A stretch of DNA of 42,778 nucleotides from a virus, in IMG/VR virus record IMGVR_UViG_3300032251_000004, positions 1 through 42,778 of that record, one strand, 5' to 3'. This document shows positions 1-42,778 of this stretch, in pieces (position 1 is the first letter of the stretch; every line of letters begins with the position of its first letter). Both the position numbers and the translations under genes were made by a program. The notes beneath the pieces are model-generated. The model was not told where the DNA came from and searched no databases. It saw only the letters and a list, made by a program, of their open reading frames with translations.

Positions 1-2156
1 ATCAGAATTTCATCATGAATCGTTCCCAGTATTTTGTATCTGTCACGGTCTTTCCTGAACCAACGGTTGCCCCACTCGTCTTCTATATCTGTTGAGTTCC
101 AGCTTTCAAACAGTCGGTGAACTTCCACCATTGCTTTTTTCATGATTTCAGCACCAGTTCCCTGAATGATTGCATTAACTGACTGACGTTGTACCCTGAA
201 GTAATCCCCTGAAGCGTTCCAGTAATCCTGTCTTAATTTGTAAGGGACTTCTTTTTCTCCCCAAATGTTTGATGGTTGTCTTCCAAGGATTGACACAACT
301 TTTGCTTCAACTTTCTTGAATCGTTCAGCCACTTTTTTATGACCTAAGAACCGTCTTTTCCTTCCAAACATTGTGGTGACAAAACCGTCCCTGTCCACTG
401 AATCGTGAACGTCATCAATCCACTGTTTAACAATTGGATAACTGGTCAAGAAATCTTCTAGGAACTGGACAGCCTCTTCAACTGTAATTCCCAGCTGTTT
501 TGCAAGTGTCCATTCTGATGTACCGTACATAGTAGCTAACAGCCCAGTTTTCATCATCTTTCTGACCTTTGAACCATCACCACAGTCTTCATATTTCATG
601 TTGAAGGTGTTTGAAGCTAATGAACTGTAAATGTCTAGCCCATGTATAAACGGTTCAAGGAACTTGTCATCCTGTGTCATGTCTGCCAATATGGTTGGTT
701 CAACCTTTGAAAAGTCAGCCCCCACCAGTAGCTTTCCTTCAGGTGCTTTGAACATTGGTCTTGCATTCGGTGGGATGTTCTGAAGGTTAGGACTTGAACT
801 ACTGTAACGACCTGTCTTCGTCCCTGACTGTTTGAACTGTCCATGTAACCTGTGGTCTATTGGTGAAACCAGCCTTGGAAGTGGTTCAAAATAAGTTGAC
901 AACAGTTTGGACTTCTTCCTGTAATCCATTAGGGTGTTGATGCCTTCAAATTCATCTTTTAACATGTTCAAGACCTCTTTACCCACTGAACCATTCTTCT
1001 TGTTTGGAAGTCCTTTGACGTTAAAGAGGAAGTCAGACAGCTGTTGATTACTAGCCACATTGATTCCTTCAAAAACTTCATCAAGTTCGTCTTCAAGGTC
1101 TGCAATTTCCAGTTCAAGTTTCTTTCTGTATTCTTCAGCAAAGTCAAGGTCAATGTTGAAACCTTCCTGTTCCATTGCAATTGTTACAGCAAGAACTTCA
1201 TTTTCCATTTTATGAGTTGCCATCAGCCCAGCTTGTTTTTCTAGGTGTGACATAATCCATTTGTAAAGGTTCAAAGTAAGGTGGGTGTCCTTACAGGCGT
1301 AAACTGTCCCAATGTCCAACGGTGTTTTCTCAAAACCACCTTTTCCAAACAGTTCTTCATAAGTCATTGACTTGTCTTCAAAACCGAAGTGTTTACCCCA
1401 TTTTGTTGCTATGTTTTTCAGTGCATATGACATTTCATTTTCTGAAAGAATGTGCATTGCAATTAGTGTGTCCATTACTACCCCTGTGAATTTAATTCCT
1501 TCAACAGCAAAGAAGTGATAATCAAACTTTGCATTGTGAAGAACTTTCTTCAGCTGGTTGTTTTCCAAGTACGGTTTCAACTCACCAAAAACATATTCAG
1601 GGTCAAGTTGTTTTTCAGGTACTTCATGTCTTACTGGGATGTAAAAGTGTTCATCATTCTTTTCACAACTGATTGACATTCCTACAATACGGTCACCACC
1701 AAAGGGATTTAATCCTGTTGTTTCTGTGTCCAATCCAATCAATGTTTCATCATCTAACACATTTAACATGTCAGTGAATCGTCCGTGGTCTGTAATCAGG
1801 TGGTAATTTTTAGGACAATGCTCAATCAATGATTTGATGGTTTCTTCTCTTCGTGATTCCATTAATATTTTGTACAGTTTCAACACATGAGTTTTACTGA
1901 ACTTTTTCAGGTCTTCAACCTGTGTTCCTATGTCACCTTTTTCAATAGCTTCTTTGACCGTTTCGAGTCGTGCTTTGTCAGGTGCTGAACTCTTCAGTTC
2001 AAAAATACCTTTCTTGTGTTTTCCAGTGTGTGTTGTGTAACCTGTGAACCACAGTTCGTTCCAACTTGGTTGATACTTTTTGTCACGCTCTTTTTGAAGT
2101 ACTTGTTGTGCTTTCTCATTGTTGTTCTTGTTTTTTAAGTTCATGTTAAGTTCCAC
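1..2156 (-). CDS. Family A DNA polymerase, N-terminal part (continues at the right edge)
   Basis: Replicative DNA polymerase with 3'-5' exonuclease and polymerase domains. Seen: exonuclease motif GLDTETTGLNPFGG near residue 140, motif A GADFSKVEP near 480, motif B RKMMKTGLLATMYG near 535-546, and motif C TIHDEIL at the very edge. The last 57 residues lie at 42603-42776, giving about 777 aa. I place the start at GTG 2156 because AAAGGAAGTGA sits just upstream of it; the ATG at 2144 in the same frame has no well-spaced site. Motif A is unusual: families normally read DYSQIELR, here DFSKVEPT. It lies downstream of a conserved 35-bp promoter element (2172-2206) and ends the leftward replication operon. 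Confidence 0.95.
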   Translation of the reverse strand, partial: MELNMNLKNKNNNEKAQQVLQKERDKKYQPSWNELWFTGYTTHTGKHKKGIFELKSSAPDKARLETVKEAIEKGDIGTQVEDLKKFSKTHVLKLYKILMESRREETIKSLIEHCPKNYHLITDHGRFTDMLNVLDDETLIGLDTETTGLNPFGGDRIVGMSISCEKNDEHFYIPVRHEVPEKQLDPEYVFGELKPYLENNQLKKVLHNAKFDYHFFAVEGIKFTGVVMDTLIAMHILSENEMSYALKNIATKWGKHFGFEDKSMTYEELFGKGGFEKTPLDIGTVYACKDTHLTLNLYKWIMSHLEKQAGLMATHKMENEVLAVTIAMEQEGFNIDLDFAEEYRKKLELEIADLEDELDEVFEGINVASNQQLSDFLFNVKGLPNKKNGSVGKEVLNMLKDEFEGINTLMDYRKKSKLLSTYFEPLPRLVSPIDHRLHGQFKQSGTKTGRYSSSSPNLQNIPPNARPMFKAPEGKLLVGADFSKVEPTILADMTQDDKFLEPFIHGLDIYSSLASNTFNMKYEDCGDGSKVRKMMKTGLLATMYGTSEWTLAKQLGITVEEAVQFLEDFLTSYPIVKQWIDDVHDSVDRDGFVTTMFGRKRRFLGHKKVAERFKKVEAKVVSILGRQPSNIWGEKEVPYKLRQDYWNASGDYFRVQRQSVNAIIQGTGAEIMKKAMVEVHRLFESWNSTDIEDEWGNRWFRKDRDRYKILGTIHDEIL

Positions 2157-2171
2157 TGTCTCACTTCCTTT

Positions 2172-2206
2172 CACTACTTAATAACCGAGCATGTGACCAT
2201 TTGTGA
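2172..2206 (-). promoter_or_regulatory. Phage-specific promoter M1
   Basis: Reads leftward: TCACAAA, 13 nt, GGTTATTAAGTAGTG, then the ribosome site of the polymerase gene. One of six copies in the genome with identical spacing. Confidence 0.75.
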
Positions 2207-2231
2207 CATTTTTGTTGAAAGTTTTTTAAAT

Positions 2232-2260
2232 AAAAAAAACAGCCACCCGAAGGTGACTGC
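2232..2260 (-). terminator. Rho-independent terminator
   Basis: A 9-bp stem (GCAGTCACC with GGTGGCTGT) closes a TTCG tetraloop and is followed by a run of eight T on the minus strand. It ends the thyX-like/dut/nrd transcript before promoter M1. Confidence 0.85.
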
Positions 2261-2265
2261 AATTA

Positions 2266-2862
2266 TTACTTTTTAAGACACATTGCTTTGAAGTTTGGAA
2301 GGGTTTCAATCCATTGACAGAACTCTCTCCACTCTTTCAGCTTGTGTTTCTTTCGTTGCTTGTAGATGGTTTTCAACTGTAGGTAATTTGTTGTGAATCG
2401 GGCTGTCAACTGGTAACCCATTGGGACACTGTAGACAATCGTTTCAAACATTTCTTCACGGTCAACCTGTTCTTCAATTGGGTCAAGTGAATTGTACTGG
2501 TCAACCAGCTTCATGAATCTATCCACGATTAATGGGTCAGTGGAAGGATGAAAGTCACCAGCTTCTGCCAGTTGTAAACGGTGCATTTTTGATTGACTTG
2601 AAACAATGTCAATGAAGTGATAACGCTCAACCTGTGGGAAGATTGTCTGTGAGATTGTCCAGTCAAACTGAACAGTGATTCCTTTCAAGAAACAATCATG
2701 ACCTGAACCAGCTGGTGTTCTTCCGAGGTTTCTACCACGCTTAAAGGTTGAACCATCATTCAGCATGTCAATAGTCATTTCAGGTGGGACACCGTGCGTC
2801 ATTGGATAACCTGAAGCAATCAAGCTTTCCTCTAGTCCGTAGATTTTAACGTTTTTAATCAT
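2266..2862 (-). CDS. ThyX-like protein (putative FAD-dependent thymidylate synthase relative)
   Basis: 198 aa. The block GSGHDCFLKGITVQFDW followed by ERYHFIDIVSSQSKMHRL matches a phage/Firmicutes protein group related to ThyX. The classical ThyX signature RHR-x7-S is degenerate here (RYH then SSQS), so catalytic activity is uncertain. The neighbours (dUTPase, class III RNR) fit a dTMP role. Start chosen at ATG 2862 because it overlaps the upstream stop (ATGATTAA) and has GAAGGTGA in front; an ATG 18 nt earlier is possible. Last gene of its operon before a terminator. Confidence 0.5.
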   Translation of the reverse strand: MIKNVKIYGLEESLIASGYPMTHGVPPEMTIDMLNDGSTFKRGRNLGRTPAGSGHDCFLKGITVQFDWTISQTIFPQVERYHFIDIVSSQSKMHRLQLAEAGDFHPSTDPLIVDRFMKLVDQYNSLDPIEEQVDREEMFETIVYSVPMGYQLTARFTTNYLQLKTIYKQRKKHKLKEWREFCQWIETLPNFKAMCLKK

Positions 2863-3058
2863 CTGATTCACCTTCTTCAATGGTTGTTCTGATGCTGGTC
2901 ATGCCTTTGTCATCAATCCAGCCTGAAATTTCTTTCTGAATGTCTGAACTTAATTCATCAGTGTATTGTTGTTCTGACTTGTATAAACGGGGAAAACCTT
3001 CGTGCATAGCTTTTGACCACGGTTGTTCAATTGTTATAACTATCTTAGTTGTTTTCAT
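2855..3058 (-). CDS. Small protein of unknown function
   Basis: 67 aa, beginning MKTTKIVITIEQPW and ending in an acidic tail (EEGESDD). I recognise no family. It overlaps the dUTPase stop by 14 nt and the ThyX-like start by 8 nt, so it is translated within the nucleotide-metabolism operon by coupling. The open frame extends further upstream but only into the dUTPase gene, with no good start there. GGGGGG lies about 13 nt before the ATG, which is long for a ribosome site. Confidence 0.65.
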   Translation of the reverse strand: MKTTKIVITIEQPWSKAMHEGFPRLYKSEQQYTDELSSDIQKEISGWIDDKGMTSIRTTIEEGESDD

Positions 3059-3512
3059 CTGTTGAACCGAACCCCCCTTCACGTACTTCACTTTTAACAA
3101 TGTCATTATCTGCAAAAAGAATCTTTTGAAACATGACTTGACCGATTGCTTGACATTCATCAATGAAGTATATTTCATCACCGTTGTTTGTCAGCATCAG
3201 ACCAATGTTTCCATCATTCTTTTCATTACCGTAATAATCACAATCAATGATTCCAACGTCATTGGCAAGTGTTACCCCAACTTTACCCATTGAAGACCTT
3301 GTGAACACCTTCAGGACTTCGTCAGGTAACATGTACGCCTTAACGTTCAACCAAATCAGCTGGGATTCCCCAACATCCAGCGTGGTGTTCACTGGTGAAA
3401 ATACGTCATAACAAGCTGAACCTTTGGTTGCTCTAGTTGGGCACAATGGCTCACAACCGTAATACTTTCGTTTGTCAGGGTCAACAGGTTCAAACCCTCT
3501 TAACCATGCCAT
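3045..3512 (-). CDS. dut: dUTPase (trimeric type)
   Basis: 155 aa deoxyuridine 5'-triphosphate nucleotidohydrolase; converts dUTP to dUMP plus pyrophosphate, keeping uracil out of DNA and supplying dUMP for dTMP synthesis. All five family motifs are visible in order: ATKGSACYDVF, RSSMG, GIIDCDYYG, AIGQVMFQKI, and the C-terminal REGGFGSTDENN. Length is normal for the family. Start ATG overlaps the preceding stop as TAATG. It lies with nrdD/nrdG and the ThyX-like gene, a coherent dNTP module. Confidence 0.95.
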   Translation of the reverse strand: MAWLRGFEPVDPDKRKYYGCEPLCPTRATKGSACYDVFSPVNTTLDVGESQLIWLNVKAYMLPDEVLKVFTRSSMGKVGVTLANDVGIIDCDYYGNEKNDGNIGLMLTNNGDEIYFIDECQAIGQVMFQKILFADNDIVKSEVREGGFGSTDENN

Positions 3513-3844
3513 TATTCAGCCCCTAAAAACTTGTTGATTCTTGCCAGTTGGACTTCAGCATCACCTTTCAATGCGTCAGCATCAGCGTACTGTTCCATTG
3601 AATCAGCAATAAAAGTTTCTTTCTGTTCTTCAAGGATTGCAATTTCTGCATCAAATTCTTCAATTACTTCAGCCTCTTCAATGGCTATGTCTTCCATGAC
3701 TGCCTGTGCTTCTTCAGCAACTACTTCTAATGCTTTAGCTGTCTTTGTGAACACGTCCATTGAACCGTCCATGAGTGCTTCAGCCATTTCAAGTCTTGTT
3801 GCTTTTGGTGTTGCTCTAAAAATCCCCTTAATTGCGTTTATCAT
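3512..3844 (-). CDS. Acidic helical protein of unknown function
   Basis: 110 aa. Start at ATG 3844 is set by AAGGAGAACAACACA just upstream. Residues 35-85 are rich in Glu, Ala and Ile with few helix breakers, suggesting a long amphipathic or coiled-coil helix. It sits between nrdG, which it overlaps by 17 nt, and dut, which it couples to by TAATG. No enzyme motif or family recognised. An acidic helical partner or decoy protein is conceivable but unsupported. Confidence 0.7.
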   Translation of the reverse strand: MINAIKGIFRATPKATRLEMAEALMDGSMDVFTKTAKALEVVAEEAQAVMEDIAIEEAEVIEEFDAEIAILEEQKETFIADSMEQYADADALKGDAEVQLARINKFLGAE

Positions 3845-4337
3845 TGTGTTGTTCTCCTTTTCGTATGTGTTGGTTGGATGATGCCAGTCTGACACCAGTT
3901 AATGGGCAAGTGTATGGGGGAAGGTCTGACCTGTAATCCCCAAATTTAATGTAAATCGGTAAGCTGTAAACTTCAGGAAACTTGTGTGCAAACACAGCTT
4001 CTTCAAAGTATGTGTACAGAATCAAATCCAGTTCGTGAAGTAATGCTGTTTTAATTAGTGTCAACATTTCCACTGGTTGATTTGTCCACTCTAGCCCACC
4101 AAGGATGATTCCTTCATGTAACGGATTTTGCTTGACCAGCCATACTAGTTCTTCAGCTGTATGTGTCAAAGGTGGGGACTGCTTCAGATGTTGATTGAAA
4201 CAGCCCTTACAAGACCTTGTACACTGGTTAGCAATGATTAACGCCCCTATGAATGGTGCATCTTCAAACCGTTCATGAACAATCCCTTTATGACTTATAT
4301 TGATTTCGGTCAAAGAACTCTGCCTTTTTCCCGTCAT
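3828..4337 (-). CDS. nrdG: Anaerobic ribonucleotide reductase activating protein
   Basis: 169 aa radical-SAM enzyme that makes the glycyl radical on NrdD. The 4Fe-4S cluster motif is CTRSCKGC (Cys39, Cys43, Cys46: C-x3-C-x2-C), followed by the GGLEW segment typical of NrdG. The start overlaps the end of nrdD by 50 nt; no clear ribosome site precedes ATG 4337, and a TTG eight codons later with AAAGGCAG upstream is an alternative. An exact TGTGTGCAAACACA operator-like dyad lies inside this gene at 3983-3996. Confidence 0.93.
   Translation of the reverse strand: MTGKRQSSLTEINISHKGIVHERFEDAPFIGALIIANQCTRSCKGCFNQHLKQSPPLTHTAEELVWLVKQNPLHEGIILGGLEWTNQPVEMLTLIKTALLHELDLILYTYFEEAVFAHKFPEVYSLPIYIKFGDYRSDLPPYTCPLTGVRLASSNQHIRKGEQHNDKRN
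3983..3996. promoter_or_regulatory. Dispersed 14-bp dyad (exact copy)
   Basis: TGTGTGCAAACACA inside nrdG. Exact reverse complement of TGTGTTTGCACACA. It is in the opposite orientation, relative to transcription, from most other copies. Confidence 0.6.
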
Positions 4338-6099
4338 TAAAGTACTTCACATTTCTGATGTAGCCTGTGATTCTTTGGAACAGGTCAAGTTCTTTCCCAC
4401 AAACAGGACAGTTGTCTTCACGTCCTTCAATGTACCCATGGTCGGGACAAATTCTGTTCACTGGACTAATGGACAAATAAGGTAGTCCATGACTTTCACA
4501 CGCATGTTTTACAATTGCTTTCGCTTGGTCACCACTGATTGCACCGTCCATGTAAAGATGAACGACTGTCCCACCTGTGAACTGTTGTTGAAGTTCATCT
4601 TGGTGTGCAAGTGTATCAACTATGCTGGTTACTTCCTGAACAGGTATGTGACAGCTGTTAGTGTAGTAAGGTGCATCTGTTGTTCCTTGGTATGCTGGAA
4701 GTGAAAAACCATCATCACCGAAGGTTTCAACATCCTTTTGTGCCAGTCTGTATGCTGTGCTTTCAGCTGGTGTTGCTTCGTAGTTGTAAAGGTGTCCAGT
4801 TTCTTGCTGGAACTCAACCAACTTTTCACGGATGTGATTTGAAACTTCTACAGCAAACTCTTTCGCTCTTCTATCTGTGATTTCTAAATTAAACAGGTTT
4901 TCACACATTTCATTCAAGCCAACAATTCCAATGGTGCTGAAGTGATTGTCAAGTGTTCCAACATATGTGTTGAATGCTGGGACAGCGTTGTTGTCAATGA
5001 TATTCTTTTGAAGCCATTCACGTTTGATTTCCAGTGAATCCTTCGCAAGTTCTAACACTTCATCTAACAAGGGATAGAATGCTTCTCTAAGTCCAGTGTG
5101 ACCGAACATGTTTGCACTTTTACGTTGTTTTAATAGTGTTCTAATTCCTAACTGTGGTAAGTTAACCGTTACAACACCAATTGAACCTGTTGAATCACCC
5201 GACCCAAACAATCCACCGTTACGCTTCTTTAACTCTGTAAGGTCTAAACGTAAACGACAGCACATGGAACGTGCATCTTCAGGGTTCATGTCACTGTTGA
5301 TGAAGTTTGCAAAGTATGGATAACCGAACTTTCCAGCCATTTCAAAGATTGCTTGATTGTTTGGATGATTCCAGTCAAAACCTTTGTAAATGTTGTATGT
5401 TGGTATTGGGTAAGCAAATGGTTTTCCGATTGCATCACCTTGAAGCATAACTTCAGCAAATGCCTTATTGAACATGTCCATTTCTTTCTGACAATCACCA
5501 TATTTCAGTTCAAGGATTTCACCACCCATTGCAACGTGTTGTTCACGAAGGTCTGAAGGTGCAAAAAGGTCAAGTGTAATGTTACTGAATGCTGGTTCTG
5601 CTCCACCTCTGCTGTTGCTGTTAATGCTGTAGATGAAGTTCTGAAGTGATTGCAACACTTGGTCATAGTTCAGACCATCAACTTTGATAAACGGTGCTAA
5701 TAACGTATCAACTGAACTGAATGCAACAGCACCCATGATTTCATTTTGAAATACAGTTGTTAAGTTTGCTAACTGATTTAAAACACTGTCAAAGTGCTTC
5801 GCTGGTGCTGATGTTGGGATGTTTGGAATGCCTTTGACACCCATTGCAATGATTGACTGTAAGCTGTAACCACAGCAATACAATGTAAGACCCCCAAGGT
5901 CATGAATGTGCATTGCACCTTTTCTGTAAGCATCTGTAATTGCTTCAGGGTAAACTTCTCTTAACCAGTAATCTTTTGAAACCTCTGAATCCACATGTTT
6001 CATTAATCCACCGTATGAATACGGGCTGTTACTGTTTTCTTTCACTCTCCAAGAATCTTGGTTTAGGTACTCGTTGACAACTTCTTTTGAACTTCTCAT
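4288..6099 (-). CDS. nrdD: Class III (anaerobic) ribonucleoside-triphosphate reductase
   Basis: 603 aa glycyl-radical enzyme reducing NTPs to dNTPs without oxygen. Seen: substrate-site region with ARSMCCRLRLDL, a C-terminal metal site (Cys551, His554, Cys564, Cys567; the second ligand is His rather than the usual Cys), and the glycyl-radical loop FQRITGYI with Gly579 near the C-terminus. Cellular enzymes are usually over 700 aa because they start with an ATP-cone. This one begins directly with the catalytic barrel region, so it probably lacks dATP feedback control. Ribosome site AAGGAG precedes ATG 6099. Overlaps nrdG. Confidence 0.95.
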   Translation of the reverse strand: MRSSKEVVNEYLNQDSWRVKENSNSPYSYGGLMKHVDSEVSKDYWLREVYPEAITDAYRKGAMHIHDLGGLTLYCCGYSLQSIIAMGVKGIPNIPTSAPAKHFDSVLNQLANLTTVFQNEIMGAVAFSSVDTLLAPFIKVDGLNYDQVLQSLQNFIYSINSNSRGGAEPAFSNITLDLFAPSDLREQHVAMGGEILELKYGDCQKEMDMFNKAFAEVMLQGDAIGKPFAYPIPTYNIYKGFDWNHPNNQAIFEMAGKFGYPYFANFINSDMNPEDARSMCCRLRLDLTELKKRNGGLFGSGDSTGSIGVVTVNLPQLGIRTLLKQRKSANMFGHTGLREAFYPLLDEVLELAKDSLEIKREWLQKNIIDNNAVPAFNTYVGTLDNHFSTIGIVGLNEMCENLFNLEITDRRAKEFAVEVSNHIREKLVEFQQETGHLYNYEATPAESTAYRLAQKDVETFGDDGFSLPAYQGTTDAPYYTNSCHIPVQEVTSIVDTLAHQDELQQQFTGGTVVHLYMDGAISGDQAKAIVKHACESHGLPYLSISPVNRICPDHGYIEGREDNCPVCGKELDLFQRITGYIRNVKYFNDGKKAEFFDRNQYKS

Positions 6100-6162
6100 T
6101 TTTTCAGTCTCCTTCTGTATAAAGTAATGTGACAGGGTTTTGACACCCCATCACGATTTGTG

Positions 6163-6453
6163 TTATTTTGCTATTAGTGCACCTTCAGCCTTTAAGACCA
6201 AGAACATTGCATACGAATGAACCATTCCTTTAAGTTCCTTTTCCCAGTTTGGCTCACCGTCTGAATGTGCTAATTCAACTATTTCTTCAACGGTCATTTC
6301 AACACCCATTTCTTTGTGTGTGCCAACTTGCTCTTTTGCTATTTGTAAGAAACCTTCTTCAGCTGTTTTGTCTTTCACTGAATCTAAAAGTTTTGCTTCC
6401 GTTGCATTAATTTTCTCTTCAAACATTACTTCAATCATCATCATTTCTAACAT
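6163..6453 (-). CDS. Unknown 96-aa protein
   Basis: Starts with a run of methionines (MLEMMMIEVM) after a good AAGGAG site that overlaps the stop of the previous gene. Mostly helical and acidic; no motif recognised. It is paired with the 111-aa gene upstream, and both follow promoter M2 and precede nrdD, so they are expected at the same time as nucleotide and DNA synthesis genes. Function not assigned. Confidence 0.75.
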   Translation of the reverse strand: MLEMMMIEVMFEEKINATEAKLLDSVKDKTAEEGFLQIAKEQVGTHKEMGVEMTVEEIVELAHSDGEPNWEKELKGMVHSYAMFLVLKAEGALIAK

Positions 6454-6454
6454 T

Positions 6455-6790
6455 TTAAAGTACTCCTTCGTCTGTAGTTGCTGTTTTAACGAGTGCCATT
6501 GATTTAAGAAAAGTTAGATACTGTGCTTCCCATGTGTCACCTTCAGCCACTAATTTAGTTGCAATGTTGACAACCCCTTCAGTAAAGCCTTCAGACATTA
6601 TGCTGTTTGGTTCAGTTGCTATGATTTCAGCTAATTTTTCAAAACGTTCCTTTGCTGATGCTTCAGGTGCAACTGCTTCATTGACTCTTTCTGTTAAAAG
6701 TTCCATGTTTCTTTCTGTTTCTTCAGGGAATAAAACCCCCATTGTTTGCATTACTTTGACCATTTGTTGTTTCTCTTCAGCACTTCTCAT
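6455..6790 (-). CDS. Unknown 111-aa protein
   Basis: Begins MRSAEEKQQMVKVMQTMG after AAGGAGAAACAACA. Predicted all-helical with alternating charged and hydrophobic residues. First gene behind promoter M2 (6837-6871), so it heads the unit that continues through the 96-aa protein, nrdD, nrdG, dut and the ThyX-like gene. No family recognised. Confidence 0.78.
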   Translation of the reverse strand: MRSAEEKQQMVKVMQTMGVLFPEETERNMELLTERVNEAVAPEASAKERFEKLAEIIATEPNSIMSEGFTEGVVNIATKLVAEGDTWEAQYLTFLKSMALVKTATTDEGVL

Positions 6791-6836
6791 TGTTGTTTCT
6801 CCTTTTTGTCTGTGTTGTTTTTGTTTTTCTTGGTTA

Positions 6837-6871
6837 CACTACTTAATAACCGAGTGTTATCCCATTTGTGA
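6837..6871 (-). promoter_or_regulatory. Phage-specific promoter M2
   Basis: Leftward TCACAAA, 13 nt, GGTTATTAAGTAGTG. Drives the unit starting at 6790. The spacer is identical to that of M3 (9441-9475). Confidence 0.75.
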
Positions 6872-6880
6872 CAAAAAGGT

Positions 6881-7390
6881 CTAAACTTTTAAAATCTTTT
6901 TTTGCAAACCGTACGCAATCCCTACTGCCACAGCGTCTGACACGTCATCAGTTTCAAAGAAATAATCCTTTTGTGGTTCAATTAAAAACGTTCTGACAGC
7001 CTCTTCAACCTCTTCTTTTGAGGCTTTACCATTTCCAGTGACTAACTTCTTCACACTGGTTGGGCTGATTTCTGCAAATGGTAGCTGGTCACAACCGTTC
7101 TTATAGATGACTAAGTCTGAAACACCGACCACCCTGAACAATGCCTGTGTGATTGCTGGGAATCGACTGAAGCCCTTTTCCCTGACTATTGCTTGAATCT
7201 GCCCGTCATGACCTTTTAACAACTTATTTAAGCCTGTTTCAATCTGTCCTAAACGGTAACCTATCCCCATTTTGGCGTTCTTCTTATTGTTAATGAACAG
7301 TGTTTCTTCAATCTCAACCCTGTCCTTTGTAATGTGCATGATTGCAAATGCTGACCCAGTCAATGACAGGTCACACGATAATATTTTCAA
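6881..7390 (-). CDS. RuvC-like Holliday-junction resolvase
   Basis: 169 aa RNase H-fold endonuclease. Acidic residues at the expected places: Asp7 in SCDLSLTG, Glu71 in VREKGF, and the C-terminal FETDDVSDAVAVG (Asp149, Asp152). The segment SPTSVKKLVTGNGKASKEEV is a classic RuvC core signature. I use the TTG start at 7390 because AAAGGGGGAAACAA precedes it and translation then begins with MKILSCDLS; the upstream open frame runs through a terminator hairpin and is not credible. Likely resolves replication and recombination branches before packaging. Confidence 0.88.
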   Translation of the reverse strand: MKILSCDLSLTGSAFAIMHITKDRVEIEETLFINNKKNAKMGIGYRLGQIETGLNKLLKGHDGQIQAIVREKGFSRFPAITQALFRVVGVSDLVIYKNGCDQLPFAEISPTSVKKLVTGNGKASKEEVEEAVRTFLIEPQKDYFFETDDVSDAVAVGIAYGLQKKILKV

Positions 7391-7411
7391 ATTGTTTCCC
7401 CCTTTTAATCT

Positions 7412-7442
7412 AAAAAAGACAGCCCCACTGAAGGGACTGCCT
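7412..7442 (-). terminator. Rho-independent terminator
   Basis: A 10-bp stem (AGGCAGTCCC with GGGGCTGTCT) followed by six T on the minus strand, between the membrane-protein gene and the RuvC-like gene. The RuvC-like gene has no obvious promoter of its own, so partial read-through is likely. Confidence 0.85.
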
Positions 7443-7455
7443 GTTGCTGTTTCTG

Positions 7456-7671
7456 TTACTTGAATATGATGTTGAAAAGCACAATGACCAGCCAAACACC
7501 TACGACCATTTTAAATGTCAGCACCCAACCGAATGCCCAACAAATCCCGTAAAGGACTAATGCTGTAAAACCAAAACTGATGCCAACAACCATTCCAATG
7601 GCTAACACCCAGCCAAGAACGTACACTAACAGTGACAGGAACGCCACTAAAAGCCTTTTGATTTCTTTCAT
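7456..7671 (-). CDS. Small integral membrane protein
   Basis: 71 aa, almost entirely hydrophobic after a short basic N-terminus (MKEIKRLL); two to three membrane segments. Starts at ATG 7671, overlapping the nuclease stop as TAATG, with AAGGGGGG upstream. It lies in the replication operon, not near the lysis genes, so a holin role is not suggested. Superinfection exclusion or membrane anchoring of replication are possibilities, without direct evidence. Confidence 0.75.
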   Translation of the reverse strand: MKEIKRLLVAFLSLLVYVLGWVLAIGMVVGISFGFTALVLYGICWAFGWVLTFKMVVGVWLVIVLFNIIFK

Positions 7672-8573
7672 TACACAACACCCCCCTTGCATAAAGTTTT
7701 GTAAGGACAGAAGATACACTTGGTTGTGTCCATTTCAGGCATTTCTTCGTCACGTACTGCTTTTGTTACCCTTGCGAACTTATCCAACATGATTTCCTGT
7801 GCTGTTGTTTCAACTTTGTGATAAAAGGCTCTAATGTCTGACTTTGCTGTCTCCCCCTTCATCCAACCGTCTTTAGCAACTGATTCATAAAAGATGATGT
7901 ATTCAGTAATTGGGAAAATCAGGCTATAAGCTGTACACTGTGTTTTGTGTCCGTCTTGTGCGTCCTTCATTTTGTAATTCCCAACGGTTGCAATGGTTGT
8001 TGACTTGGTCTTGAATTCAAAACCGATTGTTGAACCGTCAGCTTCATATTTCAGCTTTCCGTCCATCATTCCAGCACATGCGAACTTCTCACCGTTCCAG
8101 TCATAGTGACGTATTTCAGCCCCTGCCTTTTCCCAGTTGGGAAGTCCAAAGTGTGTTTTTAACACGGTGAATGCTGGGTCTTTCAGCTTCTTTTCCATGT
8201 ATAGAAGGTCTCTCTGTGTTCTTGCATGGATTGCTGACCCATTGTTCACCCAGCGTTGCTGGTATGGGAACATTCCTTGTGCGTCCTTCTTACTTCTGAT
8301 TAACTTGAAGAACAATTCACGTTCACATTTTGACGCACTGGATGGGCTGAAGATTGGAACGTCTGCTTTGAACCATTCGTGATTATCCAGTTCAAATTCC
8401 TTCTGTCGGATTAACAGTCTTTCAATTTCATCATCATCCCAATAGCTTTTACTGTGAAACTCATTAAATTGGTTGATTATTGCTGTTGTTAATTCTGCCC
8501 CTCTTCCTGTGATTTCAGGTTGAAACCCTTCTGTAAAAAGGCGTTGATTGTTTGCTTTTGTTACTAATCCCAT
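7671..8573 (-). CDS. RecB/Cas4-like PD-(D/E)XK nuclease with probable Fe-S cluster
   Basis: 300 aa. Nuclease core: Asp171 in GMMDGK, Glu186-x-Lys188 in GFEFKTKS, then Gln212 and Tyr216 (QCTAY). Four cysteines in the AddB/Cas4 arrangement, Cys83 (SKCERE) and Cys286/289/295 (CIFCPYKTLC), would hold an Fe-S cluster that ties the domain together. Families with this layout are 5'-3' exonucleases used in recombination. It follows the SSB gene and precedes the RuvC-like gene, supporting a recombination/repair role. Good AGGGAGTGA site before ATG. Confidence 0.85.
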   Translation of the reverse strand: MGLVTKANNQRLFTEGFQPEITGRGAELTTAIINQFNEFHSKSYWDDDEIERLLIRQKEFELDNHEWFKADVPIFSPSSASKCERELFFKLIRSKKDAQGMFPYQQRWVNNGSAIHARTQRDLLYMEKKLKDPAFTVLKTHFGLPNWEKAGAEIRHYDWNGEKFACAGMMDGKLKYEADGSTIGFEFKTKSTTIATVGNYKMKDAQDGHKTQCTAYSLIFPITEYIIFYESVAKDGWMKGETAKSDIRAFYHKVETTAQEIMLDKFARVTKAVRDEEMPEMDTTKCIFCPYKTLCKGGVV

Positions 8574-8601
8574 TGATTCACTCCCTTTTAATTTTAGGCA
8601 C

Positions 8602-8630
8602 GAAAAAGGACAGTCCCATTTGACTGCCCA
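8602..8630 (-). terminator. Rho-independent terminator
   Basis: Stem GGGCAGTC with GACTGTCC and a T-rich tail on the minus strand, downstream of the SSB gene. Confidence 0.8.
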
Positions 8631-8647
8631 ATTCCGTTATGATTGTT

Positions 8648-8661
8648 TGTGTTTGCACACA
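8648..8661. promoter_or_regulatory. Dispersed 14-bp dyad (exact copy)
   Basis: TGTGTTTGCACACA between the SSB stop codon and its terminator. No promoter is evident here, so binding would act on elongating transcription rather than initiation. Confidence 0.6.
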
Positions 8662-8662
8662 A

Positions 8663-9382
8663 TTAGATTGCTTCGTCTGCTCCATCATCTTCAACAGCTG
8701 TCACTGGTGTTTCTGCTGGTGCATCTTTGTCTTCTAATGCTTTGTCACAAAGTTCAGCACTGAAGTGTTCTCTGATTGGGAAACCAGCATCATTCAATAA
8801 CTTAACCATGTAGTCAGTTGAACGACCTTGGACACGTTCTTCAAAGAATTCAATGTCAACTGTTTGACCGTCAAATGCGTCAAACTTTTCTTGGACAGCT
8901 GTCAGTTTCTTTGGTGTTAACGGCTTTAAAGCATAACCAGTTGAAGTTCCTGAACCTGTACGAACTAAGTTGAATGCAATTTCACCGTCAAGGATTTCTT
9001 CCTTGTATTCAGTAATGTCAGCATTTAACTTCTTCGCTTGGTTTGGTGATACATCAAGACATTTAACTTGTCCTGTGTTTAACTCTGCGAATGCGAAGAC
9101 AACACGGTTCTTTGCATAAAGTCCTTCAAACTTTTCCCCACCTTTTGCCTTAGCTACACAGTATGGACAGTCATCACCACCAACAGCAAGACAAGGACTG
9201 TTATAAATCCCTAAGTTGAAATCACCGTGTGCTTTGTAACTGACAAAATCGTCAATTCCTAATAAGCGAACTGTTACAGATTCATTTTCAGCCTTTAATC
9301 TGATGAATGCTTCCTTTAAATCCACTTTACCTTTTGTTACTTCTGCAACTTCCGTTGCACCTTTTCCTGTCAATAGACTCAT
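8663..9382 (-). CDS. Single-stranded DNA-binding protein (gp32-like)
   Basis: 239 aa. Central domain with a Cys-rich loop (CLAVGGDDCPYC) resembling the zinc-binding loop of phage gp32-type SSBs, and an acidic C-terminal tail (AVEDDGADEAI) like those that recruit replication partners. First gene after promoter M3, whose -35-like half lies inside the end of the sigma-like gene. AAAAGGAGAACAAA precedes the ATG. Expected to coat ssDNA at the fork with the helicase, primase and polymerase encoded nearby. Confidence 0.78.
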   Translation of the reverse strand: MSLLTGKGATEVAEVTKGKVDLKEAFIRLKAENESVTVRLLGIDDFVSYKAHGDFNLGIYNSPCLAVGGDDCPYCVAKAKGGEKFEGLYAKNRVVFAFAELNTGQVKCLDVSPNQAKKLNADITEYKEEILDGEIAFNLVRTGSGTSTGYALKPLTPKKLTAVQEKFDAFDGQTVDIEFFEERVQGRSTDYMVKLLNDAGFPIREHFSAELCDKALEDKDAPAETPVTAVEDDGADEAI

Positions 9383-9440
9383 ACTTTTGTTCTCCTTTTC
9401 GATTGTTTTATTTTTTGCTTTTGAAGGTCTTTCATGCCTT

Positions 9441-9475
9441 CACTACTTAATAACCGAGTGTTATCCCATTTGTGA
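9441..9475 (-). promoter_or_regulatory. Phage-specific promoter M3
   Basis: Leftward TCACAAA, 13 nt, GGTTATTAAGTAGTG. TCACAAA overlaps the last codons of the sigma-like gene and the SSB ATG follows about 60 nt later. Confidence 0.75.
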
Positions 9476-10129
9476 CCATTCTGTGTAAAAAACTTTGAAT
9501 TTATCTTTAATTCTTTGAACTTTCTTTCTTGTTGACGAATCATACTTTTCAATGCCCAGTAATTCACATATAGCTTTCATGTCATCCGTCTTGTTTGCCC
9601 CACCGTGACACTTAATGATTTCAACAGCCTCTTCTCCACCTTTTTTGAAGGTCTTGCTGAATGCTTCCAGTGCCTCTTCAAACTCTTCTGAATAATCGGT
9701 CATCCCAGTTTCAGGTTTTGCTTCAAGTGTGTCTTTGTAACACCCTTCGTCAATATCAGATGACACTTGAACATCAAGGCTGTATGCGTTCACGTTTGAT
9801 TGCTGTTCAAACCCTGAATATCTTCTGAATTCTTTTGAAAACCCGTTGTAAAGGTTACTAAAGTAGTACGCTTCAAAATTGTCATTCAAATCAAGGTCAA
9901 ACAAAGTTATTAATGTGATTAAACGTTCACCAAGTGCTGAAGCAACTAAGTCTGTTGAATCAAACGGAAGGTTTAAATCATTTTTGGCTGACATGTATTT
10001 CTTTGCCATTCCAATTGTTCTTCCCTCTAATATCTGAAACAGCTCTTTGAACTCTGCTTCTGCCACTGTGAACCCTTTTGCTTTGATTGCCTTAACTAAT
10101 ACTGTTGCTCTGTTCATTCTCTTTTCCAT
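9461..10129 (-). CDS. Sigma-70-like transcription factor (candidate)
   Basis: 222 aa. Residues about 57-103 resemble sigma region 2: STDLVASALGERLITL, then FDLD, FEAYYFSNL and SKEFRRYSG, matching the DL..eg...L..a...FD......F..Y.......i...R pattern. Residues about 150-215 form a second helical domain ending TRKKVQRIKDKFK, as expected of region 4. Start at ATG 10129 is fixed by AAAGGAGAAACAACA; in-frame sequence further upstream lies in the leader. It has its own host-type promoter (10297-10325), so it could be made early and then direct polymerase to the six M-type promoters, one of which overlaps its own 3' end. An anti-sigma role cannot be excluded. Confidence 0.65.
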   Translation of the reverse strand: MEKRMNRATVLVKAIKAKGFTVAEAEFKELFQILEGRTIGMAKKYMSAKNDLNLPFDSTDLVASALGERLITLITLFDLDLNDNFEAYYFSNLYNGFSKEFRRYSGFEQQSNVNAYSLDVQVSSDIDEGCYKDTLEAKPETGMTDYSEEFEEALEAFSKTFKKGGEEAVEIIKCHGGANKTDDMKAICELLGIEKYDSSTRKKVQRIKDKFKVFYTEWSQMG

Positions 10130-10296
10130 TGTTGTTTCTCCTTTTGTAGTCTCTTTGGACTGTTTGGTCTTAAAAAAGGGTGCAAAAATCACAGGTACAG
10201 GCTCTCTGTACCATTTGTAAACTTCTGTGAAATTTGCCTTTTTCAAGGGGTTTACTTGTTGTTGAAACTCTTGTGAACTTTTAACGTGCCATACTA

Positions 10297-10325
10297 AAAT
10301 AACATGGTCATTGTAGATGTGTCAA
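10297..10325 (-). promoter_or_regulatory. Host-type promoter E1
   Basis: TTGACA, 17 nt, TTATTT on the minus strand, about 170 nt upstream of the sigma-like gene. The -35 lies in an inverted repeat (TGTCAA, 7 nt, TTGACA) that could be an operator. Confidence 0.7.
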
Positions 10326-10352
10326 CATGTTTTTGACACTTTTATGAACTTT

Positions 10353-11267
10353 CTATAACTTGTTAACAAACTGTACACATATTGGTGTTGTTTCCAGTGA
10401 TTCCATCTGTTCTTTTGTGAAATCGTTCATGTCCTTGCATCCTACTGGGAACACAATTCTTGACAGTTTTAATCGACCACCAAAGACATTTATAAGCTGT
10501 TCAGCGAATTGTTCACCAGCCTTGTCATTGTCTGATGCAATAATCAGTTCTTCAATTCCTGAACGCTTAATCAATTTGACCTGTGCTTCACTGATGGAAG
10601 CTGTCCCAGTTGCAACACTTGGATAACCATTTGACCAGTTGTACAAGGTGTCGGTTTCAGCTTCAGTGACCATAACCTTTTTGTCTCCACGTTTTTTCAC
10701 ATGGTTGAAACCATATAGGTGGTTCTTGATTCTGTCACCGTCTGAACTATACCAAAACTTCTTCTGAACCACTGACCTGAACTTCAATTTGACAACATCA
10801 CCATTTTCATTCATCCACGGTAAGACAACAGCGTTTGAACCCCTGTCAAAACCTATTTTAAAGGCTCTGTGGACCTTTTCAGTAATGCCTCTGTTAATCA
10901 AGTATGGTGAACGCCATTTGAAGGGCTGTAATGCTTCATCACTGAATGCAAAAATGGAAGGTGTAAGGTTTATTTGAATGTCCAGCTTCAGGGAATCAGT
11001 ATCAACGATTTCCCCGTATTTTGAACATAACACATCTTTTGCGTTTTCTTCTGTGTCTCCTGTAAGATGTGCAAAAAGTTTGTAAAAGTTCCCACGTTCC
11101 TGTGTCCCACTGTCAACCCAGTTTCCTTCATCCAAGAACACCACAAAGGATGGGTGACTGTCAGGTCTGAAGGGTGAACATGCAATCAGTTTTTCATCAA
11201 TTATTTTGTGGCGTGGAAACTGGTCAAGGAATGGTTCAAGTTCTTCTCTGTAATCAATTTTCATCAT
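10353..11267 (-). CDS. DnaG-type primase (TOPRIM)
   Basis: 304 aa. TOPRIM domain: VMVTEAETDTLYNW (Glu202) and ASDNDKAG (Asp246, Asp248) give the catalytic acidic triad for primer synthesis. The N-terminal region keeps CSPFRPDSHPSF, recalling the zinc-finger primase motif C.FH.D..PS, but the full set of zinc ligands is not visible. Start ATG overlaps the preceding lipoprotein stop (ATGA), with GGGAG upstream; a second ATG follows at once. Works with the adjacent DnaB-like helicase. Confidence 0.9.
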   Translation of the reverse strand: MMKIDYREELEPFLDQFPRHKIIDEKLIACSPFRPDSHPSFVVFLDEGNWVDSGTQERGNFYKLFAHLTGDTEENAKDVLCSKYGEIVDTDSLKLDIQINLTPSIFAFSDEALQPFKWRSPYLINRGITEKVHRAFKIGFDRGSNAVVLPWMNENGDVVKLKFRSVVQKKFWYSSDGDRIKNHLYGFNHVKKRGDKKVMVTEAETDTLYNWSNGYPSVATGTASISEAQVKLIKRSGIEELIIASDNDKAGEQFAEQLINVFGGRLKLSRIVFPVGCKDMNDFTKEQMESLETTPICVQFVNKL

Positions 11268-11506
11268 TGCTGTGGTCTCCCTTCAAGCTTAGTCAATCCA
11301 CCCCCATAACCGTTTTTGTAAAAGATATATTGAACACCAGTTTCATTGTCAGTTATGATTGTGATTCTTTCTGTAAGAACATCCCGAACCTCTTCTACGG
11401 TGAATCTGTCTTCAACGTCTGCGAATGTCCTTGTATTGTCAGCACACCCCATCAAGGTGATTGCAATTAAACCAATGATTAAAACTTTTTTTAATTTAGA
11501 TGTCAT
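11264..11506 (-). CDS. Small lipoprotein, DUF6440-like
   Basis: 80 aa. MTSKLKKVLIIGLIAITLMGC is a lipoprotein signal peptide (basic n-region, hydrophobic core, lipobox LMGC with Cys21). The C-terminal part, TGVQYIFYKNGYGGGLTKL, matches the pattern I associate with the DUF6440 phage/Firmicutes family. Start at ATG 11506, overlapping the helicase stop, with GGGGGTGAAGA upstream. It would be anchored outside the membrane, odd for a gene sandwiched between helicase and primase; superinfection exclusion is a plausible but unproven role. Confidence 0.75.
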   Translation of the reverse strand: MTSKLKKVLIIGLIAITLMGCADNTRTFADVEDRFTVEEVRDVLTERITIITDNETGVQYIFYKNGYGGGLTKLEGRPQQ

Positions 11507-12782
11507 CTTCTTCACCCCCAAACTGTGAACTGTAGCTGTTTTCAATCTCTGTGATGTACCCTAAGTTATAATTGACATGTAGGTGCAATTCAAAGTCCAC
11601 ACAGGGCTTTCTTGCCTTACGAACAGCCAATGTTCCCTTCCCGTCTTTGTAAGCATAAGTCAGAACTGTACAAGCATCCTGAATCGTTGCAATTGTTTCA
11701 CTGAAGTCTGTCAATGCTGGTGCATCCACAAAACCATCCATTAGTTCGTCCATTTCTGTTACGTTACGTCTTGAACTGGCTGTTGTTTGGTGAACAATTA
11801 ACCCAGTTACTTTGTACTTACCAAACAGCTGACGAAGCTTTCTTGACGTTTCAGTCATGTTGTTTCTTGTGCCATTGTTACCTCTGTGATTCATTAGGTT
11901 GAAACCATCAATGATGACAAACTTAATGTTAGGATTCTGCATCAAGTCAGCTTCAATGGTATCCAGTGACAGACCGTGTTGCATGTCTTCCATTGATTTC
12001 ACAATGTAGGGTGTTTCACGCTCTTCATTGAACACTGACAAGTATTCTTCATAATCATTCTTGACCATGTCGAACAGTTCCCCAGTTTGTAGGTGTGTGT
12101 TACTGAAGTGACCTTGGACCGTGTCCAGTCGTTGAATGGTCTGTCTTGTTGTCATTTCAGGGCTATAATGTAAGACACCAAAATCAGCACACCAAGCCGA
12201 TAACCCAAACTGTCCAGCAATCCAGCTTTTCCCTTGGTTAGAAAATGACATCAACAGCACATAATCACCAAGGTCATTTCCACCTGACATTGCTTCAGTC
12301 AATCCAGCATAAGGGGTCGGGATTGTAATTGAACTTCCTTCACGTTCAGCTTCCTTATACCATTCCCAGCGTTCTGAACCATTGGTAGCGAAGTTTGTTC
12401 CATTCCCTGTGTGGGTATCTGAAAGAACTTTGATTGCGTTCAATTCATTAGTCATCCAGTTTACAAAGTCATTTCCCTTCATCTGACCGAACTTCTCACC
12501 AGCTTGATTCTGTAATAAGTCAAATGAACGTCTTTTCGCTGTGTTGTTCTTAACGGTCGTACACAGATAAGACAGTTTGTCTGATGTTTCAATGTAGTCA
12601 AATTCAGCTTCACTGGTCACAGCTGATGGACTTGGGACTGATTTGTGTTCACCCACATATTCTTTGATGAAAAGGAAGGCTTCTTTTGCTTCTGTGAAAT
12701 CTGCTTCAGTTACATTGTATTTTGTCAGTTCATGGAAGTTTTCATCATCCAAAACCTTTGAAAGTAGTTTATATTCAATCAT
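11496..12782 (-). CDS. DnaB-like replicative helicase
   Basis: 428 aa. N-terminal helical domain about 1-110, then the RecA-like motor: Walker A-like SFSNQGKSW (residues 179-187, G/A-poor but with GKS), Walker B FVIIDGFN (288-295), and GLIVHQT as the sensor strand. Expected to unwind DNA at the fork after loading by the DnaC-like protein two genes upstream. Start overlaps the previous gene (ATGATTGA) with GGGGGATTTAACA in front. Confidence 0.92.
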   Translation of the reverse strand: MIEYKLLSKVLDDENFHELTKYNVTEADFTEAKEAFLFIKEYVGEHKSVPSPSAVTSEAEFDYIETSDKLSYLCTTVKNNTAKRRSFDLLQNQAGEKFGQMKGNDFVNWMTNELNAIKVLSDTHTGNGTNFATNGSERWEWYKEAEREGSSITIPTPYAGLTEAMSGGNDLGDYVLLMSFSNQGKSWIAGQFGLSAWCADFGVLHYSPEMTTRQTIQRLDTVQGHFSNTHLQTGELFDMVKNDYEEYLSVFNEERETPYIVKSMEDMQHGLSLDTIEADLMQNPNIKFVIIDGFNLMNHRGNNGTRNNMTETSRKLRQLFGKYKVTGLIVHQTTASSRRNVTEMDELMDGFVDAPALTDFSETIATIQDACTVLTYAYKDGKGTLAVRKARKPCVDFELHLHVNYNLGYITEIENSYSSQFGGEEDDI

Positions 12783-13035
12783 TGTTAAATCCCCCTGTGT
12801 TGTCTATGAATGCAATTGATTCAATAGTCAGTACCTTGTTTGAACCCCTGTCTGTCCATTTGAAAATCATTGTGGAAATTGCATACCCTTCATTACGAAC
12901 CTTTTCAATCATTTCTGCTGAAGCCACTCTTTCAAGAATCATTTTCATGTTTCTGCGTGACTGGGTCAGCTGTGTTCTGCTGATATACTTTTCAACAGTG
13001 AACCTCTTCGCTGTAATTACGTTGTTTGCATCCAT
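12775..13035 (-). CDS. Unknown 86-aa protein between loader and helicase genes
   Basis: Starts MDANNVITAKRFTVEKYISR; basic N-terminal half, then IFKWTDRGSNKVLTIESIAFID that looks like a small beta unit. Translation is coupled on both sides (TAATG with the loader, overlap with the helicase). Position suggests a replication accessory factor; no family recognised. Confidence 0.75.
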   Translation of the reverse strand: MDANNVITAKRFTVEKYISRTQLTQSRRNMKMILERVASAEMIEKVRNEGYAISTMIFKWTDRGSNKVLTIESIAFIDNTGGFNND

Positions 13036-13793
13036 TAGATTACCTTCCCTTCAAGTCTGTGGTCTGCCCCATTAAACGGGTAAGCGAATGTTGAACCAAT
13101 AATACGGGACACAATTCTTTCACCCAGTATTCTTGGAAGTTCCTTCAGGTCAACGTTGCTGGTGTAGATTGTTGCTTTCTCTTCAGTGACACGGTGGTCA
13201 ATGATTTCATAACATTCATTCAAGAATGCTTCTGTTGCATTACGGACAGCAATGTCATCAATAACCAACAGTTCAACCTTCTTCATTCTCTCTTTGAAAA
13301 AGTAGTAATTCTCTGAAGCCAATGCCTGTTGTTCAAATGTTCCCCTGAATTGACTGTTGTATGTGTTTTGAAAGTCAGCCATCTTCAAGAACAGTGCTGG
13401 GTTGTTGGTTATCTTTGCCCCACCAGTTAAGTGAAGAAGTGTTCTTTTCTGTAAATAAGTGTTAACAATTGCACAAGCTGAAGTTGTCTTCCCTGTTCCA
13501 GTGCCTAACGGGTTGCTTTTGTCAGCTACACTGTAGAGGAACATCCCAGTGCCATTAGTAACATGCTTCATGCAATTGTCCATATACCGAAGCATTGTGG
13601 CTCTTGTTGAAGCTGGGGTTATCTGTGGTAAGTTGTGTGCACCCACATTTTCATACTTCTTAGGAACGTTTCTTGCTTTCCATAGACCAGTCTTTCCTTC
13701 AACACCGTGCATTAGTGTATACGGAAAACATTTCAAACTGCATCGGTCAGGTGTTTTGCATGTGCTACGTAATTGACAATTTTTAAAATCCAT
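13035..13793 (-). CDS. DnaC-like helicase loader (AAA+ ATPase)
   Basis: 252 aa. Walker A GTGTGKTT (residues 97-104), Walker B LLVIDD (175-180), sensor segment YTSN and a C-terminal arginine-rich IVSRIIG element, all typical of DnaC/DnaI loaders. The N-terminus has four cysteines (Cys6, 12, 18, 22) spaced like a zinc-binding cluster, where helicase-contact domains of such loaders lie. AAGGGGGAATTTAACA precedes ATG. Downstream of the initiator gene, with the helicase next but one. Confidence 0.92.
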   Translation of the reverse strand: MDFKNCQLRSTCKTPDRCSLKCFPYTLMHGVEGKTGLWKARNVPKKYENVGAHNLPQITPASTRATMLRYMDNCMKHVTNGTGMFLYSVADKSNPLGTGTGKTTSACAIVNTYLQKRTLLHLTGGAKITNNPALFLKMADFQNTYNSQFRGTFEQQALASENYYFFKERMKKVELLVIDDIAVRNATEAFLNECYEIIDHRVTEEKATIYTSNVDLKELPRILGERIVSRIIGSTFAYPFNGADHRLEGKVI

Positions 13794-13795
13794 TG

Positions 13796-14476
13796 TTAAA
13801 TTCCCCCTTGTTCTGCAAATCTGTCTAGGTCAATTTCATCTGCTACTGTTTCCCAGCGTTCTTCTTTCTGTTTCTCCAATTGCCATTCTGTCAAAGCACT
13901 GTTGCCTAACCATGTGCAAAGTTGCCCCAGTGTTGGTCTTGGATAACTGTTGTTTCCCCAACGTTTTGTATACTGTGTGACTGCTGTTGTGACCATTCCT
14001 TCAAGTTCTTCATCAGTGAATTTTTGAATGAATTTACGGTTGACCATTCCAATGTCTTTTCCCCAAGTTGGATTATAGTTAACACCAAAGGTTTCAGTGT
14101 ACTGCTGACAAAACCGTGAAATGAATGTCTTTGCTGTCCATGTCTTTTGGCTCACAGTTGGGTCAATGCCAATGTCAGGTATCTTATAGTGGGACTGTTG
14201 AAAATGATTACCAACTTTGACACGCTCTAAAAACGGGATGTTGTTGAAACTCTTTTCTAATAGTGAATTGATTGCTTTCCCTATTGTTGCCCTTGTGATT
14301 CCTGTTAGGTCAGCCAATTCCTGTTGTGAAGGTTGTTTCACATTGTCATGGATGTACGCCTGAATGGTTATCCATACGGTGAATTCTGCTGGTGACAGTT
14401 CTTTAATGATGCCTGACTGTAAGTGATTTGATTGTTCAGTTGTTAACTGTAGGTTGTGCGTTGTTCTCTGTGTCAT
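13796..14476 (-). CDS. Replication initiator with winged helix (DnaD/phage O-like)
   Basis: 226 aa. Residues about 25-75 form a winged helix: QPSQQELADLTGITRATI then GKAINSLLE. The C-terminal half resembles DnaD-type domains that bridge initiator and helicase loader. First gene after the candidate origin and promoter M4, immediately before the DnaC-like loader, the usual place for an initiator. CCCTTTC...GGAGAACAACATCATG context gives a good start. It is the leading candidate to bind the ACTGT arrays upstream. Confidence 0.78.
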   Translation of the reverse strand: MTQRTTHNLQLTTEQSNHLQSGIIKELSPAEFTVWITIQAYIHDNVKQPSQQELADLTGITRATIGKAINSLLEKSFNNIPFLERVKVGNHFQQSHYKIPDIGIDPTVSQKTWTAKTFISRFCQQYTETFGVNYNPTWGKDIGMVNRKFIQKFTDEELEGMVTTAVTQYTKRWGNNSYPRPTLGQLCTWLGNSALTEWQLEKQKEERWETVADEIDLDRFAEQGGI

Positions 14477-14506
14477 GATGTTGTTCTCCCTTTCTATACA
14501 GTAATA

Positions 14507-14542
14507 ACTGTCTTTTAACTGTTGTTAACTGTTATATACTGT
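14507..14542 (+). repeat. Phased ACTGT array upstream of the initiator
   Basis: ACTGT begins at 14507, 14518, 14528 and 14538, spacing 11, 10 and 10 bp, so all copies face one side of the helix. It lies in the leader between promoter M4 and the initiator gene. Confidence 0.65.
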
Positions 14543-14564
14543 TTAATGTGCATAATTTCTTTAC
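14537..14564 (+). repeat. 28-bp block shared with 30298-30325
   Basis: Begins TACTGTTTAATGTGC and ends ATAATTTCTTTAC. Followed by a second, related unit (GTGCATAAAAACTTTAC) 22 bp on, as at the other locus where the spacing is 21 bp. Confidence 0.7.
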
Positions 14565-14591
14565 TTTACGTGCATAAAAACTTTACATGTA

Positions 14592-14626
14592 CACTACTTA
14601 ATAACCGTGCAAGACATCATTTGTGA
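14592..14626 (-). promoter_or_regulatory. Phage-specific promoter M4
   Basis: Leftward TCACAAA, 13 nt, GGTTATTAAGTAGTG; heads the replication operon starting with the initiator at 14476. Confidence 0.75.
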
Positions 14627-14750
14627 CATTTCTACGGTAAAAACTTTAAAAACTTCTGTTAGGTACATTGACACTGTGGTGCATTACACTGGTAATCCCT
14701 TGTCGAACAGCTAATGTTAACCGTTTATTGTCAGTGGTTAACCATTAAAG

Positions 14751-14802
14751 TGTGGTTGACAGTGGTTGACAGTGGTTGACAGTGGTTGACAGGACTGGAC
14801 AG
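14751..14802 (-). repeat. Tandem 10-bp iterons
   Basis: The minus strand reads ACTGTCAACC repeated four times without gaps, with a fifth degenerate unit. The ACTGT core and 10-bp period are the same as in the other arrays, on the opposite strand. Typical of initiator-binding iterons. Confidence 0.75.
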
Positions 14803-15262
14803 GGGGAAAGTGTAGTCATGTGCACGTGAATCAGTCGTTTGCTATTGGGGTTTGGCACATTTCCCCCAGCTGGTGACCTTGTTATTCATGGCAAGACACA
14901 GGTGAAGGACCACATCAACGGTGAATCAACAGATAATGACACCTATTTTGACGCACTTGAAGCCCTAAATGACAGGCTTTTACAGCAATTAGGACAACTA
15001 ACACACCTTTGACATAAGAGGACACAGAAACGCCTGTCACAGCACAGTTCCTGACAGCACAATGACCAGCAACAGGACCAGCAAGACAGGACAAAGGGGG
15101 GGGTGCTTCTGTTTTGGGGACTAACCAGCACCGACTGTCACGCTCACGAATTTTTCCAGTTTTAATCGGGGTTTGGCATTTTATTTTTTTCAGTTTTTAA
15201 TTGGGTTCTGACTGTCAACTGACTGCTGACAACTGGACTTTGACCGTTAACACAGTCTGTGA

Positions 15263-15276
15263 TGTGTGCGAACACA
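15263..15276. promoter_or_regulatory. Dispersed dyad variant
   Basis: TGTGTGCGAACACA, arms TGTGT and ACACA exact, spacer differs; within the origin region. Confidence 0.45.
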
Positions 15277-15431
15277 GCTGAAAACAGACTTTCAACTGTC
15301 GATTTTAATTTTTTTAACTTTTAATTGGACTTTGACACCCCATTTGGCTGTGAATTTGCCCGAATAACAAAGTTTCAGCCTGAAGTTGACACATAACACC
15401 TTAACTGTCTTAAACTGTCTTAAAAGGGCAA

Positions 15432-15460
15432 TAAAAAAGACCCACCCGTCAAGGTAGGTC
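15432..15460 (-). terminator. Rho-independent terminator
   Basis: Stem GACCTACC with GGGTGGGTC and six T on the minus strand; stops the early transcript before the origin region. Confidence 0.85.
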
Positions 15461-15472
15461 AATTACTGGTTA

Positions 15473-15829
15473 TTATTGTGCGATTCCTGTCCATGCTTCC
15501 TGAAGTGTCAGGTCTTTTCCAGCCTTCCCTTCAATCCACTGGTCAAGAACTGAAACCAGCTGGTCAGCAAAAATGTTGAAATCAGCTTTCATGTAGAACG
15601 GTTCACCTTTTTTCATCTTCCACATTTCCAGTTCATACATGTCGGAAGCTTGGTTGTGCTTGATAACAATGTTTGCTCTCTTACAGGCTAGACCATTCAC
15701 CTTGAAGTGTAGTGCACCACTGTAATGTTTGTGCTGTCCTTCAGCTTGAAGCTGTGTTGCTCCCCATGCCATCATTGCGAAACGGTCAGTTGCTTTGATT
15801 TGGTTTAAAATGATTTGTGCTGTATTCAT
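15473..15829 (-). CDS. Unknown 118-aa early protein
   Basis: Begins MNTAQIILNQIKATDRFAMMAWGA after AGGAGAACAAACA. Contains FKVNGLACKRANIVIKHN and an alpha/beta pattern. Last of the early small-gene block, ended by a terminator. Resembles in style the small single-domain phage proteins of host-takeover regions, but I recognise no family. Confidence 0.75.
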   Translation of the reverse strand: MNTAQIILNQIKATDRFAMMAWGATQLQAEGQHKHYSGALHFKVNGLACKRANIVIKHNQASDMYELEMWKMKKGEPFYMKADFNIFADQLVSVLDQWIEGKAGKDLTLQEAWTGIAQ

Positions 15830-15868
15830 TGTTTGTTCTCCTAGTTGTCAGCTGTTGTTAGTTACTGT

Positions 15869-15911
15869 AAAAGACTTTAGGGGAATCGAACCCCTGTTAA
15901 CCATTAGTCTT
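15869..15911 (-). other. tRNA-like element: T-arm plus acceptor stem only
   Basis: On the minus strand AGGGG-TTCGATT-CCCCT is a canonical 5-bp T-stem with a TTCRANY loop, directly followed by AAAGTCT as the 3' acceptor strand. The 5' partner AAGACT (15911-15906) pairs with AGTCTT but is joined by only a 10-nt linker; no D or anticodon arm exists. The 5' strand includes the stop codon of the 67-aa gene. It could be a tRNA remnant, a tRNA mimic or an unusual terminator. Confidence 0.6.
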
Positions 15912-16107
15912 GGATTTCGTACATGTCAAGCATTTGGTGAACTTCGTCAATGTTCTTGATTTTCTTGTCATAGTCAAAACCAAGACGTTTAAGAAGGAAG
16001 TGACCACGGTGTGCGTTCATTCCGTATTCTTTATGTGAAAGAAAAGTTGTTTCCCAGTCGTATGCGATTTCTGTGATTGTTTGAAGGTCTAAAGTGTAAG
16101 CTGTCAT
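15904..16107 (-). CDS. Unknown 67-aa early protein
   Basis: MTAYTLDLQTITEIAYDWETTF start after AAAAGGAGAACAACAAC. First gene behind promoter E2. It contains His/Arg-rich YGMNAHRGHFLLKRLGFDYD. No family recognised; its stop codon is embedded in a tRNA-like hairpin. Confidence 0.75.
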   Translation of the reverse strand: MTAYTLDLQTITEIAYDWETTFLSHKEYGMNAHRGHFLLKRLGFDYDKKIKNIDEVHQMLDMYEIQD

Positions 16108-16154
16108 GTTGTTGTTCTCCTTTTCGTGTGTGGGTGTGTGTTGCTGTTAAATAC

Positions 16155-16183
16155 ATAATACAACAGTTTCATTTGTGTGTCAA
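16155..16183 (-). promoter_or_regulatory. Host-type promoter E2
   Basis: TTGACA, 17 nt, TATTAT on the minus strand. Shares about 50 bp with E3, E4 and E7. A TGTGTGAACACA palindrome lies 27 bp upstream of the -35 (16210-16221). Confidence 0.8.
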
Positions 16184-16230
16184 CTACTTTTTGAAACTTT
16201 CTTAAACTTTGTGTGAACACAGATGAAGAC

Positions 16231-16260
16231 AAAAAAAAGAACCACCCGTCAGGACAGTTC
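16231..16260 (-). terminator. Rho-independent terminator
   Basis: Stem GAACTGTCC with GGGTGGTTC and eight T on the minus strand. The stem includes the last codons of the 58-aa gene. Confidence 0.8.
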
Positions 16261-16425
16261 AATTTTAATAAAATCTTTTAATGGGATGATGAACGTTTCC
16301 CCCGTCAGCTTTGTGCATTCAAGGCATTTCATACTTCCAAAGTACAGGTCAATGGGTACTACTGATTTGATTTCTTTGCTATACGGTGGTTTCTTCAGGT
16401 TGTGGTTCTTCCAGTAGACCGTCAT
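16249..16425 (-). CDS. 58-aa CxxC protein
   Basis: A short gene starting MTVYWKNHNLKKPPYSKEI. GGGGGTGGAATA gives the ribosome site, and TAATG couples it to the preceding gene. It contains one Cys-x-x-Cys (MKCLECTKLTG) around residues 32-42, a possible metal knuckle if it dimerises. The stop codon lies inside the terminator stem. Unknown function. Confidence 0.72.
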   Translation of the reverse strand: MTVYWKNHNLKKPPYSKEIKSVVPIDLYFGSMKCLECTKLTGETFIIPLKDFIKIELS

Positions 16426-16850
16426 TATTCCACCCCCATGTCTTCCATGAATTTAAGGTCAACATCTTCGTCCAGTAGTTCAGTGTAATGGTCAACATCA
16501 TCCTGTGCATTCACAATGTCAACTTGAATGGTTGCCTTCATTGATTCAGGAACAGTTTTGATTAATGCTTCAAGTGCTTCAACCTTTGTTCTTGCCACTA
16601 ACAGGTTTGCTTGATAATAGTTGATTGCTTTTTCATCTTCAGTCATTTCAACAGGTGCTTCTTCAGTTGGTGCTCCCAAAAGGTCAACCAAGCTATACTG
16701 TAACTGGTTCACATAACCGTCAAATTCAAGGTAAGTTCCAATCTGTTCACCATCAAGGTTTGTAATAATTCTGTGACTGTCTGCATCAATCTTCAATGTG
16801 TATCCTTTTGCTTCAAGTGCTTCAACAAATAACTGCTCATTCTTTTTCAT
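16425..16850 (-). CDS. Unknown 141-aa acidic protein
   Basis: MKKNEQLFVEALEAKGYTLKI start after AAAGGAGAACACACA. The N-terminal half is alpha/beta (YTLKIDADSHRIITNLDGEQIGTY as two strands); the C-terminal half from about 65 is a helical, strongly acidic coiled-coil-like segment. A GGGG/CCCC hairpin precedes its ribosome site. No family recognised. Confidence 0.75.
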   Translation of the reverse strand: MKKNEQLFVEALEAKGYTLKIDADSHRIITNLDGEQIGTYLEFDGYVNQLQYSLVDLLGAPTEEAPVEMTEDEKAINYYQANLLVARTKVEALEALIKTVPESMKATIQVDIVNAQDDVDHYTELLDEDVDLKFMEDMGVE

Positions 16851-16904
16851 TGTGTGTTCTCCTTTGGGTGGTGGGGACTGTCTGCCCCCGTGGTTGACTA
16901 GTTA

Positions 16905-17063
16905 CTACAGTGTAATTTCAACAATTCTTTCAGCGTTGATTTTTCTTGAAGAACCGTTTTCTGTGTACTTTGCAAAACCTTCTTCAAATTGAATCTTGTT
17001 ATTGTCTACGAACTCACTTGCTGTCTGTTCTGTTCCTGTCATTCTATAAGTTATCTTCATCAT
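16905..17063 (-). CDS. Unknown 52-aa protein
   Basis: Begins MMKITYRMTGTEQTASEFVD after AGAGGACAACACA; ends with a basic strand (SSRKINAERIVEITL). First gene after promoter E3. The open frame continues upstream but only across the promoter, so the ATG at 17063 is the start. No family recognised. Confidence 0.7.
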   Translation of the reverse strand: MMKITYRMTGTEQTASEFVDNNKIQFEEGFAKYTENGSSRKINAERIVEITL

Positions 17064-17123
17064 TGTGTTGTCCTCTGTCTTTCGTGTTTGGTTGTTGTTG
17101 CTGTGTCCCTTGCTGTTGAGACT

Positions 17124-17152
17124 ATTGTATAACAGTTTCAATTGTGTGTCAA
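17124..17152 (-). promoter_or_regulatory. Host-type promoter E3
   Basis: TTGACA, 17 nt, TACAAT on the minus strand; an exact 14-bp dyad lies about 28 bp upstream of the -35. Confidence 0.85.
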
Positions 17153-17180
17153 CTGTTTTATGAAACTTTCTTAAACTTTC

Positions 17181-17194
17181 TGTGTTTGCACACA
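17181..17194. promoter_or_regulatory. Dispersed 14-bp dyad (exact copy)
   Basis: TGTGTTTGCACACA between a terminator T-tract and promoter E3. Confidence 0.65.
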
Positions 17195-17230
17195 AAAAAA
17201 GCCCCAACGGTTTGAACCGTCAAGGCTTGT
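17194..17230 (-). terminator. Rho-independent terminator
   Basis: An 11-bp stem (AGCCTTGACGG with CCGTTGGGGCT) and seven T on the minus strand. Confidence 0.88.
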
Positions 17231-17240
17231 TATTACTGGG

Positions 17241-17615
17241 TTAGTCGATTGTTGTAAAGTCCTGAGTTTTGAAGAAATAAATTACTTTGAATTCTTTTCC
17301 ATCAGGTCTTTTGTAGTACCAAATAAGTGAACCTTCCGTAAGGTCAGTCTTGATGTACTGTGCTTCTTCACGGTCAAACTTATGATAGTCAGCATAACCG
17401 TTGACCCTTGCTGTGACATCATGCTGAAGCTTTGCTGTCCACTGTGCCATGCTTTCTGTATTGGGTTCAATGTATTCCCCGTCAACTTCCAGCATATGCT
17501 TTTGACCGTCATCCCCGTCAACCTCTAAGAAGTACTTGTCAACATAAGTGATTGTTCCTTCCATTAGTTCACCGTCAACTTTAAATTTTACACGTTGGTC
17601 TACTTTAAATTTCAT
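17241..17615 (-). CDS. Unknown 124-aa protein with SH3/KOW-like N-terminus
   Basis: The first 45 residues (MKFKVDQRVKFKVDGELMEG, TITYVDKYFLEVD) have the strand pattern of a small beta-barrel such as KOW or SH3 folds; this is inference. The rest is mixed with YYKRPDGKEFKVIYFF near the end. AAGGGTGGGAC precedes ATG at the junction with the upstream gene. Ends at a strong terminator. Function unknown. Confidence 0.72.
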   Translation of the reverse strand: MKFKVDQRVKFKVDGELMEGTITYVDKYFLEVDGDDGQKHMLEVDGEYIEPNTESMAQWTAKLQHDVTARVNGYADYHKFDREEAQYIKTDLTEGSLIWYYKRPDGKEFKVIYFFKTQDFTTID

Positions 17616-17975
17616 TTAGAAGTCCCACCCTTCTTGTTGTGGTCGTTCCATTTCATCAATTGAAGCTTCCAGTGCTTCGTGCTGGTCCTTCAGGTCCTGA
17701 ATTGCATCTTGAAGGCTGTAAAGCACTTCTGTAGCATCTTCACACATCTTAAATGACAACTGCTGGTCACTGTAGTATTCATCCCCTGTGTCACAGCCTT
17801 CGTCATGTGGACAGTGTAAAAGTTCAACCATGTTGTTTTCAAGTATTACAAGTTTATTAAGGTCACGGTCTAAGGCTTTAAAACCACTAGTGTGCATTGA
17901 TTCCCTTATCTTTTTAGCAATTGTGTCAAATTCAATCTTCCAAGTTGTTACGACTTCAGTCATGTTTGTTTTCAT
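17616..17975 (-). CDS. Unknown 119-aa helical protein
   Basis: MKTNMTEVVTTWKIEFDTIAK start after AAAAGGAGATTACAAA. Helical; residues 55-66 (CPHDEGCDTGDE) contain two Cys and one His and could bind a metal; the C-terminal 40 residues look like a coiled coil ending DEMERPQQEGWDF. No family recognised. A GGGGGA/TCCCCC hairpin precedes the ribosome site. Confidence 0.72.
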   Translation of the reverse strand: MKTNMTEVVTTWKIEFDTIAKKIRESMHTSGFKALDRDLNKLVILENNMVELLHCPHDEGCDTGDEYYSDQQLSFKMCEDATEVLYSLQDAIQDLKDQHEALEASIDEMERPQQEGWDF

Positions 17976-18053
17976 TTTGTAATCTCCTTTTTCATCAGTG
18001 GGGGAAGATTCTCCCCCGTTAATTTTAACTGTTATTGTTTGTGTTGTCCAGTG

Positions 18054-18596
18054 CTAAAAAAGTAAGCTTCCTGATGCAACACATTTGTATTTATCAGCTT
18101 CAACTGGTTCGATTATCCAGTAGTATTGACGGTCGTTGTCTATGATTCTTTCAGAACACTGTTCCCCTGTTGTGATGTCTGTTAAGTTTTCAAAAGAAAT
18201 GTTTGTGCTTCCTATTGAAGCAAGTTGTGCAATTAGTTCTTCTTTGGTCATGATTTCTTTTGCTTCAGCTGGTGTTTCTTCAACTGTTTCAACTTCTCTA
18301 ATTCTGAAGTCACGTTCTGAATTAAATCTTTCATCAACCATTTGAGTAATAATTGTGTTAATTTCATCAAGGATTTCTTCAAGTCTTTTCATTGTTACAT
18401 TTTTTTCTGTTTCAGAAACCAATATTGAAACGTCAGACAGTAATCCACAAGTTAAGTTTTCGTAAGATGTTAAGGCACGTTCCTTAATTTTACCTTCAGT
18501 TGTTTTTTCTGTTAATCTTTTTATGTTAAAGTTGTTAATTCCGTTTGCTGACCAGTACATGTTTTCGATTGTTTGAATTAAGATTGCTTTTTTCAT
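18054..18596 (-). CDS. Unknown 180-aa early protein
   Basis: MKKAILIQTIENMYWSANGI after AAAGGAGAACAACACA; first gene of the operon driven by promoter E4. Helical first two thirds (EILDEINTIITQMVDERF), then an acidic linker (VETVEETPAEAKEI) and a C-terminal beta segment (RQYYWIIEPVEADKYKC). No family recognised. Expression right after infection suggests a host-takeover role, but that is inference. Confidence 0.75.
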   Translation of the reverse strand: MKKAILIQTIENMYWSANGINNFNIKRLTEKTTEGKIKERALTSYENLTCGLLSDVSILVSETEKNVTMKRLEEILDEINTIITQMVDERFNSERDFRIREVETVEETPAEAKEIMTKEELIAQLASIGSTNISFENLTDITTGEQCSERIIDNDRQYYWIIEPVEADKYKCVASGSLLF

Positions 18597-18650
18597 TGTG
18601 TTGTTCTCCTTTGAATTAAGTTTGTTGTTGTTGTTGTTGCTGTTGAGACT

Positions 18651-18679
18651 ATTGTATAACAGTTCCAGTTGTGTGTCAA
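18651..18679 (-). promoter_or_regulatory. Host-type promoter E4
   Basis: TTGACA, 17 nt, TACAAT on the minus strand; nearly identical to E3 and E7 across about 55 bp including the leader. Confidence 0.85.
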
Positions 18680-18706
18680 CTACTTTTTGAAACTTTTTTG
18701 AACAGT

Positions 18707-18720
18707 TGTGTTTGAACACA
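18707..18720. promoter_or_regulatory. Dispersed dyad variant
   Basis: TGTGTTTGAACACA, one base from the exact dyad; 28 bp upstream of the E4 -35 and adjacent to a terminator. Confidence 0.6.
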
Positions 18721-18750
18721 AAAAAAAGGACCAGCCATTTGACCAGTCCC
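18720..18750 (-). terminator. Rho-independent terminator
   Basis: Stem GGACTGGTC with GGCTGGTCC, loop AAAT, and a run of T on the minus strand. Confidence 0.85.
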
Positions 18751-18766
18751 TTGTTCCCCCAATGCT

Positions 18767-18952
18767 TTATTCAGTTAGTTCAGTTAGTAGTAAAAAATCA
18801 CCCTTGTCATTCCATGCCCTTGTTGTTGTTATCCAGTGAAAGTCAGGGTACTTGTCCAGTATAATTTTTCTAATCTGATTCAACGGTGCACCTTTCTTTA
18901 AAACAATCATGTTACCACTTGTGTTTATAATCGTAAACCTGTATTTTTTCAT
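18767..18952 (-). CDS. Unknown 61-aa protein
   Basis: MKKYRFTIINTSGNMIVLKK start after AGGAGATGACCACAG; single gene between promoter E5 and a terminator, so it is a monocistronic early unit. Alpha/beta pattern with DKYPDFHWITTTRAW in the middle. No family recognised. Confidence 0.75.
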   Translation of the reverse strand: MKKYRFTIINTSGNMIVLKKGAPLNQIRKIILDKYPDFHWITTTRAWNDKGDFLLLTELTE

Positions 18953-18990
18953 CTGTGGTCATCTCCTAATCACTTTTTTAATGAATTGTC

Positions 18991-19019
18991 AGTATATAAG
19001 AATTTAGGGAAAGTGTCAA
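18991..19019 (-). promoter_or_regulatory. Host-type promoter E5
   Basis: TTGACA, 17 nt, TATACT on the minus strand, upstream of the 61-aa gene. Shares TTGACACTTT(T)CCCTA with integrase promoter E6 and has a phased repeat array just upstream. Confidence 0.85.
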
Positions 19020-19043
19020 CGGTTTTAAGTGCTTTTTAAGAGA

Positions 19044-19093
19044 CTGTTCACACACTGTTCACACACCTGTGACATAGCTGTGACATGTCTGTG
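19044..19093 (+). repeat. Phased CTGT array upstream of promoter E5
   Basis: CTGTTCACACA twice in tandem, then CTGTGACATAG, CTGTGACATGT and a partial CTGTG. Unit starts at 19044, 19055, 19067, 19078 and 19089, so spacing is 11-12 bp. Confidence 0.65.
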
Positions 19094-19102
19094 TTGCAAC
19101 AG

Positions 19103-19144
19103 AAAAACCCCTATCAATTGACAACTTCATCAACTGATAGGGGC
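19103..19144 (-). terminator. Rho-independent terminator after the lysis module
   Basis: Perfect CCCCTATCA/TGATAGGGG stem with additional TTG/CAA pairing; five T on the minus strand. Closes the late leftward transcript after amidase and the Cys-rich gene. Confidence 0.85.
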
Positions 19145-19151
19145 TGTTTGT

Positions 19152-19358
19152 TTATGGTGTAATTTCAATGACTTTCTTAAAGCGTTTACACTTGCAATGA
19201 CCTTCATGTGACTGGTCAATGAACTCTGTACAAATGCACATGGTGTCTTTTGTTCTTGCATAAACTGGGACACATGGACACTGACCATCTTGTGCTTTGA
19301 CTGCTTCACTCATTTTTTCATATTGGTCACCAGCCCTGACCACAAATCTTTTACCCAT
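19152..19358 (-). CDS. Small Cys-rich protein resembling ferredoxin-thioredoxin reductase catalytic subunit
   Basis: 68 aa. Three Cys-x-Cys pairs in order, CPC (about 27-29), CIC (41-43) and CKC (55-57), spaced by 11 residues each, followed by KRFKK. Plant/cyanobacterial FTR uses CPC, CPC, CHC for a 4Fe-4S cluster and redox disulfide; I recall short Firmicutes proteins with the pattern GYCPC...KCMCKEF...CHC. The start overlaps the amidase end; AAAGGAAC lies upstream. Role in a phage is unclear; a thiol-redox function suits an anaerobic host but is inference. Confidence 0.6.
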   Translation of the reverse strand: MGKRFVVRAGDQYEKMSEAVKAQDGQCPCVPVYARTKDTMCICTEFIDQSHEGHCKCKRFKKVIEITP

Positions 19359-19995
19359 TGTTCAGTTCCTTTCTGATACGGTCAAGCAATTCAAAGACTA
19401 ACCAGTTTGGTGCTGGTTCATCAATCTTCTGTGCCCAACCTTCAAAATCTGTGATGATACCAGCTTCTGACAGGCTTTTTAAGCCATTTAATTTCCATTC
19501 AGGTGTTATTGCTTCAGGTGTTTCAACTAAAGCTTCTTTGAACTTGAACCATTCTTCCCAGTTGTTGTCTGCTAATGAACGTGGACAAATCTTTCCCCAA
19601 GAACTTGCATCATGGTGGCGTACAACTCGTTCAATCGGGATGTTATACTTTGCCATAAGTTCTTTGACCAGTTCAATGGTTGAAGCTAAAGTCACCTTGA
19701 AGTCCCCGTCAGCATTGATGCACATTTCAATCCCTATACTGTTGTTGTTTGTTATCCCGTTTTTACCTTTGCCAACATGTCCAGCACCGTCACCTTCTCT
19801 AACAATCTGTAAGACCTGTGTACTGTCCACCATGTAGTGAACTGAAGCATTTGTGGTTGCTTTGTTGAAGTATTTGTAATGTGCCTCTGCATCAGCCCCT
19901 ATTGAAGCGTTTAATGTGTCATGAACAACTATAAACATGGGATTGTTTCCCCCACGATTGAAATTCCTTGACAGTAATTTTACATTGATTTTCAT
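19351..19995 (-). CDS. Endolysin, N-acetylmuramoyl-L-alanine amidase (Amidase_2 type)
   Basis: 214 aa. Zinc-amidase fold: VVHDT with His25, SVHYMVD, and VVRHHDASSWGKICPRS giving His127/128 and Cys137 as the remaining zinc ligands, the K-x-CP motif being diagnostic. The C-terminal 70 residues (KLNGLKSLSEAGIITDFEGW onward) look like a separate wall-binding domain. It cuts the amide between peptide stem and glycan at lysis. Ribosome site AAGGAAAGGTGA. Preceded by two small membrane proteins, as in a lysis cassette. Confidence 0.93.
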   Translation of the reverse strand: MKINVKLLSRNFNRGGNNPMFIVVHDTLNASIGADAEAHYKYFNKATTNASVHYMVDSTQVLQIVREGDGAGHVGKGKNGITNNNSIGIEMCINADGDFKVTLASTIELVKELMAKYNIPIERVVRHHDASSWGKICPRSLADNNWEEWFKFKEALVETPEAITPEWKLNGLKSLSEAGIITDFEGWAQKIDEPAPNWLVFELLDRIRKELNNG

Positions 19996-20352
19996 TTAAT
20001 CACCTTTCCTTCTTGTCATAAATGGTAAGTTGCGTGTGTCTTCAGTCGAAGCATTATGAAGTACTTTGAACTCCTGAAGTGTTCCCTGTTTCTTGATGAT
20101 TCTTGCCATTTGCATTTTGTGAAGTAACCGTCCTTCTTGGAACAGATACAAACACGACAGCAAGAACGACAGTTGGAACGGTGTCATTTTCCACAGTTCA
20201 TTGTTGAATAAAGTTTCAGTGTTTCCAGCTGATAACGAAGTGATGAACGCCCCCACATAAAAAATGATGATGAAGAATGCAACCCCGTTAATAAACCAAA
20301 ACTTGACCCACAGTGAACGTGTTCCCCTGTCTTCCCCGTTAACCCCAGCCAT
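19996..20352 (-). CDS. Membrane protein of the lysis cassette
   Basis: 118 aa. One clear membrane segment (FWFINGVAFFIIIFYVGAFI, residues about 18-37), a second weaker hydrophobic stretch (FQLSFLLSCLYLF), then a basic cytoplasmic-like tail. It is between a 58-aa two-helix membrane protein and the amidase, coupled to the former by TAATG. It may be a holin, antiholin or spanin-like accessory; the sequence alone does not decide. Confidence 0.7.
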   Translation of the reverse strand: MAGVNGEDRGTRSLWVKFWFINGVAFFIIIFYVGAFITSLSAGNTETLFNNELWKMTPFQLSFLLSCLYLFQEGRLLHKMQMARIIKKQGTLQEFKVLHNASTEDTRNLPFMTRRKGD

Positions 20353-20528
20353 TAAGCTTTGTCCTTAGTTGCTTTGTTACCGAATAAGAATCCCATGACC
20401 AGTAATACAACAGTCATGAAGTCTGTCCCCTCAATGACTCTCATTAATGCAAGGACTGCGAAAATGATTGTGACAATTAGTGCAATTAGGTTTCTGATTT
20501 CTAATAAATCTGCAAATGCTTCTTTCAT
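20352..20528 (-). CDS. 58-aa holin-like membrane protein
   Basis: Short gene read directly from the sequence: MKEAFADLLEIRNL, then two hydrophobic helices (IALIVTIIFAVLALM and FMTVVLLVMGFLFG) joined by a short polar turn, ending NKATKDKA. Size, two-helix topology and location just upstream of the amidase fit small Firmicutes phage holins. AAGGGGGGTAACAC precedes the ATG. Could instead be a holin partner of the next protein. Confidence 0.75.
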   Translation of the reverse strand: MKEAFADLLEIRNLIALIVTIIFAVLALMRVIEGTDFMTVVLLVMGFLFGNKATKDKA

Positions 20529-20549
20529 GTGTTACCCCCCTTGTGGTAT

Positions 20550-20587
20550 AAAAAAAGAACTGCCCTGTGTGTGAACACAAGACAATC
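20550..20587 (-). terminator. Rho-independent terminator between tail and lysis genes
   Basis: About 11 pairs with several G-T wobbles (ATTGTCTTGTG with CACAGGGCAGT) followed by seven T on the minus strand. The loop contains a dispersed-dyad variant (20566-20579). Confidence 0.7.
20566..20579. promoter_or_regulatory. Dispersed dyad variant
   Basis: TGTGTGTGAACACA in the loop region of a terminator. Confidence 0.4.
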
Positions 20588-20604
20588 CTTTCAGTTAATG
20601 GTTA

Positions 20605-20736
20605 CTATGCAATGTTTCCGTTTTCATCAAGTCCAAGGCTTCCAAGCAATTCTGTGACTGCTACTTTGTATCTTGATGGAACGCTGTCGATTGTTCTTCG
20701 ACCGTTGATGATTAAAGCTGTGTAAAGTTCAACCAT
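20605..20736 (-). CDS. 43-aa tail-region protein (CD1375-like)
   Basis: MVELYTALIINGRRTIDSVP then SRYKVAVTELLGSLGLDENG; start set by AAAGGGGGTAACAAC. Very small proteins with the pattern ELY..LI..G..TI..VP sit after tail-fibre genes in clostridial phages (I recall the name CD1375 family). Paralogous to the 35-aa product directly upstream. Role unknown. Confidence 0.7.
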   Translation of the reverse strand: MVELYTALIINGRRTIDSVPSRYKVAVTELLGSLGLDENGNIA

Positions 20737-20740
20737 GTTG

Positions 20741-20848
20741 TTACCCCCTTTCTTCGATAAGCTGTATAACAGATTCTTGAAACTGAAGTGGAACTTGTTC
20801 AATTTCTCTAATACCATTCCTGACCAGTCTGTAATAAAGTTCAAGCAC
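20741..20848 (-). CDS. 35-aa paralogue of the 43-aa tail-region protein
   Basis: GTG start at 20848, right after the preceding stop, with GGGGGGTG as ribosome site. Product reads MLELYYRLVRNGIREIEQVP then LQFQESVIQLIEERG. Alignment with the next gene is clear: ELY, LI/LV, NG-R, VP and ELL/QLI positions match. A tandem duplication that has diverged. Confidence 0.7.
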   Translation of the reverse strand: MLELYYRLVRNGIREIEQVPLQFQESVIQLIEERG

Positions 20849-21127
20849 TTAGGCACCCCCCAACATTGTTTCAAAAATTGTTGCCATTGCATCCATTAGA
20901 ACAAAGTTCTGTTCCTGTAACTCTGTAAGTTGTTCTTCAATTGTTTGTGGTTCAACCACTTGGACAGGCTCTTGTGATACTTCAGACCATTCACCATTTT
21001 CGTAACGTTTGCCGACATAACTGTTCAAATCGTCAAACACTTCTATGATACCATCAGCCACAACAGGTTCAGTTGATTCATAAGTTATATCACAGATGCC
21101 TTCTTCATTTATGTGCACAAATTTCAT
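20849..21127 (-). CDS. Unknown 92-aa tail-associated protein
   Basis: MKFVHINEEGICDITYESTE start after AAAAGGGGGAAACGATAAC. N-terminal beta-rich part, then EEQLTELQEQNFVLMDAMATIF, a helix like those ending XkdW/YmfN-type small tail proteins (EQL..LQ..N..L..A...). Between fibre genes and the lysis cassette. Assignment to a named family is tentative. Confidence 0.65.
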   Translation of the reverse strand: MKFVHINEEGICDITYESTEPVVADGIIEVFDDLNSYVGKRYENGEWSEVSQEPVQVVEPQTIEEQLTELQEQNFVLMDAMATIFETMLGGA

Positions 21128-21145
21128 GTTATCGTTTCCCCCTTT

Positions 21146-21865
21146 TTAGTAGTATTCAATGACTTCAATGTAACCAAACAAGTCATCATACGAAGTTGAA
21201 TACACTGAAGCTCTAATGTTAGTTGTTGACGTAAACCTGACAGTTGGTTCCATGAATAAAGTTGAAGAGGATACGAACAATGCTGAAACAATGTTGCTAC
21301 CACACCTTAGATGGGGAATGATTTGACATTTTGAAATGTTGACTGATGCAATTGGTATATTGTAATAGACTGCGTCTTCCCCTGACCCCCTACCTGACAT
21401 TTTTACTGAACCAATGTAAACCCTTTGGTAAGACTTCACAACTGCTGACAACCTACTTGAAACAGTAGTGTCTAATCTGTCAACCTTTGACATACGTGTT
21501 GATGACATGTAACTTGTCATATATTCGTAAATCCTACGAAGGTAACCAAACAGTGTTGTTGTTCCTGACGCTGTTGTACTTGACCCAAACCGTCCATACA
21601 TGGTGCTTACATTTGATTTTACAGTGTCCACGTTTGCCTTTGTTGTGTCAACCACACTGTCCACTGTTGCTAGGTTTGTTTTAATGGTGTCAACATTAGT
21701 CTTTGTTGTGTCAATGTATGACTTTGTTGTTGACGTTGCCCCCCAGTTGGCTTGTCTACCACTGACGGTTGTGTCTAACCTGTCAATTTTTGATGCCCTT
21801 GTTGTACTTAAGTTTGTTGTCAAATACGTTGCAACATCTGCAACCTTTGCGAAAACTGCCCACAT
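21146..21865 (-). CDS. Tail fibre or baseplate protein with internal duplication
   Basis: 239 aa. Two copies of a motif: TRASKIDRLDTTVSGR (residues about 22-37) and TRMSKVDRLDTTVSSR (about 123-138), the RLDTTVSSR repeat being common in phage fibres. A Thr/Val-rich stretch between them (KTNVDTIKTNLATVDSVVD) is heptad-like, suggesting a trimeric coiled coil. The C-terminal third is beta-rich and probably the receptor-facing domain. AAAGGAGCG precedes ATG. Confidence 0.75.
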   Translation of the reverse strand: MWAVFAKVADVATYLTTNLSTTRASKIDRLDTTVSGRQANWGATSTTKSYIDTTKTNVDTIKTNLATVDSVVDTTKANVDTVKSNVSTMYGRFGSSTTASGTTTLFGYLRRIYEYMTSYMSSTRMSKVDRLDTTVSSRLSAVVKSYQRVYIGSVKMSGRGSGEDAVYYNIPIASVNISKCQIIPHLRCGSNIVSALFVSSSTLFMEPTVRFTSTTNIRASVYSTSYDDLFGYIEVIEYY

Positions 21866-21866
21866 C

Positions 21867-22241
21867 TTAAACCACGCTCCTTTGTACTGATGTTAAAATT
21901 CCACTTGAATATATTAGTGTTTCAGTGACCGTTGCTTCTTTCACACCTGAACTTAAGTAATGTGTTGTGGTAACAGTCGTTAAAACATTGTTTGTGTAAC
22001 CCAGTGCAACATTTGTTTTTAACGTTGACCCATTTGCCCAATATTCTTTAACTGTTGTTAGCACACCACCACTATAGACCAAGGTTGTGTTTTGATTGAT
22101 TGTTCCTTTGATGTTTGTTATGTCAGCCCCTTTTGATGCAATTTCTGATTCAACAGCAACCACACCATCTTCAAGGTTGTTCATAACGTCAGCTGTGATG
22201 TTTGTAACACCATTAACCCATGTTGTTTTGTTGTAACTCAT
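21867..22241 (-). CDS. Tail fibre component
   Basis: 124 aa. N-terminal KTTWVNGVTNITADVMNNLE then DGV matches the widespread phage fibre N-terminus (W.NG.TP..A..LN..E.GI) that attaches to the baseplate. The rest is Thr/Gly-rich beta repeat (YSGGVLTTV, YTNNVLTTV, YSSGILTSV). It has its own phage-type promoter M5, unlike the other structural genes, so fibres may be made from two promoters. Confidence 0.78.
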   Translation of the reverse strand: MSYNKTTWVNGVTNITADVMNNLEDGVVAVESEIASKGADITNIKGTINQNTTLVYSGGVLTTVKEYWANGSTLKTNVALGYTNNVLTTVTTTHYLSSGVKEATVTETLIYSSGILTSVQRSVV

Positions 22242-22256
22242 TTAAAAGTCCCCCTT

Positions 22257-22291
22257 CACTACTTAATAACCAAGCACGTCACCATTTGTGA
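22257..22291 (-). promoter_or_regulatory. Phage-specific promoter M5
   Basis: Leftward TCACAAA, 13 nt, GGTTATTAAGTAGTG, followed by AAGGGGGA and the fibre ATG. Only copy inside the structural region. Confidence 0.75.
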
Positions 22292-22298
22292 CCAGTTT

Positions 22299-24002
22299 CT
22301 ACCAAGTTTTATAATCATTTACATGAATCTGTACTTCATCAAAGTTCGTCTTCTCTCTGATGTCAGTTATTGTGTGTGTACACAGTTCATAATTTTCACC
22401 AGCAAAGATTTTAATTGTTTGCCACACACCCACACATTCATTTTTCTGTGCAATAAAAACAGTGTAGTGTGTTTCTTCTGCTGGTGTTGTATGTGTCGCT
22501 AACACTTCACCAATTAAACTTCCGTTAACGTCATAGACTCTCAACAGTTTTGCCCTTTGACTTATTGGGTAGGTTGGACAGGCTTCAGGTGTTCCCACTT
22601 TGACACCCGTTCCGACCTTACAAACCATCATGGGATTTGGTCGTTCAGATGCTTCCCAGCTGTGAACATAATTTGTCGGTAAGATAACGTAATCTTCAGC
22701 TGATGCTTCAATAGCTGAATCAACTTCCACTGGTGTGAATGCTTTTTCCCATGACTTGTGCACGAATCCTTTTACAAGTGTCACAGTGAAAATAATTAAT
22801 GGGTACTGCTCTTTGATTGCAACTTCCTGAACTAGATAATTTTCATCAACATTCATTCCTTCACTTGGGATGTTTACAACGATAACGTCACCAGCTGTGA
22901 AGCCTGTTTCAAGCGTTTGAAACTTGATACTTGAATTATCCTTGCTGTACTTCTTCAGCTTACTGTCAGCCCCAGCAATGACTTCAGACAGGTCAGTTGT
23001 GTTTGCCACTGTGTCAACAGTTTCAACAATCCCTGTGGATGTTTCCGAATCACCCAGTGAAACAATACTTGCATCATTTTGTGAAATAATCACCGTGTCA
23101 AAATAACCTTGATACGTGATGTCAATGACTGTCCCAGCAATCGGTGTGTTTGAAATTGAGTTGAATGATACGATTTGTGAACCACTTGACCAAAACCATT
23201 TAATACTTGAATTGGCATTGTCCACACCGTTGATTCCAAGTAATGATTCAGCAACAGGAACACCATTGACTTTGATTGTCGGTTTAAATGCAATCGGGTA
23301 ATTAACTTTGAATGATGTTTGTTCACCGTCAGCAATTGTTGTGTCAGTTCTCATATTGGTGACCCCTTGACCACCTTTAGTGATTTGACGGTTTCTGAAG
23401 AGGTTAGAATCACTTTTAATTTTCAAACTTCCATTAAGGATGATTCCTTCATCAAGTGTCTTTCCAACTGGTCTTTCACTCAACTTCTTAAACCAAAGTA
23501 AACGGTCTTTGTCAATCCACCAGTCACAGCCTGAACGTTCTGCTAACACGTCAAGTGCAAGGTCAATTCTTTTCCAGTCAATAATGTGGGATGTCAGTAA
23601 GATGTCTTCTGCCCCATCAATTGATTCATCCGTGTAGGTGATACCTTCAGAAGCAAGTTTCTTCGTGTGGATGTCCTGAAGAACTTCTTTGATTGTTTTG
23701 TTTTCGTAAGCCCCAGCAAAAATGAGTTTGTCAGCTAGATAATGATTGTCGATACAGGTGATACTGTGGAAACGGTCCTTGCTCTCACTCTTCTCAACTA
23801 GCACGTCAACAAATCCTGTGAACAGTACTTCTGAACCGTCAGTGATTTCAACAGCCTGTCTTTTCTTGAAACGGACATCAGCTTCAACATCCGTAACAAG
23901 AACAAACGAAGCTGTTGACCGTTCATTCACTTTTTCTTTAATGCTTAATGCGTTCTCAATGCTGTTGTATCCAGTCCCATTGATTTTGATTGAAGTTGAC
24001 AA
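22299..24002 (-). CDS. Baseplate / tail hub protein
   Basis: 567 aa. Starts with TTG at 24002 (MSTSIKINGTGYNSIENALS) after AAAGGGGGTG. N-terminal 200 residues (VEITDGSEVLFTGFVD, then SITCIDNHYLADKLIFAGAY) have the pattern of gp27/Tal-type hub domains: two barrels binding the tail tube. The C-terminal 150 residues contain several Cys and Trp and may be a carbohydrate-binding part. It directly follows the tape measure with no separate Dit gene, so it may combine distal-tail and hub roles. Confidence 0.75.
   Translation of the reverse strand: MSTSIKINGTGYNSIENALSIKEKVNERSTASFVLVTDVEADVRFKKRQAVEITDGSEVLFTGFVDVLVEKSESKDRFHSITCIDNHYLADKLIFAGAYENKTIKEVLQDIHTKKLASEGITYTDESIDGAEDILLTSHIIDWKRIDLALDVLAERSGCDWWIDKDRLLWFKKLSERPVGKTLDEGIILNGSLKIKSDSNLFRNRQITKGGQGVTNMRTDTTIADGEQTSFKVNYPIAFKPTIKVNGVPVAESLLGINGVDNANSSIKWFWSSGSQIVSFNSISNTPIAGTVIDITYQGYFDTVIISQNDASIVSLGDSETSTGIVETVDTVANTTDLSEVIAGADSKLKKYSKDNSSIKFQTLETGFTAGDVIVVNIPSEGMNVDENYLVQEVAIKEQYPLIIFTVTLVKGFVHKSWEKAFTPVEVDSAIEASAEDYVILPTNYVHSWEASERPNPMMVCKVGTGVKVGTPEACPTYPISQRAKLLRVYDVNGSLIGEVLATHTTPAEETHYTVFIAQKNECVGVWQTIKIFAGENYELCTHTITDIREKTNFDEVQIHVNDYKTW
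22371..22384. promoter_or_regulatory. Dispersed dyad variant
   Basis: TGTGTGTGTACACA near the 3' end of the hub gene; arms exact, spacer different. May be chance. Confidence 0.3.
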
Positions 24003-24021
24003 CGGTCAACACCCCCTTTTC

Positions 24022-25893
24022 TTAAAATGTGTACCCAGTTTGAACCCTGATTGCTTGTGCCATTGGGTCACCAACTGCTTCAGCAATTTTGTTTCCATCA
24101 AGTTCAACTGTGATTGATTGTGTGTTTCTGTATTGTGAAGATGGGTCATAAGTAACTGAAGAATCATCAGGCATATAACTTCTTGTTGTTGGAAGTGCCC
24201 CCGAAAAATCAACCTTTGAAATTGTTGAAATGTTAACACCACCACCACCTAAGAAATCAGGTAGTTCAATCTTGTTTAATGACCGAATCATTTTGTTGAC
24301 CATAGTGATGACTGAATTGATTGCTGTTTCAATTGTGTAAACGATTGCTGTCCATACACCAACAACAATGTCACCCATACCTTCCCACACTTTTGCCCAG
24401 TCCCCAGTGAAAATTCCAACTAGTACTTTAACAACACCAGCCACAATCTGAAGTAGTGCATCAAAGGCTTTGAAAATCACATCAATGGCAAACATAAACT
24501 TGTCAAGCAATGGTCCACCGAATTCTGAAACCAGCCATGAAATGAAATCCCATATTTCTGCAACAATTTCACCAATACTTTTCGCCAATGATTTGAACAC
24601 TCTAATCATGTTGCTGACCTGTGTATCATTGTCTTTGAACCAGTCTTGAACAACTTTAATCACTTTCATGACCACCTCATAAATGATGTCATACATGTTC
24701 ATAAACCATTTGCCCAGTGCTGAAGCCATTTCCCCGATTTCACCGAAGTCATCAGTTGTTGCTGTGGACAATGTGCTTATCCATTCAACCAACTGCATCA
24801 ACCAGTCCACCATTAGTTCAAAAGTTGGAAGTAAGATTGTGTAAAGCATCAGCTGAACACCTTCCCAAGCTGATTTCAACTGGGCAATTCTACCATTTAG
24901 GTTATTCCCCATGATGTCGGCTTGTTTCTGTGCGACACCGTTGAATGTTGTTGTTGCTTTTGTTAAATTTCCATAATCTTCAGTTGTTGCATTTACAATG
25001 GACAGCATTCCTGACATTGCTTCTTTTCCAAAGATTGTTTCAGCTGTCACAGCCTGTTGTTCTTTGGTCATTTCACCCATTGCAAGTCTTAGATTGTCCA
25101 TTGTTCCCTTCAGGTTCATTGAACCGTCTGCATTGTACTGAACAGCTATTCCAGCACCGTCCATAGCTTCTTTCATTTGGTCAGTTGGTGCAACCAAGTT
25201 GCTGACAGCTGTCTTCAGTGATGTTCCAGCCATTGAACCTTTAATACCAGCGTTTGCCATTAAGCCTAAAGCAAGTGCTGTGTCTTCTGCCTTACCACCT
25301 AACGCCCCCATAACTGGTGCAACATACTTGAATGACTCTCCAAGCATTGTTACATTCGTATTTGCTGAAGAGGTCGTTGAAGCTAACAGGTCAGTAAACA
25401 TTCCCGTGTCTTCTGCTGATAACCCAAAAGCTGTGATTGCATCCGAAACAATATCAGCTGTCACACCAAGTGCTGTTCCACTGGCTTGTGCAAGTCGTAA
25501 CGTTGGTTCTAGTGCTGACATTGATGCTTCAGCGTCCCATCCAGCCATTGCAAAGTATTGAAGACCTTCACCAGCTTCTGTTGCACTAAAGACTGTCGTT
25601 GAACCCATTTCTTTGGCTTTCTCAATTACTTCGTCCATGCTTTCAGCCCAGTTGTCACCACCAATTGCTGTGACCTTTGACATCTGTGATTCAAAATTAC
25701 CACCAACTTTTGCAATCTCTTTTCCAAAGTCAATGACTTGTTTGACAGCAAATGCTCCAGCCATTGCAACCCCTAGCTTTGCCATGGTACTTTTCAAAGT
25801 TGACCCTGTTCCGTTAACTTCATTCATTGAATTTTTCAAGCTTGAATTGTCACCGACCAGCGTGAACTTCAGTTTCTTTTCTTCGTCTGCCAT
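24022..25893 (-). CDS. Tail tape measure protein (TP901 family)
   Basis: 623 aa. The N-terminal 350 residues carry the TP901-type core: ESQMSKVTAIGG, TTVFSATEAGEGLQYFAMAG, MLGESFKYVAPVMGALG and LKTAVSNLVAPTDQM. A run of hydrophobic helices follows (residues about 350-530), as expected for a protein inserted during DNA ejection. Its length suggests a tail of roughly 90-100 nm by the usual 0.15 nm per residue rule. I start at ATG 25893 because AAGGGGTGAATAAACA fits it better than the GTG at 25905. Confidence 0.92.
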   Translation of the reverse strand: MADEEKKLKFTLVGDNSSLKNSMNEVNGTGSTLKSTMAKLGVAMAGAFAVKQVIDFGKEIAKVGGNFESQMSKVTAIGGDNWAESMDEVIEKAKEMGSTTVFSATEAGEGLQYFAMAGWDAEASMSALEPTLRLAQASGTALGVTADIVSDAITAFGLSAEDTGMFTDLLASTTSSANTNVTMLGESFKYVAPVMGALGGKAEDTALALGLMANAGIKGSMAGTSLKTAVSNLVAPTDQMKEAMDGAGIAVQYNADGSMNLKGTMDNLRLAMGEMTKEQQAVTAETIFGKEAMSGMLSIVNATTEDYGNLTKATTTFNGVAQKQADIMGNNLNGRIAQLKSAWEGVQLMLYTILLPTFELMVDWLMQLVEWISTLSTATTDDFGEIGEMASALGKWFMNMYDIIYEVVMKVIKVVQDWFKDNDTQVSNMIRVFKSLAKSIGEIVAEIWDFISWLVSEFGGPLLDKFMFAIDVIFKAFDALLQIVAGVVKVLVGIFTGDWAKVWEGMGDIVVGVWTAIVYTIETAINSVITMVNKMIRSLNKIELPDFLGGGGVNISTISKVDFSGALPTTRSYMPDDSSVTYDPSSQYRNTQSITVELDGNKIAEAVGDPMAQAIRVQTGYTF

Positions 25894-25897
25894 TTGT

Positions 25898-26242
25898 TTA
25901 TTCACCCCTTAATTGTTTTAAAATTTCAGCCACTTCATCCTGTTTTCTATCTGCTGGAACAATCTCAGATTTTGCTTTGTTCTTCTTGTGTTCAAACACA
26001 GATTTAAAACGTTTTTTAGATTTAGTTTGCACAATTGCGTTGAAGATTAATTTATGTTGAGTGTCCAGCATGTCTGTCTGATGTTCAGTGTGTGCCTTGT
26101 GAATCTTTCTGAATTCAGCTGGGGTCAGTTCCATAAATGTTTCGTAGTCCATGCCCATGATTCCAATTGCAATGGACATGAATTCTAATACAACGTTTTC
26201 TACTTCTTCACTGGTGCTGGAATCGTGGCTGTCTGCTTTCCC
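25898..26242 (-). CDS. Tail assembly chaperone, frameshift extension (gpT-like)
   Basis: This frame is open from the slippery site GGGAAAG (26242-26236) to the stop at 25898 and is read by a -1 shift from the upstream chaperone gene: 90 residues of the first frame plus 112 of this one, about 202 aa. The extension contains MGMDYETFMELTPAEFRKIH, a typical gpT-like sequence, and a basic C-terminus. The ATG at 26179 could give a 93-aa product but has no good ribosome site, so frameshifting is preferred. Chaperone for the tape measure encoded next. Confidence 0.8.
   Translation of the reverse strand, partial: GKADSHDSSTSEEVENVVLEFMSIAIGIMGMDYETFMELTPAEFRKIHKAHTEHQTDMLDTQHKLIFNAIVQTKSKKRFKSVFEHKKNKAKSEIVPADRKQDEVAEILKQLRGE
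25988..26001. promoter_or_regulatory. Dispersed dyad variant
   Basis: TGTGTTCAAACACA inside the chaperone extension. Confidence 0.4.
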
Positions 26243-26505
26243 ATTGATTCTTGAAGTGCTTTTGATGCTTTTACCATCAGTTCTTCAAATGTATTTTCAG
26301 CAAGTAGGTCATCCATTAAGTCCATGACTTCATCAAAGGACAACTTGTGATATTTCTTCAGACCAATGTGAATGATTTTTGCAAGGTCTTTCAGTTTGAA
26401 TTCCTGTTCATCAGTGAAGCTGATTCCTTCGTCTTGTAATTCTGTCAGTGCTCTAAAGTTAAACTTCAGAATGTATTCCTTGTTTGATGTTTTAATTGAT
26501 TCCAA
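26200..26505 (-). CDS. Tail assembly chaperone (gpG-like)
   Basis: 101 aa. TTG start at 26505 with GGGGTAACACA upstream. Sequence FNFRALTELQDEGISF and the helical remainder match Gram-positive tail chaperones. Codons 89-90 (GGA AAG preceded by G) form the GGGAAAG slippery heptamer, the same as in lambda G/GT. Position between the major tail protein and tape measure is the conserved one. Confidence 0.85.
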   Translation of the reverse strand: MESIKTSNKEYILKFNFRALTELQDEGISFTDEQEFKLKDLAKIIHIGLKKYHKLSFDEVMDLMDDLLAENTFEELMVKASKALQESMGKQTATIPAPVKK

Positions 26506-26531
26506 TGTGTTACCCCTTTTCTTAAATCATG

Positions 26532-26569
26532 AAAAAAAGAAGGAACAACCATTTTTGATTGTCCCCCTT
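26532..26569 (-). terminator. Terminator after the major tail protein gene
   Basis: Stem GGGACAATC with GGTTGTTCC and seven T on the minus strand. Likely partial, lowering expression of downstream tail genes relative to the tube protein. Confidence 0.75.
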
Positions 26570-26581
26570 AGTTAATAGTTA

Positions 26582-27007
26582 CTATGCTTTTGTGATTTCA
26601 GTCAATGCACCAGTTCCTTGAAAAGAAACACTGAATGTCAATGAATCATTTTCAGGTGCTTCAAGTGGAAAGTCTGTGATTAATGCTTTACCCTTATAGC
26701 CTACTGTGTCCCCTGAAGCCAAACCATCTTCTGTAGCCATTGCAAACTCAACATCAACAGCGTCACCGTTGACCCATGCGTCCTCTAATGCTCTGAAAGA
26801 TGGTGTGCCTGAAGTTGTAGGCATTGTGTAAAGTCCGTCTGCGTCAATTGACCATTCCTTCAATGATGCTGAAAACTCTTTCCAACCACCTGACATTTTG
26901 CTTGTCTTTTCAAACGTGTCAGAACTTCTGTTTAATGTTGCACCCTTTTGAGCACCCACAACATCTGTTCCAATTTTTACTAAAACGTTAACTCCTTTTG
27001 TTGCCAT
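26582..27007 (-). CDS. Major tail (tube) protein
   Basis: 141 aa. VLVKIGTDVVGAQKGATLNR at the start, then WSIDADGLYTM and ALEDAWVNGDAVDVEFAM, match the TP901-1-like tube protein fold. Preceded by the tail terminator gene and followed by the chaperones, the conserved order. GGGGGTAACAAATT precedes ATG. Confidence 0.88.
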   Translation of the reverse strand: MATKGVNVLVKIGTDVVGAQKGATLNRSSDTFEKTSKMSGGWKEFSASLKEWSIDADGLYTMPTTSGTPSFRALEDAWVNGDAVDVEFAMATEDGLASGDTVGYKGKALITDFPLEAPENDSLTFSVSFQGTGALTEITKA

Positions 27008-27013
27008 AATTTG

Positions 27014-27388
27014 TTACCCCCTTATAAGTTTGTATTCAATTTCAATTGCTCCAAGTGCTGTGTCAATTTCCCTGTTCTTGTTTGAAGTCATGTCAATGAT
27101 TCTGACGTTTGCGACTTCGTATGTGTCAAGTGTCAGGTCTTGACAGTTCACACGGATTGTTTCCAATGTTCTTTTGACCGTTTCCATGTGTTTGTAATCG
27201 TGGTACACGGTCAGCCTTGTTCTGATAACAACAGCGTCAGCGTTTTTCACGTTGTCACTACTTTGTGTATCTTCCCCAAGTATCACAAAAGGTAATGAAG
27301 GCTTTTCAGGTTTGTAAGCTGAAGCTGTCACCCCTTTTGATTTCAATTTAGTTTTCAGTGCTTTTGTTAATTCAAGTGAAGCTAACAT
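27014..27388 (-). CDS. Tail terminator / completion protein
   Basis: 124 aa. KLKSKGVTASAYKPEKPSLP then FVILGEDTQSSD, and YHDYKHMETVKRTLETIRV, resemble DUF3168-type tail terminators that cap the tube and join it to the head. Start ATG after AAGGGGGTGTGTAG. Gene order supports the call. Confidence 0.75.
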   Translation of the reverse strand: MLASLELTKALKTKLKSKGVTASAYKPEKPSLPFVILGEDTQSSDNVKNADAVVIRTRLTVYHDYKHMETVKRTLETIRVNCQDLTLDTYEVANVRIIDMTSNKNREIDTALGAIEIEYKLIRG

Positions 27389-27400
27389 CTACACACCCCC

Positions 27401-27763
27401 TTAAAACTTTTTCATTTGTTCATCCATGTAGTCCATGCCCTGTTCAATCGAACGTTTAAAGAATGGGTTTGCTGGATGATTTCGTGTTCCATACTCTTGC
27501 CAATAACTGTAGTTTGCATTCGACTGGACTTCGTATTCCATGAACTTGCCAACAGCTTTGATATTCCTACGAAGAAAACCAGCTTTTCTGTTCCAATGTG
27601 ATGGATACTTCCCGACTGGTGCTTCTTTTTCACTTGCAACGGATGCAATCTTTTCAGCTGTAGCACGAAGTACTTTGTCAGTTTTGTCCACTGACTTTTT
27701 CAACTGTGTGTCCAAGTACAACTCAAATTCCCTTTGGTTAGTGAATTCAATTTTAACTTTCAA
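27401..27763 (-). CDS. HK97 gp10-like head-tail joining protein
   Basis: 120 aa, TTG start at 27763 with GAAGGTGA upstream. The motif YSYWQEYGTRNHPANPFF (residues about 86-103) is the hallmark of the HK97-gp10 family, and EKEAPVGKYPSHWNRKAG precedes it in the usual place. Works at the head-tail interface. Confidence 0.88.
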   Translation of the reverse strand: MKVKIEFTNQREFELYLDTQLKKSVDKTDKVLRATAEKIASVASEKEAPVGKYPSHWNRKAGFLRRNIKAVGKFMEYEVQSNANYSYWQEYGTRNHPANPFFKRSIEQGMDYMDEQMKKF

Positions 27764-27765
27764 GT

Positions 27766-28062
27766 CTAATCACCTTCTACCTGATAGAACCAGCGTCTGC
27801 GATTGTGAACAGCCTTAACAATCCGATAGAGTTCATCATCAATCATTAACAGCTTATGTTCCCAGTCTTCAATTTTCATGTGAGTTTTAAGCCATGCTTG
27901 ATGGTCTGTGACCACCCCCGACCGACCTTGAATTGTTACACCCTCAACACCTTCCAGTGTGCCTGAAATGGTCTGTTCAACAATCGGATTATCAATGTAA
28001 CCCCCGTAGTCATTTTCAATGGTGCTGTCCTGAACAATTCCAACTAATCGTCTTTTGTGCAT
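27766..28062 (-). CDS. Head closure (stopper) protein
   Basis: 98 aa, starting MHKRRLVGIVQDSTIENDYG. A beta-rich sequence ending RIVKAVHNRRRWFYQ resembles stopper proteins of SPP1 gp16/minor capsid type. Coupled to the preceding gene by TAATG. Identity rests mainly on size and position. Confidence 0.7.
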   Translation of the reverse strand: MHKRRLVGIVQDSTIENDYGGYIDNPIVEQTISGTLEGVEGVTIQGRSGVVTDHQAWLKTHMKIEDWEHKLLMIDDELYRIVKAVHNRRRWFYQVEGD

Positions 28063-28391
28063 TACAGCATCACCAACCTTTTACCACCTGAACGACCATC
28101 CCTGACTTGAATGTAACGGTCTAATGTTTCCGTAAATTCACCAAGCATGTCTGTTTCAAACTTATGAACAATTCCTGAAATACCTTCTGATTCCAAACCT
28201 TCAGCTGACAACTTGTTATACCGTTTGATGGTCAGTTCTTCAGCTACCCAGTTTAATTCTTCAGGGAAAGTGGTGTCCCCTGTATACCCGTTGATTCTAT
28301 GTTGTGAACGTGTCAGCAATGCTGTCAGAAGTTCGTCCTGACTGTCATCACCTTCAATGTTCAAAAGTACTTTAAGCAATGAAATTTCCAT
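28062..28391 (-). CDS. Head-tail adaptor (gp6/gp15-like connector)
   Basis: 109 aa helical protein: DELLTALLTRSQHRINGYTG then WVAEELTIKRYNKLSAEGLE, matching the Phage_gp6-like connector pattern (L...I..Y...... LP..L......a.... N). It binds under the portal. Preceded by a 41-aa basic gene. Confidence 0.82.
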   Translation of the reverse strand: MEISLLKVLLNIEGDDSQDELLTALLTRSQHRINGYTGDTTFPEELNWVAEELTIKRYNKLSAEGLESEGISGIVHKFETDMLGEFTETLDRYIQVRDGRSGGKRLVML

Positions 28392-28393
28392 GG

Positions 28394-28519
28394 TTATTCA
28401 CCAGCCTTAACTTCAACAGTCTTCTTAGGTGCTGGTTTTCTCTTTGGTTTTGCTTTCGGTTTCAGTGCTTCAGTTGTTGTGACCTTACTGTCTGCACGTT
28501 TGCTATAACGTAGCATCAT
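28394..28519 (-). CDS. 41-aa Lys/Pro/Ala-rich basic protein
   Basis: Short gene with good site GAAGGGGGAATGTTCAC: MMLRYSKRADSKVTTTEALK, then a run of Pro-Lys and Ala-Pro-Lys repeats ending VEVKAGE. Histone-tail-like composition suggests DNA or capsid-interior binding, or a head-completion peptide. It sits between major capsid and connector genes. No family recognised. Confidence 0.65.
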   Translation of the reverse strand: MMLRYSKRADSKVTTTEALKPKAKPKRKPAPKKTVEVKAGE

Positions 28520-28548
28520 GTGAACATTCCCCCTTCAAATTAGTTAAA

Positions 28549-28579
28549 AGAAAAGGGGTAGGAATCACCCCACCCCTGT
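28549..28579 (-). terminator. Terminator after the major capsid gene
   Basis: 8-bp stem GGGGTGGG with CCTACCCC and T-rich tail on the minus strand; probably leaky, setting the capsid:connector ratio. Confidence 0.75.
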
Positions 28580-28590
28580 ATATTACTTGA

Positions 28591-29403
28591 TTAGACTGTA
28601 GCCTTCACAGTCATGATTCCGACTTTGTTTCCGTCAAGGATGTGTGCTACATAATGACGGTCTGCTGTGATTACAGTCGTTTTCTTTAAGATGTCACGGT
28701 CAGTTTCAACAGCAACTTCTTTCTTTAACACGATTTGTAATCCACCAACTTTTAACATTGGCACTTTACCAGCTGTGATTCTGTTAGAAACCACGATTTG
28801 CACACCGTACACTTGACCCACATGACCAGTTAAGAACGCTTCACCGTTTGCAACTGTCGTGAATGCAATGTTCTTTCTGATAACGTTGTACTGCTTTGGT
28901 GTGATTAACGCAAATACGCCTTCAAAGTCTTCACCGTATAATGCAACAGCACCGTCAGCTAACTTGTCAGGTGAAATTTCTTCTGTGCCACCGTTTGAAC
29001 CATCAAAAGTGTTTTCTGATGCTTCAACTGCTGTGATACAGTCCTTTTCAACTTTTGAAGCCATTGCAACAGCAAGTTGTCTTTCAGCTTCTGCAAGTGG
29101 ATTTCCAAAGGATGCCCCTCTTGCTTCATCAGTGATTTCCACACCTTTGAAGGCTTTCTTAACTTTTGCTTTTACAGTTGTAGCTGTTAATAAATCTAAC
29201 TCACCAGCTGTGTTTTCTGCTAAGTCAACAGCATCACCAATGTATGAATATTGTGGTACAGAAATTTCATCACCAGCGTTCCCCTGTAATTCTGTGTTGA
29301 TGATTGCTAATGGTGCGATTCTGATGTTGTCAATCATCTTTTGTTCTAAGATTGCTCCAAGTACTTCAGGTACAATCAAGTTTGATTTTACAATTGTTGC
29401 CAT
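28591..29403 (-). CDS. Major capsid protein (HK97 fold)
   Basis: 270 aa. Begins MATIVKSNLIVPEVLGAILE; KMIDNIRIAPLAIINTELQG and FKGVEITDEARGASFGNPLA, followed later by VFALITPKQYNVIRKN and RDILKKTTVITADRHYVAHI, are the layout of Gram-positive HK97-like capsid proteins without a long N-terminal delta domain; scaffolding is supplied by the separate gene upstream. GGGGGTAACAAATT precedes ATG. Confidence 0.92.
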   Translation of the reverse strand: MATIVKSNLIVPEVLGAILEQKMIDNIRIAPLAIINTELQGNAGDEISVPQYSYIGDAVDLAENTAGELDLLTATTVKAKVKKAFKGVEITDEARGASFGNPLAEAERQLAVAMASKVEKDCITAVEASENTFDGSNGGTEEISPDKLADGAVALYGEDFEGVFALITPKQYNVIRKNIAFTTVANGEAFLTGHVGQVYGVQIVVSNRITAGKVPMLKVGGLQIVLKKEVAVETDRDILKKTTVITADRHYVAHILDGNKVGIMTVKATV

Positions 29404-29433
29404 AATTTGTTACCCCCTAGTTTTTTGTGGTAA

Positions 29434-30060
29434 CTAACCCTTCATGATTTGTTCAAAAAGTACTGGGTTGGCTTCATAAAACGCATTACGTTTGTCATAA
29501 TCCATGTTAACTAAATCACGCTTTGTGATTCCCCCTGTTTCAACTTTTGAACCGTTCTGTGGGTCAGTTCCTGTTGTTTTTAATCGTTCCTTAACTTGTC
29601 CATTTAGAATTCTTTCAAACTCTGCTGAAAACTCATTAATTTTGTGTCTTGTCGCTTCCATGGAATCCGTCACCATCATGTCTGCAAATGTTGCTGGTAA
29701 TCCACGTTCAGCTAATTCTTGTGATGCTGTTGCTCGAATGCCTTCACGAACCTTTTCTGATTCCACTCTGCTAAGTCTTTCAGTCAGCTCTCTAACTTGT
29801 TTTTCTGCTGGACTTTCTGCTGGGTGAATTTCATTGATTCTTTCATTGACGATTTTGTCAAGGTTGTTTTGTCTCCACGTTTCAAGACCCTTCGTAAAGT
29901 TTTTGTCTAATCTAGGTTGTAAAACTTTCTTGCCTTCGTCTGTGTTCAGGTATGCATCAACTGCATCATAGTTGATAAAAGAATTTGCAAAGTCTTTTAC
30001 TTCAGGTGTTTCTGCGTTCGCTTCAAAAAAGCTTTGAACGTCTTGTAATGTAATATCCAT
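29434..30060 (-). CDS. Capsid scaffolding protein (DUF4355-like)
   Basis: 208 aa. Start ATG 30060 is fixed by AAAAGGAGAGTTACAC. Long charged helical protein with coiled-coil region (EKQVRELTERLSRVESEKVR) and a conserved C-terminal segment ending NMDYDKRNAFYEANPVLFEQ, as in DUF4355 scaffolds. First gene of the leftward structural operon, behind late-promoter copy L1. Confidence 0.88.
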   Translation of the reverse strand: MDITLQDVQSFFEANAETPEVKDFANSFINYDAVDAYLNTDEGKKVLQPRLDKNFTKGLETWRQNNLDKIVNERINEIHPAESPAEKQVRELTERLSRVESEKVREGIRATASQELAERGLPATFADMMVTDSMEATRHKINEFSAEFERILNGQVKERLKTTGTDPQNGSKVETGGITKRDLVNMDYDKRNAFYEANPVLFEQIMKG

Positions 30061-30091
30061 GTGTAACTCTCCTTTTGACCTTCTGTATGTT

Positions 30092-30105
30092 TGTGTTTGC
30101 ACACA
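30092..30105. promoter_or_regulatory. Dispersed 14-bp dyad (exact copy)
   Basis: TGTGTTTGCACACA in the leader between L1 and the scaffold gene, so downstream of the presumed transcription start. Confidence 0.65.
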
Positions 30106-30138
30106 CCCATTGTGAAGTTCGTTTTTGTAAGAGGTATT

Positions 30139-30175
30139 AACCCCTTCACCTTAATAAGCCATGTCATACGTTTTT
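30139..30175 (-). promoter_or_regulatory. Late promoter candidate L1 (leftward)
   Basis: 37-bp element read leftward: AAAAACGTATGACATGGC, TTATTAA, G, GTGAAGGGGTT. Identical to L2 except one base. About 80 bp before the scaffold start. Confidence 0.7.
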
Positions 30176-30236
30176 GCCCCTTTTTTGCCCCATTTTATAA
30201 AAGTTTTTTTCTGTCCGTTGCTGAAGCACACCTTTA

Positions 30237-30303
30237 ACTGTTCTTTACTGTTGTTATTACTGTATTGACGGTTCTTTTACTGTTAGTACTGTTTGTTTAC
30301 TGT
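30237..30303 (+). repeat. Phased ACTGT array upstream of the regulator gene
   Basis: ACTGT starts at 30237, 30247, 30259, 30279, 30288 and 30299, with one helical turn skipped near 30269 (degenerate GACGGT). Same core as the array upstream of the initiator. Confidence 0.65.
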
Positions 30304-30325
30304 TTAATGTGCATAATTTCTTTAC
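30298..30325 (+). repeat. 28-bp block shared with 14537-14564
   Basis: Second copy of the block ending ATAATTTCTTTAC; a related GTGTACAAATTCTTTAC unit follows 21 bp on. Lies just upstream of promoter M6. Confidence 0.7.
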
Positions 30326-30357
30326 ACTGGTGTACAAATTCTTTACATGGAATAAAG

Positions 30358-30392
30358 TCACAAACACCCCTGTGGTCGGTTATTAAGTAGTG
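30358..30392 (+). promoter_or_regulatory. Phage-specific promoter M6
   Basis: Rightward TCACAAA, 13 nt, GGTTATTAAGTAGTG. Only plus-strand copy; reads into the regulator candidate. Confidence 0.75.
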
Positions 30393-30433
30393 TAAGGACA
30401 CACGTTCTTAACACTAACTACAGGGGGAACACC

Positions 30434-31168
30434 ATGAAATACAACAGAACAGAAATACAACATTTTGAAGAATTAAATGTCATCTTTGGTGGTGAAATAT
30501 ACATTGACGGTGAACACCCATTTTTTGTTGATGACAGAATGATGGATGAAGATTTTGCAAACAGTAACAAGCACGTATACAGGGACGGGGAAAGAACAAC
30601 AAGAAATGAACCCCCAGCTTCCACGACTGATAAACTGGGTAACTACCTTTTGAACCGTCACCAGTTCGATTATTGGATGTCAAACATTCCTGAATCAAAT
30701 AAGGACTTTGTGAATTTCATTTTGAAGAACTGGGAAACATTACTGACAGAAAAACAACAGATATTTTTGACAGATGTGTTGAACGGGAATGAGAAGGATT
30801 ATGACAGACGTTACCGTCACATCTTCAGGACTAGAATTCAAAACAGATTAAAAAAAGCGTACCTTGGAAAAGGTGGTCAAGACATTCCAGCTTACATGGT
30901 TGAACAGTACAGAAACAGATTAAATACTGTGAAGCAATTTGAAGCTGTGTCAAACGACAACGTGGGCTTCTCTGCTCTACTGGCAAAGAAACTTGATAAT
31001 GACTGGGTCAATGATGTTGTTTACAGCAAAATGAAAAAGAATTCACGTCAAGCAATTGTTGACTTCAAGCTGGGCAAATCACCAAGAATTCCAGCATTTG
31101 CACTTTATGAATTTTATGACAATGTGATGGATGAAAAAGATTTCTTAAATGGCTTGGATTTAACGTAA
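30434..31168 (+). CDS. Candidate late-gene regulator between the two late promoters
   Basis: 244 aa; AGGGGGAACACC before ATG. I recognise no named family. Seen: acidic N-terminal third, then a helical basic core (LLTEKQQIFLTDVLNGN, RRYRHIFRTRIQNRLKKAYL) whose LTEKQQ...RI..RL layout resembles sigma region 4 or ArpU-like regulators. It is expressed from M6, stands alone, and is flanked by outward-pointing copies of the 37-bp late element. That context suggests it activates the late operons. Alternatives: terminase-associated factor or anti-repressor. Confidence 0.55.
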   Translation: MKYNRTEIQHFEELNVIFGGEIYIDGEHPFFVDDRMMDEDFANSNKHVYRDGERTTRNEPPASTTDKLGNYLLNRHQFDYWMSNIPESNKDFVNFILKNWETLLTEKQQIFLTDVLNGNEKDYDRRYRHIFRTRIQNRLKKAYLGKGGQDIPAYMVEQYRNRLNTVKQFEAVSNDNVGFSALLAKKLDNDWVNDVVYSKMKKNSRQAIVDFKLGKSPRIPAFALYEFYDNVMDEKDFLNGLDLT

Positions 31169-31203
31169 AAACGTATGACATGGCTTATTAAAGTGAAGGG
31201 GTT
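31167..31203 (+). promoter_or_regulatory. Late promoter candidate L2 (rightward)
   Basis: Same 37-bp element as L1, on the plus strand, overlapping the stop codon of the regulator gene and about 90 bp upstream of terS. Confidence 0.7.
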
Positions 31204-31290
31204 TAACTGTTTGAACCTGACCATCCACTTTGATTACTGTCATGGACATCACAGAACACCCCTTCAAATTTTAAAAAGGGGGAAACTGTA

Positions 31291-31713
31291 ATGGACGAAG
31301 AAATTAAATTTGATTTATCGGTGCAAGAAATGACTTTTGCAATGGAATACTTCACCACACACAATGCGACACAGTCTTACATGAAGGCTTTTGGTTCATC
31401 TTATAACGTGTCAAACACGGAAGGGCATAAGCTTAAACGTAAGCCACACATTAAGGCGTACATTGAATACCTTGCAAAAGAAACAACCAATGACTTAATC
31501 ATGACTGCTGAAGAAGTTCTAATTGAACTTTCTGCAATGGCAAAAGGTCTTGATGAAGAACTTCCAAAACACCAAAAAATCTACAGCAAGGACAAAGTTA
31601 AAGCACTTGAATTAATGGCAAAACATCACACATTATTGACTGACGTTCTGAAGTCTGAAGTTGAACAACGTGTTGTTATTGTTGATGACATCATGGAAGT
31701 GGAAGGTGAATAA
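31291..31713 (+). CDS. terS: Terminase small subunit
   Basis: 140 aa. LSVQEMTFAMEYFTTHNATQ then SYMKAFGSS, and KPHIKAYIEYL are the Terminase_2 DNA-binding helix-turn-helix (normally LT.kQ..F...Y....N.t.A...AGYS); MTAEEVLIELSAMAKG follows as the usual second domain. It recognises pac/cos DNA and feeds TerL. AAAAGGGGGAAACTGTA precedes ATG. Confidence 0.92.
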   Translation: MDEEIKFDLSVQEMTFAMEYFTTHNATQSYMKAFGSSYNVSNTEGHKLKRKPHIKAYIEYLAKETTNDLIMTAEEVLIELSAMAKGLDEELPKHQKIYSKDKVKALELMAKHHTLLTDVLKSEVEQRVVIVDDIMEVEGE

Positions 31714-31716
31714 TAC

Positions 31717-32988
31717 ATGACACCAGCTTTCAAACTTTCTGACAAAATAGGCAAGAATTACAATGACTGGTGGCTGTCAAAGAAACGTTACACAGCTGTC
31801 AAGGGGGGTCGTGGTTCTAAGAAGTCAGTAACAACAGCTTTATGGCTGATATACAACATCATGAAACACCCTGATTCAAACGCTCTAGTTGTCAGGAAGT
31901 TTGGAAACACTCACCGTGATTCTACTTTTGCACAACTTAAATGGGCAATACACCACTTAGGTGCTGAACAATACTGGCGTACAACAGTTTCACCAATGGA
32001 ACTTGTTTACATGCCAACAGGACAGAAGATAATTTTCAGGGGATTGGATGACGCAACAAAGATAACATCAATCACAGTTGAAGTCGGCTTCATGTGTTGG
32101 TGCTGGATTGAAGAGGCATTTGAACTTACAAATGAAATGGAATTCAACAAGCTGGACATGTCGTTCAGGGGGAAACTTCCACCACATTTGTTCTTCAGAT
32201 TCTTAATAACATTCAACCCATGGTCACCAAAACACTGGGTGAAGAAACGATTCTTTGACCCGTATGAAAACGGTGACACCAAGAACATTTTCTGTAAAAC
32301 AACCAACTACATGCACAACGAATTTCTTTCTGATGATGACAGGGCACTGTTTGAAGAAATGAAAATCAAACGACCAAAAAGATATATTGTTGAAGGGCTG
32401 GGAAACTGGGGAATCAGTGATGGTCTTGTTTACGAAAACTGGCGTGTTGAAGAATTTGACTATAAGGAACTGGCTTCAAATCCTGACTTTACTGTCATTC
32501 ACGGTCTTGACTTTGGTTATGTTAATTCATCAACTGGATTCATTGGTGCATTACTGAATAAGAAAACTAAAACAATTCACATCTTTGAAGAACACTATGC
32601 AACTGGAATGATGAACAATCAAATTGCTGACATGATAATTGAAAAAGGAAGACGAAAAGAAACCATCATTGCTGACAGTGCTGAACCTAAGTCCATTGAT
32701 GAAATCAGAAGACATGGAATTCACGGTCTGAAGAAATCATTCAAAGGTAAGGACAGCATCCTGAATGGCATCAGCTATATTCAAGAATTTGACTTGATTG
32801 TGCATCCTGATTGTCCGAACACAATTATTGAACTTCAGAACTACCGTTGGGATGAAAAAGACGGTCAACTGCTTAACAAACCAATTAAGGATTATGACCA
32901 CATTCTTGATGCTCTTCGCTACGCTGTACAGATTGTCAGAAAACCGAAGAAAACACCACCAAACATTAAATCAATTTTAGGAATTTAG
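31717..32988 (+). CDS. terL: Terminase large subunit
   Basis: 423 aa packaging motor and nuclease of PBSX/SPP1 type. ATPase: Walker A GGRGSKKS (residues about 30-37), Walker B with WIEEAFE, coupling motif FNPWSP. Nuclease: GLDFGYVN (first Asp), IIADSAEPKSI, and DHILDALRYAV with the last Asp. Preceded by GGAAGGTGA inside the terS end. PBSX/SPP1-type motors usually package headful from a pac site, consistent with a circularly permuted genome. Confidence 0.95.
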   Translation: MTPAFKLSDKIGKNYNDWWLSKKRYTAVKGGRGSKKSVTTALWLIYNIMKHPDSNALVVRKFGNTHRDSTFAQLKWAIHHLGAEQYWRTTVSPMELVYMPTGQKIIFRGLDDATKITSITVEVGFMCWCWIEEAFELTNEMEFNKLDMSFRGKLPPHLFFRFLITFNPWSPKHWVKKRFFDPYENGDTKNIFCKTTNYMHNEFLSDDDRALFEEMKIKRPKRYIVEGLGNWGISDGLVYENWRVEEFDYKELASNPDFTVIHGLDFGYVNSSTGFIGALLNKKTKTIHIFEEHYATGMMNNQIADMIIEKGRRKETIIADSAEPKSIDEIRRHGIHGLKKSFKGKDSILNGISYIQEFDLIVHPDCPNTIIELQNYRWDEKDGQLLNKPIKDYDHILDALRYAVQIVRKPKKTPPNIKSILGI

Positions 32989-32998
32989 GGGGTAACAA

Positions 32999-34390
32999 AT
33001 GGAAATACTTAACACACAATTAGGACTGTTACACAACGTCCCCCACTTTGTGACTAATGAGACAGAAATCACTTCATCAATGGTGGGTGATTTCATCTTC
33101 CGTCACAGAACTTTTCAGGGACGTTACACACTGTTGTCAAATTATTACATGGGCAAACATGCAATTCTTAACAGGACAATGGGCATTGAAAAACCAAACA
33201 ACAAGACTGTAGAAAATTTCGCTGAATTTATAACAGACATGAAGGCTGGTTACTTCATGGGGAAACCAATTTCATACAAAATGAAAGGGAAAAAACTGAA
33301 CGAAGAACTTCAGGTGATTCTTGATAACAATGATGAACAGGACGTGAACAGTGACCATGCAATTTGGGCAAGTATCTACGGTCATTCATTTGAATTGCTG
33401 TGGTTGAACACAGATGGTGAAGTTAGATTCAAACCAGTTCGACCAACTGAAATGATAATGGTTTATGGAACTGACATTGATGAAACCCCAGTCTGTGCAA
33501 TCCGTTATTTTACTGTAGCACTTGACGGAACAACCACTGACACTTTGACAATAGCTGAAGTTTACACAAAAGATTCAATCACGTATTACGAAGGTGAAGA
33601 TGAATCACGTTTACGCTTCATCAAAGAAATACCACACCTTTTTAACGCTGTTCCTGTGGTTGAATTTAAGAACAACAATGAAAAGCTGGGTGACTTTGAA
33701 AATGTCATCAGTATGATTGACGCTTATGAACTTGTGACCTCTGATTCAATCAACGAAGTCCAGTACTTTAATGATGCTTACTTAGTGTTATACAACATGC
33801 TTGAAACTGACAATGATGACATAGCCAACATGAAAAACAACCGTGTAATCTCCTTGGATGAAAACGGAAAAGCTGAATGGTTGACTAAGAACATCAATGA
33901 CACCCATGTTGAAAACATTTTGAACAGGCTGAAGAATGACATTCACAAATTTAGCAAGACACCGTCACTGACTGATGAAAAGTTTGCTTCAAATCTTTCA
34001 GGTGTTGCAATCAGGTTCAAACTGTGGGGACTGGAACAAGACACAGGGAACAAGGAACGCAAGTTCAAAAAAGGTCTTCAAAAAAGATTCAAGTTAATTT
34101 CAGGAATCAAAGGAATTGAAACTGGAAAACCATTCAACTTCCGTGACATTAAAATGACCTTTATGAGAAACATTCCTTCCAACCTTCTTGAACAGATTCA
34201 AACAGTGTCAACACTTAATGGAATTGTGTCACTTGAAACACTACTTGCACAATTACCATTCGTTGAAAATGTTGGTGAAGAACTTGAAAAGATTGAAAAA
34301 GAACTGGAAGCCCAAGCAACTGCAACTGGCTTTGAACCACTTCCAACTGATGTGGATGATGAAGACCCAGTAGCAACTAAAACTGAATAG
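32999..34390 (+). CDS. Portal protein (SPP1 gp6-like)
   Basis: 463 aa. YYMGKHAILNR and NKTVENFAEFITDMKAGYFM then GKPISY are characteristic of SPP1-type portals, as is LSGVAIRFKLWGLEQDT near residue 330-347. Acidic C-terminal tail. Forms the dodecameric ring through which DNA enters and leaves. GGGGGTAACAA precedes ATG. A GGGG-GAAA-CCC hairpin follows the stop (about 34397-34415), perhaps moderating expression of the next gene. Confidence 0.93.
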   Translation: MEILNTQLGLLHNVPHFVTNETEITSSMVGDFIFRHRTFQGRYTLLSNYYMGKHAILNRTMGIEKPNNKTVENFAEFITDMKAGYFMGKPISYKMKGKKLNEELQVILDNNDEQDVNSDHAIWASIYGHSFELLWLNTDGEVRFKPVRPTEMIMVYGTDIDETPVCAIRYFTVALDGTTTDTLTIAEVYTKDSITYYEGEDESRLRFIKEIPHLFNAVPVVEFKNNNEKLGDFENVISMIDAYELVTSDSINEVQYFNDAYLVLYNMLETDNDDIANMKNNRVISLDENGKAEWLTKNINDTHVENILNRLKNDIHKFSKTPSLTDEKFASNLSGVAIRFKLWGLEQDTGNKERKFKKGLQKRFKLISGIKGIETGKPFNFRDIKMTFMRNIPSNLLEQIQTVSTLNGIVSLETLLAQLPFVENVGEELEKIEKELEAQATATGFEPLPTDVDDEDPVATKTE

Positions 34391-34438
34391 AACTGTGGAC
34401 GGGGGAAACCCTGTCCCATTTCTTTTATACAGAAAGGA

Positions 34439-34452
34439 TGTGTGCAAACACA
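34439..34452. promoter_or_regulatory. Dispersed 14-bp dyad (exact copy) over the MuF gene start
   Basis: TGTGTGCAAACACA overlaps the GTG start and lies between ribosome site AAAGGA and the downstream ATG of the MuF gene. Confidence 0.6.
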
Positions 34453-36346
34453 GATGACAAAATTTAAACGACCGACCCACAATGAAGACTACTGGGACGC
34501 AAGGGCTGTGTGGGTTGAAAAGAACGCAATGAAGAACGTTGACAAAATAAACAAGACCATCCAAGACGGTTACAAGGATGTATTAAAAGACATTGAAAAG
34601 GACATTGCTTCATTCATCACAAAGAATTCAACGGTGCTTGACTTGAACAAACCTGTTTCATACCTTCAATTCAAGGATGAAATGGAATACTACTGGGGAC
34701 AGTACAACAAGTTTATGGCTAGTGGTGACTTTGGGGATGAAATTTCAGCCATGCGAATGAAACGAAGAATTGACAGTCTAAACGTCAGACGTAACAGAAC
34801 ACGTTTAGAAGTCTTTAAAACTGAGATACAAGCAAAGTTAGACATGCAAACACTTAAAGCTTCAGGGGCAATGTCAGGGGCTTTAAAAGGGGTCTATACA
34901 GATTCACACAGTCGGTCAATGTTTACAACTGCCCGTGGTACTGGTTTCGGATTCCTTTACAACTCACCAACAGGGGAAATGATTGAAAAAGCACTAACTT
35001 TTCCATGGTCACCTGACGGGTCACTGTGGTCTGAAAACATTTGGGACTATGCTGAACAACAAGCTGAACAGTTCACGAAGGCTGTTAGACGTACAATTGC
35101 TTCAGACATTATTGCACAGGGGAAAAACCCTTCAACCGTAGCAAAGAACATTGTCGGTTTTGGAAACCCTAAACTGTCAAAGTCAACAATCCGTCACAAC
35201 AGTGCAAGACTTCTGTACACTGAATCAACTCACGTCATTGAAGAGGCAAAAGCAGACGTTTCAGAACTGTGGGGCTTCAAGGAATACCGATTCAGTGCCA
35301 TTCTTGACGGTGCAACTTCACGTATTTGTAAAAGCTGGGACGGTGAAATCTGTGAATACAAGGAAAGACAGGCTGGAATGAACTTTCCACCTATGCACCC
35401 ATGGTGTCGTTCACTGGCTGTTGCTGTTGTTCCTGATGATTTAGACCTTGATTCAATGGCTGTGTTCAAGCCTGTTGAATTACCTGACACAATGACGTAT
35501 AATCAGTTTAAGAGGTGGCAAGACACGGGGGAAATCCCGAAGGCTTTAAAGGTTGCAAAAGAAAAGATGTTCAAAGATGCAAAGACCATCAAAGAAGCCA
35601 ATGAATATGCAATGAAAGAACTTGGTGTCCCACTGGCAAACTATAAAGGGCATGATGTCCGAACAGCTAACGAATGGAACAGGGGTCTTCAAGACAACTT
35701 TGAGCGTTTCCCTGAACTAAAGAACAGGTTTGGTTTTGTTGGTGACTGTAGGGAACGTAACAAGGTAATTTTTCCATTATGGGAAGAAGAACTTCGTGAA
35801 CATTACGCTGGAAGCTTCACAGGTTTTGGGGCTGAAGAAGCAATTGAACGAACAGTCAAAAAACAAATGGCAAAATTCAAGCGAAGGTTTTCAGTTTCTA
35901 AGGACACAATGGCTCAATCATTTTCACCGACTACAGGGGTACTAAAACCCACAGCTGGAATAACTGTTAATCGTGACCATGGAAAAGATTTTGTGGCATT
36001 CACACAGACACATGTTGATGGTGTAGCATCCAAGTTTCACCCTGAAGGTGCTGTAACTATTCGTGCATCACTTGACCATGAAATAGGACACCAACTTGAT
36101 GACATGCTGGGCATTGGAAAGATTAAAGAAATCCAAGAACTGTATGACAGCCGAACAGCCAAAGAACTGACAAACGACCTGTCAACGTATTCACATAGAC
36201 ATGGTAACAGCAACCGTTATTCAGAAATGATTGCTGAAGGCTGGTCAGAATACACGAACAATCCGAACCCACGTGAAATGGCAAGGGTAATCGGTGAAAC
36301 AATTGAATTTGAATATGACAAAAAATTTGGGAAGGTGACAAAATGA
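34442..36346 (+). CDS. MuF-type minor head protein fused to a zinc metallopeptidase-like domain
   Basis: 634 aa. Residues about 1-330 are an SPP1 gp7/MuF head protein, ending with the signature NFPPMHPWCRSLAV near 316-328. The C-terminal 230 residues are extra: SLDHEIGHQLDDM holds a zincin motif HEIGH (His546, Glu547, His550) and EMIAEGWSEY near 595-605 offers the third ligand, a Glu. MuF proteins are known to carry C-terminal toxin or enzyme domains delivered with the DNA. Start is GTG 34442 or ATG 34454; spacing from AAAGGA is poor for both. Confidence 0.88.
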   Translation: MQTQMTKFKRPTHNEDYWDARAVWVEKNAMKNVDKINKTIQDGYKDVLKDIEKDIASFITKNSTVLDLNKPVSYLQFKDEMEYYWGQYNKFMASGDFGDEISAMRMKRRIDSLNVRRNRTRLEVFKTEIQAKLDMQTLKASGAMSGALKGVYTDSHSRSMFTTARGTGFGFLYNSPTGEMIEKALTFPWSPDGSLWSENIWDYAEQQAEQFTKAVRRTIASDIIAQGKNPSTVAKNIVGFGNPKLSKSTIRHNSARLLYTESTHVIEEAKADVSELWGFKEYRFSAILDGATSRICKSWDGEICEYKERQAGMNFPPMHPWCRSLAVAVVPDDLDLDSMAVFKPVELPDTMTYNQFKRWQDTGEIPKALKVAKEKMFKDAKTIKEANEYAMKELGVPLANYKGHDVRTANEWNRGLQDNFERFPELKNRFGFVGDCRERNKVIFPLWEEELREHYAGSFTGFGAEEAIERTVKKQMAKFKRRFSVSKDTMAQSFSPTTGVLKPTAGITVNRDHGKDFVAFTQTHVDGVASKFHPEGAVTIRASLDHEIGHQLDDMLGIGKIKEIQELYDSRTAKELTNDLSTYSHRHGNSNRYSEMIAEGWSEYTNNPNPREMARVIGETIEFEYDKKFGKVTK

Positions 36347-36495
36347 TAACTAAAGAGGCGTACATCAAAAAAGCGTTGAAACTTGGCTATGACCAAGAAT
36401 TCATTGATGAAGTGATTGAAGATGAAGAAGAACTGTTGGGGGAACTGGACAAGCACAACTGGGAAGTCTTCCTTCTTGAACTACCTGTACAATAA
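36343..36495 (+). CDS. 50-aa acidic protein after the MuF fusion
   Basis: Short gene overlapping the MuF stop by ATGA, with GGGAAGGTGACAA as ribosome site. Begins MITKEAYIKKALKLGYDQEF and is strongly acidic in the middle (EVIEDEEELLGELD). Last gene of the rightward operon. Being small, acidic and coupled to a possible toxin domain, it could be a cognate inhibitor, but it could equally be a head-assembly peptide. Confidence 0.7.
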   Translation: MITKEAYIKKALKLGYDQEFIDEVIEDEEELLGELDKHNWEVFLLELPVQ

Positions 36496-36503
36496 AAGAA
36501 ACT

Positions 36504-36534
36504 GACCTACCTTCAACGGTGGGTCTATTTTTTT
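36504..36534 (+). terminator. Rho-independent terminator of the rightward operon
   Basis: GACCTACC, loop TTCAAC, GGTGGGTC, then TATTTTTTT on the plus strand. Confidence 0.9.
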
Positions 36535-36537
36535 GCA

Positions 36538-36569
36538 TTAAAAAAGGACTGCATTTCTGCAATCCCTTG
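36538..36569 (-). terminator. Leftward terminator beyond attP
   Basis: GGATTGCA-GAAA-TGCAGTCC hairpin then TTTTT on the minus strand; stops integrase-side transcription in the free phage. It lies on the other side of attP, so it is separated from the integrase in a prophage. Confidence 0.85.
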
Positions 36570-36597
36570 GTATCAGCTACTTTGGACAAATGATGTG

Positions 36598-36660
36598 TTA
36601 GTTACCCCAACAGGTTTGACATTGATAACAGAACATCTGAGGTGACTTCATTTCAACCAT
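36598..36660 (-). CDS. 20-codon hcp-like leader frame within attP
   Basis: AGAAGGAAATAAAA precedes an ATG opening a 20-codon frame, MVEMKSPQMFCYQCQTCWGN. MFCYQCQ is the invariant start of hybrid-cluster protein (Hcp), whose first Cys residues bind an Fe-S cluster; here the similarity stops after CQ. As a free peptide it has no likely function. Most likely it is a replacement 5' end: after integration into host hcp, this ribosome site and start would be joined to the remaining hcp codons. Confidence 0.65.
   Translation of the reverse strand: MVEMKSPQMFCYQCQTCWGN
36600..36647. other. Candidate phage attachment site (attP)
   Basis: 48-bp segment about 130 bp beyond the integrase gene. It has imperfect dyad symmetry (about 15 of 24 positions, best at the outer arms AGTTACC and GGTGACT) around a central TG at 36623-36624, the size and shape expected of a serine-integrase attP. 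The centre falls inside the hcp-like codons. Core position is inference. Confidence 0.6.
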
Positions 36661-36749
36661 TTTTATTTCCTTCTTTCGTGAGTTTGATTTATTGTTAACC
36701 TTAACACCTGAATGTGTTTTCCACGTGTCATTAAAAGAATAATAACACC

Positions 36750-36782
36750 CAAAGAAAAAGAAGTCTGTAGCTGTGGCTACAA
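36750..36782 (-). terminator. Weak hairpin at the integrase stop codon
   Basis: TGTAGC-CACA-GCTACA followed by GACTTCTTTTTC; the T-tract is displaced, so read-through toward attP is plausible. Confidence 0.45.
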
Positions 36783-38336
36783 ACTCCCTAATTCAATGAT
36801 TTTTTGTGTTTCAGGTGTGAAGACCACTTCTGTGATTTCACCATCAGTCACGTTGATTCTTTCAAAGTATTTGCAAAGTAGCACGTTCTTTGTTGCTTCG
36901 TCACCTTGCCTGAAATTAAGTTTGAAGTTGACCTGTTCCATAACATTGACCATTCTTTCAACGGTTGAATTCATGTATTGATTGTCAACAACAGCTTCTT
37001 CTTTTTCTTCCCCCAGTTTTTCAATTGCCTTGTTAATAGCTTCCAGCTGTTTCTGAAGTTGTTTCTGCTTCTCTACCAGTTTAGCACTAACACCTATTTC
37101 AAGCTGTAGGTCAATCAAGTTGTCCAGCTGGGTGTCAATTTGTTTTCTACGGTGTGACAGTTCTTTGAATTCTGCGTCAGCTTCATGTTTCCTGAATGTT
37201 GTTTTGTCTTCCTTCAGCTGGTTAGCAACTTTCACAAATGCTGGGAAAACTTCACCGTATAAAATGTCATTGATGTGTTTTTCAATAGTGGCGTGAAGAG
37301 GTGCTTTGTTGTTGCACATGTCCCCCGACTGGTAATCCAGCTTTGAACATTTTCGCATGTAATACTTTTCAGAAGGCTTCTTTGTGAATGACATCTTTGC
37401 ACCACATTTTCCACACCTGATTAACCCAGTAAAACGCCACGACCTTTTCTGTTCATTAGAATTGTTTCTACCTGTGGACTTCAACATCTTCTGAACCCTG
37501 TTCCATGTGTCCATATCAATGATGGCTTCATGTGCATCTTCGTAAACAATCCAGTCTTCACGTGGTCTGTCTTTAACGTGCTTTGTACCGTGTTCATCCT
37601 TCCACCAAATCTTTTTACCGTAGATTTGCCAACCAATGTATTTTTCATTGTGGAGCATTGACCAAACAGCTTTCCCCTTGAATTCCCCTTTTCTTCCAGT
37701 GTAACCAAGCTGATTCAATTTGATTGCAATTTGATGGGTGTTAACACCGTCAAGGTACATGTCAAAAATCCTTTTAATTAGGAATGATTGGTCATTAGGG
37801 TCAAGCTTCTTTGTTTCCCTGTTGTAATCGTATCCTAACGGTGGCTCACCCAAATGGTTACCATAAAGGGCAACAGCTTTCATTCTTCCTGATGCTAGAA
37901 CAATCTTAGACTGTGTTTGATACAGGTCTGACATGATTCCTTCAAGCTTCGTTCCCAGCGTGTCATTATAGTCAATTACTTTTCCCCTGTGGACCTCTAT
38001 CAACAACAGGTCATTGAATTTAAATTCTTCCATCAACCGTTCAAGGTCTGTGACCTTACGTGTCAAACGGTCAAGCCTGACCACAATCAAACACTTAACT
38101 TTTTTATTTTTAATGTCAGCCCTTAACTGATTCATTTCTTTACGGTTCATTGTTTCAGAACTTCCAACTTCTTCTCTAATGTCTAACGGTAGTCGAACAC
38201 TGTCAGCGAACTCCTGAAGCTGGTCCTGATGCTTCTTCAGTCCTTCACCATCAATGTCACGGGATTTTCTACTGTATGCAACCAGTTCAGTGACCTTGTG
38301 CTTCTTTAATGCCTCTTCAATTGTAATTGTGTTCAT
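36777..38336 (-). CDS. int: Large serine integrase
   Basis: 519 aa. Catalytic domain: VAYSRKSRD with nucleophile Ser25, RLDRLTRKVTDLERLM with active-site arginines. Recombinase domain: LGEPPLGYDYNRETKKLDPN, then NQLGYTGRKGEF and NEKYIGWQIYG. Zinc ribbon: RCGKCGAKM with a second Cys pair (KCSKLDYQSGDMCNN). A long coiled coil (residues about 395-470) would control directionality. Own promoter E6. GGAAGGGGAAACA precedes ATG. Phages of this kind integrate without host IHF and excise with a small directionality factor, not identified here. Confidence 0.95.
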   Translation of the reverse strand: MNTITIEEALKKHKVTELVAYSRKSRDIDGEGLKKHQDQLQEFADSVRLPLDIREEVGSSETMNRKEMNQLRADIKNKKVKCLIVVRLDRLTRKVTDLERLMEEFKFNDLLLIEVHRGKVIDYNDTLGTKLEGIMSDLYQTQSKIVLASGRMKAVALYGNHLGEPPLGYDYNRETKKLDPNDQSFLIKRIFDMYLDGVNTHQIAIKLNQLGYTGRKGEFKGKAVWSMLHNEKYIGWQIYGKKIWWKDEHGTKHVKDRPREDWIVYEDAHEAIIDMDTWNRVQKMLKSTGRNNSNEQKRSWRFTGLIRCGKCGAKMSFTKKPSEKYYMRKCSKLDYQSGDMCNNKAPLHATIEKHINDILYGEVFPAFVKVANQLKEDKTTFRKHEADAEFKELSHRRKQIDTQLDNLIDLQLEIGVSAKLVEKQKQLQKQLEAINKAIEKLGEEKEEAVVDNQYMNSTVERMVNVMEQVNFKLNFRQGDEATKNVLLCKYFERINVTDGEITEVVFTPETQKIIELGSL

Positions 38337-38377
38337 GATTGTTTCCCCTTCCTTTTCAGTGGTTTCCTATGTTCAGT

Positions 38378-38407
38378 ATTGTAACACGACATAGGGAAAA
38401 GTGTCAA
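38378..38407 (-). promoter_or_regulatory. Host-type promoter E6 (integrase)
   Basis: TTGACA, 18 nt, TACAAT on the minus strand (17 nt to TTACAA). An exact 14-bp dyad abuts the -35, so binding there would affect integrase expression. Confidence 0.75.
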
Positions 38408-38421
38408 TGTGTTTGCACACA
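38408..38421. promoter_or_regulatory. Dispersed 14-bp dyad (exact copy) next to the integrase -35
   Basis: TGTGTTTGCACACA directly upstream of E6 and touching the preceding terminator. Confidence 0.7.
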
Positions 38422-38446
38422 AAAGGGGAACACTTTCGTGAACCCC
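38418..38446 (-). terminator. Terminator before the integrase promoter
   Basis: GGGG(TT)CAC-GAAA-GTG(TT)CCCC with an internal mismatch, followed by TTTT on the minus strand. Moderately strong at best. Confidence 0.6.
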
Positions 38447-38460
38447 TCTGTCAACTGTTT

Positions 38461-38742
38461 CTAGTCCATTTCTGACACGTTCTTAATCTTGTCATGCAAT
38501 TGGTTGACTAGCTTCCTAAAACTGTTCTTAGTGTACTTACAAGCCTTACACATAGGGTCTGTGTCAGCAAAGCCACCCTTCTTCTTTGGAAACTTTTCAA
38601 TCTTGTGCATTTCACCACAGTTGGTGCATTGTTTTTGAATGATTGTTCCATCAGTTTTGTGAATGTATTTGACCCCGAACTTGTTTGAAGCTGTGTGAAG
38701 AACGTTGTCTGTATTGTTGAACATTGATGTTTGATTTTCCAT
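38461..38742 (-). CDS. 93-aa zinc-ribbon-like protein
   Basis: Two Cys-x-x-Cys pairs, QCTNCGEMH and MCKACKYTK, about 25 residues apart, form a likely zinc ribbon with basic residues between and after (FPKKKGG, KNSFRKL). Similar arrangements occur in HNH-like or recombination directionality and regulator proteins, but no HNH residues are visible. AAGGATGG precedes ATG. In the same transcript as the 218-aa J-like protein and just upstream of the integrase, so an excision or control role is possible. Confidence 0.7.
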   Translation of the reverse strand: MENQTSMFNNTDNVLHTASNKFGVKYIHKTDGTIIQKQCTNCGEMHKIEKFPKKKGGFADTDPMCKACKYTKNSFRKLVNQLHDKIKNVSEMD

Positions 38743-38806
38743 TTGTTTTTACCATCCTTTTGTGCTGGTTGACTGGTTACCCCCGAAGGGTGGAACAGCT
38801 GGTGAA

Positions 38807-39463
38807 CTACCCAGCCAATCCGTTGATGATTTTTGAAGCTTCAGTTAATGGGATAACCACGTCATCACCAAATCTTGCGAAACGGTCAGGGTGGATGAAC
38901 TTCAAAATCTTGTTTGTAATCTTCCTGTCAATTGCACCAGTTGAAGCTGAAGTACTTCTTCTTTTTAAAATTCTGTTTTGAACTTTCAAGTTGTGGTTGT
39001 CTTGTTCAAGCTGTGCAATTTTTGCTTTCAACTTCGCAAGTTCTTCATCCTTGCTGTCACTGTCTTCACCTTCTTCAGCTTCTTCACCTTCACCAGTTGA
39101 ACCAGTTCTGTGTGACTTGATGTTCTTTTTCATTTCCTTGAATGAAGTGTTGACACCAAAGTTTGTGATGAAATCTTCAATTGAACCATCTTTAATGATT
39201 GAAAGTAAAGCGAAGATTTTTGATGTTCCAAGTTCTTTAAGTTGTGGGAATTTTTCAAAAACGTCCATGTGGTCAACTACTGCAACGTATCTTGAACAAT
39301 CTGCTTTGCTGATGTGAACTTCCTTACAGAACATTTCAAAATCTTCACCGTCAATGATGTCTTGAACTTCTTTGATTCTTTTTCCAATTTCAGTTACAAC
39401 TTCAAATGTTACTGTGTTTAATTTTTTAATTTCTCCAATGATTGCTTCAACTCTCTTATTCAT
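38807..39463 (-). CDS. DUF3102-like regulator with coiled coil and J-domain-like C-terminus
   Basis: 218 aa. N-terminal 100 residues (TEIGKRIKEVQDIIDGEDFE, ISKADCSRYVAVVDHMDVF) match the DUF3102 layout seen in phage and plasmid proteins. An acidic linker (GEGEEAEEGEDSDSKDEE) leads to a coiled coil (LAKLKAKIAQLEQDNHNLKV). The C-terminus ITNKILKFIHPDRFARFG then LTEASKIINGL has an HPD tripeptide between two helices, like a short J-domain. Expressed early from promoter E7. Might recruit host DnaK or regulate early genes; unproven. Confidence 0.65.
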   Translation of the reverse strand: MNKRVEAIIGEIKKLNTVTFEVVTEIGKRIKEVQDIIDGEDFEMFCKEVHISKADCSRYVAVVDHMDVFEKFPQLKELGTSKIFALLSIIKDGSIEDFITNFGVNTSFKEMKKNIKSHRTGSTGEGEEAEEGEDSDSKDEELAKLKAKIAQLEQDNHNLKVQNRILKRRSTSASTGAIDRKITNKILKFIHPDRFARFGDDVVIPLTEASKIINGLAG

Positions 39464-39519
39464 TTTGCTTTCCTCTGTCTTTCGTTTGCTGTTATCGTGT
39501 GTCCCTTGCTGTTGAGACT

Positions 39520-39548
39520 ATTGTATAACAGTTTCAATTGTGTGTCAA
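39520..39548 (-). promoter_or_regulatory. Host-type promoter E7
   Basis: TTGACA, 17 nt, TACAAT on the minus strand, same cassette as E3 and E4; exact 14-bp dyad 52 bp upstream. Confidence 0.85.
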
Positions 39549-39599
39549 CTACTTTCTGAAACTTTTTAAAACTTTTATTAAAACAGTTGTGAACTTTCA

Positions 39600-39613
39600 T
39601 GTGTTTGCACACA
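39600..39613. promoter_or_regulatory. Dispersed 14-bp dyad (exact copy)
   Basis: TGTGTTTGCACACA between a terminator T-tract and promoter E7. Confidence 0.65.
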
Positions 39614-39643
39614 AAAAAAAGACCAGTCATTTGACCAGTCTCT
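39612..39643 (-). terminator. Rho-independent terminator
   Basis: AGACTGGTC-AAAT-GACTGGTCT and eight T on the minus strand; ends the SOS-box unit. Confidence 0.85.
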
Positions 39644-39662
39644 TTTAATCGTTGTATGTTGT

Positions 39663-40139
39663 TTACTTTTTTCGATTGTTCACATTGTACTTCTTTGGAA
39701 TTCCACGACCTTCTAAATGTCTGTAGAATGTGTTTTTTGACATTGACCCTGAACGTTCGCCCTTCTTCGCTTCAGTCAGAACTTCATCCATGATATAATT
39801 CCCAGTTTTATACATGTCAATTGCTTTTTTCAAGTGTGGCAAATCCTTTAATGGTGTAGTGTACTTTGAGTGGTGCACCGTTGGATTATGTTCAAAGGCT
39901 TCTTTTGATTCCAACATCCCTTCCAGTACTTCGTCAGTTAACCATGTTACATTCCTGTCTGTAACGGTGATTCCTTTTGTGTTAAGTTCTGCTAGAAAAT
40001 CAATGTAAGCATTCAGTGTAGGAACTTCAACCAATCCTGTGAATTCAATTTCTGTGACGGGTGTCGCCTGTTTCAATTCATGTGCTACTATTAATCTGAT
40101 TGTGTCAATGTTCGTTTCCGTTATAATTATCTTTCGCAT
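39663..40139 (-). CDS. SOS-box-controlled protein with C-terminal helix-turn-helix
   Basis: 158 aa; start at ATG 40139 because ACGGGGGGAAC precedes it (another in-frame ATG lies 18 nt upstream). N-terminal half is alpha/beta (KIIITETNIDTIRLIVAHEL). C-terminal part YKTGNYIMDEVLTEAKKGER then SMSKNTFYRHLEGRGI is a helix-turn-helix of the resolvase/invertase type. Monocistronic between a promoter carrying a LexA/DinR box and a terminator. An anti-repressor or induction switch is the natural reading for a temperate phage. Confidence 0.7.
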   Translation of the reverse strand: MRKIIITETNIDTIRLIVAHELKQATPVTEIEFTGLVEVPTLNAYIDFLAELNTKGITVTDRNVTWLTDEVLEGMLESKEAFEHNPTVHHSKYTTPLKDLPHLKKAIDMYKTGNYIMDEVLTEAKKGERSGSMSKNTFYRHLEGRGIPKKYNVNNRKK

Positions 40140-40190
40140 GTTCCCCCCGTTTTTCATTAGTTTATAAAAGTTTCAAAACTCTTAATGAAC

Positions 40191-40219
40191 AGTATAGACC
40201 AAAAAATGAAACCCTACAA
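40191..40219 (-). promoter_or_regulatory. Host-type promoter E8
   Basis: TTGTAG, 17 nt, TATACT on the minus strand, reading into the 158-aa gene. The poor -35 sits four bases from a DinR box. Confidence 0.7.
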
Positions 40220-40223
40220 TAGA

Positions 40224-40235
40224 GAACGTCCGTTC
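40224..40235. promoter_or_regulatory. LexA/DinR (SOS) box
   Basis: GAACGTCCGTTC matches the Gram-positive SOS box GAAC-N4-GTTC and adjoins the -35 of E8. Confidence 0.75.
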
Positions 40236-40239
40236 GTAC

Positions 40240-40269
40240 CGTACGTAATCGACCCAAAAACGTACGTAA
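40240..40269 (+). repeat. Two CGTACGTAA repeats 21 bp apart
   Basis: CGTACGTAA at 40240-40248 and 40261-40269, two helical turns apart, upstream of E8 and the SOS box. Likely operator for a second regulator. Confidence 0.55.
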
Positions 40270-40270
40270 C

Positions 40271-40299
40271 AAAAAAAGACCATCCCGAAGGACAGTCTA
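40271..40299 (-). terminator. Rho-independent terminator
   Basis: AGACTGTCC-TTCG-GGATGGTCT (two wobble pairs) and seven T on the minus strand; insulates the SOS-box promoter from upstream transcription. Confidence 0.8.
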
Positions 40300-40305
40300 A
40301 TTGTT

Positions 40306-40512
40306 TTAGTGTAAAAAGTGATAACCAACTTTAACTTCTCTTGCTTCTTCAATAGTCTTGAATTGAAGTGTTGTTGTGGGTTGTTTTCTGTTTCCAACAG
40401 TTCCCATGTCCTTGTATCTGACATCCATGAAGAAACCAAGTGACTTCCCTTCATGAAACTTTTCGTATGGGATGGAATTCACCCCTGTGACATAACCGTC
40501 AATTAAATTCAT
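40306..40512 (-). CDS. Unknown 68-aa protein
   Basis: Begins MNLIDGYVTGVNSIPYEKFH after AGGGGGGAACATTA, directly following the SleB-like stop. Beta-rich with LGFFMDVRYKDMGTVG in the middle. Last gene of the operon that starts with DNA polymerase's C-terminal neighbour. No family recognised. Confidence 0.7.
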   Translation of the reverse strand: MNLIDGYVTGVNSIPYEKFHEGKSLGFFMDVRYKDMGTVGNRKQPTTTLQFKTIEEAREVKVGYHFLH

Positions 40513-41100
40513 TTAATGTTCCCCCCTGTTCGTAGCCCAAAACTGTACATTACCCATGACACAGAACTTGTCAGCCCATGAACTGAAGTCACAGCTGGTC
40601 AATGCGAAACTGTCCACATAATAGGGAAGGTTACCTTTTCCAGCAAGTGCTTCTTTGACTGCCATCACAGATAAGTCAAATGCTGGTCTTTCAATCGTAC
40701 CAATTGCCACAACTTCAAAGGCGTTCTTTTGGTAGATGACATCTGTTATAGTGTCGGGAAACTTTGCTGACTTCACACGGTTCATAACAACGGTTGCCAC
40801 AGCTAATTGTGTGTGATAAGGTTCACCACCAGCTTCAGAAGTAACCAACCTTGCAAACAGGTCAAGTTCTGCTTCAGTGATTTCAAAGTCATCAGCACCA
40901 AGGTACTTGACAACTTCAACTTCAACTGGTACTTCACGGATGACTTTTACTTCAATGAAGTGTGCTTCAGGAACAAGAATTCTTTCCACAGGTGGTTCAA
41001 CGGTGGTCGCACCAGCGAACGCACCGAACAACAATGAAAACAGAACCATGATACTGATTAAAATGTAAAACGTGATTGACTGCTTTGTCTCTCTTCTCAT
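40513..41100 (-). CDS. SleB-like cell-wall hydrolase with N-terminal membrane anchor
   Basis: 195 aa. An N-terminal hydrophobic helix (FYILISIMVLFSLLFGAFAG, residues about 11-30) is followed by a spacer rich in Val/Glu, then the Hydrolase_2 domain: LFARLVTSEAGGEPYHTQLA then VATVVMNRVKSAKFPDTI, with the catalytic Glu in SEAGGE. Family members cut glycan strands. It is outside the lysis cassette and co-transcribed with replication-phase genes, so a role in lysis timing or wall remodelling is uncertain. Confidence 0.88.
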   Translation of the reverse strand: MRRETKQSITFYILISIMVLFSLLFGAFAGATTVEPPVERILVPEAHFIEVKVIREVPVEVEVVKYLGADDFEITEAELDLFARLVTSEAGGEPYHTQLAVATVVMNRVKSAKFPDTITDVIYQKNAFEVVAIGTIERPAFDLSVMAVKEALAGKGNLPYYVDSFALTSCDFSSWADKFCVMGNVQFWATNRGEH

Positions 41101-41771
41101 TATAACTTCACCAACCTTACTTTGATTTTATCTGACAATTCTTTGTGTTGTGATACTGGAATGACAGCTGGTAGAATATCTTGACCTTGCTTTGTTGGGT
41201 GTGCTGTTAGAATGTCCACATATTGTTGTGTTAACTTCTTCTCTTCTTCAGCATCCCATGCCACTGACTTGATTAATTGTTCAGACAGTTCATGTGACAG
41301 CTTGAACCATTCATCTGATTGCATCTTACGACCATACTTTTTGAACCCAGCCTTAACAATGTATGAAACAAAAATTGACTTGATTCCTGAAGTACCTTTC
41401 AACGGTTGCTTCTGTACTGGTTCAGGCTTAACATTGTTCTTGATTAACTTTGTTAAAAGGTCAGTAATCTTGTCCAGCTTAACAATGACAGTGTCTAGTC
41501 TTGAATCAGTGCTTGAAATCTCAACTGAATTAACAGCCTTCTTTTTCGGTGGTGTATTAGGTCTAAAACCTTTTTTAACTGGCTTAAAACAGCTGTCACA
41601 GTGCTCTTCCCTGTACAATAAGTTGTCTAAACGTTTAAAGGCTGTCGTTTCACAGTTTGTGCAAGTTACTTTGTGAACTTCCAGCATTCCACGATATTGA
41701 ACTTTTGGGGCAAGTCTCCACCCCACTGTTTTAAGCTTTGAATTGATTTCCTTCTTTGTGAATTTTCTCAT
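41100..41771 (-). CDS. Unknown 223-aa zinc-ribbon protein
   Basis: Start MRKFTKKEINSKLKTVGWRL coupled by TAAATG. Residues about 36-61 hold two Cys pairs (TCTNCETT and HCDSCFK), a likely zinc ribbon with a basic tail (KPVKKGFRPNTPPKKK). The middle is helical (SRLDTVIVKLDKITDLLTKL), the C-terminus helical and basic. Probably nucleic-acid binding; no family recognised. Confidence 0.72.
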   Translation of the reverse strand: MRKFTKKEINSKLKTVGWRLAPKVQYRGMLEVHKVTCTNCETTAFKRLDNLLYREEHCDSCFKPVKKGFRPNTPPKKKAVNSVEISSTDSRLDTVIVKLDKITDLLTKLIKNNVKPEPVQKQPLKGTSGIKSIFVSYIVKAGFKKYGRKMQSDEWFKLSHELSEQLIKSVAWDAEEEKKLTQQYVDILTAHPTKQGQDILPAVIPVSQHKELSDKIKVRLVKL

Positions 41772-42182
41772 TTATCTGTCCCCCATCTTTTCTTCAAATT
41801 TGATTAAACGGTCATTGTAAAATTCAGCTTTTTTCAGGTCTTGAACACCGTTCTTCATTCCATAACGGAACGCATACTTCATGATGTTCCCTTTCAGAAA
41901 TCCCCTGAATTCATCAGGTGGGAAACTTGCTTCAAAGAAGTCTAACAGTTCAATTCCACCACTTGCATAATGTTCAGGTTTGTCCACTGGGTCAAAACCC
42001 TTCACTGTTTCATCCCCTCTATCTTCAAGTGTTGTTGTTTCATGAGTGTCATCACAGTGCAAAAGATGTTCAAGCGTGTGTACTGATTCTCTCCACACAG
42101 AACCCCCGTTCACCCTGTAAGTTACTTCCCCATTTTCGTTCACTCTGTATTGCAATCCATTGTCACGTTCAAATGTTCTCAT
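41772..42182 (-). CDS. DUF3310 protein
   Basis: 136 aa. The C-terminal half contains KPEHYASGGIELLDFFEA then FRGFLKGNIMKYAFRYGMKN and DLKKAEFYNDRLI, the full DUF3310 signature (HY..GGIE.idf.ea......F..GN..KY..R...K....DL.KA..Y...L). DUF3310 proteins are widespread in phages and often annotated as nucleotide kinase-like, without firm biochemistry. Coupled to both neighbours by TAATG or TAAATG. Confidence 0.9.
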   Translation of the reverse strand: MRTFERDNGLQYRVNENGEVTYRVNGGSVWRESVHTLEHLLHCDDTHETTTLEDRGDETVKGFDPVDKPEHYASGGIELLDFFEASFPPDEFRGFLKGNIMKYAFRYGMKNGVQDLKKAEFYNDRLIKFEEKMGDR

Positions 42183-42628
42183 TATTCTTCACCATCCATT
42201 TCTTTGACTTCCATTAACATGTAACCTTTTGCCAGTGCTCCACGTTTTCTTCGCTTATCGTAAAATGCTTCTGTAACTTCTGAAGCTCTGAACCCATGGT
42301 ACTTTCTAATAGCTGTTAAAACCTCTTGAACGTCTGCCAGTTCATTCAGGCAAGGATTTTCAATAAGCTCTTCAACCTCTTCACGAAGTTTTGCGTTCAG
42401 TGCTTCCCCGTATTCTTTACCGAAGACACGTTTGACTTTGATTCCTTTTGCTTCACCCATAATCAGTTCAGGGATGAAGTCTCTCACTAATTTTGGTGGG
42501 TCGTATGTTACCGTTGTGTTTGCACACGTCCAATTTTCAAATAGATTGGGTGTACATGTTGGACAAGTTGAAGTCCCTTTTGTTTTGTGGTCAATATAAT
42601 GTTTACAGCTTAGACATGTTTTTTCCAT
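42182..42628 (-). CDS. MazG/phosphoribosyl-ATP pyrophosphohydrolase-like protein with zinc ribbon
   Basis: About 148 aa. N-terminal zinc-ribbon-like CLSCKHYIDH...TCPTC...WTCA, then an all-alpha NTP pyrophosphohydrolase domain: KLVRDFIPELI, GKEYGEALNAKLREEVEELI (the EExxE metal-binding helix) and LNELADVQEVLTAIRKY (ExxD). Likely hydrolyses nucleoside triphosphates, perhaps modified or alarmone-type ones. Start uncertain: ATG 42628 or TTG 42634, with GGAAGGAATGG upstream; overlaps the polymerase end by 26 nt. Confidence 0.82.
   Translation of the reverse strand: MEKTCLSCKHYIDHKTKGTSTCPTCTPNLFENWTCANTTVTYDPPKLVRDFIPELIMGEAKGIKVKRVFGKEYGEALNAKLREEVEELIENPCLNELADVQEVLTAIRKYHGFRASEVTEAFYDKRRKRGALAKGYMLMEVKEMDGEE
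42515..42528. promoter_or_regulatory. Dispersed dyad, one mismatch
   Basis: TGTGTTTGCACACG, 13 of 14 bases, inside the MazG-like gene. Confidence 0.45.
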
Positions 42629-42778
42629 TTTCAAACCATTCCTTCCGTGGGATGCCTTCACCCCATCTTTTCATAATTTCAATGTCAACTTTCAGTTCCA
42701 GTGACAGTTCCACACAGTTGACCATTGCATCTGCAATACGTTCAATCTGCCATTCTTCTATGTTGTCAGGGACTTCCA
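42603..42778 (-). CDS. Family A DNA polymerase, C-terminal part (joins the left edge)
   Basis: The frame entering from the right edge reads EVPDNIEEWQIERIADAMVN then CVELSLELKVDIEIMKRWGE and ends GKNMSKL. This is the sequence that follows motif C in family A polymerases (HDE, three residues, E-V, two helices, the strand before the C-terminus). The left edge ends at HDEIL. Sharing one A between the ends gives HDEILMEVPDN in frame. Hence this is the tail of the polymerase at 1-2156, not a separate gene. Confidence 0.85.
   Translation of the reverse strand, partial: EVPDNIEEWQIERIADAMVNCVELSLELKVDIEIMKRWGEGIPRKEWFENGKNMSKL

Follow-up and report, generated by a model that had tools for sequence, protein, structure and literature searches.

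Why does a phage carry the first seven codons of a bacterial hcp gene close to its gene for a large serine integrase, and what would become of hcp, a gene for a nitric-oxide defence and redox-stress enzyme, in a lysogen? The locus is part of virus record IMGVR_UViG_3300032251_000004, which was analyzed as one window of 42,778 bp with 39.6% GC. The gene polA for DNA polymerase I was split across both ends of the contig, and alignment with a related contig (G898) placed the halves next to each other to within about one codon. The record is thus probably circular and complete, an excised or packaged genome in which an intact attP should be expected. Encoded were terminase, portal, minor head protein, scaffold, major head protein, tape measure, and endolysin, plus a primase, a helicase, NrdD, and the integrase. 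The nearest relative found was IMGVR_UViG_3300039008_000355 (G898; L045/L150/L151), with 60% for the portal, 67.5% for the major head protein, and 43 to 44% for the integrase. The late genes were split (window positions 28591 to 36346), with those for terminase, portal, and minor head protein running rightward and those for scaffold, major head protein, and tail leftward, and the same split was present in the related phage (L045/L151). The class III ribonucleotide reductase NrdD (4288 to 6099) shared 59.5% identity with its counterpart in an Oceanotoga phage, which suggests an anaerobic host. The host signals from terminase, portal, SleB, helicase, and NrdD disagree, the terminase pointing to the Bacillus megaterium phage Silence and NrdD to the Oceanotoga phage.

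A large serine integrase is a protein of about 450 to 700 aa in which Recombinase and zinc-ribbon domains come after a Resolvase catalytic domain, and the integrase in the window has this composition and length (Table 1). Its domains PF00239, PF07508, and PF13408 scored above the Pfam cut-offs, and it matched a PHROG integrase at 7.8e-74. No close relative was found in viral contigs (IMG/VR), in phage or plasmid records, or in GTDB contigs. The best relatives in these collections reached about 32 to 35% and were rejected as too distant to share att specificity. The preliminary description had expected a search of bacterial genomes for this integrase to reveal prophages in hcp; the search yielded neither a close relative nor any prophage with this integrase, be it in hcp or at an unrelated locus. 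Samples of whole genomes (about 1,180, from three orders, one class, and one family) likewise contained no close integrase and no lysogen, and these samples comprise one genome per species and a small part of the Bacillota, so that a missing lysogen says little. A stronger genome match (L158) was only 27% identical and had no hcp nearby. The related phage G898 carries no hcp motif near its integrase (44%); its loci L045/L150 were also rejected as a source of the second att site, having no clear dyad either.

Table 1. Features of the att region and the integrase gene, with positions in the 42,778-bp window
Feature	Position	Strand	Evidence
Rightward terminator closing the terminase-portal-minor head operon	36504..36535	+	Scan
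Leftward terminator, far side of att	36538..36569	-	Fold -14.6 kcal/mol, z -3.7
20-codon frame MVEMKSPQMFCYQCQTCWGN with upstream AAGGAA	36598..36660	-	Sequence
Imperfect dyad, proposed attP	36600..36647	.	14/24 pairs; best dyad of gap
Match to first seven hcp codons (MFCYQCQ), proposed att core	36616..36636	-	Sequence; Bacillota and IMG/VR searches
Extended -10-like TGTTATTAT, weak promoter candidate, sole one facing att	36739..36747	-	No -35
Intrinsic terminator at int end, between int and att	36758..36789	-	Scan; fold -13.3 kcal/mol, z -3.2
Large serine integrase, 519 aa	36777..38336	-	Resolvase, Recombinase, zinc-ribbon domains
Likely integrase promoter, TTGACA - 18 - TACAAT, extended -10	38378..38407	-	Sequence reading; inferred

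The minus strand from 36636 to 36616 is ATGTTCTGTTATCAATGTCAA and encodes MFCYQCQ. These seven residues had been reported as part of a minus-strand frame of 20 codons, and both the coordinates and the frame were confirmed in the sequence. With up to 3 mismatches allowed, no other copy of the 21-mer was present in the window and none in 100 shuffles. The same search found it in 129 of 398 Bacillota genomes, mostly at hcp start codons, and a reversed control gave about 16 matches. The commonest Bacillota allele of hcp, ATGTTTTGTTATCAATGTCAA, has 1 mismatch to the phage 21-mer. Around the center of the dyad listed in Table 1, the phage core and the common alleles were identical in 20 of 21 bases, with an overall range of 18 to 20 of 21, and none of the hcp alleles encountered matched at all 21 positions. 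In a comparison of 32 hcp genes with the window, identity was at background level immediately 5' of the ATG and fell back to it after codon 7. A degenerate motif, ATGTTYTGYTAYCARTGYSAR, was found in three other contigs of the 2.9 million viral contigs of IMG/VR, each time in a true hcp gene, and no sequence other than hcp matched it in this collection. The variants MFCFQC and MFCNQC in viral contigs returned one phage-borne hcp, the remainder being chance, and the matches to a looser 18-mer were also chance apart from hcp. The rarity of the 21-mer in the window and its shuffles, its occurrence at Bacillota hcp starts, its sharp edges, and its uniqueness in IMG/VR indicate together that the match of the phage to hcp is not chance. 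A lack of nucleotide identity to hcp at 36616 to 36636, which the preliminary description had named as evidence against its proposal, was tested for and did not occur. Two copies of the hcp core, as the sign of attL plus attR, were also searched for; no pair on the same strand of one contig and within a prophage length of each other was present among the matches listed for the 398 Bacillota genomes.

An attP of a serine integrase should appear as an imperfect dyad of about 50 bp around a central dinucleotide, adjoining the integrase gene. The 48-bp dyad that had been noticed beside the integrase was indeed present and lies centered in the hcp match, 120 bp from the end of the complete integrase gene at 36777. 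Its center at 36623/36624 is CA on the minus strand, within the Gln5 codon of hcp, and in the comparison with the 32 hcp genes the similarity ended at codon 7, that is, two codons past the dyad center, as had been claimed. A dyad as good as this one occurred anywhere in the 187-bp gap in 107 of 500 shuffles and is not rare when taken alone; at the exact center it was found in 4 of 2,000 shuffled 48-mers. Serine integrases often need merely a short identical core. The coincidence of the hcp match and the dyad center beside the integrase gene is what should be expected of an attP whose core equals attB. It is likely, as judged from the sequence, that the gap holds an attP that shares its core with the 5' end of host hcp.

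The frame around this core reads, on the minus strand from 36660 to 36598, ATG GTT GAA ATG AAG TCA CCT CAG ATG TTC TGT TAT CAA TGT CAA ACC TGT TGG GGT AAC TAA, with the ribosome site AAGGAA located 6 nt 5' of the first ATG. A ribosome site with an in-frame ATG was also present in 12% of the shuffles and at 6.6% of all window positions; it is not significant, and a start signal that arises in 7 to 12% of controls is no evidence of selection. When the phage sequence was joined in silico at the CA to hcp of five hosts, an open frame beginning with MVEMKSPQMFCYQCQ continued into hcp (MVEMKSPQ-MFCYQCQ...), and a 12-codon stub (MFCYQCQTCWGN) was left under the native hcp promoter. As to the earlier proposal that the phage supplies ribosome site and start codon to hcp, the frame was open in silico with five hosts, and the start signal was within chance. 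Among the 32 hcp genes, natural starts often had 2 to 4 residues before or within them (MSMFC, MERMFC, and MENKMFC), so that an N-terminal extension may be tolerable, although eight residues exceed anything seen. The restored chimeric hcp frame is a prediction.

The gene hcp was also encountered in other viral contigs. In IMGVR_UViG_2597490289_000004 (G896; L148:9864-12279), hcp tracked a full-length homologue as far as GNYGNA and stopped at 309 aa. This end was about 20 bases from the stop codon of a large serine recombinase gene, followed by a repressor gene and prophage genes, and the other half of hcp was absent from the stretches read. This contig appears to represent a different serine-integrase prophage inside hcp at about codon 309, which makes hcp a plausible integration target. 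Its target gene is the one predicted for the present phage and its recombinase is of the same superfamily, but it differs in the position at about codon 309, in the truncation of hcp, and in its recombinase, which is only about 23% identical to the present integrase. An intact hcp of 528 aa was located in IMGVR_UViG_3300034416_000067 (G894; L146:14957-16543) between ParB/DNA methylase and small terminase genes, where it is carried as phage cargo. At one end of a further phage contig (IMGVR_UViG_3300012158_000029; L014:9578-11149), an amidase gene was directly followed by another intact hcp, which may be cargo or host flank. In IMGVR_UViG_2799112568_000001 (G897; L016:4609-11370), two tandem large serine recombinase genes were followed by genes for a Crp-family regulator and a ferredoxin and by hcp, which places the end of a prophage near an hcp operon. 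A literature search for hcp as a prophage site found nothing on point.

The existence of intact phage-borne hcp genes (G894; L014) needs to be considered in the evaluation of the seven codons, which might be the remnant of a whole cargo hcp that was later deleted. Such a remnant is improbable: no other hcp fragment was present in the window (the best tblastn hits, at an E value of 0.35, were scattered), and the match, which coincides with the dyad beside the integrase, breaks off sharply at either edge of its 21 bp. Alternatively, the likeness of the 21-mer to hcp may be accidental, with attP being elsewhere or the target being another gene. A dyad of equal quality in about 20% of the shuffled 187-bp gaps would agree with this explanation, as would the expectation, by our own estimate, of about 0.02 occurrences of a 1-mismatch 21-mer between a 150-bp gap and a 4-Mb genome. 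The match is, however, in frame with a conserved gene start found in many Bacillota and sits at the dyad center, and IMG/VR contained no accidental copy of the motif, so that an accident is rated as slightly less probable still than a remnant.

The 20-codon frame, with its ribosome site and three cysteines, could also be translated into a micropeptide with a Cys-X2-Cys-X2-Cys metal site that has nothing to do with integration. The identity to hcp at the DNA level (18 to 20 of 21 bases), the start signal that is not significant, and the lack of a peptide relative in the related phage all argue against such a peptide, which is the least probable of these explanations and very unlikely.

With an attP at the start of hcp as the preferred explanation, the following course of integration can be proposed. 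The phage would be temperate, with a host among the Bacillota or other anaerobes, and its attP would lie in the gap from 36570 to 36757. The large serine integrase would recombine this attP with an attB where host hcp begins, the crossover falling on the central CA within codon 5 (Gln). One predicted junction would lead from TCACCTCAGATGTTYTGTTATCA into hcp from codon 6 onward and the other from the sequence upstream of hcp into ATGTCAAACCTGTTGGGGTAAC. After integration, only the 12-codon stub would remain under the native hcp promoter, with transcription stopped at 36569 to 36538, and the remainder of hcp would continue in frame from the phage sequence encoding MVEMKSPQ.

The transcription of such a fused hcp depends on the signals around att. 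The leftward terminator beyond att, already described, proved to be real by its folding energy (Table 1). A terminator that had been overlooked, with a 10-bp stem and a U-rich tail, closes the integrase gene at 36789 to 36758. The rightward terminator has a similar stretch at 15428 to 15464. A sigma-70 scan found no promoter in the gap, nor does the gap hold any of the TTGACA/TATAAT-type promoters of the phage itself. These are present on the minus strand in four 78-bp repeats (16133 to 16210, 17102 to 17179, 18629 to 18706, and 39498 to 39575), which are probably coordinately controlled phage promoters. Both strands of the window together contained five extended -10-like sites of the type TGTTATTAT. 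A second repeat with conserved blocks CACTACTTAATAACC and CATTTGTGAC occurred in five copies (2158 to 2231, 6823 to 6896, 9427 to 9500, 14578 to 14651, and 22243 to 22316) and is possibly another class of promoter or binding site.

The suggestion that transcription from the integrase side could run into hcp was not upheld, with the 36789-to-36758 terminator intervening and no consensus promoter following it. Termination of int transcription before att means that a low or phage-set expression of hcp is more likely than read-through, and the more likely effect of lysogeny would be to reduce or rewire hcp, not to feed it. The terminators flanking att would insulate the site, and reduced or phage-set hcp expression would be the default. 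It is conceivable, and offered here tentatively, that lysogeny moves hcp from its native nitrosative-stress control into a phage-set state with terminators on both sides, so that integration and excision would act as a switch of NO detoxification in an anaerobic host. If the phage does integrate at hcp, this gene would join the short list of genes with a 5' end replaced by a mobile element, and the phage would gain a direct handle on nitrosative-stress defence. The locus also adds a new large serine integrase, and the sequence at which its att pair is predicted is conserved across many Bacillota.

To judge what such an exchange could mean, the locus can be compared with known elements. The dusA-specific elements (such as IMEVchUSA3) and the ICE SXT in prfC insert into the 5' end of their target and provide a new in-frame N-terminus, with the junctions and the new promoter proven by experiment (PMC8409611). 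The phage would likewise enter a conserved gene at its 5' end and is predicted to give it an in-frame N-terminus, but differs in its target hcp, in its large serine integrase, in junctions that are predicted, and in having no clear promoter. The SpyCI chromosomal islands integrate into the 5' end of mutL and block it (PMC3430984, PMC4689407); mutL was rescued from an internal promoter in one strain (PMC3430984), and excision during growth restores mutL, with the phenotype demonstrated (PMC3430984, PMC4689407). In both cases a phage-like element would cut a host gene from its promoter, with the fate of the gene set by promoters within the element; target and element are different, however, and restoration and phenotype were demonstrated for mutL while the hcp case is predicted. 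The HK022 prophage raises torS expression from a phage promoter near att that has no clear -10 or -35 site (PMC6814406), which warns against over-reading the absence of a clear promoter at the present att. As predicted for hcp, integration of HK022 beside a gene of anaerobic respiration alters the transcription of this gene, but HK022 sits beside torS and leaves its start codon in place, whereas that of hcp would be replaced. Elements that replace the 5' end of a gene are already known for dusA, prfC, and mutL, to be compared with torS, and hcp is predicted to be a new target gene for them.
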